From: Herbiconiux aconitum
GTDB lineage: Bacteria; Actinomycetota; Actinomycetes; Actinomycetales; Microbacteriaceae
Assembly: GCF_024979235.1 (NCBI RefSeq)
Contig: NZ_JANLCM010000002.1
Location: 124,001 to 188,000 of the forward strand
Length of the DNA stretch: 64,000 bases
Direction of reading: 5' to 3'
Positions 1 through 64,000 of this stretch are shown piece by piece. The translations under genes and the position numbers were made by a program. Within the stretch, counting starts at the first letter, position 1, and each line of letters starts with the position of its first letter. A model generated the notes under the pieces. It made no database searches. It was not told the DNA's origin and saw nothing but the letters and a program-made list of their open reading frames with translations.

Positions 1-710
1 ACCTCGAGGGTCGCCCGCACGCGCCCACCGGCCAGGACTGGGACGACGCGGTCGAGTACTGGCGCACCCTGCAGACCGACGACGCGGCCGTGTTCGACGC
101 CGAGGTCTTCCTCGACGCCGACCAGCTCGAGCCCTTCGTGACCTGGGGTACTAATCCGGGCCAGGGCGTCTCGCTCAACGAAAGCGTGCCCGATCCGTCG
201 GCCATCACCGACCCCAACGAGCGTGCGAGCGCCGAACGGGCCCTGGAGTACATGGACCTGAAGGCGGGCACCCCGCTCAAGGAGATCCCCGTCGACGCCG
301 TGTTCATGGGCTCCTGCACGAACAGCCGCATCGAAGACCTGCGCGCCTTCGCGAGCGTCATCAAAGGCCAGAAGAAAGCGGATGGCGTGCGCGTCATGGT
401 GGTGCCCGGCAGCGCGCGCGTGCGCATCGAGGCGGAGGCCGAGGGCATCGACAAGATCGTCGAGGAGTTCGGCGCCGAGTGGCGCTTCGCCGGCTGCTCG
501 ATGTGCCTCGGCATGAACCCCGATCAACTCGCGCCGGGGGAGCGCTGCGCCAGCACCTCCAACCGCAACTTCGAAGGCCGTCAGGGCAAGGGCGGCCGCA
601 CCCACCTGGTGTCGCCGCTGGTCGCCGCGGCGACCGCCATCCGGGGCACGCTCTCGAGCGTCTCCGACCTGTCGACGGATGCGCCGACTCGCGAAACCGT
701 GGAGGTCTAG
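1..710 (+). CDS. leuC: 3-isopropylmalate dehydratase large subunit, C-terminal part (5' end outside window)
   Basis: Leucine biosynthesis: with LeuD it isomerises 2-isopropylmalate to 3-isopropylmalate in the cytoplasm using a [4Fe-4S] cluster. The frame is open from base 3, so the start lies upstream of the window. The aconitase-family cluster cysteines are visible: one in GSCTNS (codon 315-317) and the CSMC pair (codons 495-497 and 504-506). They are followed by the substrate-loop motif [10 protein letters not shown]. The stop at 708-710 is four bases before leuD, and GGAGG at 701-705 inside the leuC end serves as the leuD ribosome binding site, so the two subunits are translationally coupled. 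Confidence 0.97.
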
Positions 711-714
711 AACC

Positions 715-1311
715 ATGGAGAAGATCAGCACCCTGACGGGCGTCGCCGTGCCGCTGAAGCGCGCAAACGTCGACACCGACCAGATCATCCCGGCCGTCTA
801 TCTCAAGCGCGTCACGAAGACCGGATTCGAGGACGCTCTCTTCGCGGCATGGCGTGGCGACCCCGATTTCGTGCTCAACCAGGAGCCCTACAAGCACGGC
901 AAGGTGCTCATCGCCGGCCCCGATTTCGGCACCGGATCGAGCCGCGAGCACGCCGTCTGGGCTCTTCGCGACTACGGTTTCACGGCCGTTCTGAGCGCCC
1001 GTTTCGGCGACATCTTCCGCGGCAACTCGGGCAAGCAGGGGCTCCTCACGGGTCAGGTCGACGAGGCCGACATCGAGAAGCTCTGGGCCGCCATCGAAGC
1101 GAACCCGGGAGTCGAGGCCACGGTCGACCTGGTGGAGAAAATCGCCACGGTCGGTGACCTCACAGTCTCTTTCGCGATCGACGATTACACTCGGTGGAGG
1201 TTGCTCGAAGGTCTGGACGACATCGGGCTCACTCTCCGCGACGAGGCGGCCATCACGGAATTCGAGAGCCGACGAGCGAGTTGGAGACCTCGAACTCTTC
1301 CCGTCAAATAG
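715..1311 (+). CDS. leuD: 3-isopropylmalate dehydratase small subunit
   Basis: Swivel-domain partner of LeuC in leucine biosynthesis. It has 198 residues, the usual length. The ATG at 715 is chosen over an in-frame ATG at 679 because GGAGG sits ten bases upstream and the protein then begins MEKISTLTG as in homologues. Characteristic motifs are [14 protein letters not shown] near the N-terminus and [17 protein letters not shown], which carries the small-subunit substrate-recognition serines. It forms an operon with leuC. The 69-base gap to murA contains no obvious terminator. Confidence 0.97.
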
Positions 1312-1380
1312 CGAGGGGCGCCGACACGACCGGCACCCTGAGCGCGAAATATCGTCAAATCAGACAGTGCAGGTGATTCA

Positions 1381-2751
1381 GTGAACAGTCTCGTACAGGA
1401 TGCTCGTAATGCGGCCGAGCGGGTCGGACTCAAGTCCGACACGATCGTCATCAACGGTGGCCGGCCCCTCCGGGGAACCATCGATGTTCGAGGGGCCAAG
1501 AACCTCGTGACGAAAGCGATGGTGGCGTCCCTTCTCGGAGACACCACGTCGACGCTCCGCGATGTCCCCGACATCAGCGATGTGCACGTGGTGGCGAGCC
1601 TGCTCGAGATCCACGGCGTGAAGATCACCGGCAGCGCGGGCACGGGCGTGTTGCAGCTCGACCCGGCGAACGTCGCCACGGCCACCAGCGCCGAGATCGA
1701 CGCGCTCTCGGGCTCCAGCCGCATCCCGATCCTGTTCTGCGGCCCGCTGCTGCATCGCCTCGGTCACGCCTTCATCCCCGACCTCGGCGGCTGCCGCATC
1801 GGCGACCGCCCGATCGACTTCCACCTCGACGCGCTCCGTGCCTTCGGCGCGGTCGTCGACAAGCTCCCGTCGGGCATCAACATCACCGCGCCCAACGGCC
1901 TGCGCGGCGCGAACATCGAGTTGCCCTACCCGAGCGTCGGCGCCACCGAGCAGGTGCTGCTGACCGCGGTGCGTGCCGATGGCACCACCGAGCTGAAGAA
2001 CGCCGCGATCGAGCCCGAGATCATGGATCTCATCGCCGTGCTGCAGAAGATGGGCGCGATCATCTCGGTCGAGCCGAACCGCACCATCTTCATCGAGGGC
2101 GTCGAGAGCCTCAACGGCTACAACCACCGTGCGCTCTTCGACCGCAACGAGGCCGCATCCTGGGCCTCCGCCGCGCTCGCGACCGGCGGCTCGATCTTCA
2201 CCACGGGCGCCAAGCAGTCCGAGATGATGACCTTCCTCAACGTGTTCCGCAAGATCGGCGGCGCGTTCGACATCGAGGAGGAGGGCATCCGCTTCTACCA
2301 CCCCGGTGGCGAGCTGAAGCCCGTCGTGATCGAGACGGACGTGCACCCCGGCTTCATGACCGACTGGCAGCAGCCGCTCATCATCGCCCTGACGCAGGCG
2401 CACGGCACCTCGATCGTGCACGAGACGGTGTACGAGAACCGCTTCGGCTTCACGGATGCGCTCATCAAGATGGGTGCGAACATCGAGGTGCACAAAGACG
2501 GCCTGGCCGATCCGAACCGTCGTGTTCCGCGTCGTGCGCTCGAGCAGGCGGCCGTGATCACCGGCCCCACACAGCTCCACGGCGCCGAACTCGAGGTTCC
2601 CGACCTGCGCGGCGGCTTCAGCCACCTCATCGCAGCCCTCACCGCCAAGGGCCAGTCCTCGGTCAGCAACGTGGGCCTCATCGCGCGCGGGTACGGCGAC
2701 TTCGTCGGCAAGCTGGAGAAGCTGGGAGCAGACTTCTACTTCGCGGAGTAG
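1381..2751 (+). CDS. murA: UDP-N-acetylglucosamine 1-carboxyvinyltransferase
   Basis: First committed step of peptidoglycan synthesis: transfers enolpyruvate from PEP to UDP-GlcNAc in the cytoplasm. It has 456 residues, slightly longer than typical (about 420) because of an N-terminal extension of roughly 20 residues. The conserved GAKN pair is K40/N41. The active-site cysteine is C138 in GGCRIGDRPIDFH, so the protein belongs to the Cys (fosfomycin-sensitive) type rather than the Asp variant. GTG start at 1381 is preceded by an AGGTG-like Shine-Dalgarno. plsC follows after five bases, suggesting an envelope-synthesis operon through ddl. Confidence 0.96.
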   Translation: MNSLVQDARNAAERVGLKSDTIVINGGRPLRGTIDVRGAKNLVTKAMVASLLGDTTSTLRDVPDISDVHVVASLLEIHGVKITGSAGTGVLQLDPANVATATSAEIDALSGSSRIPILFCGPLLHRLGHAFIPDLGGCRIGDRPIDFHLDALRAFGAVVDKLPSGINITAPNGLRGANIELPYPSVGATEQVLLTAVRADGTTELKNAAIEPEIMDLIAVLQKMGAIISVEPNRTIFIEGVESLNGYNHRALFDRNEAASWASAALATGGSIFTTGAKQSEMMTFLNVFRKIGGAFDIEEEGIRFYHPGGELKPVVIETDVHPGFMTDWQQPLIIALTQAHGTSIVHETVYENRFGFTDALIKMGANIEVHKDGLADPNRRVPRRALEQAAVITGPTQLHGAELEVPDLRGGFSHLIAALTAKGQSSVSNVGLIARGYGDFVGKLEKLGADFYFAE

Positions 2752-2756
2752 GGCCG

Positions 2757-3557
2757 ATGGCGAAAGCGGGAGAGCAGACGGACGTCGATGTCCAGAAGCG
2801 GAAGAACACCGAGAAGACGGTGTCCTTCCGGGTGCTCGAAGCGCTCGCGATACCGTTCTTGAACGTCATCGCGAAGCTCGAGCTGCATGACACGGCCAAA
2901 TTGCCGGTGACGGGTGCATTCATCCTGAGTCCGAATCATTACAGCAACATCGACCCGGTCATCATGGCCTGGTCGGTGTGGAAGCTGGGGCGGGCGCCGC
3001 GGTTCCTCGCCAAGGCGTCGCTGTTCCGGATTCCCGTGATCGGTTTCCTGTTGCGCAAGAGCGGGCAGATCCCGGTCGAGCGTGCCGGAGGAACTCGGCA
3101 CAACGCGGCGATCTCGGCGGCGAACCAGCTCGTCGAGCACCAGCAGGGAGTCATCGTCTACCCCGAGGGAACGCTCACCCGTGAGCCCGACATGTGGCCG
3201 ATGCGCGGAAAAACCGGCGCCGCCCGGATCGCGCTGGAGCACGACATCCCGCTCATTCCTGCCGCTCACTGGGGCACCCAGGCGGTGTTGCCGCGCTACT
3301 CGAAGAAGCTCAGCCTCTTTCCGCGCAAGACGATCCAGATCGTCTTCGGCGACCCGGTCGATCTCGACGATCTGCGCGGCAAGCCGGTCGACCAGAAGGC
3401 GCTCCTCGAGGCGACGGATCGGCTGATGACCGCGATCACGGTGCTGCTCGAGGGCCTGCGCGGCGAGAAGGCGCCGGCGGAGCGCTGGAACCCCGCAGCG
3501 CACAACCAGACCGAGTTCGGTCGGATCGAAGCGAGAGACGGCGAGGCCCCCGCGTGA
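2757..3557 (+). CDS. plsC: 1-acyl-sn-glycerol-3-phosphate acyltransferase
   Basis: Phospholipid synthesis: acylates lysophosphatidic acid at the inner membrane face. It has 266 residues. The acyltransferase block I motif HX4D is present in NHYSNIDP, and block III appears as YPEGTLTREPDMWPMRGKTG. The start ATG is five bases after murA. The end overlaps the gpsA start by four bases (GTGA), so plsC and gpsA, which supplies glycerol 3-phosphate, are translationally coupled. The C-terminal 20 residues are variable. It could be a 1-acyltransferase of another lipid, but the context supports PlsC. Confidence 0.9.
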   Translation: MAKAGEQTDVDVQKRKNTEKTVSFRVLEALAIPFLNVIAKLELHDTAKLPVTGAFILSPNHYSNIDPVIMAWSVWKLGRAPRFLAKASLFRIPVIGFLLRKSGQIPVERAGGTRHNAAISAANQLVEHQQGVIVYPEGTLTREPDMWPMRGKTGAARIALEHDIPLIPAAHWGTQAVLPRYSKKLSLFPRKTIQIVFGDPVDLDDLRGKPVDQKALLEATDRLMTAITVLLEGLRGEKAPAERWNPAAHNQTEFGRIEARDGEAPA

Positions 3558-4684
3558 GCCGCGCCGCCGCTCGTGTGCCGGTTCGGCCGCGGGTCACCGT
3601 GCTCGGGGCCGGCAGCTGGGGAACCACGTTCTCGAAGGTGCTCGCCGACGGCGGCTCCGACGTCACGCTCTGGGCCCGCCGGCCCGAGCTCGCCAAGGAG
3701 ATCCGCGAGGCCAAGCGCAACAGCGACTACCTTCCCGGTGTCAACCTCCCGCTCGCGATCACCGCGACCGCGGACATCACGGCCGCATTGAAAGACGCGC
3801 AGTTCGTCTTCGTCTCCGTGCCCAGCCAGTCGCTGCGGCAGAACCTCGAGCAGATCCGCGAGATCATCCCCGCCGACATCCCCGTCATCAGCCTGATGAA
3901 GGGCGTGGAGAAGGGCACCGGGCTCCGCATGAGCGAGGTGCTGGAATCGGTGCTGGAGATCGACCGCAATCGCATCGCCGTCGCATCCGGTCCGAACCTC
4001 GCTCTCGAGATCGCGAAAGAGCAGCCCACCGCTGCGGTCGTCTCGTCGACGAACCTCGAGACCGCCGAAGCGGTGGCCAAGATCGCGACGAACCGCTACT
4101 TCCGTTCCTTCGTGAACACGGATGTGATCGGCACGGAGTTCGGCGGGGTGCTGAAGAACCTGATCGCGGTCGCCATCGGAATCGTCGACGGCGTCGGCTA
4201 CGGCGAGAACACGAAGGCGTCGATCATCACCCGCGGACTCGTGGAGATGACCGATTTCGCGGTGGCCTACGGCGGGCATCCGGAGACCCTGTCGGGGCTC
4301 GCGGGCCTCGGCGACCTGATCGCCACCAGCGGCTCGTCGCTCTCGCGCAACAACACCGCCGGCCGCCTGCTCGGGCAGGGGTACAGCTTCGCCGATGTCG
4401 TGAAGTCGATGCAGCAGACCGCGGAGGGGCTCGCATCCGTCGCGCCCGTTCTGGAGCTCGCGGCGGCCAAGGGCGTTGACATGCCCATCTGCCGTCAGGT
4501 GAGCGAGGTGCTGGCCGGTACGCTCGATCCGAAAGACATAGCCCCCCACCTGACGACCGACGACGATTCGGGACCGCAGGGCGAAAGGACTCTCGATGCC
4601 AGGCAAGATCACGGTGGTGCTGCTCTTCGGAGGTCGCTCAAGCGAGCATTCGATCAGCTGCGCAACCGCGGGCGGAGTTCTTGA
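3554..4684 (+). CDS. gpsA: Glycerol-3-phosphate dehydrogenase [NAD(P)+]
   Basis: Reduces dihydroxyacetone phosphate to glycerol 3-phosphate for phospholipids. The GTG at 3554 overlaps the plsC stop and places the Rossmann motif GAGSWGT at residues 18-24. The catalytic lysine region GGVLKNLIAVAIGIVDG is present. The protein is 376 residues, about 35 longer than the family norm of 330-340. The extra tail after DPKDIAPHL is low in conservation and lies in an 89-base overlap with ddl. Either the overlap is genuine or an ancestral stop has been lost; the catalytic part looks intact. Confidence 0.93.
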   Translation: MSRAAARVPVRPRVTVLGAGSWGTTFSKVLADGGSDVTLWARRPELAKEIREAKRNSDYLPGVNLPLAITATADITAALKDAQFVFVSVPSQSLRQNLEQIREIIPADIPVISLMKGVEKGTGLRMSEVLESVLEIDRNRIAVASGPNLALEIAKEQPTAAVVSSTNLETAEAVAKIATNRYFRSFVNTDVIGTEFGGVLKNLIAVAIGIVDGVGYGENTKASIITRGLVEMTDFAVAYGGHPETLSGLAGLGDLIATSGSSLSRNNTAGRLLGQGYSFADVVKSMQQTAEGLASVAPVLELAAAKGVDMPICRQVSEVLAGTLDPKDIAPHLTTDDDSGPQGERTLDARQDHGGAALRRSLKRAFDQLRNRGRSS

Positions 4685-5714
4685 GGCGATCGATCGGTCG
4701 CGCTTCGACGTGATCCCGGTGGGGATCACCCGGGAGGGCGCGTTCGTGCTCGAAGACGACGACCCGGCGAAGTTCCGGCTCGACGTGAACGCTCTGCCGC
4801 AGGTGCTCGACAACGGAACGCGCATCCTGTGGCCGGATTCGATCGAGACCCGGGAGCTCTCGGTGCGGTCAGCCTCGGGCGACGGTGCGGGTGACTCTGC
4901 GGGCGGCGAATCGGTGCGGTCGCTCGGAGACGTGGATGTGGTGTTCCCCATCCTGCACGGACCGTACGGCGAAGACGGAACGGTGCAGGGGCTGCTAGAG
5001 CTGATCGGCCTGTCTTATGTGGGTTCGGGCGTGCTCGCCTCGGCGCTCGGCATGGACAAGCACTACACGAAGACCGTGCTCGAGAAGGCCGGCATCGCAG
5101 TGGCGCCCTGGCGCACCCTCACGGCGCGCGAGTGGGCGACGTCTCCCGAGGCGATCACCGCCTCTGCATCGACGCTCGGTCTGCCGCTGTTCGTGAAGCC
5201 CGCGCGCGCGGGATCGTCGGTGGGCGTGAGCAAGGTGTCGTCGCTGTCCGAGTTGCCGGCCGCGATCGACGTGGCCCTGCGGGAGGATTCGCGGGTGCTG
5301 ATCGAGCAGGGCATCGCCGGGCGCGAAGTGGAGTGCGGGGTGCTCGGCGGTCGCGGCGGAACGATGCCGCGAGTGTCGGTGGCCGGTGAGATCGTGATGA
5401 CCACGCGGGAGTTCTACGACTTCGACGCGAAATACTTGGATGCGCCGGGCGTCGAGCTCGTGTGCCCGGCGGCGCTCACGCCGGAGGAGTTGGCGACCAT
5501 GCAGTCGCTCGCTGCACGCGCCTTCACGGCGATCGACGGGGCGGGGCTGGCACGAGTCGACTTCTTCCTCACGCCGACGGGTTTCGTGGTGAACGAGATC
5601 AACACGATGCCCGGCTTCACGCCGATCTCGATGTTCCCGAAGTGCTGGATCGCGTCGGGGCTGAGCTATCCGGAGATCATCGACGAGCTCATCGCGCTCG
5701 CGCTCGAGGCCTGA
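4596..5714 (+). CDS. ddl: D-alanine--D-alanine ligase
   Basis: ATP-grasp enzyme making D-Ala-D-Ala for peptidoglycan in the cytoplasm. It has 372 residues. The N-terminal VVLLFGGRSSEHSISC motif, the ATP-binding FVKPARAGSSVGVSKV segment and the metal-binding VNEINTMPGFTPISM segment are all present. The ATG at 4596 has GAAAGGA as ribosome binding site, located inside the gpsA tail. An acidic/serine-rich insertion (about residues 90-108) precedes the conserved SLGDVDVVFPILHGPYGEDG. It completes the murA-plsC-gpsA-ddl operon. Confidence 0.96.
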   Translation: MPGKITVVLLFGGRSSEHSISCATAGGVLEAIDRSRFDVIPVGITREGAFVLEDDDPAKFRLDVNALPQVLDNGTRILWPDSIETRELSVRSASGDGAGDSAGGESVRSLGDVDVVFPILHGPYGEDGTVQGLLELIGLSYVGSGVLASALGMDKHYTKTVLEKAGIAVAPWRTLTAREWATSPEAITASASTLGLPLFVKPARAGSSVGVSKVSSLSELPAAIDVALREDSRVLIEQGIAGREVECGVLGGRGGTMPRVSVAGEIVMTTREFYDFDAKYLDAPGVELVCPAALTPEELATMQSLAARAFTAIDGAGLARVDFFLTPTGFVVNEINTMPGFTPISMFPKCWIASGLSYPEIIDELIALALEA

Positions 5715-5725
5715 GCCCGGCGGTC

Positions 5726-6283
5726 TCAGTCCGCGGGGATCGGAACGGGCGTGCCCGTCGAGGTGCCCGTGCCGTCGTCGAGGTCGAGGCACTGATTGGT
5801 CTGCGGGATCGACGAGACCGCGTTCGCCAGGTCGACCAGCGTCGACGAGCTGGACACCGCCTCGCTGTCGAGCACGACCTCCACGGCCGGCACCCGACCG
5901 AAGGTGGTGAAGCGGTAGGTGGGGGCGTCGCTGTCGTCGCGGATCCAGTCGACGCCGTTCACGTTGTCGCAGGGCAGCGTGGTCGGGCCGTAGGGCTGCA
6001 CTCCGCAGCGCAGCAGAACGGATGCGGGATCGCCCCACGCACCGGTCGCCTGCGCATCCGTCTCCCGTTTCGCCAGGTCGGCCACCGTGTCGGGCAGCCG
6101 CACGATCACGTCGGCGCAGGAGGGATTGGTGGCGTCGTCGGCCGGGTCGAGGGCGACGGTGCCGGCGCATCCGCTCAGCAGACCTGCGGCGACCAGCGTG
6201 AGCGCGAGAATGCCGGCGGCGCGGCTGCGGGTCGGGCGGGCGAGGATGGTGGCGGCGGAGCGGGGACGGGTACGTGCGGGCAT
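5726..6283 (-). CDS. DUF3515 family lipoprotein
   Basis: A 185-residue secreted lipoprotein of unknown function. A basic N-terminus and a hydrophobic stretch end in the lipobox LLSGC (about residues 35-39), so the mature protein is predicted to be lipid-anchored outside the membrane. The mature part has DDATNPSCADVIVRLPDTVA and a GVQPYGPTTLPC segment, typical of DUF3515, a family usually found next to ddl/thiL in Actinobacteria. It converges on ddl with an 11-base gap. Its probable -10 box (TAGCCT, 6292-6297 reverse) overlaps that of thiL, so it is likely transcribed with little or no leader. Confidence 0.85.
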   Translation of the reverse strand: MPARTRPRSAATILARPTRSRAAGILALTLVAAGLLSGCAGTVALDPADDATNPSCADVIVRLPDTVADLAKRETDAQATGAWGDPASVLLRCGVQPYGPTTLPCDNVNGVDWIRDDSDAPTYRFTTFGRVPAVEVVLDSEAVSSSSTLVDLANAVSSIPQTNQCLDLDDGTGTSTGTPVPIPAD

Positions 6284-6291
6284 CGCTGTTC

Positions 6292-6301
6292 AGGCTACCG
6301 T
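6292..6301. promoter_or_regulatory. Overlapping divergent -10 boxes (DUF3515 / thiL)
   Basis: AGGCTACCGT reads as TACCGT on the plus strand, six bases before the thiL GTG, and as TAGCCT on the minus strand, eight bases before the DUF3515 ATG. The central TA is shared by both hexamers. Neither gene has a convincing Shine-Dalgarno. The inference is two nearly leaderless transcripts fired from one compact element. Confidence 0.55.
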
Positions 6302-6307
6302 TGAGAG

Positions 6308-7603
6308 GTGGCCCTCGACTTCGGTTTACCTGCGAACGCCCGCCCGGAGACCCTCGCCGAAGTCGGCGAGGTCGAGACGTTGCGACGAATCTTCCCTCGG
6401 CTGCCGCACGCTTCGACGGAGCTGCTGGGGCCGGGCGACGACGCGGCGGTGCTGGCGGCGCCCGACGGTCGCTATGTGGTGACGACCGACATGATGATCC
6501 ACGGCCCCGACTTCCGGGCCGCGTGGTCGACGGCGCACGACCTCGGCTGGAAGGCCGCGATGACGAACCTCGCCGACGTCGCCGCCATGGGTGCGCGGCC
6601 GACGGCGCTGGTAGTGGCGATCGCGGCGCCGCTCGACACGCCCGTCGAGGTGCTGCTCGGCATCGCCGACGGATTGCGGGATGCCTGCGAGGCGGCGGCC
6701 CCCGGATGCGGCGTGGCCGGGGGAGACCTGTCGGTGTCGGCGACCCTGACCCTCGCTGTGACGGCGTTCGGCGACCTCGAGGGGCGTACGCCCGTGACGC
6801 GAGCCGGCGCGCAGCCCGGCGACGTCGTCGCGGTGGCGGGCGCGCTCGGGCGGGCGGGGGCCGGGATCTGGCTGCTCTTCCGCGACGGGGTCGTGCGCCA
6901 CGCGGGCGGGGCTGCCCGCACCGCGAGCCCTGCGGGCGGGGCGCTTTCCTCGCGAGCTGGGAGCGATGTTGTCGGCGAACATACCGCGGGAGCAGCGACG
7001 GATGCCGGCGGCGCGCACACCTCACAAGCGGCGACCGAGGCGACCGAGGCCGGTGGGGCGGGTGCCGGGCTTCGCCCTCGCGACGTGGTCGACGCATCCG
7101 GAGTGTCCGACGCATCCGCGCCGCCCGCTGAACCCGACGCCGTGCTCGGGGCGGTGCTCCGGCGGGAGCACGCCGACCTGCTCGAAGCGCAGCTCGCGCC
7201 CACGGCGCCCATCGCCTCCGGGGTCGAAGCGGCGCTCGGCGGGGCGACCGCGATGCTCGACGTCTCCGACGGTCTCGTGCTCGACGCCAGGCGCATCGCG
7301 CAGGCGAGCGGATGCGTCATCCGGTTCGACCCCGGCGCCATCGCTCGCGAGGCGCGTGCCCTGCTCGACCTCGACGCGATCGTCGGCGACCACGCGGCCG
7401 ATTTCGTGCTCACCGGCGGAGAGGATCACGCCCTGCTCGCGACCTTCCCGCCCGGCGTGCCGCTGCCGCAGGGCTTCCGTCGGCTCGGCGAGGTGGGTGC
7501 GGTGCCGTCGGGCGCGGCCCCGCAGGTGCTCATCGGCGACCGTCCCTACGACGACCGGGCCGGCTGGGACCCGTACGCCGACTGGGACGGCCAGGCCGGC
7601 TGA
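6308..7603 (+). CDS. thiL: Thiamine-phosphate kinase with low-complexity insertion
   Basis: Phosphorylates thiamine monophosphate to the diphosphate. PurM/ThiL superfamily motifs are clear: GPGDDAAVL, TTDMMIHGPDFR, AAMTNLADVAAMGARPTALV, GGDLSVS, and later LDVSDGLVLDARRIA and LTGGEDHALLATF. The protein has 431 residues against about 320-340 for the family. The excess is an Ala/Gly/Ser/Thr-rich block at about residues 200-285 between the two conserved halves. The GTG start at 6308 follows a -10-like TACCGT by six bases, consistent with a leaderless mRNA. Confidence 0.93.
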   Translation: MALDFGLPANARPETLAEVGEVETLRRIFPRLPHASTELLGPGDDAAVLAAPDGRYVVTTDMMIHGPDFRAAWSTAHDLGWKAAMTNLADVAAMGARPTALVVAIAAPLDTPVEVLLGIADGLRDACEAAAPGCGVAGGDLSVSATLTLAVTAFGDLEGRTPVTRAGAQPGDVVAVAGALGRAGAGIWLLFRDGVVRHAGGAARTASPAGGALSSRAGSDVVGEHTAGAATDAGGAHTSQAATEATEAGGAGAGLRPRDVVDASGVSDASAPPAEPDAVLGAVLRREHADLLEAQLAPTAPIASGVEAALGGATAMLDVSDGLVLDARRIAQASGCVIRFDPGAIAREARALLDLDAIVGDHAADFVLTGGEDHALLATFPPGVPLPQGFRRLGEVGAVPSGAAPQVLIGDRPYDDRAGWDPYADWDGQAG

Positions 7604-7640
7604 CCCGTCACCCGGCCCCATCCCACTCCACCTCGCCTCG

Positions 7641-7712
7641 TCGCGACCCGCCAAAATCCGGCAAAATCCGCCCCTAAATCGCTCGGGGAGGGCGAATATC
7701 GGCGAGTCGCGA
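7641..7712. terminator. Long-loop inverted repeat between convergent thiL and rsmD
   Basis: Twelve-base arms TCGCGACCCGCC (7641-7652) and GGCGAGTCGCGA (7701-7712) pair with one mismatch around a 48-base loop. The loop holds a direct repeat CAAAATCCG and CCCCTAAATCGC. Its position between two convergent 3' ends suggests a bidirectional terminator, but there is no T-run. The body resembles the element at 45048-45101. Confidence 0.45.
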
Positions 7713-7728
7713 GGAGGAACGACGGTGG

Positions 7729-8307
7729 TCAGGCGGGCGAGGCCCACCAGAGCACGGTCTCGCCATAGGCCTTCGTGCGGTCGAGTGTCAGCCCCGCGGG
7801 CCACGCGGGTTCGGGGGTGCGGCTGCTGCGCTCCACGAGCACCGTGGCGTCGGGCGCGAGCAGGGGAGCGAGCGCGGACAGCGCCTCCGTGAGTTCCGGC
7901 TCCGGCAGCTCGTAGGGCGGATCGACGAACACAACGTCGTATCCCGCTCCCACGACCACGGGCGCCGCGCGGAGGTAGGGCAGCACCGCTTGCACCGACA
8001 CGTCGACCCGTGGGCGCGCATCCCGTGCCGCCGCTCGGGTCACCGTCTCGGCGTTCTGCCGGGCGATCCATGCCGCCGGCGCGTTCTTCTCCACCAGAAC
8101 GACGGATGCCGCGCCTCGGCTGGCTGCTTCCAGGCCCAGGGCGCCCGATCCGGCATAGAGGTCGAGCACGCTGAGCCCGTCGAGTCCGCCACGCGCCTCC
8201 AGCGCCGAGAAGATCGCCTCCCGCACGCGGTCGCTCGTGGGGCGGGTGCCAGAGCGGGGCACGGCGAGGTTGAGCGATCCGGCGAATCCGGCGATGATGC
8301 GAGGCAT
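7729..8307 (-). CDS. rsmD: 16S rRNA (guanine(966)-N(2))-methyltransferase
   Basis: SAM-dependent methyltransferase of 192 residues that modifies G966 of 16S rRNA. It begins MPRIIAGFAGSLNLAVP, then the RPTSDRVREAIFSAL motif specific to RsmD, the SAM motif LDLYAGSGALGLEAASRGA, and the catalytic DPPY in VVFVDPPYEL. Its ATG is six bases downstream of a minus-strand TAGGGT (8314-8319) and lacks a Shine-Dalgarno, so it is probably leaderless. It is divergent from recG and often lies near coaD and recG in Actinobacteria, as here. Confidence 0.94.
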   Translation of the reverse strand: MPRIIAGFAGSLNLAVPRSGTRPTSDRVREAIFSALEARGGLDGLSVLDLYAGSGALGLEAASRGAASVVLVEKNAPAAWIARQNAETVTRAAARDARPRVDVSVQAVLPYLRAAPVVVGAGYDVVFVDPPYELPEPELTEALSALAPLLAPDATVLVERSSRTPEPAWPAGLTLDRTKAYGETVLWWASPA

Positions 8308-8364
8308 CCCAGCACCCTACCGCCCGTCCGAACCCCCTCAGCGGGTCGCGAGCGTCGCGAAGTC

Positions 8365-8407
8365 GCGCTAAGTCGGCCGAAGACACGGTTCAGGGGCGAC
8401 TTAGCGC
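8365..8407. repeat. Perfect 11-bp inverted repeat in the rsmD-recG divergent region
   Basis: GCGCTAAGTCG (8365-8375) and CGACTTAGCGC (8397-8407) are perfect arms around 21 bases. The element lies between divergent starts, so a terminator role is unlikely. It may be an operator or a member of an intergenic palindrome family. Confidence 0.5.
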
Positions 8408-8457
8408 TACCTGGCGAGCCGATTCGCTGTCCCGGACGTGCTGTCGGGGGCGCGACA

Positions 8458-8463
8458 TAAGAT
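8458..8463 (+). promoter_or_regulatory. -10 box of recG (leaderless layout)
   Basis: TAAGAT ends exactly six bases before the recG ATG at 8470, and no Shine-Dalgarno is present. This is the same spacing as at coaD, rsmD, uraD and others in the window. Confidence 0.5.
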
Positions 8464-8469
8464 TTAGGC

Positions 8470-10713
8470 ATGACCAGCCCGGCCCCCACCTCCCTGCCCG
8501 GGGCGGGTACCGCGCTCGATGCGAAGCTCTCGGGGGTGCTCGGAGGGCGCACGGCGTCGGCGTTCGAGAAGGCATTCGGCATCCGGACCGTGGCCGATCT
8601 GCTGAGCCATTACCCGCGCCGCTACGCCCGCCGTGGCGAACTCACGGCCATCGACATGCTTCCGATCGACGAGAACGTCACCATCGTGGCCGAGGTGCGC
8701 ACCGTCAGCGAGCGGCAGATGAAGGCGCGGCGAGGAAACATCCTCGAGGTCTCGATCTCCGACGGCCAGGGTTTCCTCACCCTCACCTTCTTCAACCAGG
8801 CCTGGCGGTCGCGGGAATTGCGGCCCGGGGTGCGCGCCATCTTCGCCGGCAAGGTCTCCAACTACAAGGGTGCGCTGCAGCTCTCGCATCCGAACTACCA
8901 GGTTCTCGACGACCTGGCCCTCGCAGCCGGTGCCGGCGAGGCGCTCGACGACGCCGAGGCGAAGCGCTGGGCCGAGATGCCCATCCCGATCTACCCGGCC
9001 ACCGCCTCCCTCGCCAGCTGGCAGATCGCGAAGTCGGTCGAACTGGTGCTCGACGGTCTGCACGGCGGCATCCCCGATCCGGTGCCCGACGAGGTGCGCG
9101 AAGAACGCGGGTTGATGACCGCCCAACGCGCCTTCGAGGGCATCCATCGTCCGCAGAAAGACAGCGAGTGGATGCGCGCCCGCGACACGCTGCGCTTCCA
9201 TGAAGCGTTCGTTCTGCAGACCGCCCTGGTCAAGCAGCGCGCCGAGACGCACGCCGTGCACACCGCGGCCCGCACGCCGAAGCCCGGAGGCTACCTGGAG
9301 CGCTTCGACGCGGCACTGCCGTTCCGGCTGACGGCCGATCAGCAACTCGTGGGCTCGGAGATCGCGCGCGACCTCGCATCCGAGACCCCCATGATGCGAC
9401 TGCTGCAGGGCGAAGTGGGTTCGGGCAAGACGCTGGTCGCCGTGCGCGCGATGCTGGCCGTCGCCGACTCGGGCGGCCAGTCGGCGCTGCTCGCCCCGAC
9501 CGAGGTGCTCGCCTCCCAGCATCTGCGCTCGATCGTGAAGGTGCTCGGCCCCGACCTCGCGGCCGAACTCGTGCCCACCCTGCACACGGGGCAGCTGCCG
9601 ACCGCCGAGCGCAAGAAGGCGTTGCTGCGGATGGTGTCGGGTCAGGCGAAGCTCGTCGTCGGCACGCACGCCCTGCTCTCTGACGTGGTGCAGTTCTACG
9701 ACCTCGGACTCGTGGTGGTCGACGAGCAGCACCGCTTCGGCGTGGAGCAGCGCGACACCCTGCGGCAGAAGGGCACCACTCCGCCGCACGTGCTCGTGAT
9801 GACTGCCACGCCCATCCCGCGCACGGTCGCGATGACGGTGTTCGGCGATCTCGACATCTCCACCATCAGCGAGCTGCCCGCCGGCCGCCAGGGTATCGAG
9901 AGCTTCAGTGTGCCGTTGGCCGAGAAGCCGGGGTGGGCAGGGCGCATCTGGCAACGCGTGTCTGAGGAGCTGGCCGTGGGCAGGCAGGCCTTCGTGGTGT
10001 GCCCGGCCATCGATCCTGCCGACACCAGCGGAGACGGGCTCGACGACCCCGATGAGGGCAGCGGCGAGGGCCAGAAGGATGCCGGCCCCCCGCCGCCCCC
10101 GAAAGCCAACGTCGTCGAGACACTTCAGCAGTTGCGTGCCACCCCTCTGCTCGCCGGGCGGCGCATCGAAGCCCTGCACGGCCGGCTGCCGAGCGAGGAG
10201 AAGGATGCGATCATGCGCGCCTTCGCCGCCCGCGAGATCGACGTACTGGTCGCCACGACGGTGATCGAGGTGGGGGTCGACGTGCCGAACGCGTCCACGA
10301 TGGTGGTGCTCGACGCCGACCGGTTCGGCGTGAGCCAGTTGCACCAGCTGCGCGGCCGGGTGGGCCGTGGCGGTGTGCCTGGCCTCTGCCTGTTGGTCAC
10401 GCACGCGGAAGCCGATTCGCTCGCCCGCGAACGTGTCGACGCCGTCGCGGCGACTCTCGACGGTTTCGCCCTGGCCGAGATCGACCTCGAGTTGCGGCGC
10501 GAGGGTGACGTGCTCGGCAGCGTGCAATCCGGTGGCCGGTCGTCGTTGCGGCTGTTGCGGGTGGTCAAAGACGCCGATGTGATCCAGGATGCGCGGGCCG
10601 TCGCCACCGGGATCGTGGCCGACGATCCGAGCCTCGACGCGCATCCCGCTCTCCGCGATGCGCTCGATCGGCGACTGCGCGAGAGCGAGCGGAGCTTCCT
10701 GGCCAAGACCTGA
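8470..10713 (+). CDS. recG: ATP-dependent DNA helicase RecG
   Basis: Branch-migrating helicase that remodels stalled replication forks. It has 747 residues. The N-terminal wedge/OB region is followed by Walker A GEVGSGKT, the DEQHRFGVEQR box (motif II, DEQH as in RecG), TATPIPRT (motif III), and helicase C-terminal motifs including ATTVIEVGVDVPNA and the QLHQLRGRVGRGG motif VI. A short acidic insertion (about residues 515-545, with PPPPPKANV) sits between the helicase halves. The start ATG lacks a Shine-Dalgarno but has a -10 box six bases upstream. Confidence 0.97.
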   Translation: MTSPAPTSLPGAGTALDAKLSGVLGGRTASAFEKAFGIRTVADLLSHYPRRYARRGELTAIDMLPIDENVTIVAEVRTVSERQMKARRGNILEVSISDGQGFLTLTFFNQAWRSRELRPGVRAIFAGKVSNYKGALQLSHPNYQVLDDLALAAGAGEALDDAEAKRWAEMPIPIYPATASLASWQIAKSVELVLDGLHGGIPDPVPDEVREERGLMTAQRAFEGIHRPQKDSEWMRARDTLRFHEAFVLQTALVKQRAETHAVHTAARTPKPGGYLERFDAALPFRLTADQQLVGSEIARDLASETPMMRLLQGEVGSGKTLVAVRAMLAVADSGGQSALLAPTEVLASQHLRSIVKVLGPDLAAELVPTLHTGQLPTAERKKALLRMVSGQAKLVVGTHALLSDVVQFYDLGLVVVDEQHRFGVEQRDTLRQKGTTPPHVLVMTATPIPRTVAMTVFGDLDISTISELPAGRQGIESFSVPLAEKPGWAGRIWQRVSEELAVGRQAFVVCPAIDPADTSGDGLDDPDEGSGEGQKDAGPPPPPKANVVETLQQLRATPLLAGRRIEALHGRLPSEEKDAIMRAFAAREIDVLVATTVIEVGVDVPNASTMVVLDADRFGVSQLHQLRGRVGRGGVPGLCLLVTHAEADSLARERVDAVAATLDGFALAEIDLELRREGDVLGSVQSGGRSSLRLLRVVKDADVIQDARAVATGIVADDPSLDAHPALRDALDRRLRESERSFLAKT

Positions 10714-10849
10714 CCGCGTTTCCGCAGAGGAATTCTGTGCGGTCCGCAAGAGCCTGTGGCTTTCGCGCGGGATCCCGCATCATCCCCACACACCCATTGA
10801 AATCTGCTCCGCACGGGAGCACAGTGGAACCAGTGGAGATGAGGTGGCT

Positions 10850-11629
10850 ATGAAGACCCTGAAGTCACGCCGGAGCACTGCAACCCTGCAGCCCGACATC
10901 ATGCCGGTGCTCTCCGCGGGGCGGCATCGCTCCCCGCGTTCGGGCGCCTGTTTCATGGAGTTCGCATCCTTCCTGGCGGGCGAACGCTGGAGCGATCATC
11001 CGTCGTGCACGCATGCCGGGCTCGCCCACATGGCGCGCGCGGTCAACGACCTGACATCGAATGAGGGGCGAAGTGCGCTCGCGCCGCTGATCCCCTCGGT
11101 GATCGGGTTGACGACCGATGATCCGAGGCTCGACCTCATCATCGCGGTCACGGCCGCGTCGGCGGCGATCCCGATCGCGTCGATCGACCGGCAGCACGCC
11201 CTCGCCGTCGGAGCCCTGGTATGCCAGGACGCCCTCGAGCGTGCAGGCGGAAGCGCACCGATCGATGTCGACGGCCCCCTGCGCGAGGCTCTCGACGCCG
11301 CGCCCGAGGCCGAGGCCTGGGCTCGACGTTTCCTGGATCGCAATGTGCGGTGGCGCCGTGCGGAGATCTCGGCGCGGCAGACGCATGTGACGATCGCGAT
11401 GTCGGTCGACGGCGTGCGCTCGGCGTGTGCGCCGTTCCCCGACGAACGGCTCTACGCTTTGCTCGAGTCGACGATCGCCTTGAGCGCGGAGTTCGTGGCC
11501 CGGGAGCAGGAGCAGGCGGGCACAGCGGAGGCCGCGGCATCCTCGCCGGCTGCACCTTTCACAGCATCGGCACCACCGGTGTCGGAGCCGACCGCAAGGG
11601 CGCAGGGAGACTTCAGCCGTCACGTGTGA
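10850..11629 (+). CDS. Hypothetical protein
   Basis: A 259-residue protein that I do not recognise. The ATG at 10850 is preceded by GAGATGAGGTGG, a usable Shine-Dalgarno. The sequence is mostly helical-looking and Ala-rich, with a conserved-looking core FMEFASFLAGERWSDHPSCTH, LAHMARAVNDLTSNEGRSALAPL and a region of small hydrophobic residues (AVTAASAAIPIAS) that is too short for a confident membrane anchor. The C-terminal 40 residues are disordered (Ala/Pro/Ser/Thr). It sits between recG and coaD. Codon use matches neighbours, so it is a real gene of unknown function. Confidence 0.75.
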   Translation: MKTLKSRRSTATLQPDIMPVLSAGRHRSPRSGACFMEFASFLAGERWSDHPSCTHAGLAHMARAVNDLTSNEGRSALAPLIPSVIGLTTDDPRLDLIIAVTAASAAIPIASIDRQHALAVGALVCQDALERAGGSAPIDVDGPLREALDAAPEAEAWARRFLDRNVRWRRAEISARQTHVTIAMSVDGVRSACAPFPDERLYALLESTIALSAEFVAREQEQAGTAEAAASSPAAPFTASAPPVSEPTARAQGDFSRHV

Positions 11630-11649
11630 CCGGGGGATCCCGGCGTTGA

Positions 11650-11655
11650 TAGCCT
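11650..11655 (+). promoter_or_regulatory. -10 box of coaD (leaderless layout)
   Basis: TAGCCT ends six bases before the coaD ATG at 11662. There is no Shine-Dalgarno in the intervening TGGGCC. Confidence 0.5.
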
Positions 11656-11661
11656 TGGGCC

Positions 11662-12153
11662 ATGAGCAGTGTCGCCGTGGTCCCTGGTTCCTTCGATCCC
11701 ATCACCCTGGGTCACATCGACGTGATCGAACGTGCGGCGAAGTTGTTCGACGAGCTGCACGTCGTCGTGGTGCACAACCCCGACAAGCACGCCCTCATCC
11801 CGATCGCCCATCGTGTCGCCCTGATCGAGAAGTCGCTCGAGGAACGCGGTCTCACGAACGGCAACATCGTCGTCAACTCGTGGAGCGTCGGGCTGCTGGT
11901 CGACTACTGCACGGATGTCGGCGCCTCGGCGATCGTGAAAGGCATCCGTTCGCAGGTGGATGTCGCCTACGAGACGCCGATGGCGATCGTGAACCGAAAT
12001 CTCGCGGGGGTGGAGACGATCTTCCTGCTGCCGGATCCGGCCCACGCGCATGTCTCGAGCTCGCTGGTGCGACAGGTCTCAGCGCTCGGCGGCGACGTCG
12101 CGCCCTACGTGCCGGCGCCGGTGGCGGAGTTCCTCCAACACACAACCGACTGA
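11662..12153 (+). CDS. coaD: Phosphopantetheine adenylyltransferase
   Basis: Fourth step of coenzyme A synthesis: adenylates 4'-phosphopantetheine with ATP. It has 163 residues, the family norm. Nucleotidyltransferase motif [15 protein letters not shown] carries the TxGH signature as TLGH. The second motif is [17 protein letters not shown], equivalent to the ISSTxxR motif. [12 protein letters not shown] is also family-typical. A single gene probably transcribed from its own leaderless promoter. Confidence 0.96.
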
Positions 12154-12244
12154 TCTGCGGGCGTTCTCCACAGCATCGGCCAGGGCGCGGAACCGGTCAC
12201 GCCTGCGACCTATAGTCGAAGGAGAACAACCGGAAGGTCCATCG

Positions 12245-13246
12245 ATGTCGAACATTCAGGTCGGCTACGCCGCGATGCTGGAGCAGTTCCATCCCAGCGA
12301 AGCCGTAGCCCTCTCGGCCTACGCCGAAGAGCACGGGTTCAGCGGGGTGATGGCGGCCGACCATTTCCAGCCGTGGGTGCCTCGTCAGGGGCAGTCGTCG
12401 TTCGTCTGGAACGTGCTCGCCGCGGTGGGGGAGCGCACGCGGGGAGACTTCGGGCCGGGGGTCACGTCGCCGAGCTTCCGGTGGCATCCGGCGATGGTGG
12501 CGCAGGCCTCGGCCACGCTCGGCGCGATGTATCCCGGGCGGCATTGGCTCGGGCTCGGCTCGGGCGAGGCCCTGAACGAGCACATCGTCGGTGGCTACTG
12601 GCCCGAGGCTCCGGAGCGCATCAACCGGATGTTCGAGGCCGTCGACATCATCAACAAGCTGTTCACGGCGTCGCTGGCCGGCAAAGACGTGAAGCACTCG
12701 GGCACCTTCTTCAAGCTGGAGTCGACACGGTTGTGGACGATGCCTGAACGGGCACCCGAGATCCTGGTGGCCACGGCGGGGCCGGTCACGGCGCGGCGGG
12801 CGGGCCGCACGGTCGACGGGTTGATCACGGTGGGGGCGCCGCTGGAGAAGATCTCCGGGTTGTTCACGAAGTTCGACGAGGGCGCGCGTGAAGCGGGCAA
12901 AGATCCGTCGACGATGCCACGGGTGCTTCAGCTGCATCTGTCCTGGGCGGCGACAGACGAGGAGGCCATGGCGAGCGCGCTGCGGGAGTGGCCGAACGGC
13001 GGGATGCGTTTCCCGAAGGCCGACATCCGGAGCCCCTTCGAATTCGAGCAGCTCGCCAAGATGGTGCGGCCCGAAGATTTCGACGGTCGCTTGGTGATCT
13101 CGAGCGATCCGGATGTGCACCGCGCGCACATCCAGCGCTTCGCCGACCTCGGGTTCGACAAGATCTACCTGCACAACGTCGGCCGCAATCAGCGCGAGTG
13201 GATCGATGTGTTCGGCCGCGACGTGCTCCCGAAGCTGCACCGATGA
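12245..13246 (+). CDS. F420-dependent glucose-6-phosphate dehydrogenase-like LLM oxidoreductase
   Basis: Luciferase-like TIM-barrel oxidoreductase of 333 residues predicted to use coenzyme F420. Motifs near the N-terminus ([17 protein letters not shown]) and [19 protein letters not shown] match the F420-dependent G6P dehydrogenase family. Substrate identity is not determinable from sequence, so I give no symbol. The ATG at 12245 has AAGGAG/GGAAGG-type Shine-Dalgarno sequences upstream and a TATAGT box at 12211-12216 that may be its -10. Its stop overlaps the cofE start (ATGA), directly linking an F420 user with an F420 maker. Confidence 0.85.
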
Positions 13247-14343
13247 GCGGCATCACGATCGTGCCTCTCGGGGGCCTACCCGAGATCGAGGAGGGCGCCG
13301 ACCTGGTGAGGCTCATCGGCGACGCGCTGGTGTCGGCCGAGCTCTCGCCGCAGAGCGGCGACATCCTGGTGGTGACGAGCAAGATCATGTCCAAGGCCGA
13401 GGGTCGGCGGATCGCCGCGGCCGATCGTGAAGACGCGATCACCGCCGAGACGGTGCGCGTGGTGGCCACACGGGCCTACCCCGGAGGGGTGACCCGCATC
13501 GTCGAGAACCGGCAGGGGCTCGTGCAGGCGGCCGCGGGGGTCGACTCGAGCAACACGCCGTCGGGAACGGTTCTTCTGCTTCCGGTCGATCCGGATGCGT
13601 CGGCACGTGCTCTCGCCGCCGGATTACGGTCGCGGTTCGGGGTGCGTCTCGGGGTCATCGTGTCCGACACCTTGGGTCGCGCCTGGCGGGAGGGCCAGGT
13701 CGATCTGGCCATCGGGGCCGCGGGAGTCGGTGTGCTCGACGATCTACGGGGCAGTCGGGACAGCTTCGGGCACGAGCTGTTCGTGACGCAGGCGGCGGTG
13801 GCCGACGAACTGGCCTCGGCCGCCGACCTGGTGAAGGGCAAGGCGAGCGGAATGCCGGTCGCCCTGGTGCGCGGTTACGGACACGCGGTGCTCGACACGC
13901 TCGACACACCGGCGCGGGCGCTCTCGCGCACCGGTGAGCGGGACATGTTCCGCCTCGGCACCGACGAAGCGATCGCGCTCGGTCGTGAGGAGGGCTTGGC
14001 CGAGGGGCGCGCCGCGGCGCTCGCGGAGGCAGGAGAGGCGGCGTTCGCGGTGGATCGCGAGGCGGCGCTCGCGGAGGCGCGGGAGGCTGCGTTCGCGGAG
14101 GGTCGTGAGGCGGCGCTCGCGGAGGCCCGAGAGGCCGCACTCGCCGAGGCGCGGGAGTCCGTCCTGGCCGAGGCCAGGGAGTCGGCGTTCGCCGATGGGC
14201 GTCGCGCCGGCCTGACCGAGGGTTGGGAAGCCGGATACGGCGACGGCCGCGAGGCCGGTCTGCTCGCGGGCCGCGAGGCGGGTTTCGCCGAGGGCTACGA
14301 GCGCGGCCTTGCCGAGGGTTGGGCGCGCGGCCTCGAGTGCTGA
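13243..14343 (+). CDS. cofE: Coenzyme F420:L-glutamate ligase (CofE/FbiB-type) with repetitive C-terminal tail
   Basis: Adds glutamates to F420-0 with GTP. Residues 1 to about 246 are a complete CofE domain: [63 protein letters not shown] and [13 protein letters not shown]. Actinobacterial FbiB normally has a nitroreductase-fold domain here instead. This protein continues with about 119 residues of 8-residue repeats (248-366) in which Ala or Gly recurs every fourth position, forming a predicted long amphipathic helix. The start overlaps the preceding gene by four bases. A terminator-like hairpin follows at 14372-14414. Confidence 0.92.
13984..14340 (+). repeat. 24-bp imperfect tandem repeat array encoding the cofE tail
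   Basis: Fourteen full 24-base units plus one seven-codon partial unit lie in frame. Each encodes an octapeptide of the form R-E-A-A/G-x-A-E-A/G. Units early in the array use Ala at both small positions, and units at the end use Gly ([24 protein letters not shown]). The period is directly visible in the DNA as recurring GAGGCGGCGCTCGCGGAGG-like segments. Confidence 0.9.
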
Positions 14344-14371
14344 CGCCACGACCCCACGGCGCGAGTGTCGT

Positions 14372-14414
14372 CGCACCCAGGCCGGCGAGCGAAGCGACCA
14401 CCGGCCCGGGTGCG
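14372..14414. terminator. Bidirectional hairpin between cofE and yidC-like gene
   Basis: Arms CGCACCCAGGCCGG (14372-14385) and CCGGCCCGGGTGCG (14401-14414) pair over 14 bases with one wobble and a 15-base loop, between convergent genes. There is no T-run, as is common in high-GC Actinobacteria. Confidence 0.6.
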
Positions 14415-14418
14415 GCTG

Positions 14419-15414
14419 TCACACGATGATGCGGCGCAGGATCTCGCGCTCGCCGAACGTCCAGGACAGGGTGACCAGCAGGTAGAGGCTGGCCGCCAGA
14501 GGAACGAACGACGCGAACACCACCGTGATGAGCGGCAGCCAGCTCAGGATGCTCGCCGCCGCCCCACCCGGAGTGAACGCCGCCAGCACCCCGGCCCCGG
14601 CATCCGCGCCTCCAGCCCCGCCGGCACCGCCCGCGCGTCCGCCGGTGCCGCCAGCCCCACCACCACCGCCCGTGAGTCCACGACCGCCAGTGCCGCCAAC
14701 ACCACCCGCGCGTCCACTGCCGCCCGCGCCGCCCACGCGTCCACTGCCGCCCGCACCGCCCGAGCTTCCACTGCTGCCCGCGCTGCCCGCACCGCCCGCT
14801 CGACCGCCGCCCGCGCCTCCCACACCCGATGGCGGCACCGCGCCGACAGTCAGGGACGTCGCCCGCAGGCCCTGCCGGCGCGACAGCAGCGCGATCCCGG
14901 CGATCAGGGCGAGGATCACCGCCCCGACGAGCACTCCGATCGGGTCGGCTCCGCTCGAGACGGCTGTGGCGAAGCTCGTGCCGAGGGGCGCGCCGGCGAA
15001 GGTGTGACCGAGCAGCTCGTTCGGATGCCCGTTGATCGTCGGCAGCAGGAACAAGCCGTAGATCAGCGACAGGATCGGCGCCTGGATGAGCAGCGGCAGG
15101 CATCCGGCAAGCGGCGACGCGTTCTCGGCGGCGTAGAGCGCCATGGTCTCGCGCTGCAGCCGTTCCGGATTCGAGCCGTGCAGACGGTGGAGCTCGGCGA
15201 GGCGTGGGGCGAGGCGGCGTCGCATCCGCTGAGCCCGTGCCTGCGACAGGCCGACCGGGATGAGCGCGAGGCGCACGAGGATCGTGATGAGCACGACGGC
15301 GAGAGCCGCCGCATTCGCCCCGGCGAGGGGGACGAGCGCAGCGGCGAGGTACTGCACGACGGAATACGCTCCGTCGAGCGCGGCCGCGATGGGGCCGAAG
15401 GCGTAGATGTTCAC
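14419..15414 (-). CDS. YidC/Oxa1-type membrane protein insertase with glycine-rich insertion
   Basis: Integral membrane insertase/chaperone of 331 residues. Membrane segments are visible at about 20-55 (with the conserved groove arginine in ITILVRLALIPV), 103-125, 155-178, 287-305 and 306-322. The cytoplasmic loop SQARAQRMRRRLAPRLAELHRLHG is typical of the YidC family. Residues about 191-275 are an almost pure Gly/Ala/Ser block placed just before the fourth segment, absent from ordinary YidC. GTG start with GGAG six bases upstream. It is a second, stand-alone paralogue type rather than the rpmH-rnpA-linked yidC, since those genes are absent here. Confidence 0.85.
   Translation of the reverse strand: MNIYAFGPIAAALDGAYSVVQYLAAALVPLAGANAAALAVVLITILVRLALIPVGLSQARAQRMRRRLAPRLAELHRLHGSNPERLQRETMALYAAENASPLAGCLPLLIQAPILSLIYGLFLLPTINGHPNELLGHTFAGAPLGTSFATAVSSGADPIGVLVGAVILALIAGIALLSRRQGLRATSLTVGAVPPSGVGGAGGGRAGGAGSAGSSGSSGGAGGSGRVGGAGGSGRAGGVGGTGGRGLTGGGGGAGGTGGRAGGAGGAGGADAGAGVLAAFTPGGAAASILSWLPLITVVFASFVPLAASLYLLVTLSWTFGEREILRRIIV
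14590..14844 (-). repeat. Glycine-rich coding low-complexity block in the YidC-like gene
   Basis: About 85 codons, mostly Gly, Ala, Ser and Arg, with near-repeats of GGAGGSGRAGG type. It lies between predicted membrane segments. Confidence 0.85.
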
Positions 15415-15631
15415 AAGAACTCCAATCGAGCAAGAAAGCGCCGATGCATCGCGCCGATTCGCGGATGCACGGACGAGGACACGAACGTGTGGTCGCGGAG
15501 GAGTCTTCTCAGGTGAACGCGAGCTTCCGAAAACTCGCGCGATGCCTCAACCGAATTCCAGCCGAGCCGGAAGCGGGGCCGGAAGGCAGGGGCGGATCGG
15601 CGAGACGCGCGTCGGAAGAGCGGGTGGGCTC
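15415..15631. other. Intergenic spacer
   Basis: A 217-base gap between two minus-strand genes. It contains the Shine-Dalgarno of the YidC-like gene near 15420 and a 10-base palindrome CGATGCATCG at 15441-15450. I see no gene. Confidence 0.5.
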
Positions 15632-16021
15632 CTAGGCGGCCGCGAGGCGGCGGCCGGGAGCGCGAGGTTGCGGACGCCCGGGAGCGTCGGGCCGGCTCTG
15701 CGTGATCATGACCGGCAGGTCGACGCGCTCCGAGGGTGCCCGGGCGACGGATGCGCCGGAGAGCGCGACAATGGTCGCGATCAGGATGCGCAGCGAAGCC
15801 GAGAGCGCCATGGCGGCTGCGGTGGTGGCCGCCACGAGGGCGACCGCAGCGATGAGTCCGGCACCCGCTCCCGCTCCGGTACTGGAACCGGCCGAGACGG
15901 AAGCGCCGACTCCGGCGCCCACGACATTGGCCGTCAACAGCCACGCGAAACCGAGACCGGTCGCGGCGGCCAGCAAGCGCCACGCGGCCGAGCCGCTGTC
16001 ACGCATCCGCTGTGCCGTCAT
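15632..16021 (-). CDS. Small membrane protein, DUF6412-like
   Basis: A 129-residue protein with two predicted membrane helices (about 12-35 and 50-82) separated by a Gly/Ala/Ser-rich linker, and a basic Pro/Arg tail. It resembles the DUF6412 proteins that accompany YidC-like genes in Microbacteriaceae, a family assignment from memory. The ATG at 16021 is chosen over an upstream frame extension because TATCCT (16028-16033, reverse) lies exactly six bases before it, giving the same leaderless layout as its neighbours. Function unknown; a partner of the downstream insertase is a guess from position only. Confidence 0.65.
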   Translation of the reverse strand: MTAQRMRDSGSAAWRLLAAATGLGFAWLLTANVVGAGVGASVSAGSSTGAGAGAGLIAAVALVAATTAAAMALSASLRILIATIVALSGASVARAPSERVDLPVMITQSRPDAPGRPQPRAPGRRLAAA

Positions 16022-16056
16022 GCTGCGAGGATACCGCGCCGACGTGCCGCCCGGGC

Positions 16057-16704
16057 TCAGCGCCCGACGTTGCCGAGTGGCGTCGCCAGCGCACGACTGA
16101 ACAGCGCCGGATCGAAGCGGGTGGTGCCGGAGACGACGAGCGTGCGCTCGTTGATGCGCTCCCCGAAGTAGCCGGCGTACGGGAGTTGCACGATGTGCGT
16201 CAGGCCGGTCTTCCACGCGGCGATCAGCGCGGAGAGCGAGCGCCGCTCGGGCGTCGACTCGAGGGTCGGAACGTGTTCCGCCTCGGTGAGCATCCGTTCC
16301 CAGTCACCGAGCGCCGAGACGTCGATCCCGCGGCGCCAGAATTCCGAAGGCGCGCCGGAGACGGCGTGCGCGAGCTCCGTGTCGTCGAGGGTTGCGAGCA
16401 TCCGGGCGGTCTTCGCATCCGGACCTGTCGCCCCGCGGTTCGGCGCGTCGAAGAGCGACCACGCCCGCTCCCAGTCCTGGCGCCACAGCGCCGCCATCTC
16501 ACCCGACCCGAGACCGCGCCCGGGGGCCAGTCGCGAACTCGCGCCCAGCGCGGGGGGAGCGTCGAGAGACGGAACCTCGCGGATCTCGAATCGCCACAGC
16601 TCCCGCGCGAACAGCAGTTCGATCAGCGCATTCGGCGCCGTATCGATGTGCAGCACCATGTCGTGCGGCCACGGGTTGCCGGGCACCGGCTGGTCTGATC
16701 TCAT
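16057..16704 (-). CDS. Hypothetical protein
   Basis: A 215-residue soluble protein that I do not recognise. Conserved-looking segments include PWPHDMVLHIDTAPNALIEL, LWRFEIREVPSLDAPP and LTHIVQLPYAGYFGERI. There is no signal peptide, membrane helix or known catalytic motif. The ATG follows TAGGGT (16711-16716, reverse) by six bases with no Shine-Dalgarno, so it is predicted leaderless. It ends 35 bases before the DUF6412-like gene start and is read in the same direction. Confidence 0.7.
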   Translation of the reverse strand: MRSDQPVPGNPWPHDMVLHIDTAPNALIELLFARELWRFEIREVPSLDAPPALGASSRLAPGRGLGSGEMAALWRQDWERAWSLFDAPNRGATGPDAKTARMLATLDDTELAHAVSGAPSEFWRRGIDVSALGDWERMLTEAEHVPTLESTPERRSLSALIAAWKTGLTHIVQLPYAGYFGERINERTLVVSGTTRFDPALFSRALATPLGNVGR

Positions 16705-16846
16705 TTGCCGACCCTACCTGCACGGGGCGCATGCCCGGTGCAAGCAGGAGACGGATTTCAGGAGTGGGTTTCCGGATGCGCCGCGCACGACTCCCGACGC
16801 CGGGTCACGACGCCTGTCGTCGCGGTTGCGGTCGCGCGCAGGGGCG

Positions 16847-17281
16847 TCAGGCAGCTCGCGCGTAGTCCGCTTCGGACGAACCCGAATCCGAACCCGAGCC
16901 CACGCGTCCGACGCGAGCGCCGGGTGCGATCGTTGAGTCGCTGTCGACCAGCGTCTCGTCGCCGATGATCGCGTTCGCGCCGATCTTCGTGTGACTGCCG
17001 ATCTTCGAGCGGCGGCCGATGCGGGCCTTCTCGGCCACGTGCACGTTGGCTCCGATGAAGACCCCGGCGCCGATCAGGGCACCGCTCTCGATCCAGGTGC
17101 CCGAGCCGATCCACGCTTTCTGGCCGATGTGCGCACCGGTCTCCACGTAGGTGGTCGGGTCGACATACGCCGTGGCGTCGACTTCGGCGCCCACGGCGAC
17201 ATATCCCTTGCCGTTGGGGTGGCGGCGATACCGCGAAACGACTCCGCGTTCGCCCTCGATCTCTAGGAATGTTCTGCTCAC
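16847..17281 (-). CDS. Left-handed beta-helix (hexapeptide repeat) protein
   Basis: A 144-residue protein built almost entirely of hexapeptide repeats (pattern [LIV]-G-x4), such as AHIGQKAWIGSGTWIESG and ALIGAGVFIGANVHVAEKA, spanning about residues 28-125. This is the fold of acyltransferases and gamma-carbonic anhydrases. The catalytic histidine context of either is not evident, so the activity is unknown. A Ser/Gly-rich tail (GSGSDSGSS) ends the protein. The GTG at 17281 is the only reasonable start and lacks a Shine-Dalgarno. It is divergent from cofC. Confidence 0.75.
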   Translation of the reverse strand: MSRTFLEIEGERGVVSRYRRHPNGKGYVAVGAEVDATAYVDPTTYVETGAHIGQKAWIGSGTWIESGALIGAGVFIGANVHVAEKARIGRRSKIGSHTKIGANAIIGDETLVDSDSTIAPGARVGRVGSGSDSGSSEADYARAA

Positions 17282-17376
17282 GTTGTCTATAACAAACAAT
17301 GCATCTGCATCATTCCTGGGAATGGACACAATGGACCGATCGTTCTGTCTCGTCTGGTCGACCCAGTCGGGTGAGG

Positions 17377-17382
17377 GATAAT
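17377..17382 (+). promoter_or_regulatory. -10 box of cofC
   Basis: GATAAT ends seven bases before the cofC GTG at 17390. There is no Shine-Dalgarno, so a leaderless transcript is likely. Confidence 0.45.
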
Positions 17383-17389
17383 CGACCCG

Positions 17390-18052
17390 GTGAGCGACAT
17401 CCGACAGACCTGGACCGTGGTGGTTCCCGTGAAGGGAACCGCCGCCGGCAAGACCCGGATGGCCCCGGCCCTCGACCAACGGCAACGGATGCTCCTCGTC
17501 GAAGCCTTCGCCCTCGACGCGGTGTCGGCGCTCACCGCCTCCGCGCTCGTCGACCGTGTCATCGTGGTGACGGATGCCGCTGCGGGGCTCTCCGAGTCGT
17601 TGCGAGGTCTCGGTGCCGAGATCGTTCCCGACCCGGGCGCGGGTCTCAACGTCGCTGTAGCAGCCGGCATCAGGGCAGCCCGCGCGACCGACGGCGACAG
17701 CGCCACACGGAGCGCCGGCACCGTGGGCACCGCCGTGGCTGCCCTGCTCGGCGATCTCCCGTGTCTCGTGACCGCCGACGTCGACGACGCACTGACGCGC
17801 GCGTCGTCGCATCCTCGCGCCGTGGTGCCCGACGCGGAAGGCAGCGGCACGACGCTCATCACGGCCCTGCCCGGCGTCGATCTCGTGCCGCGCTTCGGTG
17901 TCGGATCGGCCGCTCGGCACGCCGGGGCCGGCCATGCGGTGCTCGACGTCGCGCCCGACTCCACGCTGCGCCTCGATGTCGACACCGAGCAAGATCTCGC
18001 GGCGGCGCTGGCGCGCGGCGTCGGCCCGCACACGCGAGCCGCCTGGGCCTGA
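17390..18052 (+). CDS. cofC: Phosphoenolpyruvate/2-phospholactate guanylyltransferase
   Basis: F420 biosynthesis (also called FbiD): activates phosphoenolpyruvate (in Actinobacteria) with GTP for transfer to FO. It has 220 residues. The N-terminal nucleotide-binding motif VVVPVKGTAAGKTRMAP, the ALLGDLPCLVTADVDDAL motif carrying the metal-binding aspartates, and the C-terminal GVGSAARHAGAGH and DSTLRLDVDTEQDLAAAL segments are diagnostic. An Ala/Thr-rich loop (about 98-115) is a small insertion. The gene stands alone between divergent and convergent neighbours; the other F420 genes are elsewhere in this window. Confidence 0.92.
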   Translation: MSDIRQTWTVVVPVKGTAAGKTRMAPALDQRQRMLLVEAFALDAVSALTASALVDRVIVVTDAAAGLSESLRGLGAEIVPDPGAGLNVAVAAGIRAARATDGDSATRSAGTVGTAVAALLGDLPCLVTADVDDALTRASSHPRAVVPDAEGSGTTLITALPGVDLVPRFGVGSAARHAGAGHAVLDVAPDSTLRLDVDTEQDLAAALARGVGPHTRAAWA

Positions 18053-18081
18053 TCGGCTTCGGCAGCGCACCTGCACCTGCA

Positions 18082-18099
18082 CCTGCCTCGGAAGGCAGG
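18082..18099. terminator. Hairpin between cofC and SorC-type regulator
   Basis: CCTGCCT-CGGA-AGGCAGG forms a perfect 7-bp stem with a 4-base loop between two convergent genes. It is preceded by a short CACCTG direct repeat. Confidence 0.55.
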
Positions 18100-18106
18100 C
18101 CCGAGC

Positions 18107-19072
18107 CTAGGCCTCCAGCAGAGAGTGCGCCGTCGCCTCGTCGACGATGAGGTCGGTCATCAGTCCTGCGGCCAAGGCGCCGCGCAGCGCCGGCAACTTC
18201 GATCGACCCGACACCACGCAGACCCGTCGTGACACCTTCGACAGCAGCGAGAGCGGGGGGCCCGAAGACCGCGCGTTCATCGGGATGTCGTCGCTCGATC
18301 CATCGGCACGATAGAACACCGTGGCCACGTCGCCCACGACGCCGGCGCGCGTGAGCTGCTCGAAGTCGGCGTCGTCGAGATAGCCACCCACGTAGACGTG
18401 CGACGGCACGTCGGCGAAGGCCGAGCCGAGTCCGAACAGCGCGATGTCCATGTGCTTCTGGATCTCGAGCACCCGGCGGATGCTCCGTTCCCGCCAGAGC
18501 ACCTCCTTGGTGCGCGGATCGTCGAAGAATGCCGGCACCGGGAACTGCTGCACGTAGGCGCCGAAGGCCCGGCCGAAGCGGCTCATGATCTCGCTCGCGT
18601 ACCCGATTCCGGTGGTCTGCGCGTTCGAGGCCCCGTTCAGCTGCACGATCTGCGAGTTGTGCGTGACCTTCTCCTGCAGGTGCCGCGACACGGCCGAGAG
18701 GGTGGAGCCCCAGGCGATGCCCATGGTCATGTTGGAGTCGAAGAAGGGCCCGAGAATCCGTGCAGCGCTCATCGCGACGCGCTCCAGCCGGTCGACCTCG
18801 TTCGTCGAATCCGGAACCGGCACGACGTGCGCTGTCACCGAATACTTGTCCCGGATGCGCTGCTGCACCGAGGAGATCCGGTCGACCGGCGACTTCACCT
18901 GGATCTCGACGAGCCCGATCTCCCGCGCGAATCCCAGCAATCGTGAGACGGAGGAGCGTGACGTGCGCAGTTCGCTGGCGATCGCCTCCATCGTCAGATC
19001 CTGCATGTAGTAGAGATGTGCGGCCCGCAATGCGTCGCGCACTTTGTCGCTCGCGAGTCCTTCGTTGGCCAT
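18107..19072 (-). CDS. SorC/DeoR-type sugar-binding transcriptional regulator
   Basis: A 321-residue regulator. The N-terminal helix-turn-helix (about residues 25-50, MEAIASELRTSRSSVSRLLGFARE) is followed by a sugar-phosphate-binding domain with MGIAWGSTLSAVSRHL, FGLGSAF and a C-terminal VVSGRSKLPALRGAL. Divergent orientation to glpD and proximity to glpK suggest it senses glycerol 3-phosphate or a related polyol phosphate (inference). The ATG at 19072 has GGAGGGAA upstream, at a rather long spacing. Inverted repeats in the shared upstream region are candidate operators. Confidence 0.88.
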   Translation of the reverse strand: MANEGLASDKVRDALRAAHLYYMQDLTMEAIASELRTSRSSVSRLLGFAREIGLVEIQVKSPVDRISSVQQRIRDKYSVTAHVVPVPDSTNEVDRLERVAMSAARILGPFFDSNMTMGIAWGSTLSAVSRHLQEKVTHNSQIVQLNGASNAQTTGIGYASEIMSRFGRAFGAYVQQFPVPAFFDDPRTKEVLWRERSIRRVLEIQKHMDIALFGLGSAFADVPSHVYVGGYLDDADFEQLTRAGVVGDVATVFYRADGSSDDIPMNARSSGPPLSLLSKVSRRVCVVSGRSKLPALRGALAAGLMTDLIVDEATAHSLLEA

Positions 19073-19098
19073 GCTGCGGTGCTTCCCTCCGAAACGTC

Positions 19099-19112
19099 TG
19101 CACGTATGTGCA
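19099..19112. promoter_or_regulatory. Candidate operator TGCAC-N4-GTGCA upstream of glpD
   Basis: A perfect inverted repeat, TGCACGTATGTGCA, ends seven bases before a good -35 element. It lies in the intergenic space shared by the SorC-type regulator and glpD, so it could be the operator for either or both. Confidence 0.5.
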
Positions 19113-19118
19113 TTGCTC

Positions 19119-19147
19119 TTGATCATATGTGAGAAGAGTCGTAGAAC
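19119..19147 (+). promoter_or_regulatory. glpD promoter
   Basis: TTGATC (19119-19124) and TAGAAC (19142-19147) are separated by 17 bases, matching a housekeeping-sigma layout. The leader to the glpD GTG at 19207 is about 50 bases. Confidence 0.55.
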
Positions 19148-19206
19148 TATCTCGTCACATGGATTGCCAGACGCAACCCTCACGAGAGCACGAAGGCGAG
19201 TACACA

Positions 19207-20964
19207 GTGAGCACCCAATCCGACATCAGGCCCGAGGTCGACTCCATCCGTTCGAACCCGAAGACTCAGGTTCTGATCATCGGTGGGGGCATCAACGGTA
19301 TCGGCACGTTCCGCGACCTCGCATTGCAGGGAGTGGATGTCGTCTTGATCGACCGGGGCGATTACGCCTCCGGGGCGTCGAGCGCCTCGAGCCACATGAT
19401 CCACGGTGGAGTGCGTTATCTCGAGAACGGCGAATTCCGGCTCGTGCGCGAGAGCGTGCAGGAGCGCAACCGCCTCCTCCGTCTCGCCCCGCACTACGTG
19501 AAGCCGCTGGCCACCACCATCCCGATCTTCTCGATCTTCTCCGGCATCCTTTCTGCCCCCTTGCGCTTCCTGACGCACAAGCAGGGCAAGCCGAAGGAGC
19601 GCGGTGCTCTGCTCATCAAGCTCGGCCTGCTGGGGTATGACTCGTTCTCGCGCGACGGCGGAAACGTGCCGCGCCACAAGTTCGTGGGTCGCAAGAAGAG
19701 CCTGGCGAAGCTGCCGAAGCTGCGCCCCGACGTGAAGTTCACCGCCACCTACTACGACGCGACCGTCGAGAACCCCGAGCGCCTCGCGCTCGACCTGGTT
19801 CAGGATGCGCTGGCGGCCGGCCCGCACGCCCGCACGGCCAACTACGTCGAGGCCGTCGGCTCCGACGGCGATTCCGTGGTGCTGCGCGACATGCTGAGCG
19901 GCGAGACCTTCGAGGTCACCGCCGACGTCGTGGTGAACACCTCCGGCCCCTGGACCGACCTCACTAACTCCACGCTCGGCGAGCCCACGAAGTTCATGGG
20001 TGGCACGAAGGGGTCGCACATCGTTCTCGACAACCAGGAACTGTTCGACGCCACCGGCGGCACCGAGGTGTTCTTCGAGAACGACGACGGACGCATCGTG
20101 CTGATCAACCCGCTGAACGGCCGCGTTCTCACCGGCACCACCGACCTCGAAGCCGACCCGTCGGAGCCGAGCGTCACCACCGAGGCCGAGATCGACTACT
20201 TCTTCGGGCTGATGAAGCACGTCTTCCCCACCATCAAGGTCGACCGCTCGCAGATCATCTACCGGTATTCGGGCATCCGTCCGCTGCCCGGTCACGGCGA
20301 CACCGCTCCCGGCTTCGTGTCACGCGACTACCGCATCGAGCAGAGCAATTTCGCCGATTCGAAGACGGTGAAGCAGCTCAGCCTGGTGGGCGGAAAGTGG
20401 ACGACGTTCCGCGCACTCTCCGAGCACATGACCAACGAAGCGCTCGCCCTGCTCGGCCGGCAGCGCACGGTCAGCACCACCGACCTGCCCATCGGTGGCG
20501 GCGCGGGCTTCCCGCAGACGCCGGCGGCGGTCACCAGCTGGGTGAAGGCGCACGGCGCCGACATCGGTGAGGCCCGCGCCCGCGTGCTGCTCGCCCGTTA
20601 TGGCACCAAGGCGGCCGCGGTGATCGACTTCATCGTGGCGCAGTCCGACACGAGCGGTGGCACCGGTGCGGTGGACACCCCGCTTGCGACCCTTCCTGGC
20701 TACAGCAACGGCGAGATCGCCTACCTCATGACGGAGGAGCACACGGTGCACCTCATCGACCTGCTGCTGCGGCGCACGCTCATCGCCTTCGTCGGTTTGC
20801 TCAACCAGGCCTCCTTCGACGAGTTGAGCGCCCTCGCGGCCAAGGCCGCGGGCTGGACGCCCGAGCGCCTGGCCGAGGAGCGTGCGCAGACGGTGGAGAA
20901 TCTCCGCTTCTTCCACGGCATCGAGCTCGAGGCGACCAGCGCCACGGCGACCGCAGCCAGCTGA
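19207..20964 (+). CDS. glpD: Glycerol-3-phosphate dehydrogenase, FAD-dependent
   Basis: Membrane-associated aerobic GlpD: oxidises glycerol 3-phosphate to dihydroxyacetone phosphate and passes electrons to quinone. It has 585 residues. FAD-binding motif VLIIGGGINGIGTFRDLALQG is followed by LIDRGDYASGASSASSHMIHGGVRYLE and, later, the YRYSGIRPLPGHGD and VGGKWTTFRALSEH motifs typical of GlpD. The GTG at 19207 is preferred to the upstream ATG at 19129, which lies beside the predicted promoter. A strong hairpin terminator follows directly at 20966-20989. Confidence 0.95.
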   Translation: MSTQSDIRPEVDSIRSNPKTQVLIIGGGINGIGTFRDLALQGVDVVLIDRGDYASGASSASSHMIHGGVRYLENGEFRLVRESVQERNRLLRLAPHYVKPLATTIPIFSIFSGILSAPLRFLTHKQGKPKERGALLIKLGLLGYDSFSRDGGNVPRHKFVGRKKSLAKLPKLRPDVKFTATYYDATVENPERLALDLVQDALAAGPHARTANYVEAVGSDGDSVVLRDMLSGETFEVTADVVVNTSGPWTDLTNSTLGEPTKFMGGTKGSHIVLDNQELFDATGGTEVFFENDDGRIVLINPLNGRVLTGTTDLEADPSEPSVTTEAEIDYFFGLMKHVFPTIKVDRSQIIYRYSGIRPLPGHGDTAPGFVSRDYRIEQSNFADSKTVKQLSLVGGKWTTFRALSEHMTNEALALLGRQRTVSTTDLPIGGGAGFPQTPAAVTSWVKAHGADIGEARARVLLARYGTKAAAVIDFIVAQSDTSGGTGAVDTPLATLPGYSNGEIAYLMTEEHTVHLIDLLLRRTLIAFVGLLNQASFDELSALAAKAAGWTPERLAEERAQTVENLRFFHGIELEATSATATAAS

Positions 20965-20965
20965 A

Positions 20966-20989
20966 CGGGGCGGCACAGCTGCCGCCCCG
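20966..20989 (+). terminator. glpD terminator hairpin
   Basis: CGGGGCGGCA-CAGC-TGCCGCCCCG is a perfect 10-bp stem with a 4-base loop, starting one base after the stop codon. Confidence 0.75.
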
Positions 20990-21020
20990 ACGCCCTGGGG
21001 CGGGTGTCTCTTTGGGCAAT

Positions 21021-21043
21021 CTCTGATCTCGACCTGATCAGAG
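21021..21043. promoter_or_regulatory. Inverted repeat upstream of glpK
   Basis: CTCTGATC (21021-21028) and GATCAGAG (21036-21043) form a perfect 8-bp inverted repeat with a 7-base spacer, 55 bases before the glpK start. Candidate operator; it does not match the TGCAC repeat before glpD. Confidence 0.45.
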
Positions 21044-21098
21044 GCTGACAAGAGCGCTCGTTCTTGCAAGAATCCAATCAATAACAAAGGAGTTAGAC

Positions 21099-22619
21099 GT
21101 GTCCGAACAGAAATATGTCCTGGCCATCGATCAGGGCACAACCAGTTCACGAGCCATCATCTTCGACCACGCCGGCACCATCGTGTCGACCGGTCAGAAG
21201 GAGCACGAGCAGATCTTCCCGAAGGCGGGCTGGGTCGAACACGATCCGACCGAGATCTGGGACAACGTGCGCGAGGTCATCGGTCAGGCCCTCTCCAAGG
21301 CTGACCTGACGCGTCACGACATCGCCGCGGTCGGCATCACCAACCAGCGCGAGACCGCGGTGGTCTGGAACAAGAAGACCGGCAAGCCGGTGTACAACGC
21401 GATCGTCTGGCAGGACACCCGCACCCAGGACATCGTCGACCGCTTGGCGGCGGACGGCGGCGTGGAGCGGTTCAAGCAGATCGTGGGCCTCCCGCTCGCG
21501 ACCTACTTCTCGGGCACGAAGATCGTCTGGATCCTCGAGAACGTCGACGGCGCCCGCGAGGCGGCGGAGGCCGGCGACCTGCTGTTCGGCACCACCGACA
21601 GCTGGGTGCTCTGGAACCTCACCGGAGGCACCGAGGGTGGCGTGCACGCCACCGACGTCACCAACGCATCGCGCACCCTGTTCATGGATCTCGAGACGCT
21701 GCAGTGGCGCGACGACATCCTCGAGGCGTTCGGGGTTCCGAAGTCGATGCTGCCGGAGATCAAGTCCTCCTCGGAGGTCTACGGCACGGTCGAGGCGTCG
21801 AACCTCCTCCGCGAGGTGCCGGTTGCCGGCATCCTGGGCGACCAGCAGGCTGCGACCTTCGGTCAGGCGGCGTTCGACGCGGGTGAGTCGAAGAACACCT
21901 ACGGCACCGGTAACTTCCTCATCTTCAACACCGACACCGAGATCGTGCACTCCAAGAACGGGTTGCTCACCACGCTCGGCTACAAGCTGGGCGACCAGCC
22001 GGCGCACTACGCGCTGGAGGGCTCGATCGCGGTGACCGGGTCGCTCATCCAGTGGCTGCGTGACAACCTCGGCCTCATCTCCTCCGCCCCTGAGGTGGAA
22101 GAGCTGGCGAAGACGGTCGACGACAACGGTGGCGCCTACTTCGTGCCGGCGTTCTCGGGTCTGTTCGCGCCCTACTGGCGACCGGATGCGCGTGGAGCCC
22201 TGGTGGGTCTCACCCGTTACGTCAACAAGGGTCACATCGCCCGCGCCGCCCTCGAGGCGACGGCGTTCCAGACCCGCGAGGTGCTGGACGCGGTCAACGC
22301 CGACTCCGGCGTCGACCTCACGGAGCTGAAGGTCGACGGCGGCATGATCGCCAACAACCTGCTGATGCAGTTCCAGGCCGACATCCTGGGCGTGCCCGTG
22401 GTGCGTCCGGTGGTGGCCGAGACGACGGCTCTGGGTGCGGCCTACGCCGCCGGTCTCGCCGTGGGCTTCTGGGCCAACCTCGACGAACTGCGCTCCAACT
22501 GGCAGGAAGACAGCCGGTGGACGCCGCAGATGGACGAGGCCGAGCGCGACCGTCAGATCCGCAACTGGAAGAAGGCGGTCACGAAGACCTTCGACTGGGT
22601 AGACGCCGACGTGAACTAA
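21099..22619 (+). CDS. glpK: Glycerol kinase
   Basis: Phosphorylates glycerol with ATP, producing the substrate of GlpD. It has 506 residues, as expected. FGGY-kinase motifs: [15 protein letters not shown] at the N-terminus, [37 protein letters not shown], and the FGGY signature region [24 protein letters not shown] start at 21099 with AAAGGAG six bases upstream. No glycerol facilitator gene lies in the module, so uptake must be encoded elsewhere or be passive. A hairpin terminator follows. Confidence 0.97.
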
Positions 22620-22629
22620 CCTGACGGCC

Positions 22630-22692
22630 AAAGGCCCGCAGCCCGCACAACCGCCCAAAACGCTGGGACGGGAACGCAAGCTGCGGGCCTTT
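22630..22692 (+). terminator. glpK terminator with long loop
   Basis: AAAGGCCCGCAG (22630-22641) and CTGCGGGCCTTT (22681-22692) are perfect 12-base arms, ending in TTTCTC. The loop of 39 bases is unusually long for an intrinsic terminator. Confidence 0.65.
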
Positions 22693-22843
22693 CTCGACGA
22701 CCCAGGGTGAGCGCGAGGCCGCGTAAGCGACCTCACGCGAACATGTCGCCTCGCGCCGCAGCAGCGGCGGCGCGAGCAATAAGCGACGCGCGACCGCAGG
22801 CCGCGCATCGCGAAAAGCGGCGACCCGGTACCCCGCCCAGGCC

Positions 22844-23677
22844 CTACCCAGGCTCGTGGAACTCACTGAGCGTAAGAATCCCCCCCTGCGGGTCCTCGAT
22901 CCGCGCCAGATCCGTCCACGGCGTGTCTTCGGTGCTCAGCAGCGAGCCCCCCAAGGCCTCGGCACGCGCCACACTGTCGGCGCGGGACGCCACACTGATC
23001 ACCACCTGCCAGTTCGGCTGCTCCGAACCAGTGGTCGGCTGGATGGCGCCGATCACGTCGGCGAAGCCCTCGGGCGCGCCCGCCTGGCGCTCGTAGATCT
23101 CGGGGTCGACGGTGCTCTGCAGGTGCCGGCCGTAGCCGTCGACGGCGATCATCGCCTCGACACTCTCGCCCAGGTCGAGGTACTTCCAGCCGAAGAGGCG
23201 CCCGTAGAACGTCTTGGCGTCCGGGATGTCGCCCGTGCGCAGGTTGCTGAAGTTCCAGGCGCCCGGAATGTTCACCGTCTGCGCACCGAGCCGTCGGTAG
23301 GCCTGCCAGAGTCGGAACTCCGCCCCTTGCGAGTCTCGGCAACGCGCTGTGCGTCCGCCAGGGCCGGCGTCTTCCGGCCCGGAGAGCACGATCCCGCCCG
23401 CCCGGATGACCTCAGGAGCCATCGCGTCGACATCGTCGACCGCGACATACGTGTTCCACACGGCCGGACCGCCGGGTGCGCCGGAGCCGATCGCGGCGAC
23501 GTCGCTGCCGTCGAGTTGCGCGATGAGGTAAGAACCGGGGGCGTCGGGCGGCATCGCGTTCTCGAAGGTCCACCCGAACAGGCCGCCGTAGAACGCGGCC
23601 GCGGCCTCCGGATCGGGCTGCTCGGTGTCGATCCAACAGCTCACGCCCTGCGGGTAGGTTCGGGGTGCGGCGCTCAT
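22844..23677 (-). CDS. VOC family protein, two glyoxalase-like domains
   Basis: A 277-residue protein with two tandem vicinal-oxygen-chelate domains: residues about 8-130 (WIDTEQPDPEAAAAFYGGLFGW) and about 145-277 (NLRTGDIPDAKTFYGRLFGWKY). This is the architecture of small-molecule-binding or resistance-type VOC proteins whose substrates are mostly unknown. The start ATG at 23677 gives MSAAPRTYPQG and is preceded by an AAGGGA element. It lies between glpK and fbiC without an obvious functional link. Confidence 0.8.
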   Translation of the reverse strand: MSAAPRTYPQGVSCWIDTEQPDPEAAAAFYGGLFGWTFENAMPPDAPGSYLIAQLDGSDVAAIGSGAPGGPAVWNTYVAVDDVDAMAPEVIRAGGIVLSGPEDAGPGGRTARCRDSQGAEFRLWQAYRRLGAQTVNIPGAWNFSNLRTGDIPDAKTFYGRLFGWKYLDLGESVEAMIAVDGYGRHLQSTVDPEIYERQAGAPEGFADVIGAIQPTTGSEQPNWQVVISVASRADSVARAEALGGSLLSTEDTPWTDLARIEDPQGGILTLSEFHEPG

Positions 23678-23755
23678 CCTGAGTCCCTTCGACGGCTTCC
23701 TCCCATCCCAGCCCATTCGGCCGAAGAAGTGAAGCGCGCCGAAGTGAAGCGCCGC

Positions 23756-26407
23756 CTAGGCCATGGGCAGGAGGCGCAACGACTTGCCGGTCGCCGCGAA
23801 GCCGCGCGACGCGAACTCGCGGGCCACGGCGACGCGCTCCGCCGTCGGCCGGCCATACGTCGTCGTGCGCTGCACGGGCACGCGACCGATCTCGGTGATC
23901 ATGCCCTCCAACTCGTCGACCGTCTTCTCCGAGCCGTTGTCGGCCCCGGCCATCCGGCTGATCGTCTCCTCCATCAGGGTGCCGCCGAGGTCGTCGGCGC
24001 CGCCCTGCAGCATCTGCTGGGTTCCGCCGTTGCCGAGCTTCACCCAGGAGGTCTGCACGTGGTCGATGCGCCCGTGCAGCATGAGTCGCGACACCGCGTG
24101 GATGGCCCGGTTCTCCTGCACGGTCGGCCCCGGCCGGGCAACGCCCGCGAGGTAGACGGGGGAGTTCATGTGGATGAACGGCAGCAGCACGAACTCCGTG
24201 AACCCGCCGGTCTCGTCCTGGAGGCGCGACAGCGTGCGCAGGTGCCCCACCCAATGCGTCGGGTTGTCGACGTGCCCGTACATCATGGTCGACGACGACC
24301 GCAGCCCCACCTGGTGCGCCGCGGTGACGATCTCGATCCACTGCGCGGCCGGCAGCTTGCCCTTCGTGAGCACCCACCGCACGTCGTCGTCGAGGATCTC
24401 GGCGGCCGTGCCCGGAATGGTGTCGAGCCCGGCGGCCTTCGCCTCGAGCAGGAAGTCGCGGAACGACAGCCCTGTGCGGGCGGCCCCGTTCACGATCTCC
24501 ATCGGCGAGAACGCGTGCAGGTGGATGTCGGGCTGCCGCGCCTTCACCGTGCGCGCGAGGTCGAAGTAGGCCGTGCCCGGCAGGTCGGGATGGATGCCGC
24601 CCTGCATGCAGATCTCGGTGGCCCCGATCGACCAGGCCTCGTCGACGCGGTCGCCGACCTGTTCCATCGACAGCGTGTAGGCATCCGCATCGTTGCGTCG
24701 CTGAGCGAAGGCGCAGAAGCGGCATCCGGTGTAGCAGACGTTCGTGAAGTTGATGTTGCGGTTCACGACGTAGCCGACCTCGTCGCCGACGGTGGCGCGC
24801 CGCACCTCGTCGGCGAGGGCGGCGAGCGCCTCGAGGTCGGGGCCGTCGGCGCCGAGCAGCGTGAGGTAGTCGGCATCCGAGAGTCCGGCGGGGTCGACGG
24901 ATGCCCGCAGCAGCGCCGAGCGCACCGCCGGATCTCCGGATGCGCGCGTGCTGTTGCCGGGGTTCGCTCCCACGTGCTCGCGCAGCTCCGACCAGTCGCC
25001 GTAGACGTCGTCGAAGTCACTGCGGCGGTCGCCGGTGCGCCCGACGGTGTCGATCTCGGTGTGCAGCTCCGTGCGGCCCGATCCCGACGAGCCCCACTCC
25101 GGCTCCTGCCACGGCAGACCGACCGGGTTGCGGCCTTCGACGGCGAGTCCGTCTTCGGCCGCCAGTGCCCGCACGTGCGGAAGCACCCGGGGATCGATCC
25201 AGGGCTCTTCGGCGCGCACGAAGTGCGGATGGGCGGTGAGTCGCTCCCGCAGCGTGAAGCCCGCGTCGGCGGTGAGCCGCGCCAGGTCGTCGATGTGCGG
25301 CCACGGTCGCTCGGGGTTCACATGGTCGGGAGTGAGGGGTGAGACGCCGCCCCAGTCGTCGATGCCGGCGCGCACGAGCAGCGACAGCTCGCGCGCATCC
25401 GTGAGGTTCGGCGGAGCCTGGATGCGCGCCTTCGGCCCCAGCACCAGACGCGTCACCGCCACCGCGGCCACGTACTCCTGGGTCTCGAGGTCGTCGGCCG
25501 CCATCATGGCCGTGGCCGGCTTCGCGCGGAAGTTCTGGATGATGACTTCCTGCACGTGCCCGTGGCGGCGTGCGGCGGAACGGATGGCGAACATGCCGTC
25601 GACCCGCTCCTCGTAGTTCTCGCCGATGCCGAGCAGGAGGCCCGTGGTGAAGGGCACGTTCGAGCGCCCCGCGTCTTCGATCACGCGCAGGCGCAGCGCC
25701 GGGTCTTTGTCGGGCGAGCCGTAGTGGGCCTGGCCCTTCTCCGTCCAGAGGCGGGTCGAGGTGGTTTCGAGCATCATGCCCATCGAGGGAGCCACCGGCT
25801 TCAGCCGCTGGATCTCCTCCCACGTCATCACCCCGGGGTTCAGATGGGGGAGAAGCCCGGTCTCTTCGAGCACGCGGATGGCCATGGCCCGGAGATAGGC
25901 GATGGTGGAGTCGTAACCGTGCGCATCCAGCCACTCGCGGGCCGCGGGCCAGCGGTCTTCGGGCCGGTCGCCGAGGGTGAACAGTGCCTCCTTGCAACCG
26001 AGGGCGGCGCCCTGGCGAGCGACTTCGAGCACCTCGTCGGGCGACATGAAGGGAGCCTTGCCCTGCTTGGCGAGGCCGCCGGGGGTCTGCACGAAGGTGC
26101 AGTAGTGGCAGCGGTCGCGGCAGAGGTGGGTGAGCGGGATGAACACCTTGCGCGAATAGGTGATGACGCCCGGACGCCCGGCGATCTCGAGCCCGGCGTC
26201 ACGCACGCGGGAGGCGGCGGCCAGCAGACGATCGAGGTCGTCGCCACGGGCGTGCAGCAGCGTCTCGGCTTCGGTCGCGTTCAGCGAGACACCTTCGTCG
26301 GCACGCTTCAGCGCCCGCCGGATCGCGGACGCGTTCGGCACGAACGACTGGACGACGGGCGGCGGCGAAGCCTTGCGACGGGTGGGAACGGGCAGATCAG
26401 CAGGCAT
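23756..26407 (-). CDS. fbiC: FO synthase, CofG-CofH fusion
   Basis: Bifunctional radical-SAM enzyme that builds FO, the deazaflavin core of F420, from tyrosine and a ribityl-diaminouracil. It has 883 residues. The N-terminal CofG half carries the [4Fe-4S] cysteines C96/C100/C103 (CRDRCHYC), and the C-terminal CofH half carries C558/C562/C565 (CYTGCRFC). Segment [14 protein letters not shown] is CofH-typical. The ATG at 26407 gives [12 protein letters not shown] and is preferred over a longer open frame that lacks similarity. It is divergent from the guanine deaminase gene. Confidence 0.95.
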
Positions 26408-26465
26408 GGGCGACGACCTCGAAGTATCGGAAGAGATAACAAGAGAGCAGGGCCCAAAGCCAGAC

Positions 26466-26503
26466 CCAGAACCAGAATAGAACGAGCCTACCCCCTGTTC
26501 TGG
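26466..26503. promoter_or_regulatory. CCAGAAC inverted repeat between fbiC and guanine deaminase
   Basis: CCAGAAC (26466-26472) and GTTCTGG (26497-26503) form a perfect 7-bp inverted repeat. An extra CCAGAA overlaps the left arm and another CCAGAAC lies at 26541-26547, just before the guanine deaminase start. Candidate regulator sites. Confidence 0.4.
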
Positions 26504-26552
26504 AGCACGCCCGAACCGGGAGCGCTGTGCCACTATTGCCCCAGAACGACGA

Positions 26553-27959
26553 ATGGGGATCGACTTGGCTGAGACAGCAATCCGTGGCACCTTCTTGGAT
26601 TTCGTCGATGACCCGTGGAAACACGTCGGTCGCGAAGACGAGTCGGTGCGGTTCCACTCCGACGGGTTGCTCGTCATCGACGACGGCACGATCACCGACT
26701 TCGGGCCGTACGCCGAGGTCGCGCCGCGGCATCCGGGAGTCTCCGTCACCGAGATCACCGACCGCATCATCCTGCCCGGCTTCATCGACGGCCACATCCA
26801 CCTGCCGCAGACCCGGGTGCTCGGCGCCTACGGTGAGCAGCTGCTGCCCTGGTTGCAGAAGTGGGTGTTCCCCGAGGAACACAAATACGCCGACCGCGCC
26901 TACGCCGAAGAGGGCACGAAGCACTTCTTCGACAACCTGCTCGCCTCGGGCACCACGACCGCGCAGACCTTCACCACCGGCAACCTCACCTGCAACGAGG
27001 TGTTCTTCGAGGAGGCCGCGCGTCGCAACATGCGGATGATCGGCGGGCTCACCGGCATCGACCGGCACGTTCCCGACTACTTCGCCAACACGCCCGAGCA
27101 GTTCTACGACGACTCGAAGACGCTGATCGAGAAGCACCACGGGGTGGGCCGCAGCCTCTACGCCATCACGCCGCGCTTCGGCTTCGGCGCCTCGAACGAG
27201 CTGCTGGCCGCGTGCCGGCGGCTCAAGCAGGAGTATCCGGAGCTGTGGATCAACACCCACATCTCCGAGAACCCCGCCGAGATCCACGGCGTGCTGGCGC
27301 TGCACGACGACTGCCACGACTACCTCGGCGTCTACGAGAAGTACGACCTGGTGGGCCCGAAGTTCACGGGCGGTCATGGCGTGTGGCTCTCGAACGACGA
27401 GTTCCGCCGCATCTCGGAGTCGGGCGCCGCGGTCTCGTTCTGCCCCTCGTCGAACCTCTACCTCGGCAGCGGACTGTTCCGCCTGGGTCGCGCGACCGAT
27501 CCCGAGCACCGCGTGCTGCTGAACTTCGGCACCGACATGGGCGGCGGAAACCGCTTCAGTCTGCTCAACTCGCTCGAAGACGCCTACAAGGTCGGGATGC
27601 TCAACAACACCCTCCTCGACGGCTCGGTCATTCCGAGCGAACAGGATCTCGCGGAGTCGGAGCGCAACAAGCTGTCGCCGTTCCGCGCCTTCTATTCGCT
27701 CACGAAGGGCGCCGCCGAGTCGCTCTACATCGACCACCTGGTGGGCAGCTTCGACATCGGCAAGGAAGCCGACTTCGTGGTGCTGGACTGGAACGCGGGC
27801 CCGCCCGCGACCGCCTGGCACCAGAGCATGCTGCACGACGGCGGGGAGCTCACGCTCGAGGCGGCATCCGACCTGCTGTTCGGCATCATGATGGTCAGCG
27901 ACGAGCGGGCCGTCGACGAAACCTGGGTGATGGGCGAGCGCGCGTACAAGAAGGCCTGA
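26553..27959 (+). CDS. guaD: Guanine deaminase
   Basis: Amidohydrolase-fold enzyme converting guanine to xanthine plus ammonia. It has 468 residues. Zinc ligands and active-site motifs are visible: [15 protein letters not shown] (HxH with the PQ pair typical of guanine deaminase), [21 protein letters not shown], and NFGTDMGGG with the metal aspartate. The start is uncertain: ATG 26553 has no Shine-Dalgarno, whereas a TTG at 26565 has GGGGA five bases upstream and would give [10 protein letters not shown]. It feeds the purine genes at 49-57 kb, although the xanthine-oxidising step is not in the window. Confidence 0.9.
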
Positions 27960-27961
27960 GC

Positions 27962-28900
27962 ATGACGGTGGCCCTGGTGGTGCACCGACGTCTGGCCGAG
28001 GAGAGCTACCCCGATTACTCCAGCTGGCAGGAGAAGGTCGGCCGGCGCATCGAGGAGTGGCCCGGTTTCCTCGATCGCCGCGTCATCCGACCCGACCCGC
28101 CGTTGCAGGTCGACTGGGTGATCGTGCAACGGTTCCGCGACATCGATTCGGCCCGCGGATGGTTGCAGAGCGCCGACAGGCTGGCGCTCCTCGACGAGGT
28201 GAAGGACCACTTCATCGGTAACGACGACGTGCACCTGTTCACCGAGGAGTCCGAGAAGCCGGCGGAGGCGGCATCCGTGCTCATCTCGAGCCGGGTGCCC
28301 GAGGCCGACGAAGCGGCCTTCCTCGACTGGCAGCGGCAGATCTCGGCCGCGGAGTCGCGCTTCGACGGCTTTCTCGGTCACAAGATCGAGCGACCGATTC
28401 CCGGCGTGCAGGAGGACTGGGTCGTTGCGCTCAGCTTCGACACCCCCGAGCACCTCGAGAAATGGATCGAGTCGCCCGAGCGCGAGGCGCTGCTCGCCGC
28501 GGGCCGCGACTACAACGAGCAGCTGACGCTCACGCGCGCGAGCTACGGGTTCGGGTTCTGGTCGGGTCAGAAGGGCAAAGACCTGCCTGACCCGGTCTTC
28601 AAAAGCAACCTGCTGGTGCTGCTGATGCTCTATCCGATCGTCTTCCTCTGGGGCTACTTCATCGCCGATCCGCTGTTCGCCGATCACGGGGTGCCGTTCT
28701 GGCTGTCGTTGTTCATCGGCAACGTGGTGTCGACCCAGCTGCTCGGTTGGTTCTTCGTGCCGTGGGCGTTCAAGCTGTTCGGCTGGTGGGTGAAACGCAA
28801 CCAGCCGGCGCGCGTTCATGCGGCGGGGTACGCCATCATCATCGCGCTCTACCTCGTGTCGATGGCGGTCTACGCGGGGTTGCTGGCGCTTCGGGGGTAG
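27962..28900 (+). CDS. Membrane-anchored protein with two ABM (antibiotic biosynthesis monooxygenase-like) domains
   Basis: A 312-residue protein. Residues 1-95 and 103-195 are two dimeric alpha/beta-barrel ABM-like repeats (each with an EEWPGFLDRRVIRP or SRFDGFLGHKIERP segment followed by DWV). The rest contains three predicted membrane helices at about 214-235, 244-268 and 286-310. Such soluble domains bind heme, quinones or small aromatics in other families; a substrate cannot be inferred. The ATG follows the guanine deaminase stop by two bases, so the two genes form an operon. Confidence 0.8.
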   Translation: MTVALVVHRRLAEESYPDYSSWQEKVGRRIEEWPGFLDRRVIRPDPPLQVDWVIVQRFRDIDSARGWLQSADRLALLDEVKDHFIGNDDVHLFTEESEKPAEAASVLISSRVPEADEAAFLDWQRQISAAESRFDGFLGHKIERPIPGVQEDWVVALSFDTPEHLEKWIESPEREALLAAGRDYNEQLTLTRASYGFGFWSGQKGKDLPDPVFKSNLLVLLMLYPIVFLWGYFIADPLFADHGVPFWLSLFIGNVVSTQLLGWFFVPWAFKLFGWWVKRNQPARVHAAGYAIIIALYLVSMAVYAGLLALRG

Positions 28901-28939
28901 GCCCTGGTGCTGTGGGCGAGGCCGCGGCACGATGGGGGC

Positions 28940-29392
28940 ATGACCTCATCGCACGGATATCCCGCGTTCCGGCAGGTGGTGCTCGACACGGAGGATGCGC
29001 GCTCGCTCGCCGAGTTCTACCACCACCTGTTGGCGTTGCCCTACCAGGAGGGTGACGAACCGCCCCTGGAAGGATCGCCCGATCCGCTCGGGCAGGACTG
29101 GCTCGTGCTTCTCGGCCCCGACGGGCGCCGGCTGCTCGCGTTCCAACAGGTGGCGAGCATGCCGCCGCCCACCTGGCCCGAGGGGCCACGGCCGCAGATG
29201 CTGCACCTCGACTTCTCGGTGCCCGACCGGGAGGAGTTGGCGCGGCACCGCGACCGGGCTCTGCTGCTCGGAGCGACCATCCTGCGCGATGACGACGCCG
29301 ACGACCCCGAGGAGCCGATCTACATCTTCGCCGACCCTTCAGGTCACCCCTTCTGCATCTTTGTTGCCGCCTCTGCCGGCTCTTCTGCCTAG
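28940..29392 (+). CDS. VOC family (glyoxalase-like) protein
   Basis: A 150-residue single-domain vicinal-oxygen-chelate protein. Features are FRQVVLDTEDARSLAEFYHHLLALPY at the N-terminus, RLLAFQQVASMPPPTWPEGP in the middle, and YIFADPSGHPFCIFV at the C-terminus, where DPSGHPFC is typical of the glyoxalase-like subgroup. The ATG at 28940 is chosen because GGGGG lies directly upstream; an earlier in-frame ATG at 28907 adds a non-conserved leader. Substrate unknown. Confidence 0.8.
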   Translation: MTSSHGYPAFRQVVLDTEDARSLAEFYHHLLALPYQEGDEPPLEGSPDPLGQDWLVLLGPDGRRLLAFQQVASMPPPTWPEGPRPQMLHLDFSVPDREELARHRDRALLLGATILRDDDADDPEEPIYIFADPSGHPFCIFVAASAGSSA

Positions 29393-29394
29393 TC

Positions 29395-29470
29395 CGCCGT
29401 TTCGGGAGGAGCAGCGGGCAACGACGCCCGTATAGGACGATCGTTCGGCGCTCCTCCTCCCGAAACGGCG
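29395..29470. terminator. 17-bp perfect inverted repeat between convergent VOC and cofD genes
   Basis: CGCCGTTTCGGGAGGAG (29395-29411) and CTCCTCCCGAAACGGCG (29454-29470) match perfectly around a 42-base loop. The loop contains GGGC-AACGAC-GCCC, a further small hairpin. Probable bidirectional terminator; the cofD stop lies six bases beyond. Confidence 0.6.
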
Positions 29471-29475
29471 CGTGG

Positions 29476-30468
29476 TCAGCGGATGGCGGCGGCCAGGGCG
29501 TCGGCGGCGAGCTGCGCGCTGGTGTCCGGGTCGCTCATCCAGAGGGGCACCACCGAAGTGCGGATGCCGGCCGCTTCGAGAACGGGGGCGCTCGCCGCAT
29601 CCGTCTCGTCGATCAGCCAGGCGTCGAGCAAGCCGCCGCCCCGAGACCTCGATCCGTAGTGCTTCGCGACGGCGGCGGCCGTGGTCTCGACGCCGATGGC
29701 GGTGAGGCAGGCGTCGGCCATGCCGCGCACCGCAGCGCCGGAGATGATGGGGGAGACCCCGACGATCGGCGCTCGGGCGGCACGAAGGGCGTTCCGCACG
29801 CCGTTGACGCCGAGGATGGTGCCGATGGAGACCACAGGATTCGACGGTGCGATCAGGATGACGTCGGCGCCCTCGATGGCGTGCAGCACCTGGGGCGTGG
29901 GCTTCGCCGCATCCACCCCGACCTGGATGAAGCGTTGCGCCGGCACGTTCGCGCGGTACTTCACCCACCATTCCTCGAAGTGCACGACCTTGCGCTGGCC
30001 TTCGACGTCGATGACCACGTGGGTTTCGACCGGCTGGTCGCTCATCGGCAGGAGGCGCACGCCGGGGTTCCAGCGTTCGGCGAGGCGGGCGGTGGCTTCG
30101 GTGAGCGTGAGGCCGTCGCGCAAGAAGCTGGAGCGGGCGATGTGCGTGCCGAGATCGAGATCGCCCAGGGTGAACCAGGGCCAGCCTATGCCGTAGGCGG
30201 TGAGTTCTGCGCTGACGCGTTCGGTCTCGCCTTGGCGGCCCCAGCCGCGCTCGTCGTCGTTGGCGCCCCCGAGGGTGTACATGATCGAGTCGAGGTCGGG
30301 GCACACCCGCAGCCCGGTCAGCCACATGTCGTCGCCGGTGTTCACCACCGCTGTGACTTCGGCGGTCGAGCCGCCGTCGCCGTTCGGATACCGCGACCTC
30401 AGGTGTGTGCGCAGCCCCCGCAGGAACCGTGCCCCTCCGACGCCGCCCGCGAGAACCGTAACTTTCAC
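29476..30468 (-). CDS. cofD: 2-phospho-L-lactate/enolpyruvate transferase (F420-0 synthesis)
   Basis: FbiA/CofD: transfers the guanylylated phosphoenolpyruvate moiety made by CofC onto FO, giving dehydro-F420-0. It has about 330 residues. Diagnostic motifs are VTVLAGGVGGARFLRGL, NTGDDMWLTGLRVCPDLDSIMYTLGG, GDLDLGTHIAR and VSPIISGAAVRGMAD. The GTG at 30468 gives the usual V/MKVTVLAGG start; an ATG six codons earlier (30486) is possible and neither has a strong Shine-Dalgarno. It is not adjacent to cofE, in contrast to the fbiAB operon of mycobacteria. Confidence 0.94.
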   Translation of the reverse strand: MKVTVLAGGVGGARFLRGLRTHLRSRYPNGDGGSTAEVTAVVNTGDDMWLTGLRVCPDLDSIMYTLGGANDDERGWGRQGETERVSAELTAYGIGWPWFTLGDLDLGTHIARSSFLRDGLTLTEATARLAERWNPGVRLLPMSDQPVETHVVIDVEGQRKVVHFEEWWVKYRANVPAQRFIQVGVDAAKPTPQVLHAIEGADVILIAPSNPVVSIGTILGVNGVRNALRAARAPIVGVSPIISGAAVRGMADACLTAIGVETTAAAVAKHYGSRSRGGGLLDAWLIDETDAASAPVLEAAGIRTSVVPLWMSDPDTSAQLAADALAAAIR

Positions 30469-30638
30469 GACTCCATTCAACCCCATCCGTGCGGGCGCCT
30501 TCGCTGGTCGCGCTCAGTATCCGGTGGCGTCGATGGTCGCCAGCACACTGTGAACTCCCTCATCTCGGCGAGGCCGAGCTGCTCTGCCAGCGTCGCAGCA
30601 GGGGCGAGGTCGTCGCAGCTCGCTGCACCCGGGGCAGC

Positions 30639-30667
30639 GAGGTACCTTTCGGCTGCCGAAGCGCCTC
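30639..30667 (-). terminator. Hairpin downstream of MocR regulator
   Basis: GAGG-TACC-TTCGG-CTG-CCGAA-GCG-CCTC type stem, with a perfect TTCGG/CCGAA core and outer GAGG/CCTC pairing, lies eight bases past the regulator stop. Confidence 0.5.
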
Positions 30668-30674
30668 TGCCACC

Positions 30675-32018
30675 TCACGTGGCGCGGGCAGCACCGGCCA
30701 GGAGCGCGCCGACCTGGTCGAACTCCTCCCGCACGCGTCCGGCCGTCACCCTCAGGAACTGGGGGTGACCGGGCGCCGGCGCCGTGGCCGCGAACGTCGA
30801 GCCGGCGGCCACCCGGATGCCGCTCGCGGCCAGCGTGACGATCGCCGCCTTCTCGTCGACCACCGGAATCCAGGTGTTGATGCCGTCGGAGGGCTGATGC
30901 GGGAGCCCGTTGCGCACGAGCGACTCCGAGAGCAGGCGCTGCCGGGCCTGGTACATCCGCCGGGCGTCGTGCACCGTCGTCACCGACGAACTGGCCGTCA
31001 GCAGCTCGTAGAGGATGGTCTGCAGCATCCGCGAAGTCCAGCCGGGGCCGAGCATCCGGCGCGCCACGATCCGGTCGATGAGCGCCTCCGGGCCGCCGAG
31101 AGCCGCGATGCGCAGGTCGGGGCCGTGCGATTTCGCATAGCTCCGGATGTGCAGGGTGCGGTGGGGAAGCCAGCGTCCGATGCTGAGCGGGGGAGCGCTG
31201 GAGATCTCGCCCGAGTGGTCGTCTTCGATCACTACGGGGTCGCCGAGGTGCTCGTGTGCGCGCAGCACCCGGGCGATTTCGCGCATCCGGCTCTCGGTCA
31301 TCGACAGGCCGGTGGGATTCTGGGCGCGGGGCTGCAGCAGGATGGCGACCGGATTCAGCTGCAGTGCCCGGGCGAGCTGCTCGGGCAGCATCCCTTCGGC
31401 GTCGAGATCGACGGCCAGCCGCTCCACCCCGATGTGATCGAGCAGATCGAGGAAGGGCGGGAAGGTCGGATTCTCCACCACGACGCGATCGCCGTACCGC
31501 ACCAGGGTCTCCAGCGACCGGGAGATGGCGTCGAGCGCGCCGTCGACGATGGTGAGGGACGCGACCGGGTACGGCCACGCCGCCCGCAGCAGCAGGTCGA
31601 GATCCGGCAGCACCGGCGCGCTCAGGTAGCTCGCCGTGTCGGCCCGGGTGGGGAGCTTCGTGAGGGCTCCGCTGAGGTCGGGGAGGAGCTCCGGATCGGG
31701 GGTGCCGGTCGACAGATCCAGGCGCGCCACCACGTGTGAGCCCGCCAGCTCGCCGAAGTGCGGCGGCATCCAGGGCGTCGAGGCCTGCAGCACGTAGCTT
31801 CCGGCGCGCCCGCGGGAGGTGATCAGCCCGACCCCCGACAGGGCCTGCCACGCGTTGCTGACCGTGGCCGGGCTGACTCCGAGCGTCGCCGCGACGTCGC
31901 GTACGGTGGGAAGACGGTCGCCGGCACTCAGAGCACCGGATCGGATGAGACGGGAGATGGCGGCGGCGATGCCCTCCGGCGTGCGGTATTCCACCGCATC
32001 GACGATCTGATCGAGCAT
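30675..32018 (-). CDS. MocR/PdxR-type GntR regulator with aminotransferase-like domain
   Basis: A 447-residue transcription factor. Residues about 10-75 are a GntR winged helix (ISRLIRSGALSAGDRLPTVRDVAATLGVSPATVSNAW). The rest is a class I aminotransferase fold with the PLP-binding lysine in RSYAKSHGPDLR and QPRAQNPTG as substrate loop. MocR proteins sense PLP or amino-compound aldimines. It is divergent from the operon ending in an aminotransferase, so it probably controls that operon in response to an amino product such as a beta-amino acid (inference). GTGCTC direct repeats in the shared promoter are its candidate sites. Confidence 0.9.
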   Translation of the reverse strand: MLDQIVDAVEYRTPEGIAAAISRLIRSGALSAGDRLPTVRDVAATLGVSPATVSNAWQALSGVGLITSRGRAGSYVLQASTPWMPPHFGELAGSHVVARLDLSTGTPDPELLPDLSGALTKLPTRADTASYLSAPVLPDLDLLLRAAWPYPVASLTIVDGALDAISRSLETLVRYGDRVVVENPTFPPFLDLLDHIGVERLAVDLDAEGMLPEQLARALQLNPVAILLQPRAQNPTGLSMTESRMREIARVLRAHEHLGDPVVIEDDHSGEISSAPPLSIGRWLPHRTLHIRSYAKSHGPDLRIAALGGPEALIDRIVARRMLGPGWTSRMLQTILYELLTASSSVTTVHDARRMYQARQRLLSESLVRNGLPHQPSDGINTWIPVVDEKAAIVTLAASGIRVAAGSTFAATAPAPGHPQFLRVTAGRVREEFDQVGALLAGAARAT

Positions 32019-32020
32019 CC

Positions 32021-32062
32021 GTGCTCCGTTCTACGAGATGGTGCTCGGCGAAGTGGTGCTCG
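32021..32062. promoter_or_regulatory. Direct repeats GTGCTC: candidate MocR operator
   Basis: GTGCTC recurs at 32021, 32041 and 32056, and the last two extend to TGGTGCTCG (32039-32047 and 32054-32062). The repeats end six bases before the -35 of the catabolic operon. Direct-repeat operators are known for MocR-type regulators. Confidence 0.5.
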
Positions 32063-32068
32063 TGCCTC

Positions 32069-32097
32069 TTGACATATTTACTCCCGCGTCACAATCT
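32069..32097 (+). promoter_or_regulatory. Promoter of the dihydropyrimidine/hydantoin operon
   Basis: A consensus TTGACA (32069-32074) is followed after 17 bases by a weak -10, CAATCT (32092-32097). A poor -10 with a perfect -35 fits an activated promoter. Confidence 0.45.
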
Positions 32098-32182
32098 GAA
32101 ACACACGAGAAATGTTCAAACCGAATAATAACAAAACGGGGATGTGATGAACACTCCGGCATCCGTTCGAAAGGACCTGCAG

Positions 32183-33031
32183 ATGACGACCGTTCGTGCC
32201 GCGATCACCCAGACCACCTGGACCGGCGACAAGGAGTCGATGCTCCAGAAGCACGAGGGCTTCATGCGGGAGGCTGCGGCCGAGGGCGCGCAGGTGATCT
32301 GCTTCCAGGAACTGTTCTACGGGCCCTACTTCGGCATCACGCAGGACAAGAAGTACTACCGCTACGCCGAACCGGCCGACGGCCCGATCGTGCAGCGTTT
32401 CGCGGCGCTCGCCAAGGAGCTCAACATGGTCGCGATCCTCCCGATCTACGAGGAGGAGCAGACCGGCGTCTACTACAACACCGCCGTCATCGTGGATGCC
32501 GACGGAACGATTCTCGGCAAGTACCGCAAGCACCACATCCCGCATCTCGAGTCGTTCTACGAGAAGTTCTACTTCCGCCCTGGCAACCTCGGCTACCCCG
32601 TGTTCGACACCGCTGTCGGCAAGATCGGCGTGCACATCTGCTACGACCGGCACTTCCCCGAGGGCTGGCGCGAACTGGGCTTGAACGGCGCCCAGATGGT
32701 GTTCAACCCGAACGCGTCGAAGCCTGGCCTCTCGAACCGCCTCTGGGAGCTCGAAGGCCCTGCCGCGGCGGGCGCGAACCAGTACTTCGTGCTCGTGCCC
32801 AACCGCGTCGGCAAAGAAGACAACGAGTACGGCGACCTCGCCGTGAACTTCTACGGCACCTCCTACGTCGTCGACCCCCGCGGCAACTACGTGGGCGAGA
32901 CCGGCTCCAGCGAGCACGAGGAGATCCTCATCCGCGATCTCGACCTCGACGCCATCCGCGACACCCGCGACGACTGGCAGTTCTACCGCGACCGCCGCCC
33001 CGACGCCTACGCCGAGATCGTGGCACCGTAA
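32183..33031 (+). CDS. Nitrilase-superfamily amidohydrolase, probable beta-ureidopropionase (N-carbamoyl-beta-alanine amidohydrolase)
   Basis: Releases ammonia and CO2 from N-carbamoyl amino acids. It has 282 residues from the ATG at 32183. The nitrilase triad is complete: E43 (FQELF), K116 (YRKHHIPH) and C153 (HICYDRHFPEGW). KHHIPHLESFYEKFYFRPGN is characteristic of the beta-ureidopropionase branch. The 32183 start has GAAAGGA upstream and a family-like MTTVRAAITQ; an ATG at 32144 would add 13 residues and also has a GGGGA. It is the first gene of the operon, with a strong -35 upstream, and dihydropyrimidinase follows 14 bases later. Confidence 0.88.
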   Translation: MTTVRAAITQTTWTGDKESMLQKHEGFMREAAAEGAQVICFQELFYGPYFGITQDKKYYRYAEPADGPIVQRFAALAKELNMVAILPIYEEEQTGVYYNTAVIVDADGTILGKYRKHHIPHLESFYEKFYFRPGNLGYPVFDTAVGKIGVHICYDRHFPEGWRELGLNGAQMVFNPNASKPGLSNRLWELEGPAAAGANQYFVLVPNRVGKEDNEYGDLAVNFYGTSYVVDPRGNYVGETGSSEHEEILIRDLDLDAIRDTRDDWQFYRDRRPDAYAEIVAP

Positions 33032-33045
33032 GCGGGAGGGCCGTC

Positions 33046-34479
33046 ATGAAGACTCTCATCACCGGTGGAACCGTCGTCAACGCGACGGGCACGGCCCAGG
33101 CCGACGTGCTGATCGACGGCGACACCATCGCGGCGGTTCTGGCTCCTGGCAGCAGCCTGCTCGGCTTCGACCTCGCGGGCAATGTCGACGAGGTGGTGGA
33201 TGCGTCGGGCAAGTACGTCATTCCCGGCGGCATCGACGCGCACACCCACATGCAGATGCCGTTCGGCGGCACCGAGGCGAGCGACACCTTCGAGACCGGC
33301 ACCCGCGCGGCCGCGCACGGCGGCACCACGTCGATCATCGATTTCGTGGTGCAGTACGCGGGTGAGAACATCCTCGACCAGTACCACCTCTGGCACGAGA
33401 AGGCGGCGGGCAACTGCGCCATCGACTACGGCTTCCACCAGATCCTCTCCGACGTGCAGGATTCCTCGTTGACGGCGATGGATGAGCTGATCAACGAGGG
33501 GGTCACCTCCTTCAAGCTCTTCATGGCCTACAAGGGCGTCTTCCTCTCCGACGACGGCCAGATCGTGAAGGCGATGCAGCGGGCATCCGACAACGGATCG
33601 CTCATCATGATGCACGCCGAGAACGGCTCGGTCATCGACCTGCTGGTGAAGCAGCACCTCGAGCGCGGCGAGACCAAGCCGTACTACCACGGTGTCTCGC
33701 GCCCGTGGCAGGCCGAGGAGGAGGCCACGCACCGCGCCATCATGCTCGCCAACCTCACCGGCGCGCCGCTCTACATCGTGCACGTCAGCGCGAAGCAGGC
33801 GGTGGAGCAGATCGCGGCCGCCCGCGACAACGGGCAGAACGTGTTCGCTGAGACCTGTCCGCAGTATCTGTACCTCTCGCTCGAAGACCAGCTCGGCGCC
33901 TCCAGCCCCGAGTGGGGCGACTTCGAGGGCGCGAAGTGGGTGTGCTCGACGCCGCTGCGCTCGAAGCACGAGGGCCACCAGAACCACATGTGGAGGGGCC
34001 TCCGCACGAATGACCTGCAGGTGATCTCCACCGACCACTGCCCGTTCTGCATGAAGGGCCAGAAAGACATGGGCATCGGCGACTTCTCGAAGATCCCGAA
34101 CGGCATCGGCTCGGTCGAGCACCGGATGGACCTGATCTATCAGGGCGTGGTGATGGGCGAGATCTCGCTGCCGCGCTGGGTGGAGCTCACCAGCACCACG
34201 CCGGCACGGATGTTCGGGGTCTACGGCAAGAAGGGCGTGATCCAGCCCGGTGCCGACGGAGACGTGGTCATCTACGACCCCCAGGGTCACACCTCCATCG
34301 GTCTCGAGAAGACGCACCATATGAACATGGACTACTCGGCCTGGGAGGGCTTCGAGATCGACGGCCACGTCGACACGGTGTTCTCCCGAGGGCGCAAGAT
34401 CGTCGACGACAACTCCTACCTGGGTCGAAAAGGCGACGGCGCCTATTTCAAGCGCGGCCTCAGCCAGTACCTGATCTGA
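33046..34479 (+). CDS. hydA: Dihydropyrimidinase / hydantoinase
   Basis: Opens the ring of dihydrouracil, dihydrothymine or 5-substituted hydantoins to give N-carbamoyl amino acids. It has 477 residues. Binuclear zinc site: H66/H68 (DAHTHMQMP), carboxylated lysine K157 (TSFKLFMAYKG), MMHAENG, YIVHVSA and the aspartate in STDHCPFC. The FAETCPQYLYL segment is typical of the D-hydantoinase/dihydropyrimidinase group. GGGAGGG precedes the ATG. The neighbouring ureidopropionase would cleave its product. Pyrimidine or hydantoin specificity cannot be decided from sequence. Confidence 0.92.
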   Translation: MKTLITGGTVVNATGTAQADVLIDGDTIAAVLAPGSSLLGFDLAGNVDEVVDASGKYVIPGGIDAHTHMQMPFGGTEASDTFETGTRAAAHGGTTSIIDFVVQYAGENILDQYHLWHEKAAGNCAIDYGFHQILSDVQDSSLTAMDELINEGVTSFKLFMAYKGVFLSDDGQIVKAMQRASDNGSLIMMHAENGSVIDLLVKQHLERGETKPYYHGVSRPWQAEEEATHRAIMLANLTGAPLYIVHVSAKQAVEQIAAARDNGQNVFAETCPQYLYLSLEDQLGASSPEWGDFEGAKWVCSTPLRSKHEGHQNHMWRGLRTNDLQVISTDHCPFCMKGQKDMGIGDFSKIPNGIGSVEHRMDLIYQGVVMGEISLPRWVELTSTTPARMFGVYGKKGVIQPGADGDVVIYDPQGHTSIGLEKTHHMNMDYSAWEGFEIDGHVDTVFSRGRKIVDDNSYLGRKGDGAYFKRGLSQYLI

Positions 34480-34505
34480 TCGCCTGCAGAAAAGAGACAC
34501 AGCAC

Positions 34506-35522
34506 ATGGAATTCGGCGCAGTCGTTCAGACGAACCCACCGGCAGCCCGCACAGTCGGGCTCGCGAAGCTGAGTGAGCAGTACGGCTTCGACTACTTCTG
34601 GACCTTCGATTCGCACCTGCTCTGGCAGGAGCCCTACGTCATCTACAGCCAGATCCTGGCCGAGACCCACAAGATCAAAGTCGGCCCGATGGTCACCAAC
34701 CCGGCCACGCGCGACTGGACGGTCACGGCATCGGTCTACGCCACGCTCAACGAGATGTACGGCAACCGCACCATCTGCGGCATCGGCCGCGGCGACTCGG
34801 CGGTGCGCGTCACCAACGGGGCGCCCACCACGCTGAAGACCCTCCGGGAGTCGATCCACGTCATCCGCGAGCTCGGCAACTCGCGCTCGGTGGAGTACAA
34901 CGGGGCGACGTTGCAGTTCCCCTGGAGCCACGGATCGCAGCTCGACGTGTGGGTGGCCGCTTACGGCCCGCTCGCCCTGAAGGTGGCGGGCGAGGTGGGC
35001 GACGGCTTCATTCTGCAGTGCGGCGACATCGACATCGCCAAGTGGATGATCGCCTCGGTGCGTGCCGCCGCCGAGAACGTCGGGCGCAACCCCGATGACA
35101 TCGCGTTCTGCGTCGCCGCTCCGATGTACATCGGAACCGACTGGGAGCACATGCGTGACCAGTGCCGCTGGTTCGGCGGCATGGTGGGCAACCACGTGGC
35201 CGACATCGTGGCGAAATACGGCGAGAACAGCGAGGTGCCGCAAGCCCTCACCGACTACATCAAAGACCGCGAAGGCTACGACTACAACGAACACGGCCGC
35301 GCGGGCAACACGCACACGAGCTTCGTGCCGGATGAGATCGTCGACCGGTTCTGCGTGCTCGGCACCGCGGAGCAGCACATCGAGAAGCTCAAGCAGCTGA
35401 AAGACATCGGGGTCACCCAGTTCGCCGGCTACCTGCAGCACGACTTCAAGGAGGAGACCCTCCGGGTGTACGGCGAGACCGTCATGCCGGCCCTCCGCGA
35501 CCACATCACGGCCAAGGCATGA
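34506..35522 (+). CDS. LLM class oxidoreductase, probably F420-dependent (TIGR03842/CPS_4043-like)
   Basis: Luciferase-like TIM-barrel protein of 338 residues. Motifs FDYFWTFDSHLLWQEPYVIYSQ, GPMVTNPATRDWTVTASVYATLNEMY and GIGRGDSAVRVTNGAP suit an F420- or FMN-binding LLM enzyme. From memory it resembles the TIGR03842 subgroup predicted to use F420 and found with dihydropyrimidinase genes. It sits between the ring-opening enzymes and the importer, and its stop overlaps the next gene (ATGA). The window has no dihydropyrimidine dehydrogenase, so this may supply the pathway's redox step. RutA, a pyrimidine monooxygenase, belongs to the same superfamily, so oxygenation is an alternative. Confidence 0.82.
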   Translation: MEFGAVVQTNPPAARTVGLAKLSEQYGFDYFWTFDSHLLWQEPYVIYSQILAETHKIKVGPMVTNPATRDWTVTASVYATLNEMYGNRTICGIGRGDSAVRVTNGAPTTLKTLRESIHVIRELGNSRSVEYNGATLQFPWSHGSQLDVWVAAYGPLALKVAGEVGDGFILQCGDIDIAKWMIASVRAAAENVGRNPDDIAFCVAAPMYIGTDWEHMRDQCRWFGGMVGNHVADIVAKYGENSEVPQALTDYIKDREGYDYNEHGRAGNTHTSFVPDEIVDRFCVLGTAEQHIEKLKQLKDIGVTQFAGYLQHDFKEETLRVYGETVMPALRDHITAKA

Positions 35523-36430
35523 GCGAACGCTCCCGATCGGGGCCTGGCGGCCCCCGCACCAATCAGACGGCGAAGCGGATCGCCTTCGGCGTCGGGGGAG
35601 TGGTGCTGCTCGTCGTGATCTGGGAGCTCTACAAGGCGCTCGGGCCGGCCGCCGGAGTCGTGGTCGGCGACCTCACGATCCTGCCCCGCACCACCGACCT
35701 CGCCATGCCGCACGTCTGGGACATGATCGGCCGCCTGTTCGAACCGACCGGGGGCGGGCGCAATGCGGAACCGGTATGGCTCGCCGTGCTGCAGGCATCC
35801 GTCTTCAGTCTCGGCGTGGCCGCTGTGGGCTGGGTGGTGGGCGTGGTCGTGGGGCTGCTGCTGGCCATCCTGATGCAGCGCTTCCGCACCGCGGAGTCGG
35901 CCGTGCTGCCCTGGATCATCCTCAGCCAGACCGTTCCGCTCATCGCCATCGCCCCGCTGGTGCGGCGCTGGGGTTCGCAGCTCGAGTTCGGCGACTTCAG
36001 CTGGGAGAACTGGATGTCGGTGGCCGTCATCGCCTCCTACCTCGCCTTCTTCCCGGTGTCGATCGGTGCGCTCCGCGGGCTCAACTCGCCCGACACCATC
36101 CATGTCGAGCTGTTCCGCAGCTACGGGGTGGGCTGGTGGAAGACGCTCTTCGTTCTGCGGCTGCCGGCCAGCGTGCCCTACCTGCTGCCCGCGCTGCGGC
36201 TCGCCGCCGCCAACGCCGTGATCGGCACCGTGGTGGCCGAGGTCTCGATCGGCCTGCGCGGCGGCATCGGCCGCATGATCATCGAATACGCCCAGCAGGC
36301 CTCGGGCGACCCGGCCAAGACCTGGGCGCCGATCTTCGGGGCGGTGGCGGTGGGGCTCGTTGCGGCCGGATTCATCGCCCTGCTCGGAGTGCTGCTCCGC
36401 CGTTACCGTAGAGGGGAAGTGCCCGCATGA
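35519..36430 (+). CDS. ABC transporter permease (SsuC/TauC-like), first subunit
   Basis: A 303-residue BPD-type permease with about six membrane helices and the cytoplasmic coupling loop ELFRSYGVGWWKTLFVLRLPASVPYLLPALRLA. It belongs to the family that imports nitrate, sulfonates and thiamine-pyrimidine-like compounds. The N-terminus is a charged segment before the first helix (about 19-38). It overlaps both the LLM gene and the ATPase gene by four bases, so it is cotranslated with them. The substrate is presumably a dihydropyrimidine, hydantoin or ureido compound, by context. Confidence 0.88.
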   Translation: MSERSRSGPGGPRTNQTAKRIAFGVGGVVLLVVIWELYKALGPAAGVVVGDLTILPRTTDLAMPHVWDMIGRLFEPTGGGRNAEPVWLAVLQASVFSLGVAAVGWVVGVVVGLLLAILMQRFRTAESAVLPWIILSQTVPLIAIAPLVRRWGSQLEFGDFSWENWMSVAVIASYLAFFPVSIGALRGLNSPDTIHVELFRSYGVGWWKTLFVLRLPASVPYLLPALRLAAANAVIGTVVAEVSIGLRGGIGRMIIEYAQQASGDPAKTWAPIFGAVAVGLVAAGFIALLGVLLRRYRRGEVPA

Positions 36431-37272
36431 GCGACGCCAGCGTCACCACCGAGGAGCGCGGTGCAGCCGTGCCCGCCGTTCAGGTCGCGGGGGTCGACAA
36501 GATCTTCGTGGGCAAGAAGAAGTCGACCGTCACAGCCCTCGAGTCGATCGACCTGACGGTGGCTCCGGGCGAGTTCGTGTCGCTGATCGGGCCCTCCGGA
36601 TGCGGCAAGTCGACTCTGCTGCGCCTGATCGCCGATCTCGACACTCCCACTGTCGGAACCGTCACCGTCTTCGGCAAGAGCGCGCGGCAAGCCCGGATCG
36701 ACCAGGAATACGGCATCGCCTTCCAGCAGGCCGGCCTCCTGCCGTGGCGCACGGTCACAGGCAACATCGAGCTGCCCCTGGAACTGCACGGCGTGGCCGG
36801 CGCCGCCCGGCGTTCCCGGGTGGCCGAGCTGCTCACGCTGGTGGGGCTCTCCGACTTCGCCGAGAGCTACCCCGACCAGCTCTCGGGCGGCATGCAGCAG
36901 CGGGTCGCGATCGCCCGCGCACTCGCCGAGAGTCCCCGGCTCCTCCTCATGGACGAGCCCTTCGGAGCCCTCGACGAGATGACACGCGAACGGATGCAGA
37001 CCGAACTCGTGCGCATCACCGGCGAGACCGGGGCGGCCGTCGTGTTCGTCACGCACTCCATCCCCGAGGCGGTCTACCTCTCGAACCGGGTGGTCGTGAT
37101 GTCGCCTCGACCCGGGCGCATCCGCGACGTGCTCACCGTCTCGCTCGGCACGGCCTTGGAGCGCACCGAGGAACTGCGCGAGAACGAGGCCTTCTTCGAA
37201 AACGTCAGCAAGGTGCGCGAGCTGCTGCACGGCGAGGCGCCCGTCGGAATCCGGGGGGTCGAGACCCGATGA
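36427..37272 (+). CDS. ABC transporter ATP-binding protein
   Basis: A 281-residue ATPase for the importer. Walker A GPSGCGKST, Q-loop FQQAGLLPWRTV, signature LSGGMQQRVAIARAL, Walker B LLLMDEPFGALDE and the H-loop VFVTHSIPEAVYLSNRVVVMS are all intact. It is of the SsuB/TauB/NrtD type. Four-base overlaps on both sides tie it to the two permeases. A basic VGKKKSTVTALESIDL segment starts the nucleotide-binding domain. Confidence 0.93.
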   Translation: MSDASVTTEERGAAVPAVQVAGVDKIFVGKKKSTVTALESIDLTVAPGEFVSLIGPSGCGKSTLLRLIADLDTPTVGTVTVFGKSARQARIDQEYGIAFQQAGLLPWRTVTGNIELPLELHGVAGAARRSRVAELLTLVGLSDFAESYPDQLSGGMQQRVAIARALAESPRLLLMDEPFGALDEMTRERMQTELVRITGETGAAVVFVTHSIPEAVYLSNRVVVMSPRPGRIRDVLTVSLGTALERTEELRENEAFFENVSKVRELLHGEAPVGIRGVETR

Positions 37273-38042
37273 GGAACTCCGTGAGCATCTACCGCACCGT
37301 GCTCGCCCCGGTGCTGCTGGGGCTTGCGCTCCTCGCACTCTGGCAGCTGCTCGTGGTGGCCTTCGACATCAAGGCCTTCATCGTGCCGGGCCCGGTGGCC
37401 ATCGGGTCGGAGTTCGGCGCCAACCTCTCCACCGTGCTCCAGGGCGCCCTCGTGACGGGCGGCAACGCCCTCGTCGGGCTCGTGATCGGCGGCGTGGCGG
37501 GCATCCTGTTCGCCATCGTCGCCGCCCTCGTGCGGGTGATCGACGAGTTGAGCGCCGCGGTGGTCGCCGCCATCGCCGTGGTGCCGATCGTGGCCCTGGC
37601 TCCGGTGCTCTACACGATGTTCGGTGCCGCCGCCGAGACCGGCCGGCAGCTGGTGGCGGCGATCGCGGTGTTCATCCCGGTGTACATCAACACGCTGCGG
37701 GGTCTGCGGCAGGTGCGCCCCGTGCACCGCGACCTGATGCGGGTCTACGCGGCATCCGCATGGCAGACGACGCGCACGGTGACGGTTCCCGGCGCACTGC
37801 CGTTCATCTTCACCGGGCTGCGCATCGCGTCGAGCCTCGCCGTGATCTCCGCCCTCATCGCCGAGTACTTCGGCGGCCCCATCGGCGGACTCGGCAAATC
37901 GATCACCTCCGCTGCAAGCGGCTCCAACTACAGCCTCGCCTGGGCCTACGTGCTCGGCGCCATCATCGTCGGGCTCGTGTTCTACTGCGTCACCCTCGCC
38001 ATCGAGAAGATCGCGACGCGGCACTACAGCCCGAACACCTAG
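37269..38042 (+). CDS. ABC transporter permease, second subunit
   Basis: A 257-residue BPD-type permease with six predicted helices and the coupling loop LMRVYAASAWQTTRTVTVPGALPFIFTGLRIA. With the permease at 35519 it would form a heterodimeric channel. The ATG at 37269 overlaps the ATPase stop. The gene for the substrate-binding lipoprotein follows after 39 bases. Homodimeric permeases are more usual for this family; a heterodimer is typical of the THI5-like/NMT1 importer clusters. Confidence 0.88.
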   Translation: MRNSVSIYRTVLAPVLLGLALLALWQLLVVAFDIKAFIVPGPVAIGSEFGANLSTVLQGALVTGGNALVGLVIGGVAGILFAIVAALVRVIDELSAAVVAAIAVVPIVALAPVLYTMFGAAAETGRQLVAAIAVFIPVYINTLRGLRQVRPVHRDLMRVYAASAWQTTRTVTVPGALPFIFTGLRIASSLAVISALIAEYFGGPIGGLGKSITSAASGSNYSLAWAYVLGAIIVGLVFYCVTLAIEKIATRHYSPNT

Positions 38043-38081
38043 ATCTGCACCATCCGGCATCACCCAGAAGGAGGAGCAATC

Positions 38082-39230
38082 ATGAAACACAGCACCCGTC
38101 TCATCAGCGGCGTCGGCGCCCTCGCCGTCACCGCGCTCGCGCTCGCGGGCTGTTCGAGCGGCGGAACCAGCGACTCGGTCGACTCGACCGAGTCCGGTGA
38201 CCTGACCCCGGTCAGCCTGCAGCTGCAGTGGTATTCGCAGGCCCAGTTCGCGGGCTACTACGCTGCCCTCGACCAGGGCTTCTACGAAGACGAAGGCCTC
38301 GACGTCTCGATCCTCGAGGGCGCGGCCGACATCGTTCCTATCGACGTGCTCACGGGCGGCGACGCCGACTTCGCGATCTCCTGGGTGCCGAAGGTGCTGG
38401 GCTCGATCGAGCAGGGCGCCGCCGTCACCGACATCGCGCAGATCTTCGAGCGAAGCGGCACCACGCAGATCTCGATGAAGGATGCGAACATCACCACCCC
38501 GGCCGACCTCAAGGGCAAGACCGTCGGCAGTTGGGGCTACGGCAACGAGTGGGAGCTCTTCGCCGGCATGCAGAAGGCCGACGTGAACGTGGGTGACATC
38601 TCGCTCGTGCAGCAGGCCTTCGACATGAACGGCTTCCTCGCCGGCGACATCCAGGCCGCCCAGGCCATGACCTACAACGAATACGCGCAGGTGCTGGAGA
38701 CGGTCAACCCGGCCACCGGCGAGCTCTTCACCCCCGAGGAGCTGAACGTCATCAACTGGAACGACGAAGGCACCGCGATGCTCCAGGATGCGATCTGGGC
38801 CGACTCGGATCGCCTCGCTGACGACGCCGACTACGCCGACACCGCCGTGAAGTTCATCAAGGCCTCCATCAAGGGCTGGGCCTACGCGCGCGACAATCCC
38901 GAAGAGGCCGCGACGATCGTGACCGCCTCAGGCTCGCAGCTCGGCGAGAGCCACCAGCTCTGGATGACCAACGAGGTCAACAAACTGATCTGGCCCTCCG
39001 AGAACGGCGTCGGCATGATCAACCAGGACGAGTGGGACCAGACGGTCTCCATCGCCAAGGGCACCGAGAACGAGACGGGCGCGACCATCATCACCTCCGA
39101 CCCGCCCGAGACGGCGTTCTCGAACGAGTACGTGGAGAAGGCGCTCTCGGAGTTGAAGGATGAAGGTGTGGATGTGAACGGAGCGGACTTCGCGCCGATC
39201 ACGGTGACGCTCAAGGAGGGTGGCCAGTAG
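38082..39230 (+). CDS. ABC transporter substrate-binding lipoprotein (NMT1/THI5-like)
   Basis: A 382-residue periplasmic-type binding protein. The signal peptide ends in the lipobox LALAGC (cysteine about residue 24), followed by a Ser/Asp-rich linker, so it is lipid-anchored at the outer face of the membrane. The mature domain begins VSLQLQWYSQAQFAGYYAAL, typical of the NMT1/THI5-like family that binds pyrimidine-like and other small organics. GAAGGAGGAG precedes the ATG. An 89-base near-palindrome directly downstream probably ends or attenuates transcription before the aminotransferase gene. Confidence 0.9.
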   Translation: MKHSTRLISGVGALAVTALALAGCSSGGTSDSVDSTESGDLTPVSLQLQWYSQAQFAGYYAALDQGFYEDEGLDVSILEGAADIVPIDVLTGGDADFAISWVPKVLGSIEQGAAVTDIAQIFERSGTTQISMKDANITTPADLKGKTVGSWGYGNEWELFAGMQKADVNVGDISLVQQAFDMNGFLAGDIQAAQAMTYNEYAQVLETVNPATGELFTPEELNVINWNDEGTAMLQDAIWADSDRLADDADYADTAVKFIKASIKGWAYARDNPEEAATIVTASGSQLGESHQLWMTNEVNKLIWPSENGVGMINQDEWDQTVSIAKGTENETGATIITSDPPETAFSNEYVEKALSELKDEGVDVNGADFAPITVTLKEGGQ

Positions 39231-39241
39231 GGTCGCCTCCC

Positions 39242-39330
39242 GTCGATCCGGGGGGTGGTCTTCACCCTCCGCCTAGGGGTTGAGCGGAGCTCAAAGGCGG
39301 CGGAGGGCGAAGACCACCCCCCGGATCGAC
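39242..39330. terminator. 89-base near-perfect palindrome between the binding-protein and aminotransferase genes
   Basis: Arms of 32 bases (39242-39273 and 39299-39330) pair with a single A/G difference, tolerated as a wobble. The 25-base loop itself holds TTGAGC-GGA-GCTCAA, a second stem. It is far longer than a normal intrinsic terminator. It could be a terminator, an RNA-processing/stabilising hairpin or a small palindromic repeat element. Confidence 0.6.
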
Positions 39331-39370
39331 TACCAGATACACAGAACGAGATACAGAAACAGGCATTGCA

Positions 39371-40708
39371 ATGACTCTTGATCCTGACGACGGCGTGCTC
39401 GCTCTTGAGCTTGATCGGGCCTACGTGTTCCACTCCTGGTCGGCTCAGGCGACCCTGAAGCCGATGGTCATCGCCGGCGGGGCCGGGTCGACGGTGTGGG
39501 ACTTCGAAGGGAACGAGTTCCTCGACTTTTCTTCGCAGCTCGTTAACACGAACATCGGACATCAGCATCCGGCTGTGGTCAGCGCCATCAAGGAGCAGGC
39601 CGACATCCTCACCACCGTGGCTCCGGCGCATGCCAACCTGACTCGGGGGAAGGCTGCTCAGCGGATTCTGGCCCGGGCGGGGAACTCGTTCAGCAAAGTG
39701 TTCTTCACCAACGGTGGGGCGGATGCGAACGAGAACGCCATCCGGATGGCTCGGCTGTACACGGGGCGCGACAAGGTGCTGTCGCACTACCGGTCGTACC
39801 ACGGGAACACGGGCGCGGCGGTGGTCGCCACGGGCGACTGGCGGCGGGTGCCGAACGAGTTCGCTCGGGGGCACGTGCACTTCTTCGGGCCGTTCGCGTA
39901 TCGGTCGGAGTTCTGGGCGACGTCGCCCGAACAGGAGTCGGAGCGGGCGCTGCAGCACCTCGAGCGGGTCATCCAGTCGGAGGGGTCGACGTCGATCGCC
40001 GCGATTCTGATCGAGACCATTCCCGGCACGGCCGGTGTGCTGGTGCCGCCTCCCGGGTATCTCGCCGGGGTGCGGGCTCTGGCCGACAAGTACGGCATCG
40101 TGCTGATCTTCGACGAGGTGATGGCGGGCTTCGGGCGCACCGGGTCGTGGTTCGCGTTCCAGGCGCTGGCCGAGCAGGAGGGCGGGCTCGTGGAGCCCGA
40201 TCTCATCAGCTTCGCCAAGGGCGTGAACTCGGGGTACGTGCCGGCCGGCGGCGTGATCATCTCACCGTCCATCGCCGACATCTTCGACGACAACGTCTTT
40301 CCCGGCGGCCTGACCTACTCCGGGCATCCGCTCGCCATGGCCTCGATCGTGGGCACGCTCGACGCGATGGAAGACGAAGGCATCGTGACCAACGCCGCGC
40401 ACATCGGGCGCGACCTGCTCGCTCCCGGGCTCGCGGCACTGGCCGAGAAGTATCCGATCATCGGCGAAGTGCGGGGCTTGGGAGTGTTCTGGGCCCTCGA
40501 CCTGGTGAGCGCCCCCTCGACCCGCGCGCCGCTGTCGCCCGGGGGAGTGGGCGCGCTGAAGGCCGCCTTGCTCGCGCGCGGGCTGCTGCCTTTCACGGCC
40601 GACAACCGGCTGCACGTGGTGCCGCCGTGCGTCGTCACCGATGCCGAGGTCGAGCGGGCGCTGACGATCTACGACGAGGCCTTCGCGGCCATCGGCGAGG
40701 TCGACTGA
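39371..40708 (+). CDS. Class III aminotransferase (omega-amino acid:pyruvate type)
   Basis: PLP enzyme of 445 residues. The cofactor lysine lies in SFAKGVNSGYVPAGGV and the aspartate in LIFDEVMAGFGRTG. FFTNGGADANENAIRMAR and SHYRSYHGNTGAAV are class III motifs. The position at the end of the operon suggests it transaminates beta-alanine or 3-aminoisobutyrate released by the ureidopropionase, giving malonate semialdehydes (inference). Codon usage in this gene is less strict, with GGG and CGG unusually frequent compared with the operon upstream. ATG at 39371 has no strong Shine-Dalgarno. Confidence 0.88.
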   Translation: MTLDPDDGVLALELDRAYVFHSWSAQATLKPMVIAGGAGSTVWDFEGNEFLDFSSQLVNTNIGHQHPAVVSAIKEQADILTTVAPAHANLTRGKAAQRILARAGNSFSKVFFTNGGADANENAIRMARLYTGRDKVLSHYRSYHGNTGAAVVATGDWRRVPNEFARGHVHFFGPFAYRSEFWATSPEQESERALQHLERVIQSEGSTSIAAILIETIPGTAGVLVPPPGYLAGVRALADKYGIVLIFDEVMAGFGRTGSWFAFQALAEQEGGLVEPDLISFAKGVNSGYVPAGGVIISPSIADIFDDNVFPGGLTYSGHPLAMASIVGTLDAMEDEGIVTNAAHIGRDLLAPGLAALAEKYPIIGEVRGLGVFWALDLVSAPSTRAPLSPGGVGALKAALLARGLLPFTADNRLHVVPPCVVTDAEVERALTIYDEAFAAIGEVD

Positions 40709-40768
40709 CGCATCGCCGTCGGCGGTTCAGGTCGGCGGTTCAGGCGGGCGATTCGTTGCGGCGGCAAC

Positions 40769-40787
40769 CATGTAGAGTCCCTACATG
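40769..40787. promoter_or_regulatory. Palindrome overlapping the -10 and start codon of the LysR gene
   Basis: CATGTAG-AGTCC-CTACATG is a perfect 7-bp inverted repeat whose right arm includes the ATG (40785). TAGAGT at 40773-40778, inside it, lies six bases before the ATG and is the likely -10. Binding of the encoded LysR protein here would block its own leaderless transcript. Confidence 0.55.
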
Positions 40788-41726
40788 GATGTGCGTCGCC
40801 TCGAACTGCTGCGGGAGCTCGCCGAGCGAGGCAGCATCACCGAGGTCGCCCGCGCGACGCATCGCACGCCCTCCGCGGTGTCACAGCAGCTCCGCATCCT
40901 CGAACGGGAGGCGGGCCTGCCGCTCACCGAGAAGGCCGGCCGCGGCATCGTGCTGACGGATGCCGGCCGCGCGCTGGCCCGTAGCGCCACCGACGTCGCC
41001 GTGGCGATCGAACAGGCGACGGCGCTTTGGGACGAGTTCCGCAACGACCCCACGGGCGAGGTGTCGCTCGCTACCTTCCCGACCGGCGGCCAGATGCTGC
41101 TCCCCGGCGTCGTGAACCGACTCGACGCCGTCGGCGGACTCACCCTGCACTGCTCCGACCGCGACCCCGAGAGCGACGATTTCCCGGCCCTCACGGCCGA
41201 CTTCGACATCGTGCTCGCGCACACCGCATCATCGGCGGCGACGAACTGGCCCACCACCGACGTCGCGGCGGTGAAGCTGATGACCGAGCCGCTCGACATC
41301 GCGCTGCCGCCCGGGCATCCGCTCGCGTCGAAAGAACTCCTCGACCCCGAAGACCTGATCGGGGAGCGCTGGATCGGCGTGCCCTGGGGCTATCCCTTCG
41401 AGCGCACCATCCACGACATCTCGGCCGCGGCCGGCTCGCCGATGAACGTGGTGCAGCGCTTCGGCGACACGCGCGTGACCGAGGCCTTCGTGGCCGCAGG
41501 GCTCGGCATCGCCATCCTGCCCTGCTACACGGCCGGCGGCGCCTATCGCAGCGAGATCGTGCTGAAGAACCTGCGCGGTGTCGTGGCCGAACGCCACATC
41601 TTCGCGCTGATGCGCCCCGACCGTGCCGAGCGGCTCGCCGTGCGCACGGTCGTCGATGCGCTCCGTGCCGAAGCGGATGCGGTGGTGGCCGCGAACATCC
41701 ACCGCAACCCGCCCCGCGCCGCCTGA
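40785..41726 (+). CDS. LysR family transcriptional regulator
   Basis: A 313-residue regulator. The N-terminal helix-turn-helix (MDVRRLELLRELAERGSITEVARATHRTPSAVSQQLRILE) is followed by the effector domain with PTGGQMLLPGVVNRL and a late GDTRVTEAFVAAGLGIAILPCYTAGG. Target genes are unknown. It is downstream of the aminotransferase in the same direction but separated by its own promoter. The start codon lies inside a palindrome, suggesting autoregulation. Confidence 0.9.
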   Translation: MDVRRLELLRELAERGSITEVARATHRTPSAVSQQLRILEREAGLPLTEKAGRGIVLTDAGRALARSATDVAVAIEQATALWDEFRNDPTGEVSLATFPTGGQMLLPGVVNRLDAVGGLTLHCSDRDPESDDFPALTADFDIVLAHTASSAATNWPTTDVAAVKLMTEPLDIALPPGHPLASKELLDPEDLIGERWIGVPWGYPFERTIHDISAAAGSPMNVVQRFGDTRVTEAFVAAGLGIAILPCYTAGGAYRSEIVLKNLRGVVAERHIFALMRPDRAERLAVRTVVDALRAEADAVVAANIHRNPPRAA

Positions 41727-41760
41727 GCTGGGCAACGGCTGAGTCGGGCCTGATCGACGG

Positions 41761-41766
41761 TAGAAT
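41761..41766 (+). promoter_or_regulatory. -10 box of the DUF177-rpmF-rnc-mutM operon
   Basis: TAGAAT ends six bases before the GTG at 41773; no Shine-Dalgarno intervenes, so the operon is predicted to begin with a leaderless transcript. No -35 consensus is seen. Confidence 0.5.
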
Positions 41767-41772
41767 CTCTCG

Positions 41773-42315
41773 GTGAGCACATTCAAGAAGACCCCTTATA
41801 CGGTCAACGTGCGCGACCTCATCCATAAGCCCGGCGAGATGAGAGAGCACACGCTCGACATCCCCCTCAAAGAGAAGCTGGGCGAAGGCCTCATCTCCGT
41901 CGAGACCGGCGAAACCCTGCACGTCGACGTCCGTCTGGAGTCGGTGCACGAAGGCATCCTGGTCAGCGCGGAGGTCACCTCCGAGGCGGCCGGGCAGTGC
42001 GGAAGATGCCTCCGCGACATCCGTCAGCCCGTCGAAGTCGAATTCCAGGAGCTTTTCGCGTATTCTTCTGACGAAGCTTTTGATTACGGGGTTCACGACG
42101 ACCATGTCGATCTCGAACCTCTGATCAGGGACTCGGTGGTGCTGGCACTACCGTTCCAGCCGGTTTGCACGCCGGATTGCCCAGGCCTCGACCCGGTGAC
42201 GGGCGAGCGACTGGCCGATCATGCAGCGGCCCCTGTGCCCGAGGTGATCGACCCGCGATGGTCGGCGCTGGCCGGCCTGGCAGCTTCCCGAGACACAGAT
42301 CCCGACACAAAATAG
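41773..42315 (+). CDS. DUF177 (YceD-like) protein, 23S rRNA accumulation factor family
   Basis: A 180-residue protein of the YceD/DUF177 family, which is implicated in 23S rRNA accumulation and always precedes rpmF. It has the CGRCLRDI motif and a second CTPDCPGLDPVTGE motif, which together give the four cysteines of a probable metal site, and the acidic DDHVDLEPLIRDSVVLALP segment. GTG start with a leaderless layout. rpmF, rnc and mutM follow in the same direction, the conserved bacterial order. Confidence 0.9.
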   Translation: MSTFKKTPYTVNVRDLIHKPGEMREHTLDIPLKEKLGEGLISVETGETLHVDVRLESVHEGILVSAEVTSEAAGQCGRCLRDIRQPVEVEFQELFAYSSDEAFDYGVHDDHVDLEPLIRDSVVLALPFQPVCTPDCPGLDPVTGERLADHAAAPVPEVIDPRWSALAGLAASRDTDPDTK

Positions 42316-42382
42316 TCGCCCGATCTAGACGACCGGAGCCGTGCGAGCAGCACGACGCCGACTGAGAAGAAGAGAGATAGCC

Positions 42383-42586
42383 ATGGCGGTTCCGAAGCGG
42401 AAGCAGTCACGTTCCAACACGCACGCGCGTCGTTCGCAGTGGAAGGCCGAGGTCCCCACGCTCGTCAAGACCGTCGAGAACGGCAAGACGACCTACAGCC
42501 TCCCGCACCGCGCGAAGGTTGTCGAAGACTCCGCCGGCACTCCGCTGTTCATGGAGTACAAGGGCCGCAAGGTCGCCGACGTTTAG
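42383..42586 (+). CDS. rpmF: 50S ribosomal protein L32
   Basis: Ribosomal protein bL32, 67 residues. It starts [20 protein letters not shown], the universal bL32 N-terminus. The usual zinc-binding cysteines are absent, so this is the zinc-independent (C-minus) form common in Actinobacteria. The ATG at 42383 is preferred over an in-frame upstream extension from 42341. It follows DUF177 by 67 bases and precedes rnc. Confidence 0.96.
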
Positions 42587-42608
42587 CAATTCCTGAAAGG
42601 TGCGATCG

Positions 42609-43328
42609 GTGTCTTCTGAAATCGAGGAGAGCGGGTCGCACCTTTTGGCGACCCTGCAGATCGATCTCGATTCGGCGCTGCTCGATCTCGCGCTGACCCA
42701 CCGCTCCTTCTCCTACGAGCACGGCGGCATCCCCACGAACGAGCGCCTCGAGTTCCTCGGCGACTCGATTCTCGGGCAGGCCGTCACGGTGATGCTCTAC
42801 ACCACCTTCACCGACCTCGACGAAGGGGAACTCGCGAAGCGGCGGGCCTCCCTGGTGAGCACGGTGGCCCTGGCCGAGATCGCCCGGTCCATCGGGCTGG
42901 GGGAGTACATCAAGCTCGGCCGGGGTGAAGAACTCACCGGCGGGCGCGACAAGGCGTCGATCCTCGCCGACACCGTCGAGGCCATCATTGGAGCCACCTA
43001 TCTCGATCAGGGGCCGGATGTCGCGACTGCGCTGGTGCTGCGGCTCGTCGCCCCCCTGGCCAACGATCCCCTGCGGTTCGGGGTGTCCATGGACCCGAAG
43101 ACTTCCTTGCAGGAACGCGCCAACCGGCTCGGTTTCGACGTTCCGGTCTACGTTCTCGAGGAGAGCGGACCCGATCACCAGAAGACCTTCGTCGCGACGG
43201 TGACGATCGGCGGGCCGTCACCCGTTGAAGCGACCGGCACCGGCTCGAGCAAGAAGCAGGCCGAATCGGTGGCCGCAGCCGCCGCCTTCCCGCTGCTCAG
43301 CGCATCCGTGAATACGGATCAGGCCTAG
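42609..43328 (+). CDS. rnc: Ribonuclease III
   Basis: Double-strand-specific endoribonuclease for rRNA and mRNA processing. It has 239 residues. The signature NERLEFLGDSILGQAV holds catalytic Glu/Asp residues, and the second acidic cluster is in DKASILADTVEAIIGATYLD. The dsRNA-binding domain occupies about residues 160-230 (DPKTSLQERANRLGF ... GTGSSKKQAESVAAAAAF). The GTG at 42609 is chosen because GAAAGG lies eight bases upstream; the GTG at 42600 would overlap that Shine-Dalgarno. mutM starts nine bases after the stop. Confidence 0.95.
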   Translation: MSSEIEESGSHLLATLQIDLDSALLDLALTHRSFSYEHGGIPTNERLEFLGDSILGQAVTVMLYTTFTDLDEGELAKRRASLVSTVALAEIARSIGLGEYIKLGRGEELTGGRDKASILADTVEAIIGATYLDQGPDVATALVLRLVAPLANDPLRFGVSMDPKTSLQERANRLGFDVPVYVLEESGPDHQKTFVATVTIGGPSPVEATGTGSSKKQAESVAAAAAFPLLSASVNTDQA

Positions 43329-43337
43329 GAGACACCC

Positions 43338-44318
43338 GTGCCCGAGCTGCCCGAAGTCGAGGTCGTGCGAGCCGGGCTCGAACCCGCCGTCACCGGTGCG
43401 GTGATCACGGCGGTCGAGGTGTTCGATCAGCGCTCGCTCAAGCGGCACAGCCCCCTCGAGGGCCCCTTCGACGCGTTGCTGGAGGGGCGGCGAATGCTCG
43501 CGGCCGCCAGGCGGGGCAAGTTCCTGTGGTTCCCGCTGTCGGATCGCGACGGGGCGGCTTCGCAGGCCCTCGTCACGCACCTCGGCATGAGCGGGCAGGT
43601 GCTGCTGCGCACACCGGGGGTCGAGGAGGAGGGGCTGCTGCGCATCCGGCTGCACATCGAGCATCCGGAGCGCGGCGAGTTCTGGGTGAACTTCGTCGAC
43701 CAGCGCATCTTCGGCTCGATGGCGGTCGACCGGCTGCTCCCCACCCCCGACGGGCGCGACGGCGGATACTTCGGGTTCGCGGCGCAGCTCGGTCTGGAGC
43801 CCGCCGGCGACCCCGCTGAGGAGCACGCGTGGCGCGCATCCGTTCCCGCGCAGGTCGCGCACATCGCGCGCGATCCGCTCGATCCGGCTTTCGACGATGC
43901 GGCGTTCTTCGCAGCGCTCGCGCGCAAGAAGACCGGCATCAAACGGGCCCTGCTCGATCAGACCCTGATCAGTGGTGTGGGCAACATCTACGCCGACGAG
44001 TCGCTCTGGGCGGCGCGGCTGCACTATGAGTACCCGTCGGACAAGCTGTCGCGACCGCGCGCTCGCGAGCTGCTCGCCGAGGTGCGGATCGTGCTCGAAA
44101 AGGCGCTGGCCGAGGGCGGCACGAGTTTCGACGCGCAATACGTCAACGTGAACGGTGTCTCGGGGTACTTCGCGCACAGCCTCACCGCCTACGGGCGGGA
44201 GGGTCAGCCGTGCTTCCGCTGCGGAACGCCGATCGTGCGTGAGCAGTTCATGAACCGCTCCTCGTATTTCTGCCCCCGCGATCAGCGCCCCTACCGCGCC
44301 CGCGCCGCCCGAACCTAG
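43338..44318 (+). CDS. mutM: Formamidopyrimidine-DNA glycosylase with altered zinc finger
   Basis: Base-excision repair glycosylase/lyase for oxidised purines. It has 326 residues. GTG start gives the required PELPEVE N-terminus with the catalytic Pro2 and Glu3. HLGMSGQ and LLDQTLISGVGNIYADESLW are intact. The C-terminal zinc finger reads C292-x2-C295 ... C312-x2-D315 (FCPRDQR), so the expected fourth cysteine is aspartate (codon 44280-44282). Asp may still bind zinc or the finger may be weakened. The gene is linked to rnc in the usual order. Confidence 0.95.
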   Translation: MPELPEVEVVRAGLEPAVTGAVITAVEVFDQRSLKRHSPLEGPFDALLEGRRMLAAARRGKFLWFPLSDRDGAASQALVTHLGMSGQVLLRTPGVEEEGLLRIRLHIEHPERGEFWVNFVDQRIFGSMAVDRLLPTPDGRDGGYFGFAAQLGLEPAGDPAEEHAWRASVPAQVAHIARDPLDPAFDDAAFFAALARKKTGIKRALLDQTLISGVGNIYADESLWAARLHYEYPSDKLSRPRARELLAEVRIVLEKALAEGGTSFDAQYVNVNGVSGYFAHSLTAYGREGQPCFRCGTPIVREQFMNRSSYFCPRDQRPYRARAART

Positions 44319-44321
44319 GCT
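44316..44321 (+). promoter_or_regulatory. -10 box of the AlkD-like gene
   Basis: TAGGCT begins at the mutM stop codon (TAG 44316-44318) and ends six bases before the ATG at 44328. The stop codon of one gene is part of the promoter of the next. Confidence 0.45.
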
Positions 44322-44327
44322 GAGGCC

Positions 44328-45038
44328 ATGGAGCTCACCGCCGCGGCCTTCCTCACAGAACTCGACGCTCGGCGGTCGGATGCGGAGCTGGCGAAGTACG
44401 AGCGGTACTTCCCGCTGGCCGAGCGTGGCGACGACGTGTTCATCGGGGTGCGGATGGGCGAGGTCTTCGCGATGGCCAAGGAGCGCGCGGCCATGCCGCT
44501 CGCCGAGGTGGAGGAACTGCTCGAGAGCTCGGTGCACGAGGCGCGGGTGGGTGCGGTGAGCGTGATGGACTTCCAATCGAGAGCCAGGGCCACGACTCCC
44601 GAGCGGCGGCAAGAGCTGTTCTCGCTGTACCTCCGCCGACACGACCGCATCGATACCTGGGATCTCGTCGACCGCAGCGCCATCCATGTCGTGGGTGACT
44701 ACCTGGTCGACCATCCGCGCGACGTTCTCGACGAGCTGGCGCGTTCGGCGCATCCGATCCGGCGTCGCACCGCCCTCATCGCGACCTTCGCCTTCGTGTC
44801 GCGGGGCGACGCCTCCGACTCCTTCCGGCTGGCGAGGATGCTCGTCGACGACCCCGCAGACGTGGTGCAGAAGGCGGTCGGCTGGGTGGTGCGCACGGCC
44901 GGGGGCCCGGGGTTGATCGAGTTCCTCGACGAGCACGCGGCCACCATGCCCCGCCCGACCCTCCGCGCCGCTCTCGAAAAGCTCCCCGCGCCCCAACGCG
45001 CCCACTATCTCGCCCTCGCGAAGTCCTCGCGACGCTGA
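44328..45038 (+). CDS. DNA alkylation repair protein (AlkD-like HEAT-repeat glycosylase)
   Basis: A 236-residue all-helical HEAT-like repeat protein of the AlkC/AlkD family, which removes cationic alkylated bases such as 7-methylguanine. Family segments are KYERYFPLAERGDDVFIGVRMGEVFAMAK, MDFQSRARATTPERRQELFSLYLRR and WDLVDRSAIHVVGDYLVDHP; the WDLVD motif carries the catalytic-cleft Trp and Asp. Nine bases separate it from mutM, giving two DNA glycosylases side by side. A small inverted repeat follows. Confidence 0.85.
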   Translation: MELTAAAFLTELDARRSDAELAKYERYFPLAERGDDVFIGVRMGEVFAMAKERAAMPLAEVEELLESSVHEARVGAVSVMDFQSRARATTPERRQELFSLYLRRHDRIDTWDLVDRSAIHVVGDYLVDHPRDVLDELARSAHPIRRRTALIATFAFVSRGDASDSFRLARMLVDDPADVVQKAVGWVVRTAGGPGLIEFLDEHAATMPRPTLRAALEKLPAPQRAHYLALAKSSRR

Positions 45039-45047
45039 GCCCGCGCT

Positions 45048-45101
45048 CACTCGTCCCTAAGGGGCCTAAATCCGGGAAAACTGCCCACTTTGGGACGAGT
45101 G
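45048..45101. terminator. Long-loop inverted repeat between convergent genes
   Basis: CACTCGTCCC (45048-45057) and GGGACGAGTG (45092-45101) are perfect 10-base arms. The 34-base loop contains GGCCTAAATCCGGGAAAACTGCCC, similar in words to the loop at 7641-7712. Likely bidirectional terminator. Confidence 0.5.
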
Positions 45102-45111
45102 GGGGTGGGAA

Positions 45112-45858
45112 CTAGTCCAGAGGGGCGGGAGGCGTGTGCTTCGTGTGGGCCGCGAGGTGGCCGAGGAAGGCGGCGAGAAGGGTGACGATGGCGGCAGCCG
45201 CGACACCCCAACCGATGTGCAGGTTGAGGAGCAGCGCGCCTACGCCGGCGCCGGCCGCGATGAGCACGATCGCCGCCGCGCGGCGGAACCAGGGCTGGCC
45301 CTTGCCGCCGGCGAGGCGGGAATCGGCGGCGAATCCGGTGATGGTGGAGGTGACGACGACGGTCGTGACATCCTTCACGGCGATGTGGCGCGCTGTCGCC
45401 GCCTGCAGGCCCATGGCTCCGGCGAGGAAGACCGTGATGAGCAGCTCCCACGGCTGCGGAGGCTTGCCGTTCAGCACGAAAAGCGCGATGGCGAGCCCGG
45501 CCATGATCGCCCCGACGACCGTGAAGGTGGTGGTGGTGCGGGTCGTCCAGCCGGCTTTGACGGGCCGGAGCACCCGGCCACCCACGACGGCGCCGCCCAT
45601 GAACGCGAACAGGGCCAGCAGCGGCCCGATCCACGGCAGGCCCTCCGCGCCGGCGAGTGCCATGCCCAGGATGACGACGTTGCCGGTCATGTTGCCGGCG
45701 AACACCTTGTCGAGTCCGAGGTAGCCGACCGCATCCACGATGCCGGTCGAGAAGGTGAGCGCGAGCATCAGCGCGAGGTGGAGGTCGTCGCGTTTGGCGC
45801 GGAGTCTCTGAAGCACGGTCGTCCTGTCGGTGAGGTGATTCGGGTGATGATCGTGCAC
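45112..45858 (-). CDS. DUF1275 (YoaK family) membrane protein
   Basis: A 248-residue integral membrane protein with about six to seven predicted helices. The family motif TFSTGIVDAVGYLGLDKVFAGNMTGNVVILG is at the N-terminal half, followed by LLITVFLAGAMGLQAATAR and VTSTITGFAADSRL. Function of the family is unknown; members are widespread small transport-like proteins. The start GTG lacks a Shine-Dalgarno. It is divergent from the formamidase gene. Confidence 0.88.
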   Translation of the reverse strand: MHDHHPNHLTDRTTVLQRLRAKRDDLHLALMLALTFSTGIVDAVGYLGLDKVFAGNMTGNVVILGMALAGAEGLPWIGPLLALFAFMGGAVVGGRVLRPVKAGWTTRTTTTFTVVGAIMAGLAIALFVLNGKPPQPWELLITVFLAGAMGLQAATARHIAVKDVTTVVVTSTITGFAADSRLAGGKGQPWFRRAAAIVLIAAGAGVGALLLNLHIGWGVAAAAIVTLLAAFLGHLAAHTKHTPPAPLD

Positions 45859-45954
45859 GTTTCGTGTGTGTGAACACCGGTTTCAGCCGTGCAAACAATG
45901 CCTTGAACGGTAGCCCGTGCATCCGTCGCGGTGCAAACGGACGATACTGTCGGG

Positions 45955-47145
45955 ATGATCGCCGGTGAGTCGGATTCGCCTGGGCGCTCGGACGAGAACG
46001 GAAACGACATGTCGATGCTGGCCGCCTTGCAACCCGGCGCGGGGGAGATCCGCGCCACGGAATACCTCGCGGCCAGCCGTCACAACGTGCTCTGGGGGCG
46101 CCTGCCCTGCGCCACCGACCGTCCGGTGCTGGAGATCGATCCGGGAACGGATGTCACGATCGACACCATCAGCCACGAGGGCCTGCTCGAGGATCAGGGG
46201 CGCGATCCGGTGGCCTTTTTCGGCTCGCACGGAGTGACACGCGATTTCGTGCTCGAAGACGCCATCGCACTCGCCGCCTCCGACTACCCGCGCAGCTCGG
46301 CCGACGGCCCGCACGTCGTGACCGGCCCGATCGCGGTGCGGGGCGCCCGGCCCGGCGACCTGCTGAAGATGACCGTGCTCGACACCACGCCGCGCGTGCC
46401 CTACGGGGTCATCTCGAATCGGCACGGCAAGGGCGCCTTGGTGGGCGAGATGCCGCTCGGGCCGGCGGACGTGAGCATCTTCGCCGAGGTGCAGGATGCG
46501 CTGAGCGGCGCCCGGTTCGGAACCCTGCCGCTCGTGCCGGGCGGGGAGCGGTCGGTGCGCTTTCCGCTGAGTCCGTTCCTCGGCATCATGGGCGTGGCCG
46601 TCTCGGGTTCCGAGCGGCCCCATTCCGTGCCGCCCGGGCCGCACGGCGGCAACATCGACATCAATCTGCTCACCGTCGGGTCGTCGCTGTACCTTCCGGT
46701 GCAGGTGCCCGGCGCGCTCGCGTATGTCGGTGATCCGCACTTCGCGCAGGGCGACGGCGAGGTCGCGCTCACCGCGATGGAGGCGTCGCTGCGCGTGACC
46801 GTGCGGTTCGATCTCGTCGACCGATCGGATGCGCTCGCGAACTTCGGCGACCTGGCCGGTCCGCTCGCCGAGACGAGCGAATTCCTGGTGCCGACGGGGA
46901 TGGACCGCGATCTCGATGTTGCCGTGCAGAACTGTGTGCGCGCGGCACTGGGGTTGCTCGAGGCGCGGTGGGGGATGGATCGCACGCTGGCGTACGCCTA
47001 TCTCAGTGCGGCGACCGACTTCGACATCTCACAGGTGGTCGACATCGTGAAGGGTGTGCACGCGCGCATCCGGGTGGCCGACTTCGCGGGCGTGGCCCAC
47101 GCGCCGGGGCGGCACGCGGAGGCGGGCGGAGCTGCTCGTGGCTGA
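45955..47145 (+). CDS. Acetamidase/formamidase family protein
   Basis: Metal-dependent hydrolase of short amides (formamide, acetamide), releasing ammonia. It has 396 residues from the ATG at 45955. Family segments are YGVISNRHGKGALVGEMP and GPHGGNIDINLLTVGSSLYLPVQVPGALAYVGDPHFAQGDGE, which includes the conserved HGGN and GDPHFAQGDGE motifs. A GTG at 45931 and an ATG at 46009 are alternative starts; GATACT six bases before 45955 favours it as leaderless. Its end overlaps the amidase gene by eight bases. Confidence 0.88.
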   Translation: MIAGESDSPGRSDENGNDMSMLAALQPGAGEIRATEYLAASRHNVLWGRLPCATDRPVLEIDPGTDVTIDTISHEGLLEDQGRDPVAFFGSHGVTRDFVLEDAIALAASDYPRSSADGPHVVTGPIAVRGARPGDLLKMTVLDTTPRVPYGVISNRHGKGALVGEMPLGPADVSIFAEVQDALSGARFGTLPLVPGGERSVRFPLSPFLGIMGVAVSGSERPHSVPPGPHGGNIDINLLTVGSSLYLPVQVPGALAYVGDPHFAQGDGEVALTAMEASLRVTVRFDLVDRSDALANFGDLAGPLAETSEFLVPTGMDRDLDVAVQNCVRAALGLLEARWGMDRTLAYAYLSAATDFDISQVVDIVKGVHARIRVADFAGVAHAPGRHAEAGGAARG

Positions 47146-48931
47146 GGACCGGCCGGCCGCTGAGGGCGGGCTGGCCGCCGGAGCCGGTGCGGCTGCCTCC
47201 GCTGAGGCGCTTCCCGCCGGGGTGACCTCGCTCGACGGGGCGGGCATCCTGTCGCCGGCTTCGCTCTCGTCGTTGCTCTCCGCATTCCGCGCCTACGAGG
47301 CGGCGCTGATGGCGAACGATCTGGATGCGCTCGATCGGTCCTTCGCGCCCGGGCCTGCAACGCTGCGCGGGGATGCCTCCGGGCTGCTCGTGGGGCACGA
47401 TCGGATCAGCGCGTTCCGCGGGCTGCGTGGGGGAGTGCCGCCGCGCACGATCGTGGAGGTGCACCTGCGGGTGCTCGACGCGGCATCCGTTCTCGTGGTG
47501 TCGGTCAGCGCGTTCGCGAAGGGCGGCACCGGGCTGCAGACCCAGCTGTGGCGGCGGGCGGATGCCGCGGGCTGGGTGATCGCGGCCGCGCACGTCACGG
47601 GAGCCCCACCCGCTGTCAACGGCGCCGTCTGGCGGGTGGCGGGGGCGCCGCTCGCGCCCGCCCGATCGGGTGACGGGACGCTCACAGGAATGAGCGTGGC
47701 CGTAAAGGATCTCTACGATGTGGCGGGGTTCGCGGTTGGGGCTGGGGTTCCCCAGTTCTTGGCCGAGGCGCGGCCCGCTCGCGCCGATGCCGACGCGGTC
47801 GCCGCGCTGCGGGCCGCCGGGGCCGCCGTGCAGGGGATCGCGCAGACCGACGAGTTCGCCTACAGCATCGCCGGGCGCAACGTGCACTACGGCACCCCGC
47901 CGAACCCGGCCGTGCCGGGGGCGATTCCGGGTGGGTCGTCGAGTGGTCCGGCCGCGGCCGTCGCGCTCGGGCAAGCGGCGATCGGATTGGCGACGGACAC
48001 CGCCGGGTCGATCCGGGTTCCGGCGTCGTATCAAGGGCTCTGGGGCCTCCGCACCACGCACGGGTCGGTGAGCACGCGCGGGCTGCTGCCGCTGGCGCCG
48101 TCGTTCGACACGGTGGGTTGGCTCACGCGCTCGCCGGAGACGCTTCGCGCCGCAGCAGCCGCCACGTTCGCGCGGGCGCCCGGCCCGACGCGGGTGGGCG
48201 GCGGCGCGGGCGACGCGGGTCGTCCAGGCGGCGGCGCGGGCAGTGCGGGTTGGGTCACCGGCGGCAGCGACGGCGACGTGGTCGCGCATCCCGGGGCCGG
48301 CGCGCCGAGCGCGCTCGAACCGCGGTATGTCGTGTCGGCCGATCTCGTGTCGAGCTGCGCGCACGACGTGCAGGCGGCGTTCGGAGCGGCGGTCGAGCAT
48401 CCGGTGTTCGGTGACGTCGAAAGCGTCGACCTGGGCGACCTCGATGCGGTGTTCGCAGCCTTCCGCACGGTGCAGGCCGCCGAAGCGTGGCGGGTGCACG
48501 GGGCGTGGGTCGCGGGGCATCCGGGTGTGCTCGGCGTCGACATCGCCGAACGCTTCGACATCGCCTCCCGCATCACGGCCGAGGAGGAGACGGATGCGCG
48601 TGCGCAGCTCGCCGACGCCCGGGCCCGGTTCGACGCGGTGCTGGGTGGGCGCATCCTGCTGCTGCCGTCGGCGTCGTCGTCGGCCCCGGCACTCGACGCG
48701 CCGGCCGAGGCGATCGCTGCTGCTCGGGCGGCGACGCTGCGGATGACCGCCGTCGCGGGCACCGGCGGGTACCCGGCGGTCTCGGCGCCGCTGCTGCGGG
48801 TGCCGGCTCCGGGCGGCTCCGCGCCCGTCGGCCTCTGCTTCGTGGGCGCGCGGGGGGCTGACCTGGCGCTGCTCGACCTCGCGGCGGGCGTGGCCGAGGT
48901 GCTGGCCGGCGCCGATGAGCCGCCGGCGTAG
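47138..48931 (+). CDS. Fusion of AtzH-like domain and amidase-signature hydrolase
   Basis: A 597-residue two-domain protein. Residues about 40-160 form an AtzH/SnoaL-like domain (SLLSAFRAYEAALMANDLDALDRSF ... TQLWRRADAAGWVIAAAHV). Residues about 180-590 are an amidase-signature domain with the Ser-cisSer-Lys triad: lysine in MSVAVKDLYDV, GGSSSGPAAAVALG and DTAGSIRVPASYQG. In atrazine degraders AtzH and the allophanate-hydrolase AtzF are separate proteins. A Gly/Ala-rich loop lies at about residues 345-380. The GTG at 47138 has GGAG six bases upstream and lies inside the formamidase 3' end, so the two are coupled. Confidence 0.85.
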   Translation: MAEDRPAAEGGLAAGAGAAASAEALPAGVTSLDGAGILSPASLSSLLSAFRAYEAALMANDLDALDRSFAPGPATLRGDASGLLVGHDRISAFRGLRGGVPPRTIVEVHLRVLDAASVLVVSVSAFAKGGTGLQTQLWRRADAAGWVIAAAHVTGAPPAVNGAVWRVAGAPLAPARSGDGTLTGMSVAVKDLYDVAGFAVGAGVPQFLAEARPARADADAVAALRAAGAAVQGIAQTDEFAYSIAGRNVHYGTPPNPAVPGAIPGGSSSGPAAAVALGQAAIGLATDTAGSIRVPASYQGLWGLRTTHGSVSTRGLLPLAPSFDTVGWLTRSPETLRAAAAATFARAPGPTRVGGGAGDAGRPGGGAGSAGWVTGGSDGDVVAHPGAGAPSALEPRYVVSADLVSSCAHDVQAAFGAAVEHPVFGDVESVDLGDLDAVFAAFRTVQAAEAWRVHGAWVAGHPGVLGVDIAERFDIASRITAEEETDARAQLADARARFDAVLGGRILLLPSASSSAPALDAPAEAIAAARAATLRMTAVAGTGGYPAVSAPLLRVPAPGGSAPVGLCFVGARGADLALLDLAAGVAEVLAGADEPPA

Positions 48932-48966
48932 CGCCCCCGCCACACCCTCCCGCCGCACGCTCACGT

Positions 48967-49047
48967 TCGAAACGACGGAGTTGTGCACGATATTCGGGCT
49001 GAGGCTCCGTCGATTCGTCGTCGGGGCCGAATTCTCCGTCGTTTCGA
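48967..49047. repeat. 14-bp perfect inverted repeat upstream of pucG
   Basis: TCGAAACGACGGAG (48967-48980) and CTCCGTCGTTTCGA (49034-49047) enclose 53 bases containing GGCTCCGTCGATTCGTC. It lies downstream of the amidase gene and could terminate it. The arms share CGTTTCG with the repeat at 29395-29470. Confidence 0.5.
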
Positions 49048-49072
49048 CACGGGGTTACCACGAAACACGACT

Positions 49073-49086
49073 GAAACGTTCGTTTC
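49073..49086. promoter_or_regulatory. GAAAC-N4-GTTTC palindrome at the pucG promoter
   Basis: GAAACGTTCGTTTC lies just upstream of a -10-like TAGACT (49088-49093). A further CGAAAC at 49061-49066 forms a cluster. Candidate site for the RpiR-type regulator encoded at the end of this operon. Confidence 0.45.
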
Positions 49087-49098
49087 GTAGACTGGCGG

Positions 49099-50373
49099 TT
49101 GAGAAACAGGTATTTCGCCCACCATGCCATCACCCGCCGAGGAGCAGCCATTTCCAGCCAGCCGATCAATCCGCCGCCGCGTCTGCTCATGGGTCCGGGC
49201 CCGATCAACGCCGATCCGCGGGTGCTGCGGGCGATGTCGGCGCAGCTGGTGGGCCAATACGATCCGGCGATGACGGCGTACATGAACGAGACCATGGCGC
49301 TCTACCGCGAGGTGTTCCAGACGCGCAACGAGCAGACGCTGCTCATCGACGGAACCTCGCGCGCCGGCATCGAGGCTGCCATCGTGTCGCTCGTCGCGCC
49401 CGGCGACCGCGTTCTGGTGCCGGTCTTCGGCCGTTTCGGGCATCTGCTGCGGGAGATCGCCGAGCGGGCGGGCGCCGAGGTGCACGTGATCGAACGCGAG
49501 TGGGGCACGGTGTTCACCGACGCCGAGATCGAGGCGGCGATCGTCGAGACCCGGCCGAAGCTGCTCGCGGTCGTGCACGGCGACACGAGCACCACGGTCG
49601 CGCAGCCGCTCGAGGGGCTCGGCGCGATCTGCGACAAGCACGGCGTCTTGTTCTACACCGATGTCACGGCATCCCTCGGCGGCAACGCGTTCGCGACGGA
49701 TGCGCTGGGTCTGGACGCCGTGACCGCCGGCCTCCAGAAGTGCCTCGGCGGCCCGTCGGGGTCGGCGCCCGCCACCTTCTCGGCGAAGGCGGTCGACGTG
49801 ATCAACGGCCGCAAGAGCATCGAAGCGGGCATCGCGGGGAGCGACGCCGAGATCGCGACCACACGCATCCGGTCGAATTATTTCGATCTCGCCATGATCT
49901 TCGACTACTGGGGCGAGAAGCGCCTCAACCACCACACCGAGGCCACCACGATGCTCTACGGGGCGCGGGAATGCGCGCGCCTGCTCGTGGAGGAGGGTCT
50001 CGACGCCGCGGTGGAGCGGCACCGGCTGCACGGCGCAGCCATGCTCGCCGGGGTGCAGGGCCTGGGGCTCGAGGTGTTCGGCGATCTCGCCGTGAAGATG
50101 AACAATGTGGTGGCGGTGCGGATTCCGGATGCGGTGAACGGCGACGCCGTGCGCGGCGAGCTGCTGGAAGACTTCGGCATCGAGATCGGTACCTCGTTCG
50201 GCCCGCTGCACGGCAAGGTCTGGCGCATCGGCACCATGGGCTACAACGCCCGCAAAGACGCCGTGCTCACGACCCTGGCCTCCCTCGAGCAGGTGCTCCG
50301 TCGTCACGGCGCCGCCGTGGTCGGCGGTGGTGGCGTCGGTGCCGCCTACGACGTGTACGAGGACGCGAAATGA
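49099..50373 (+). CDS. pucG: (S)-ureidoglycine--glyoxylate / alanine--glyoxylate aminotransferase
   Basis: Class V PLP aminotransferase in allantoin breakdown. Conserved segment RLLMGPGPINADPRVLRAMSAQLVGQYDP, the PLP aspartate in FYTDVTASLGG and the lysine in GLQKCLGGPSGSAPATF are typical of PucG. The coordinate given is the longest canonical start (TTG). However, GAGGAG (49139-49144) is perfectly placed before an in-frame ATT at 49150, which would begin ISSQPINPPPRLLMGPG, matching where homologues start. The true start may therefore be ATT. The stop overlaps allC by four bases. Confidence 0.9.
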   Translation: MRNRYFAHHAITRRGAAISSQPINPPPRLLMGPGPINADPRVLRAMSAQLVGQYDPAMTAYMNETMALYREVFQTRNEQTLLIDGTSRAGIEAAIVSLVAPGDRVLVPVFGRFGHLLREIAERAGAEVHVIEREWGTVFTDAEIEAAIVETRPKLLAVVHGDTSTTVAQPLEGLGAICDKHGVLFYTDVTASLGGNAFATDALGLDAVTAGLQKCLGGPSGSAPATFSAKAVDVINGRKSIEAGIAGSDAEIATTRIRSNYFDLAMIFDYWGEKRLNHHTEATTMLYGARECARLLVEEGLDAAVERHRLHGAAMLAGVQGLGLEVFGDLAVKMNNVVAVRIPDAVNGDAVRGELLEDFGIEIGTSFGPLHGKVWRIGTMGYNARKDAVLTTLASLEQVLRRHGAAVVGGGGVGAAYDVYEDAK

Positions 50374-51641
50374 CCGACGCGTCCAGCATCCTTGCACGCT
50401 GCGACATCCTCGCCACCCACTCCTCGCTCCCCGACGGCCTGATCGAGCGCGTCTACCTCTCGAAGGAGCACGCCGAGGTCAACGCCCTCGCCGCCCAGTG
50501 GATGACCGAGGCGGGAATGTCCACCTGGCAGGACGCCGCGGGCAACCAGTGCGGTCGCCTCGAGGGCGCGGTACCGGGGTTCCCGGCGCTGCTGCTCGGC
50601 AGCCACCTCGACACGGTGCCCTCGGCGGGGCGGTACGACGGCATCCTCGGGGTGCTGACGGCCATCGCGGTGGTGCAGCGCATCCAGGCATCCGGTCGCC
50701 GGCTGCCCTTCGCGCTCGAGGTCGTGGCCTTCGCCGACGAAGAAGGCACCCGCTTCGGCCGCGCCCTGCTCGGTAGTCGCGCGCTCGCCGGCACCTGGGA
50801 CGACGCCTGGTGGGAGCTCCAAGGCGAAGACGGAGTCACTCTCCGCGACGCCTTCACCGCCTGGGGCCTCGACCCGGCACGCATCGGCGAGGCCGCCCGT
50901 CGGCCCGAGGAGTTGGTGGGCTACCTCGAGGCGCACATCGAACAGGGTCCCTCCCTCGAAGACGAGCACAAGGCGCTCGGCATCGTCTCCTCGATCGCCG
51001 GCGCACGACGCTTCCTGGTGACCGTGATCGGCAAGGCGGGCCACTCCGGCACTCCCTACGAACGTCGCCGCGACGCCCTCGCGGGGGCGGCGGATGCGAT
51101 CGTCGAGATCGAGCGCATCGCCCGATCGGCGCAACTCATCGCGACCGTCGGTCACCTCGCGGTGTTCCCGGATGCGGTGAACGTCATCCCGGGCAAGGTC
51201 GAGTTCAGTCTCGACCTGCGCGGCGAATACGACAGTGAGCGCGATCGCATCTGGACCGTCATCCAGGACACGCTCTCCGACATCTGCCGCCGGCGTCAGT
51301 TGCAGTGGGAGAGCGTCGAGACCCATTCCGCACCGGCCGCCGTCTGCAGCGCCCGGCTGCGCGGAGCGATCGGCGAAGGCATCCGCTCGACCGGAGATCA
51401 GCGACCGATGTCGTTGTTCTCGAAGGCCGGGCACGACGCGATGGCCGTCGCCGAGATCACGGAGATCGGGATGCTCTTCGTGCGCTGCGAGGGCGGCGTG
51501 AGTCACAACCCCGCCGAGCACGTGACCGAAGACGACGTGGCCGCAACGATCGATGCGTTCGAGCGGGCCGTGCTGGCACTGGCTGATGCGGCGGACGCGA
51601 CGGCAACGGCCACATCCGCTCCTTCTCCGGACGGGGTCTGA
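50370..51641 (+). CDS. allC: Allantoate amidohydrolase
   Basis: M20-family zinc hydrolase converting allantoate to ureidoglycine, CO2 and ammonia. It has 423 residues. Metal motifs are GSHLDTVPSAGRYDG, FADEEGTRFG, LEAHIEQGPSLE and SLFSKAGHDAMAVA, with GGVSHNPAEHV at the C-terminal end. The related beta-ureidopropionases and carbamoylases of this family are alternatives, but the link to pucG, allB and uricase supports allantoate. ATG overlaps the pucG stop. An Ala/Thr-rich tail ends the protein. Confidence 0.88.
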   Translation: MTDASSILARCDILATHSSLPDGLIERVYLSKEHAEVNALAAQWMTEAGMSTWQDAAGNQCGRLEGAVPGFPALLLGSHLDTVPSAGRYDGILGVLTAIAVVQRIQASGRRLPFALEVVAFADEEGTRFGRALLGSRALAGTWDDAWWELQGEDGVTLRDAFTAWGLDPARIGEAARRPEELVGYLEAHIEQGPSLEDEHKALGIVSSIAGARRFLVTVIGKAGHSGTPYERRRDALAGAADAIVEIERIARSAQLIATVGHLAVFPDAVNVIPGKVEFSLDLRGEYDSERDRIWTVIQDTLSDICRRRQLQWESVETHSAPAAVCSARLRGAIGEGIRSTGDQRPMSLFSKAGHDAMAVAEITEIGMLFVRCEGGVSHNPAEHVTEDDVAATIDAFERAVLALADAADATATATSAPSPDGV

Positions 51642-51645
51642 CCCC

Positions 51646-52488
51646 ATGACCACCGAGATCATGCACATCGGGCAGCGGATCGACCGCTCCTACGGCGAGC
51701 TGTCGCCGCAGGAGCAGCGGGCGGCCGACTTCATCCTCGATCACCTCAGCGATCTCGCCGTTTACTCCGGCACCGAACTGGCACAGCGCAGCGGAGTGTC
51801 GAAAGCGACGGTGTCACGGCTGTTCCGGCGACTCGGTTTCGAGAACGCGCAGGAGGTGCGGGAGCACGCGCGGTCGCTGCGGTCATCGGGCGTGCCGGTG
51901 GGCGGGATCGCACCCGGCGCATCCGCCGACCTGTCGGCCCATCTGGTGCGCGAGGTGGAGAACCTGCGGCGCTGCCTCGACGCCCTCGGCCCGGAGCGCC
52001 TCGAGCAGACCACCTCGCTCCTTGTGCGCAGTCGCTCGGTGACCGTGGTGGGGCTCCGCAACAGCTACGCGCTCGCCCTCCACCTGCGCGAACAGCTCGC
52101 CCAGGCGCGCGCCGGCGTACACCTCGCCCCGCAGCCCGGTCAGACCCTCGCCGAGGAGTTCGCCGAGCGGGATGCGCGGGATGCGGTCGTGCTCTTCGGA
52201 TTCCGACGCCGCCCCGCCGGTTTCGGCGCGCTCATCGCGGCCGTCGCGGCACGAGGTGTGCCCGTGATCTTGATCGGCGACGCCTCTGCTCGTCGGTATG
52301 CGGAGTTCGCCGCGGTGTGGATCGAATGCCCGATCGACAGCGTCTCCGCCCTCGACAGTTACGCGAGCGCGATGAGCCTCGTGAACGTGCTCGCGAGCAA
52401 CACGCTGGGCGCGCGCACCCGCGAGAGCCGCACTCGCATCGCCGCCATCAACGGACTCTACGACGGGCTGGGAGAGCTGGAGGGCTAA
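51646..52488 (+). CDS. MurR/RpiR family transcriptional regulator
   Basis: A 280-residue regulator. The N-terminal HTH_6 domain (RIDRSYGELSPQEQRAADFILDHLSDLAVYSGTELAQRSGVSKATVSRLFRRLGF region) is followed by a SIS sugar-isomerase-like domain from about residue 125 (RSRSVTVVGLRNSYALALHL). It is the last gene of the pucG-allC unit, four bases after allC, so it is probably the local purine-degradation regulator. Ligand could be an allantoin pathway intermediate (inference). A GAAAC/GTTTC palindrome at 49073 is a plausible target. Confidence 0.88.
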   Translation: MTTEIMHIGQRIDRSYGELSPQEQRAADFILDHLSDLAVYSGTELAQRSGVSKATVSRLFRRLGFENAQEVREHARSLRSSGVPVGGIAPGASADLSAHLVREVENLRRCLDALGPERLEQTTSLLVRSRSVTVVGLRNSYALALHLREQLAQARAGVHLAPQPGQTLAEEFAERDARDAVVLFGFRRRPAGFGALIAAVAARGVPVILIGDASARRYAEFAAVWIECPIDSVSALDSYASAMSLVNVLASNTLGARTRESRTRIAAINGLYDGLGELEG

Positions 52489-52491
52489 CGG

Positions 52492-53142
52492 CTAACGCAC
52501 CGCTTCGGCGAGCTTCTCGCGGGCCTCGGATGCCGTCATCCGCGTGACGTAGGCGGGGGTGTCGCGGTCGAAGCGCCAGCTCTCGGAGAGGGGTCCTGCA
52601 TCGACCGTGTCGAAGCCGAATTCGTCGAGGAGGGCGGCGACGGTGCTCTTCGCGTCGGCGTCATCGCTCGCGATCGGGAGCGCGCGGCGGTTCGGCGTGC
52701 CGGCCGGGGTGCCGTCGGCGGTGAGTTCGGCGGCCATGATGTTGTTCACCGCCTTCACGACCTTCGCTCCGGGCAGGTGGGCCTGCAGGAGCCCCGACAC
52801 CGTCGAGGTCTTCTCTTCGAGGGGCGTGATGCGGCCGTCGCGTTCCCAGTAGTAGTTGTTCGTGTCGAGAACGACCTTGCCCGCCAGAGGGGCGGCCGGC
52901 ACGTCGAGGTAGTTCTTGAACGGCATCGTCACGACGACGAGGTCACCCGCGGTGGCGGCCTGCTGCGACGTCGCGGCGGACGCCTGTGGGCCGAGCTCTT
53001 CGACGAGCTCGGCGAGGGTCTCCGGACCGCGCGAGTTGCTGAGCACGACCGAATAGCCGTGCGCCACGGCGAGGCGGGCGAGCTGGCTGCCGATGTGGCC
53101 GGCTCCGATGAATCCGATCGTGGTGAGTCCTGTAGCTGTCAT
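52492..53142 (-). CDS. NADPH-dependent F420 reductase-like dinucleotide-binding protein
   Basis: A 216-residue Rossmann-fold protein. GFIGAGHIGSQLARLAVAHG is the dinucleotide-binding motif, with VVLSNSRGPETL as NADP-type second strand, then VVVTMPFKNYLDVP and KVVLDTNNYYWERDG. This is the family of F420H2:NADP+ oxidoreductase (Fno/NpdG) and related reductases. Given the F420 genes in the window, an F420-NADP transhydrogenase role is plausible but unproven, since many paralogues do not bind F420. The ATG at 53142 is preferred over one four codons upstream. Confidence 0.75.
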   Translation of the reverse strand: MTATGLTTIGFIGAGHIGSQLARLAVAHGYSVVLSNSRGPETLAELVEELGPQASAATSQQAATAGDLVVVTMPFKNYLDVPAAPLAGKVVLDTNNYYWERDGRITPLEEKTSTVSGLLQAHLPGAKVVKAVNNIMAAELTADGTPAGTPNRRALPIASDDADAKSTVAALLDEFGFDTVDAGPLSESWRFDRDTPAYVTRMTASEAREKLAEAVR

Positions 53143-53205
53143 GCGACAATTCAACGCCTGTCGGCACGGACGTTTCGCGATTCCCGGAGAAATCGCGGGC
53201 GAGTG

Positions 53206-53811
53206 TCAGCGTGCGTGGAGGGGCGGCGCGTCGACGTCGTCTCCGCCGCCCAGGTCGGTGCAGTCGACGGCCTCCGCGTCGTGGGTTCGCAGGTAGGGGC
53301 GGGCCCCGATGTCGCCGTGCAAGGTCTCCCCGAGAGGGGCGAAATGGGCTGCGCCGATGACCACCGGATGCCCGGGGCGGCCCGCGTAGAACGCCTGCCG
53401 CAGGGTGGTCTCCGTGGCCCTAGCGGCTACCCTCCGGATCGCCTCGGGCCGCAGCTCGGGTAGGTCGACGAGCGTGATCACGGCGTACGTGGGATGGTCG
53501 ACCTCGGCGAGACCGGCGCGGAGGGACGCGCCGATCCCCTCCTGCCAGCCGGCCGCTTCCACGACTCTCACCGCGGGGTCGCCCGCGAGGAGGGCGCGGA
53601 CGCGGGCCGCCTCGGCGCCGAGCACGACGATGACGTGGGCGCATCCGCTCTCCCGCAGCACGCGCACGCCGCGCACCAGCCAGGGCTCGCCGTCGTCGCC
53701 CACGACGAGTGCCTTCGGCCGGCCCATCCGCCGACCTTCACCCGCGGCGAGCAGGATGCCCACGGCGCCCGGCGGCGTGGGCCGGCTCGCGGCACGGGCA
53801 GAGGCGCTCAT
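53206..53811 (-). CDS. MobA/MocA-like nucleotidyltransferase
   Basis: A 201-residue NTP-transferase of the molybdopterin guanylyl/cytidylyltransferase group. VGILLAAGEGRRMGRPKALVV is the nucleotide-binding loop, followed by VIVVLGAEAARVRALL and VDLPELRPEAIRRVA with the metal-binding aspartate context. Genes of this kind mature the cofactor of xanthine dehydrogenase and usually sit near it. No such dehydrogenase is in the window. Its start lies six bases from TACGAT (53818-53823, reverse), which overlaps the uraD -10. Confidence 0.82.
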   Translation of the reverse strand: MSASARAASRPTPPGAVGILLAAGEGRRMGRPKALVVGDDGEPWLVRGVRVLRESGCAHVIVVLGAEAARVRALLAGDPAVRVVEAAGWQEGIGASLRAGLAEVDHPTYAVITLVDLPELRPEAIRRVAARATETTLRQAFYAGRPGHPVVIGAAHFAPLGETLHGDIGARPYLRTHDAEAVDCTDLGGGDDVDAPPLHAR

Positions 53812-53817
53812 GCCCTC

Positions 53818-53827
53818 ATCGTAAGCT
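53818..53827. promoter_or_regulatory. Overlapping divergent -10 boxes (MobA-like / uraD)
   Basis: ATCGTAAGCT reads TAAGCT on the plus strand and TACGAT on the minus strand, sharing the central TA. Each lies exactly six bases before its start codon (53834 and 53811). Layout identical in principle to 6292-6301. Confidence 0.6.
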
Positions 53828-53833
53828 GGAGGC

Positions 53834-54331
53834 ATGGCCGACTCCTCCGCTGCCGTCATCGATTCTGCCGAGCTGCGCGAGGCCCTGCATTCGTGCCTCG
53901 GTGTGCACCGCTTCGTCGAGGAGGTCGTCGCCGGCGCTCCCTACGCGACGTCGGACGATCTGCTCGCGACGGCGGATCGGGTGGCGGCCTCCCTCACACC
54001 GGCGGAGGTCGACGAAGCCCTCGCGCACCATCCGCGTATCGGCGAGCGTGCGCAGGGCGAAGGCCGGGCGCAGCAGTTCAGCCGGGGCGAGCAGGCGGCG
54101 GCCGAGGCATCCGACGCCGACCTCGTCGACGCGATCGCTGCCGGGAATGCGGAGTACGAGGCGCGGTTCGATCGGGTCTTCCTCATCCGGGCTGCTGGGC
54201 GCTCGCGGGCCGAGATCCTCGCTGAGCTCACCCGACGCCTCCGGCTCGACGACGCGGCCGAGGCGGCGACGGTCGCGTCCGAACTCCACGGCATCACGAT
54301 GCTGCGGCTGCAGTCGCTGTATCCGCACTGA
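53834..54331 (+). CDS. uraD: 2-oxo-4-hydroxy-4-carboxy-5-ureidoimidazoline decarboxylase
   Basis: Third step from urate to S-allantoin: decarboxylates OHCU stereospecifically. It has 165 residues. The catalytic His/Glu motif is HHPRIGE. The helical NAEYEARFDRVFLIRAAGRS and SELHGITMLRLQSLYP segments are family signatures. It is leaderless by layout, with TAAGCT six bases before the ATG. uraH follows after 96 bases in the same direction. Confidence 0.93.
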   Translation: MADSSAAVIDSAELREALHSCLGVHRFVEEVVAGAPYATSDDLLATADRVAASLTPAEVDEALAHHPRIGERAQGEGRAQQFSRGEQAAAEASDADLVDAIAAGNAEYEARFDRVFLIRAAGRSRAEILAELTRRLRLDDAAEAATVASELHGITMLRLQSLYPH

Positions 54332-54427
54332 GTCCACCGTGCGCGGGGGCTCCGAGGCCGCTGCGAGCATCCGACATCCCGTCCATCCGGCATCCGTTCC
54401 AGCGACACCCACATCGACAGGAGCATC

Positions 54428-54787
54428 ATGAGCACCGCGAACGACACCGAACGCAGTCACGTCACCACCCATGTGCTCGACTCCACCATCGGCCGTCCGG
54501 CGGGCGGTGTGCCCGTCATCCTCGAGCACGACGACGTGGGCAATTGGGTGATGATCGGATCGGCCGAGACGGATGCCGATGGCCGCGCGAACGCGCTCGG
54601 CCCGGTCGCGCTGCCGGTCGGCCGCTATCGCGTGACCTTCAACACGGCGGTCTACTTCGCCGAGCAGGAAGTGCGCGCCTTCTATCCGGAGGTGCAGATC
54701 ATCTTCGAGCTCTCCGACGCGGCGGCGCACTATCACGTGCCGTTGCTGTTGAGTCCGTTCGCGTACTCGACGTATCGAGGGAGCTGA
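54428..54787 (+). CDS. uraH: 5-hydroxyisourate hydrolase (transthyretin-like)
   Basis: Hydrolyses 5-hydroxyisourate to OHCU, between uricase and UraD. It has 119 residues. The transthyretin-related signatures are present: VTTHVLDSTIGRPAGGVPV near the N-terminus and the C-terminal tetrapeptide YRGS, which is invariant in HIU hydrolases. A clear AGGAG lies upstream of the ATG. It converges on the uricase gene with a 57-base gap. Confidence 0.95.
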   Translation: MSTANDTERSHVTTHVLDSTIGRPAGGVPVILEHDDVGNWVMIGSAETDADGRANALGPVALPVGRYRVTFNTAVYFAEQEVRAFYPEVQIIFELSDAAAHYHVPLLLSPFAYSTYRGS

Positions 54788-54844
54788 GCCGGGTCGAGCG
54801 TCGCTATCCGGCTGTGCACGTGTGGCGTTGCACGGGCCGTCGGC

Positions 54845-55750
54845 CTACGCGAAACCGCCCGCGATCGTCCACGCCGAGCCCGCATCCGGAGCGTCGTCGC
54901 GCAGCACCGAGGCCTGGATGAGTCCGTAGGGGCGGTCGTCGGCGTTGAAGACCTCGTTGTCATTGACGAGTCCGAACGGCGAGAGGTCGTAGAGGAAATG
55001 GTGCTTGTTCGGCGCCGACATCCGGATCTCGGCGAGGAAGGGGTAGGCCTCCAGCACCGCCTTGCCCATCTCGTAGAGAGTCTGCTGCAGCGCCAGCGAG
55101 TGCACGGTGGCGAAGGTCGACACCATGATCTGCTTGATGCCGGCGTAGGTGGCCTCCCAGTCGACCTCCGTGGTCGTGAACCGCCACTGCGCCACCAGCG
55201 AGGTGGCCATGATGCGGTCGGCGGTCGGCTCGAGCACCGTGTACTCGTCTTCGAGGAACCCGTGGAACTCCGACCCCGTGGTCTTCAGGATGACCAGATC
55301 TTTGAACCCGCCGATCACCCACTCCCGCTGCCCCGAGCCCGTGCCCTCGACGGTGACGGCGGCCGTGCGGATCTCCTGACCCTTGCGCACGAAGGTGTGG
55401 TCGTGGTCCGACCCGTCGACGAGCACGCGCTCCCAGGCGTACTCCTCGATCTCGATCCGGGCACCCGACACCGGCTCCACGTCGTCGACGAAATGGCGCG
55501 CCAACTCCAGGCCGTAGCTCTCGATCGAGACGAGACCCTTCTCCTTCGCATAGGCGTAGGCGGTCTGCTTCTGGGTGTCGGTGGGGAGCACGGTGCGCTG
55601 GTCGCCGCGCAGGTGCGCCGCATCGAAGTCGCCCCGCAACGCCGTGGAGACGTTGACGTCATGGATCTCGTGGCGCGGGGAATCGCGGTAGATCCGCACG
55701 ATGCGGTTCTCCGCTTTGCCGTACTGGTGCGGGCCGAGAACGATCGACAT
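54845..55750 (-). CDS. pucL: Urate oxidase (uricase)
   Basis: Cofactor-free oxidase converting urate to 5-hydroxyisourate with hydrogen peroxide release. It has 301 residues in two T-fold domains. LRGDQRTVLPTDTQKQTAYAYAKEKG carries the conserved active-site threonine region. MSAPNKHHFLYDLSPFGLVNDNEVFNADDRPYG is the C-terminal signature with the conserved Asn/His. GGGAGTAGGAAAG precedes the ATG. It is transcribed away from allB's end, with an AT-rich promoter-like stretch at 55852-55867. Confidence 0.95.
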   Translation of the reverse strand: MSIVLGPHQYGKAENRIVRIYRDSPRHEIHDVNVSTALRGDFDAAHLRGDQRTVLPTDTQKQTAYAYAKEKGLVSIESYGLELARHFVDDVEPVSGARIEIEEYAWERVLVDGSDHDHTFVRKGQEIRTAAVTVEGTGSGQREWVIGGFKDLVILKTTGSEFHGFLEDEYTVLEPTADRIMATSLVAQWRFTTTEVDWEATYAGIKQIMVSTFATVHSLALQQTLYEMGKAVLEAYPFLAEIRMSAPNKHHFLYDLSPFGLVNDNEVFNADDRPYGLIQASVLRDDAPDAGSAWTIAGGFA

Positions 55751-55805
55751 GCTTTCCTACTCCCTGCGCGGCGGGACTTCGCGGGGCCGCGCGCTCCCAG
55801 TCTGG

Positions 55806-55851
55806 CCTGCGGCGACAGGGCCGAGCGGCGGATGCGCGCTCCGGCCGCAGG
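55806..55851 (-). terminator. Hairpin between allB and uricase genes
   Basis: CCTGCGGC (55806-55813) and GCCGCAGG (55844-55851) form a perfect 8-bp stem with a 30-base loop. On its upstream side lies AATTAACGATCAATTT (55852-55867), by far the most AT-rich stretch nearby, a possible uricase promoter or operator. It may terminate allB. Confidence 0.4.
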
Positions 55852-55877
55852 AATTAACGATCAATTTACGTGGCGGC

Positions 55878-57242
55878 TCAGAGCGTGGAACGGCGCTCGA
55901 GAAGGCGGCCACGCGGCATCCGCTCTTCGGTGTCATCGAGCACGTGCACCACTTCGCCGGCCAGCCACGTCGTGTGAACGACTCCGCGCAGTGTGCGCCC
56001 GTCGTAGGCCGACACCGCATTCTTGTGCTCGAGCGCCGACGCGTGCACCGCGAACGCCTCCTCGGGTGAGAACGCCACGAGATCGGCATCGGCACCCACG
56101 GCGATGGAACCCTTCGTCTCGCCCAGACCGAGCAGGGCGGCCGTGTTCACCGCCATCCATCCGAGCACGCGATCGAGCGGGATGCCGCGCTCGCGCGCCG
56201 CCGTCCACACGGCGGGGAAGCTCACCTGCAGCCCCGAGATGCCGCCCCAGGCCTCCTGGAAGTCACCGTCGCCGGCGAACTTCAGTTCGGCTGTGGAGGG
56301 GGAGTGGTCGGAGGCGATGAGGTCGATGGTGCCGTCGAGGAGCGCCTCCCAGAGCAGGTCGCGGTTCGCTTCGTCGCGAATGGGCGGGCAGCACTTGAAC
56401 TGGGTGGCGCCGTCGGGGATGTGCTCGGCCGAGAAGCTGAGGTAGTGCGGGCAGGTCTCGACCGTGATCGGCAGCCCCTCGGCCTTCGCCGCCCGGATGG
56501 CGTCGAGCGCCCGCGCACTCGAGAGGTGCAGGATGTGGGCGCGCGCCCCGGTGGCCCGCACCCCCTCGATGACGTGGGCGATCGCATCCTCCTCGGCGAG
56601 CTCGGGGCGCGAGGCCACGAACGCGCGGTAGTCGGCGCCACCGTCGTTGCCCGAGCGATCGAGCACCGACGGGTCTTCGGCGTGCACGATGAGCAGGCCG
56701 CCGAACCCGGCGACCTCCGAGAGCGCCGAGCGCAGCTGCGCGGTCGACAGGTGCGGGAACTCGTCGACCCCGGAGGGCGAGAGGAAGGCCTTGAACCCGA
56801 ACACGCCGGCCGCCCGGAGCGGCTCCAGCGAGCCGAGGCTCGACGGGATGGCGCCACCCCAGAATCCGACATCCACGCTTGCCTGCGGCCCCGCCGCCGC
56901 GCGCTTCAGCTCCAGCGCCGCGACCGTGGTGGTGGGCGGAATGCTGTTCAACGGCATGTCGACGATCGTGGTGACGCCCCCGGCCGCCGCCGCGCGCGTG
57001 GCCGTCGTGAAACCCTCCCACTCGGTGCGACCCGGCTCGTTCACGTGCACGTGCGAGTCGACGATGCCCGGCACCAGCACCTGACCTTCGGGAAGCGTGA
57101 CCACGGCGTGCGCCGGCACCTCTTCGTCGTCGTCGGCGATCGCCGCCACCACACCGTCGCGCACCGCGATGGTGGCCGGGCGCCACCGCCCTTCGGTGAA
57201 AACGGACGAGGCGCGGATCGCGAGGTCGTAAGGCTGGGACAT
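55878..57242 (-). CDS. allB: Allantoinase
   Basis: Binuclear metallo-amidohydrolase opening allantoin to allantoate. It has 454 residues. Motifs are VDSHVHVNEPGRTEWEGF (HxH), the carboxylated lysine in FGFKAFLSPSG, IVHAEDPS, HILHLSSARALD and the aspartate in ASDHSPST. ETCPHYLSFSAEHIPDGA is allantoinase-like. The ATG at 57242 has GGAG upstream and is preferred to one at 57275. It supplies the substrate of AllC. It is divergent from the MTHFR-like gene. Confidence 0.94.
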   Translation of the reverse strand: MSQPYDLAIRASSVFTEGRWRPATIAVRDGVVAAIADDDEEVPAHAVVTLPEGQVLVPGIVDSHVHVNEPGRTEWEGFTTATRAAAAGGVTTIVDMPLNSIPPTTTVAALELKRAAAGPQASVDVGFWGGAIPSSLGSLEPLRAAGVFGFKAFLSPSGVDEFPHLSTAQLRSALSEVAGFGGLLIVHAEDPSVLDRSGNDGGADYRAFVASRPELAEEDAIAHVIEGVRATGARAHILHLSSARALDAIRAAKAEGLPITVETCPHYLSFSAEHIPDGATQFKCCPPIRDEANRDLLWEALLDGTIDLIASDHSPSTAELKFAGDGDFQEAWGGISGLQVSFPAVWTAARERGIPLDRVLGWMAVNTAALLGLGETKGSIAVGADADLVAFSPEEAFAVHASALEHKNAVSAYDGRTLRGVVHTTWLAGEVVHVLDDTEERMPRGRLLERRSTL

Positions 57243-57303
57243 CCGGTCTCCTGGGCTGGGAATCGAAGGGGTCACCTCAACAGTAGGCGTCGTCGGTCGC
57301 GAT

Positions 57304-57309
57304 TAGCAT
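57304..57309 (+). promoter_or_regulatory. -10 box of the MTHFR-like gene
   Basis: TAGCAT ends six bases before the ATG at 57316 and no Shine-Dalgarno is present. Confidence 0.45.
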
Positions 57310-57315
57310 GAGCGG

Positions 57316-58416
57316 ATGGTCGTCACAATCGAGCAGCGCCTGTCGTGCCCCAAACACATGGAGTACGGGCCCTGCGGCGGCGTGGAGTTCGATGGTCGCT
57401 GCGAGGTGGGAGAGTTCCGCTGCGTGTTTCTCGAGACGCCCACGGTGCGTTGGCACGGGATCGCGCCGAACCCGCAATCCCCGGCCGGGCTGGCCCGAAC
57501 GGGAACCGACGTGCACCACCTCGCCGACGCCCACGAGTTTCCGGTGGCACCGCACCAGGGCGCCGCGGCGATGCGCTCCTTGATGGCCACGCGCCCCGTC
57601 GTGGTCGCCGACTTCCCCGGCCGATCCGTCGATCGCGGCTCGCTCAGCGACTGCGCACAGGCGCTCGCCGGGCGGGTGGATGCGACGCTGGCCGGCGACT
57701 CCGGGCGATCGCGCGTGCAGTTCTCGCCGAGCTACCGCGCCCAGCTGCTGCAGAACGAGGGTCTCGCGGTCTGGACCGGCCTCAACTGCCGCGATCGCAA
57801 CCGCGTCGCCCTCGAGGGCGAACTCGCCGGCCTCGCCGATGTGGGCGTCGCGGGGGTGCACTGCGTGACCGGCGACCACACCGCCACCGGCAATCGGCAC
57901 GATGCGCTGCCCGTCTTCGACCTCGACTCCACGCAGCTCACCGCACTCGCCCGCCAGGCGGGCCACCTCGTCTCGGTCGCGGAGGCTCCGCTCACTCCAC
58001 CCGTCGATCGCCGCGCAGCGCGCCTCCACGAGAAGGTGCTCGCCGGCGCCGACGTCTGCTTCGTGAACCATTCCGGGGGAGTCGAACCGGTGCGCCGGTT
58101 CATCGCCGAGGCCCACGATCTCGGCATCGCACCCGCGTTCATCCCGTGCGTTCCGATGGTGATCGACGCGGGCAGCGCCACACTGCTGAAGTCGTTCACC
58201 ACGCTGGTGCTGCCGGAGGGGTTCCTCGACGGCATCCTGCACGCCGGGCATCCCTACGACGCGGCACTCGATGCGATCACGCGGCTCTGCGAGCAGTTCC
58301 TCGAAGTCGACGGCGTGGCCGGTGTGAACCTGTCGGGCGGCCCGGCGGCGGGCGCCGAGGTGGCCTTCGCCGACGCGATGGGAGTGATTGCCGAGCGCCT
58401 CGGTCTCGCGGGATGA
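57316..58416 (+). CDS. Methylenetetrahydrofolate reductase-like protein with N-terminal MetV-type cysteine motif
   Basis: A 366-residue protein. The first 45 residues contain CPKHMEYGPCGG, GRCEVGEFRC and hence four to five cysteines of the MTHFR C-terminal-type (MetV) domain, which in acetogens binds a metal or Fe-S partner. Residues about 90-360 look like a diverged MetF TIM barrel (RPVVVADFPGRS ... GVAGVHCVTGDHTATG ... GVNLSGGPAAGAEVAFAD). The fused order, with the Cys domain first, is unusual. Position beside allantoin genes suggests a one-carbon step in nitrogen catabolism, but this is a guess. Confidence 0.72.
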   Translation: MVVTIEQRLSCPKHMEYGPCGGVEFDGRCEVGEFRCVFLETPTVRWHGIAPNPQSPAGLARTGTDVHHLADAHEFPVAPHQGAAAMRSLMATRPVVVADFPGRSVDRGSLSDCAQALAGRVDATLAGDSGRSRVQFSPSYRAQLLQNEGLAVWTGLNCRDRNRVALEGELAGLADVGVAGVHCVTGDHTATGNRHDALPVFDLDSTQLTALARQAGHLVSVAEAPLTPPVDRRAARLHEKVLAGADVCFVNHSGGVEPVRRFIAEAHDLGIAPAFIPCVPMVIDAGSATLLKSFTTLVLPEGFLDGILHAGHPYDAALDAITRLCEQFLEVDGVAGVNLSGGPAAGAEVAFADAMGVIAERLGLAG

Positions 58417-58429
58417 GAAGCTGTTCCCC

Positions 58430-60139
58430 ATGAGTGACCAGACACAATCCGGAACACCCGCCCCCCTGACCGTCACAGTCGGTCAGTACCTCGCCACCCG
58501 CCTCGTGCAGCTCGGCGCCCACCACGTCTTCGGCCTGCCGGGAGACTTCAATCTCAGCCTTCTCGATCAGATGGCGACGGTCGAAGGATTCACCTGGGTC
58601 GGTTCCACCAACGAGCTGAACGCCGCCTACGCCGCCGACGGATACGCCCGGCTGCGGCGCGGCATCGGCGCCCTCGTCACCACGTACGGAGTGGGTGAGC
58701 TCTCGGCCATCAACGGGGTGGCGGGCAGCTACTCCGAAGACGTTCCGGTGGTGCAGATCACCGGGATGCCCACCACCGGCGCCCGAGCGGCCGGCACGCA
58801 CCTGCACCACACCCTGATCGACGGCGACTACGACCATTTCCTCCGCGCCTACCGCGAGGTCACGGCGACCGCCACCGTGGTGCGGGCCCAGACCGCCACG
58901 CGCGACATCGATGCCGCGCTGATGACCGCGCTCCGCGAATCCAAGCCGGTCTACCTCGGCATCCCGAGCGACGTCGCCACGGCGCCCGTGCACGCGGCGA
59001 ACCTGCGCACTCCGCTCGTGGCCGCCTCGAGCGACCGCGCCGAACTCGAGCGTTTCACCGCGATGCTCGCCGCCACCGTCGCCCGGCACGACCAGGTGTC
59101 GATGCTGGTGGGCTCCCAGGTGCACCGGTGCAGCCTCGAAGCGATCGTGCGCCAGATCGCCGACCACGACGGCGTCTACATCGCCTCACAGAACATGTCG
59201 AAAGCCGTGCTGGATGAATCGCACCCGGCGAGCCTCGGCACCTACATGGGTGCGTTCACGCGGGTCGAGGAAGCCCGCGTCGCCGTCGACGACGCCCCCC
59301 TCCTGGTGCTGGCCGGCACGGTGATGAGCGACTTCCTGACCGGATTCTTCACCCAGCGCTTCGACGAGGATGCCGCGATCGAGCTCGGTCTCACCACTGC
59401 TCGCATCGCCGACACCACCTTCTACGGCGTGCGCCTCGAAGACTCGTTGCGCGCCCTGCACACGGTGCTCGGCCAGACCCCGCGCACCGGCGTGCTGCCG
59501 GTCGGCCATCCGTCGGTCGCGGTCGCCGCGGCTCCCGTCGCCGGCGAGTTGCTCGACCACGAATTCTTCTGGGCCGCCATCCAGGGCTGGCTGCGGCCCG
59601 GCACCACCGTGATCGCCGATGCCGGCACCTCGTTCTACGGCGCGCTCGACCTGGTGCTGCCCGACGAGTCCGACCTCCTCGGCCAGGCCGTGTGGTCGTC
59701 GATCGGCTACACCATCCCGGCCACCCTCGGCGCCTGCCTCGCCCTGCCGTGGCGCCGCTCGGTGCTCTTCGTCGGCGACGGTGCGGCGCAGCTGACCGTG
59801 CAAGAACTGGCCACCATCCTTCATCGCGGCTTCACCCCCGTGATCTTCCTGCTGAACAACGACGGATACACCGTGGAGCGCAAGATCCAGAGCCCGTCGG
59901 CGGTGTACCAAGACATCACGCCGTGGGACTGGACGCTCATCCCCGCCGCGTTCGGGGCGGCCGACCGGGTGGTCACGGCATCCGTCAGCAGTCAGGACGA
60001 ACTGACGGAGGCGCTGGCGCTCGCGCACGAGACGACCGAGAAGGCGGTGCTGATCGAGGTGCGCCTGCCGGAGCTCGACGCGCCCCGCCTGCTCACCGTG
60101 CTGACCGAGGGGATCGCGGCCGCGGCGGCCAAACGGTGA
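58430..60139 (+). CDS. Thiamine diphosphate-dependent 2-keto acid decarboxylase (indolepyruvate/pyruvate decarboxylase type)
   Basis: Cytoplasmic ThDP enzyme of 569 residues decarboxylating pyruvate, indolepyruvate or branched keto acids. The catalytic glutamate lies in STNELNAAYAADGYAR, the HH pair of the decarboxylase subgroup in THLHHTLIDGDY, and the ThDP/Mg motif in FVGDGAAQLTVQELATIL ending in LLNNDGYTVER. Substrate preference (alcohol, auxin-like or Ehrlich pathway) is not decidable. The ATG at 58430 lies 13 bases after the preceding stop, in the same direction. Confidence 0.9.
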   Translation: MSDQTQSGTPAPLTVTVGQYLATRLVQLGAHHVFGLPGDFNLSLLDQMATVEGFTWVGSTNELNAAYAADGYARLRRGIGALVTTYGVGELSAINGVAGSYSEDVPVVQITGMPTTGARAAGTHLHHTLIDGDYDHFLRAYREVTATATVVRAQTATRDIDAALMTALRESKPVYLGIPSDVATAPVHAANLRTPLVAASSDRAELERFTAMLAATVARHDQVSMLVGSQVHRCSLEAIVRQIADHDGVYIASQNMSKAVLDESHPASLGTYMGAFTRVEEARVAVDDAPLLVLAGTVMSDFLTGFFTQRFDEDAAIELGLTTARIADTTFYGVRLEDSLRALHTVLGQTPRTGVLPVGHPSVAVAAAPVAGELLDHEFFWAAIQGWLRPGTTVIADAGTSFYGALDLVLPDESDLLGQAVWSSIGYTIPATLGACLALPWRRSVLFVGDGAAQLTVQELATILHRGFTPVIFLLNNDGYTVERKIQSPSAVYQDITPWDWTLIPAAFGAADRVVTASVSSQDELTEALALAHETTEKAVLIEVRLPELDAPRLLTVLTEGIAAAAAKR

Positions 60140-60218
60140 AGCGCGGCACCCGGGCGTGATCCTGGTCTCGCCGCCCACCTTCCCCTAGGGTGTGAACAGA
60201 TCCGGAGCGAGGGACGAG

Positions 60219-60893
60219 ATGGGTGAAGTCATCGGCGAGGTCCTCCCGCTGGCGTTGGGCGTCGCGATCAGTCCGATACCGATCATCGCGGCCATCCTCA
60301 TGCTGCTCTCGCCGAAGGCCCGCGGCACCAGCCTCGGGTTCCTGCTCGGCTGGGTGCTCGGCATCGTGGTGGCCGTGGTGGTGTTCACCCTGCTCTCGGC
60401 CTTCCTTCCCGAGGCCGGAGCGGATGCGCCGAAGCCCGTGGCCGGGGTCATCAAGATCGTGCTCGGCCTCCTGCTGCTGGTGCTGGCCGTGCGGCAGTGG
60501 CGCTCGCGACCCAAAGACGGGGTCGAACCCGCGCTGCCGAAATGGATGTCGGCCATCGACACGATGACGGCGGGGCGTGGTTTCGCGCTCGGCTTCGTGC
60601 TCGCGGCGGTGAACCCGAAGAACCTGTTGATGGGCGTCGCCGCCGGAGTGGCGATCGGCGGCGATGCTCCCGGCGTCGGAACGAGTGTGGTCGGCATCAT
60701 CGTCTACACCGTGATCGCGGCATCCACGGTCGCCGTTCCGGTGATCGCCTTCCTGCTGGCCGCGCAACGCATGGCCACGCCGCTGGAAGCCCTCCGGGGG
60801 TGGTTGACACGCAACAATGCGACGGTGATGGCGGTTCTGCTGTTGATCATCGGCGTGGTCGTAGTCGGAAAGGGCATCGCGAACTTCTCCTGA
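60219..60893 (+). CDS. GAP family (Sap-like) membrane protein
   Basis: A 224-residue integral membrane protein with six predicted helices. ALGVAISPIPIIAAILMLLSPKARGTSLGFLLGW and GFVLAAVNPKNLLMGVAAGVAI, the paired PIPII and NPKN motifs, are typical of the GAP/Sap-like family related to LysE exporters. In mycobacteria relatives help export glycolipids. ATG at 60219 with GAGGGA upstream. Substrate unknown. Confidence 0.8.
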   Translation: MGEVIGEVLPLALGVAISPIPIIAAILMLLSPKARGTSLGFLLGWVLGIVVAVVVFTLLSAFLPEAGADAPKPVAGVIKIVLGLLLLVLAVRQWRSRPKDGVEPALPKWMSAIDTMTAGRGFALGFVLAAVNPKNLLMGVAAGVAIGGDAPGVGTSVVGIIVYTVIAASTVAVPVIAFLLAAQRMATPLEALRGWLTRNNATVMAVLLLIIGVVVVGKGIANFS

Positions 60894-60972
60894 GCGCTAC
60901 TCTGATTTTTGGCAAGCCCTACGCGCGCCGGGGGAGCCTCGCCCGAATCGAGGCAGAGTGGGAGGCTTCATC

Positions 60973-61365
60973 ATGAGCTTCTGGGGAAATTTCTGGGACA
61001 TCATCGGTTGGTTCCTCTGGGCGTTCGTCTTCATCGCCTACCTGATGGCGCTGTTCGCGATCATCGGAGACCTGTTCCGCGACCACAAGCTGAACGGCTG
61101 GTGGAAGGCGCTGTGGATCCTCTTCCTGGTGTTCGTGCCCTTCCTCACCGCGCTCGTCTACCTGATCGCCCGCGGTCGTGGCATGGCCGAGCGTCAGAAC
61201 AAGGAAGTGCGCCAGGCCCAGACCGCCGCCGACGACTACATCCGCACCGTGGCCGGCTCGAGCGCCTCCGATGAGATCGCGAAGGCCAAGGCGCTGCTGG
61301 ATGCCGGCACCATCACGCAAGACGAGTACAACCTGCTGAAGGCCAAGGCGCTGCAGGGGAGTTAG
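60973..61365 (+). CDS. Small membrane protein with phospholipase D-nuclease N-terminal-like helices and SHOCT domain
   Basis: A 130-residue protein. Two predicted helices lie at about residues 9-38 and 48-68 (LWAFVFIAYLMALFAIIGDLF; KALWILFLVFVPFLTALVYLIARG), resembling the PLDc_N membrane module. The C-terminus (about 100-128) is a SHOCT domain, SASDEIAKAKALLDAGTITQDEYNLLKAKAL. SHOCT modules bind nucleic acid or protein in some systems. GGGAGGC precedes the ATG. Function unknown. Confidence 0.82.
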   Translation: MSFWGNFWDIIGWFLWAFVFIAYLMALFAIIGDLFRDHKLNGWWKALWILFLVFVPFLTALVYLIARGRGMAERQNKEVRQAQTAADDYIRTVAGSSASDEIAKAKALLDAGTITQDEYNLLKAKALQGS

Positions 61366-61571
61366 CTGCCTCGGGCGCCGCTGTGCTGGTTGCCTCGGGC
61401 GCCGTGCTTCGCGCGGCGTCCTCGGGCGTCGCCGGTCCCTGCCCGGCGCCGCGCGACCTGTTCGCGTGCGGTCGCTGACGCGGCCGCGCGCTCACCCTGG
61501 GTCGTCGAGTAGGGCCCCTTGCGTTCGGCCTCGGGGGGCAGCTCTGCCTTACTCGGGTCGGACGTCGAGCC
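61362..61571 (-). pseudogene. Start-less open frame, possible remnant or non-canonically started small gene
   Basis: A protein-like open frame of 69 codons between two stops on the minus strand (ELPPEAERKGPYSTTQGERA ... ending in GARGNQHSGARGS). It has no ATG, GTG, TTG or CTG near its upstream end, where TGA (61572-61574) blocks it. It begins inside the 3' end of the pentapeptide gene and its stop overlaps that of the SHOCT gene. The DNA here also holds three near-repeats of CCTCGGGCG. Either a degraded gene or chance. Confidence 0.25.
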
Positions 61572-62157
61572 TCAACGACTGGGCGATCGTGACCGCCTGA
61601 TCGACGGTCACGATCGCCTTCGCCAAATCCACGGTGAGGGGATCGAGCGAGGAGAGGTCGCTTCCGCGCAGGTCGCAGCCCTGCAACTCGGCCCGGTGCC
61701 ACAGGGCGCCGCTCAGGTCGAGGTCGCGCAGCACCGCACCGCCGCAGCGGGCTCCGCTGAGGTCGGCCTCCCGCATCCGCACACCGGTGAAGGATGCGCC
61801 GCTCAGGTCGTTACGGGTCAGTGACACGAAGCCCCAGTTGCCGCCGTCGACCTTCGTCAAGTCCCATTCGCACGACACGAACGCGCTGCCCACCAGCTTG
61901 CAGCGGGTGAACGAGGCGTCGAAGAAGGAGCACCGCTCGAAGGTGCAGTTCGTGAACGCGGCATCCACGTGCTCCGAGACATTGAAGCGCACACCCCGGA
62001 ACACGCAATCGGTGAAGCTCGCCCCGTGGTCGGTCAGCTCGGTGAAATCGCAGTCCTGGAACAGCACACCCTCGAACACGTCGTCGGCGCCGAGTTCGCG
62101 GCCGTACCAGTCTTCGCCGGAGACGCGGCTGGTGGTGTCGGGGCGTCGATCAGTCAC
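61549..62157 (-). CDS. Pentapeptide-repeat protein (Qnr/McbG-like fold)
   Basis: A 202-residue right-handed quadrilateral beta-helix. Repeats of the form A-[D/N]-L/F-x-x run from about residue 28 to 170, for example FQDCDFTELTDHGASFTDCVF and LSGARCGGAVLRDLDLSGALW. It resembles the McbG/Qnr group, whose members mimic DNA and protect gyrase, but family membership does not prove quinolone protection. The GTG at 62157 lies six bases after TAGGCT (62164-62169, reverse). It is divergent from the LysE gene. Confidence 0.88.
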   Translation of the reverse strand: MTDRRPDTTSRVSGEDWYGRELGADDVFEGVLFQDCDFTELTDHGASFTDCVFRGVRFNVSEHVDAAFTNCTFERCSFFDASFTRCKLVGSAFVSCEWDLTKVDGGNWGFVSLTRNDLSGASFTGVRMREADLSGARCGGAVLRDLDLSGALWHRAELQGCDLRGSDLSSLDPLTVDLAKAIVTVDQAVTIAQSLRLDVRPE

Positions 62158-62163
62158 CTCTGA

Positions 62164-62201
62164 AGCCTAAGCGTGACGGCCGACACCCGGAGCCCTATCA
62201 T
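62164..62201. promoter_or_regulatory. Divergent leaderless promoters of the pentapeptide and LysE genes
   Basis: TAGGCT on the minus strand (62164-62169) and TATCAT on the plus strand (62196-62201) each lie six bases before their start codons. The two hexamers do not overlap here. Confidence 0.45.
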
Positions 62202-62207
62202 CGGGGG

Positions 62208-62840
62208 ATGGTTCCGTTCGGCAACTGGCTCGCGTTCGCGCTCACCGCGCTCGTGATCATCCTCATCCCCGGGCCCAGCGTGCTGTTCGTCATCGGCCGT
62301 TCGCTCGCATTCGGCCGGCGCGGGGGCCTGCTGAGCGTGCTCGGCAACGCCCTCGGCGTGCTGCCCCAAGTGGTGGCCGTGGCGGTCGGCGTCGGCGTGA
62401 TCGTGGCCCAGTCGGTCGTGGCGTTCACCATCGTGAAACTGGTCGGCGCCGCCTACCTCGTCTACCTCGGGGTGCAGGCCATCCGGCATCGGAACGTCGT
62501 GGCAGGGGTGCAGCCGGGAACGACGCTGCGCTCGTCGTGGCGGCTCGTGGCCGAAGGCTTCGTGGTGGGGCTCACGAACCCCAAGACGATCGTGTTCTTC
62601 GTGGCCGTGCTGCCGCAATTCGTCGACTACTCGGCCGGCTCCGTGCCGCTGCAGATGCTGCTGCTCGGCCTCACCTCGATCGCCATCGGGCTGGTCTGCG
62701 ACTCGGCCTGGGCGCTCTCGGCCGGTTTCGCACGCGATTGGTTCGCCAAGTCGCCGAAACGGATGTCGCGGATGCGCGCCACGGGCGGCGGCATGATGAT
62801 CGGGGTCGGCGGCACCCTGGCCCTCACGGGCAACAAGTAG
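62208..62840 (+). CDS. LysE family amino acid/metabolite exporter
   Basis: A 210-residue membrane transporter with six predicted helices. The LysE/RhtB signature IPGPSVLFVIGRSLAFGRRGGLLSVLGNALG and GLTNPKTIVFFVAVLPQFV are intact. It exports amino acids or related compounds; the substrate is not inferable. It appears to be leaderless. It ends two bases before the PNPOx-like gene's stop on the opposite strand. Confidence 0.92.
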   Translation: MVPFGNWLAFALTALVIILIPGPSVLFVIGRSLAFGRRGGLLSVLGNALGVLPQVVAVAVGVGVIVAQSVVAFTIVKLVGAAYLVYLGVQAIRHRNVVAGVQPGTTLRSSWRLVAEGFVVGLTNPKTIVFFVAVLPQFVDYSAGSVPLQMLLLGLTSIAIGLVCDSAWALSAGFARDWFAKSPKRMSRMRATGGGMMIGVGGTLALTGNK

Positions 62841-62842
62841 CG

Positions 62843-63430
62843 TCAGCCCGGGAGGAGGGCGCGCGACCAGGCGGTGGGGGTGCGGCGGTATTCGGTGCGG
62901 CGGCTAGCCGTGTCGGGTCGGCCCTCCCAGAAGGTGAGGCGCACCGGGCGCACCACGAAGCCCGCCCAGGTGGGCGGTGGGTCGAGCGTGCCCTCCGGAT
63001 GCTCGGCGTCGAACTCGGCCCAGCGGGCCAGACGTTCCGCCAACGGCAGGGCGGCGAACGCGGGCGTGTTCAGCCAGGCGAGCAGCTGCAGGTAGCGCGA
63101 GCGGTGCCGGTAGGCCCAAAGTTCCTCGGCGTCGTCGGCGCGCGAGACGTCGCCCTGCACCACGAGCTGACGGCCGGGCCAGACCAGGGTGAGCGCCGCG
63201 CGCGGATCGCCCGTGACATCAGCCGCCTTGCGTGACCGGGAGTCGGTGTGAAAGAAGAAGCCCCGCTCGTCGTATTCGCTCAGCAGCACAGTGCGCGCAT
63301 CCGGATACCCGCTCGACGTGCCGGTGCTGAGCGTCATGAGGGGGCGCGCGGGGTCGTCGTTCGAAGGCAGCCAGCTCGTCAGCAGCGCGGCGATTTCGTT
63401 CGCGATCCCGTCGGCGACGGATGTGGTCAT
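62843..63430 (-). CDS. Pyridoxamine 5'-phosphate oxidase family protein
   Basis: A 195-residue FMN-binding split-barrel protein. DARTVLLSEYDERGFFFHTDSRSRKAADV holds the FMN-phosphate contact, followed by RAALTLVWPGRQLVVQGDVSR, and the C-terminal VRPVRLTFWEGRPDTASRRTEYR resembles the dimerisation region of PdxH. It may be a true PdxH, or a related oxidase. The ATG at 63430 overlaps the creatininase-family stop (ATGA), so both are in one operon. Confidence 0.85.
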   Translation of the reverse strand: MTTSVADGIANEIAALLTSWLPSNDDPARPLMTLSTGTSSGYPDARTVLLSEYDERGFFFHTDSRSRKAADVTGDPRAALTLVWPGRQLVVQGDVSRADDAEELWAYRHRSRYLQLLAWLNTPAFAALPLAERLARWAEFDAEHPEGTLDPPPTWAGFVVRPVRLTFWEGRPDTASRRTEYRRTPTAWSRALLPG

Positions 63431-64000
63431 GCGGCTCCCGCCGCATCGAACCGCGCCACCTCGGCCAGGGCCGCGACGGAGTCGGCGACCGATGCCTCGA
63501 ACAGCTCGGCGCCGTAGGCGGCCGTTGCTCCGGTCGGATCGCCGAGTGTGCCGTTGGTGGCGAAGTCGTTCGAGAGCCAGCCGAACGTGACGCGCTTCTT
63601 GAAACCGATGTGCTCGTAGCCCGCCAGGTGCTCGGGCACGCTGCGTTCGGCGAGTGAGAGGTCGACCAGGTCGGGGCGCAGGTGCAGCACCAGCGAGGTC
63701 TCGGCGTGGCCGGCGTGGATGCCCAGGCCGAACTCCTCCGGTCCGTCGTGCGCGCCGGACGGCACCGTGGCGCCCATCAGGAAGGTCTGCAGCCCGAAGC
63801 GGCGGCGCAGTTCCCGGCAGGCCACCTGCAGCAGAGCGAGGTTGCCGCCGTGGCCGTTGAAGAACACGAGTTTGCGGGCCGGGGTGGCCGCGATCGAGCT
63901 GCCGAGCTCGACGACCGTCTGCATCAGGGTGTCCCAGCTGATCCACATCGTGCCGGGCGCCCAGTGGTGCTCGTCGGACTTCGTGTACGCGATGGTGGGG
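63427..64000 (-). CDS. Creatininase family protein, C-terminal part (5' end outside window)
   Basis: Frame continues past 64000, so the N-terminus is missing. Visible are SDEHHWAPGTMWISWDTL, VFFNGHGGNLALLQVACREL and GIHAGHAETSLVLHLRPDLVDL, the metal-binding motifs of the creatininase/FAPy deformylase/MftE family. Creatinine amidohydrolase is one option. Others in the family act in deazaflavin or mycofactocin synthesis, so function is left open. Confidence 0.85.
   Translation of the reverse strand, partial: PTIAYTKSDEHHWAPGTMWISWDTLMQTVVELGSSIAATPARKLVFFNGHGGNLALLQVACRELRRRFGLQTFLMGATVPSGAHDGPEEFGLGIHAGHAETSLVLHLRPDLVDLSLAERSVPEHLAGYEHIGFKKRVTFGWLSNDFATNGTLGDPTGATAAYGAELFEASVADSVAALAEVARFDAAGAA

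Follow-up and report, generated by a model that had tools for sequence, protein, structure and literature searches.

Which enzyme would reduce the pyrimidine ring in an operon that probably holds the other steps of reductive pyrimidine breakdown but no dihydropyrimidine dehydrogenase? This question is raised by positions 32183-40708 of the window (the whole 64-kb stretch of DNA analysed here), an operon encoding a β-ureidopropionase-type hydrolase, a dihydropyrimidinase, an LLM oxidoreductase, an ABC importer and a class-III aminotransferase. Judged from the observed genes and their order, family membership, fold, co-occurrence and the absence of PreA, we consider it likely, with a probability of roughly 0.78, that the LLM protein is an F420H2-dependent uracil/thymine reductase standing in for dihydropyrimidine dehydrogenase.

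The operon and its proposed pathway

Profile searches bore out the gene content that an earlier note had read from this DNA, namely ring opening, putative decarbamoylation and transamination functions, a full ABC importer, and cofC, cofD, cofE and fbiC within the same 64 kb, all four above their cut-offs (Table 1). As that note had also described, the LLM gene lies between the ring-opening genes and the importer. Its stop codon overlaps the permease start at 35519 by 4 bases, so that translational coupling of the two genes is plausible. The missing dehydrogenase was confirmed for the genome as a whole, which is 99.97% complete: the best match to PreA (NF006183) reaches 26.7 bits against a cut-off of 335, and a hidden dihydropyrimidine dehydrogenase in this genome was rejected on that result.

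Table 1. Features of the operon, its flanking regulators and the F420 synthesis genes in the window.
Feature	Positions	Strand	Profile match	Bits	Cut-off
CofE, F420 synthesis (start assumed)	13249..14343 (about)	+	TIGR01916	220.1	180.65
CofC, F420 synthesis (limits those of the match)	17414..18034 (about; G000:C2:141414-142034)	+	TIGR03552	128.6	105
FbiC (CofGH fusion), F420 synthesis	23756..26797	-	PRK09234	1472.1	1018
CofD, F420 synthesis	29476..30486	-	TIGR01819	355.5	257.45
Divergent MocR-type regulator (GntR and aminotransferase domains), possible local regulator	30675..32018	-	PF00392, PF00155		
CN-hydrolase (nitrilase superfamily), proposed β-ureidopropionase (PydC role)	32183..33031	+	PF00795	220.4	
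Dihydropyrimidinase (PydB role)	33046..34479	+	TIGR02033	542.9	393.25
LLM oxidoreductase, proposed F420H2-dependent uracil/thymine reductase	34506..35522	+	TIGR03842	577.9	295.45
ABC importer permease	35519..36430	+	PF00528	78.0	
ABC importer ATPase	36427..37272	+	PF00005	118.9	
Second ABC importer permease	37269..38042	+	PF00528	76.3	
ABC importer substrate-binding protein, NMT1/THI5-like	38082..39230	+	PF09084	127.0	
Class-III aminotransferase, putative β-alanine (and β-aminoisobutyrate) transaminase	39371..40708	+	PF00202	278.1	
LysR-type regulator, possible local regulator	40785..41726	+	PF03466, PF00126		

The best family of the CN-hydrolase is TIGR03381, in which its 254.2 bits stay under the cut-off of 410.25; the protein contains QELF, KYRKHH and CYDRHFPE, which we take to be the Glu/Lys/Cys motifs of CN-hydrolases. 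Likewise, the dihydropyrimidinase contains AHTH, FKLFMAYK, MMHAEN, IVHVS and DHCPF, presumably its metal-site motifs. The aminotransferase belongs to subfamily PRK06062 ('hypothetical protein'; 713.9 bits, cut-off 472). A separate purine set, consisting of uricase, allantoinase and allantoate amidohydrolase, is also encoded in the window.

In the proposed pathway the ABC importer would take up the pyrimidine, and the LLM enzyme would reduce uracil (or thymine) at the 5,6 double bond with a hydride from F420H2, yielding dihydrouracil in the case of uracil, with the hydride probably going to C6 and a proton to C5. The dihydropyrimidinase would then open the ring to N-carbamoyl-β-alanine, from which the CN-hydrolase would release β-alanine, CO2 and NH3, and the aminotransferase would convert β-alanine to malonic semialdehyde.

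Co-occurrence and gene neighbourhoods

The TIGR03842 LLM protein is present in 62 of the 296 Actinomycetota genomes sampled, spanning 38 genera. Fifty-nine of these 62 genomes encode a dihydropyrimidinase (3 do not), and 58 encode CofD, compared to 106 of the 234 other genomes. The earlier note had suggested looking for both co-occurrences. It had also named, as grounds against its own reading, a functional dehydrogenase elsewhere together with no F420 or FMN binding by the LLM protein, or homologues common in organisms lacking F420 synthesis; in this genome no PreA exceeds its cut-off, and the four LLM-bearing genomes lacking CofD, whose assemblies are fragmented, comprise one with CofH (G173), one with only a CofH fragment (G119) and two with neither (G160 and G259). 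PreA above its cut-off occurs in none of the 62, and neither preA nor preT was found at any of the 143 LLM loci examined.

Of the best 80 of 442 relatives found, 79 have a dihydropyrimidinase reading frame at most 1 kb from the LLM frame and on the same strand, the exception being on a 5.3-kb contig, and 40 have a CofD homologue inside the fetched locus. A second set of 60 regions is looser: a dihydropyrimidinase is nearby in 44 and not in the other 16, and in only 19 of the 44 regions with both are the two frames at most 1 kb apart. One locus, L131, extends over 20 kb without dihydropyrimidinase or hydrolase, and a Paracoccus region has no dihydropyrimidinase within 14 kb.

Alternatively, the LLM protein could serve this pathway as an F420-dependent reductase, but at another step or on another ring, e.g. 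on malonic semialdehyde, a pyrimidine carrying a modification or a heterocycle derived from purines. This we regard as unlikely. With no PreA above the cut-off in the 62 LLM genomes, ring reduction would be left without an enzyme, and the dihydropyrimidinase is kept at LLM loci more widely than the aminotransferase, which is matched in 69 of the 80 relatives and 38 of the 60 second-set regions. For a purine ring, the window already contains its own set of enzymes.

Among 20 dihydropyrimidinase loci from LLM-negative genomes, which served as controls, two have a ureidopropionase-like neighbour. The first of these carries preT-preA. In the second (L211, genome G218) the dihydropyrimidinase and ureidopropionase-like pair is situated among molybdenum-hydroxylase genes together with neither LLM nor PreA, and an 'LLM or PreA' rule is therefore not absolute. 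The Pseudomonadota sample consists of plasmids; here, dihydropyrimidinase regions of Azospirillum and Agrobacterium contain neither LLM nor preA, and hydantoinase-like loci of Sulfitobacter and Paracoccus denitrificans contain no LLM.

These last loci bear on the possibility that the operon degrades hydantoins with the LLM protein as a peripheral member or passenger. Dihydropyrimidinases do hydrolyse hydantoins, and TIGR02033 is named for D-hydantoinase. However, hydantoinases need no reduction step to act on hydantoins. The control loci of hydantoinase-like type also differ from this operon: both have racemases, of which the operon has none, and one has an N-carbamoyl-D-amino-acid hydrolase. 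Retention of the LLM protein across the 38 genera, and its place in Leisingera cassettes beside NCS1 and AptA-type aminotransferase genes, also speak against a passenger. The hydantoin pathway was rejected as very improbable. The earlier note had proposed that an LLM enzyme using F420 or FMN interconverts a pyrimidine or hydantoin ring; the hydantoin half is not upheld, while the pyrimidine half, a putative F420-linked LLM protein replacing dihydropyrimidine dehydrogenase in the reductive pathway, has strong support from comparative genomics and the modelled fold.

The Leisingera arrangement was read from two annotated plasmid regions, as distinct from chromosomes. In both, the LLM gene is the last of a cofGHDCE-npdG cassette, divergent from genes for a nucleobase transporter (NCS1; the query sequence was partial, ending at the locus edge), dihydropyrimidinase, hydrolase and an aminotransferase whose family is AptA, above its cut-off. 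Electrons might be supplied there by the NADPH:F420 reductase together with a neighbouring transhydrogenase. PntB matches on plasmids were too general to be informative, and a scan of viral contigs with the Leisingera LLM protein found no relative.

Family and fold of the LLM protein

Among the families listed, the LLM protein exceeds the cut-off of TIGR03842 alone, the runners-up being models of Mer, the F420-dependent methylene-tetrahydromethanopterin reductase. TIGR03842 (NCBIfam F420_CPS_4043) is a hypothetical equivalog whose name predicts the cofactor and gives no substrate or pathway; at least 7241 of 8000 scored candidates belong to it at E ≤ 1e-60. The AlphaFold model is a luciferase-like barrel with the F420 enzymes Mer, Adf and Fgd as nearest solved structures, although luciferase 8cbb is interspersed among F420 enzymes in the Foldseek ranking, of which the VIA-align comparison re-examined the matches.

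In the alignment, V63-T64-N65-P66 is conserved in 48 of 48 members and aligns with V62-P65 of Mer, as a putative counterpart of the cis-peptide loop under the deazaflavin. The residue before V63 is M, C, F or L compared to Gly61 in Mer, and the catalytic Glu6 of Mer is replaced by V, T or C in all 48. FMN is disfavoured as the cofactor. A RutA-like FMN-dependent monooxygenase of an oxidative pyrimidine pathway is highly improbable and was rejected on family scores and structural comparison, as F420 enzymes are structurally closer to the model, the genes around it encode a dihydropyrimidinase and a putative ureidopropionase, not enzymes of the ureidoacrylate pathway, and co-occurrence with CofD is strong.

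Relation to known systems

The operon resembles the reductive pyrimidine (Pyd) pathway in its ring-opening enzyme, in its putative decarbamoylation and transamination enzymes and in an importer of the same kind, but in place of PydA/PreAT it has an LLM protein, an unrelated TIM barrel, accompanied by F420 genes. Importer parts are homologous to those of the Thalassospira marina preT-preA/hydA cluster; identity is 52.8% for the ATPase and 46.4% for the CN-hydrolase. Compared to Mer, the setting is pyrimidine catabolism instead of methanogenesis; compared to RutA, the proposed chemistry is reductive, the downstream enzymes differ and the subfamily is another. A parallel in concept is a putative F420-dependent luciferase-family yanthine reductase, suggested from gene neighbourhoods in Chloroflexota uric-acid clusters (PMC12507026). 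There, too, an F420 LLM enzyme would replace a heterocycle-reducing flavoprotein, albeit in a purine pathway with other partner enzymes.

Known donors for uracil reduction are NADPH, NADH and ferredoxin (PMC7332683), and a review describes F420 in Alphaproteobacteria as trace and as minor or niche-specific (PMC8498797). It is rather probable that TIGR03842 represents a widespread, unrecognised F420H2-dependent dihydropyrimidine dehydrogenase of unrelated fold with a fourth type of electron donor, and that F420 synthesis in marine Alphaproteobacteria is a plasmid-borne catabolic accessory existing for uracil/thymine reduction, which would explain the 'niche' role. If so, a large LLM family would gain a function, a textbook nucleobase pathway would have F420H2 as a further electron donor, and F420 would have a concrete role in Alphaproteobacteria. 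Soil Actinomycetota would be predicted to turn over fluoropyrimidine and thymine without dihydropyrimidine dehydrogenase, and the enzyme, being small and soluble, would lend itself to reducing the C=C bond of pyrimidinones enantioselectively. In the literature searched, outside which most subscription papers lie, we found neither a proposal of an F420-dependent pyrimidine reductase nor the accession TIGR03842; 'F420' and 'dihydropyrimidinase' appear together only in a gut transcriptome study.

In 59 of the best 80 of the 442 relatives, a MocR homologue is encoded divergently from the LLM gene.

Operon and F420 genes of the window

Family searches place the following genes on a single strand of the operon (Table): a CN-hydrolase, a dihydropyrimidinase, the LLM (luciferase-like) oxidoreductase, a permease, an ATPase, a second permease, an NMT1-type binding protein and a class-III aminotransferase, flanked by a divergent MocR regulator upstream and a LysR regulator downstream. 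The start of the first permease and the LLM stop overlap by four bases, and the gene order bears out the earlier note's description of a ring-opening and importer operon with the LLM gene in between. All four F420 synthesis genes that it had claimed within the same 64 kb (CofE, CofC, FbiC, CofD) score above their curated cut-offs. Nor does the source genome (99.97% complete) have a PreA-type dihydropyrimidine dehydrogenase, the enzyme that the note had missed in the operon, above cut-off: the top match in a whole-genome profile search for PreA reaches 26.7 bits vs. a cut-off of 335.

The LLM of the window is a clear member of TIGR03842 (577.9 bits, cut-off 295.45), an NCBIfam hypothetical equivalog named 'F420_CPS_4043', and its counterpart in Herbiconiux ginsengi is 99% identical. 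Its next-best families are F420-dependent Mer models, and among solved chains Mer (8qpm, E 2.4e-35) is the most similar in sequence. A second F420-type LLM lies directly upstream of CofE (TIGR03557, 272.8 bits, cut-off 210.4), and the window also contains a purine-ring cluster.

Table. Positions of the features discussed
Source	Feature	Positions	Strand	Score
Window	Second F420-type LLM	12251-13246		
Window	Operon under study	32183-40708		
Window	LLM gene of the operon	34506-35522	plus	
Window	Purine-ring cluster	48915-57275		
Window, purine-ring cluster	ORF, allantoate amidohydrolase in C-terminal part	48915-51641		
Window, purine-ring cluster	PF03807 F420-NADP oxidoreductase-domain protein	52492-53154	minus	
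Window, purine-ring cluster	Uricase	54845-55750	minus	
Window, purine-ring cluster	Allantoinase	55878-57275	minus	566.2 bits, cut-off 357.85
L204	Dihydropyrimidinase and different LLM protein	8603-12642		
L211	Control locus	5137-16554	minus	
L217, plasmid NZ_LR594673	Diverged second cassette	6414-16973		
L218, Natrinema plasmid	LLM and hydantoinase genes	4254-9002		

Predicted F420-dependent first step

We propose that an F420H2-dependent LLM reductase, its activity being predicted, replaces dihydropyrimidine dehydrogenase in the pyrimidine pathway, with a probability of roughly 0.78 that takes the control locus L211 (see below) into account. The importer would take up the pyrimidine, the LLM enzyme would transfer a hydride from F420H2 to C6 of uracil or thymine with protonation at C5, and ring opening, decarbamoylation and transamination would follow. 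Given its redox potential of -340 mV, compared to -190 mV for FMN (PMC8498797, excerpts), F420 should be a suitable hydride donor for this reduction.

The kind of pathway is known, and the variant with a predicted F420-dependent first step appears to be new. Uracil reduction is known to draw its electrons from NADPH, NADH or ferredoxin (PMC7332683, excerpts). The open-access literature searched yielded neither an earlier proposal of F420-dependent uracil reduction nor a mention of 'TIGR03842'; 'F420' and 'dihydropyrimidinase' occur together in just one of its papers, a gut transcriptome study, and neither uracil nor dihydropyrimidinase appears in the F420 review PMC8498797. The nearest published idea, again from excerpts, is a putative F420-dependent yanthine reductase of Chloroflexota (PMC12507026).

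Co-occurrence and gene neighbourhoods

To follow the co-occurrence suggested in the earlier note, a single even draw of 296 Actinomycetota genomes (G-numbers) was searched for TIGR03842, CofD, PreA and dihydropyrimidinase. TIGR03842 is present in 62 genomes, which span 38 genera of 16 families. Of these, 59/62 also carry dihydropyrimidinase vs. 31/234 others (E<=1e-90; 90 genomes in all, 87 above the curated cut-off), and 58/62 carry CofD vs. 106/234 (E<=1e-10; 164 genomes, 156 above cut-off); the Fisher p values are 3e-35 and 4e-13, respectively, with genomes treated as independent although they are not. The 90 dihydropyrimidinase genomes comprise 55 with LLM and CofD, 4 with LLM only, 18 with CofD only and 13 with neither. 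All four TIGR03842 genomes lacking a CofD match are fragmented assemblies; CofH exceeds its cut-off in G173 and is a fragment in G119, and G160 and G259 show no CofH match either. PreA exceeds its cut-off in two of the 296 genomes (G208, G191) and in 0/62 of those with TIGR03842, G237 combining TIGR03842 with a PreA match of 148 bits, below cut-off.

Reference proteins were compared with 143 LLM loci (L-numbers), i.e. the best 80 of 442 relatives, 60 genome regions and three plasmid loci; the regions represent 60 of the 62 genomes, leaving out the window's own and G098, where a contig end truncates the match. Neither preA nor preT matched in any of the 143. Near the LLM gene, dihydropyrimidinase occurs in 79/80 best relatives and 44/60 regions, a nitrilase- or M20-type ureidopropionase in 78/80 and 54/60, and an importer (NMT1-type binding protein or NCS1) in 61/80 and 44/60, many of the 60 regions sitting on short contigs. 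LLM and dihydropyrimidinase are constant between lineages and the types of hydrolase and importer vary, which counts against a frozen block inherited by descent alone. Of the 44 regions having both, only 19 place the two ORFs less than or equal to 1 kb apart, so the tight coupling seen in Microbacteriaceae is not general.

Dihydropyrimidinase regions from 20 of the 31 dihydropyrimidinase-positive, TIGR03842-negative genomes served as controls. No ureidopropionase match (E<=1e-12) is found in 18 of them, the others being L197 and L211, both from CofD-positive genomes. L197 (G208) has the order preT-preA-M20 hydrolase-dihydropyrimidinase. In L211 (G218), a CN-hydrolase is paired with a divergent dihydropyrimidinase (396.2 bits vs. 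a cut-off of 393.25), with neither TIGR03842 nor PreA beside the pair. Genes nearby encode, among others, XdhC, CoxE-like and molybdopterin-dehydrogenase FAD-binding proteins as well as a member of MmgE/PrpD; these molybdenum-hydroxylase-type and MmgE/PrpD neighbours suggest that L211 possibly represents a different, oxidative heterocycle pathway. In L208 (G123) the contig stops 464 bases beyond an operon-type dihydropyrimidinase (562 bits), which makes the absence of LLM there uninformative. L204 (G086) has, downstream of its dihydropyrimidinase and in the same orientation, a different LLM protein (PF00296, 238 bits), which scores just 77 bits to TIGR03842 references.

Plasmid versions and F420 cassettes

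PreA occurs on 48 plasmid records and a near-full-length LLM relative (>=43% identity) on 12; comparison of the accessions found no record with both. Thalassospira marina carries the classic version, preT-preA-M20 hydrolase, followed by aminotransferase, methylmalonate-semialdehyde dehydrogenase, CN-hydrolase, ABC importer and hydA, whereas the window operon has LLM and no PreA. The two importers are 38% (binding protein) and 53% (ATPase) identical, and thus an importer of this kind also serves a PreAT pathway. Each of the 11 alphaproteobacterial plasmid records that have LLM has cofD as well. Conversely, 28 of 39 cofD-bearing records (e.g. Sinorhizobium) are without a near-full-length LLM match of >=43% identity, indicating that F420 serves other purposes there.

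On plasmids of Leisingera (L. aquaemixtae, L. caerulea), cofG-cofH-cofD-cofC-cofE-npdG-TIGR03842 lie on one strand. The genes divergent from this cassette encode NAD(P) transhydrogenase subunits, an aminotransferase that matches AptA omega-aminotransferase at 742 bits (cut-off 500), a Zn-hydrolase of the M20 type, a dihydropyrimidinase scoring 614.3 bits and a nucleobase symporter of the NCS1 type, with no preA within these regions. This layout brings F420 synthesis, F420 reduction, LLM and the remaining pyrimidine pathway genes together. The Leisingera LLM has at least 7241 relatives at E<=1e-60 among 8000 scored candidates, and the 120 matches listed come from, among others, many Alphaproteobacteria and one Marinobacterium. 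In Paracoccus alcaliphilus, the identical series of seven genes precedes an ABC importer, with no dihydropyrimidinase within 14 kb.

A diverged second cassette on a plasmid of Variovorax sp. PBL-E5 (L217) comprises CN-hydrolase, LLM (TIGR03842 202.7 bits, below cut-off), a GTP-binding protein, npdG, RidA, cofG-H-D-C-E and ABC permeases. An amidohydrolase resembling dihydropyrimidinase/allantoinase lies nearby, and the cassette may encode an F420 pathway that acts on a different N-heterocycle. On a plasmid of the haloarchaeon Natrinema sp. SYSU A 869 (L218), an LLM gene lies downstream of a hydantoinase A-type gene and overlaps a hydantoinase B/oxoprolinase gene.
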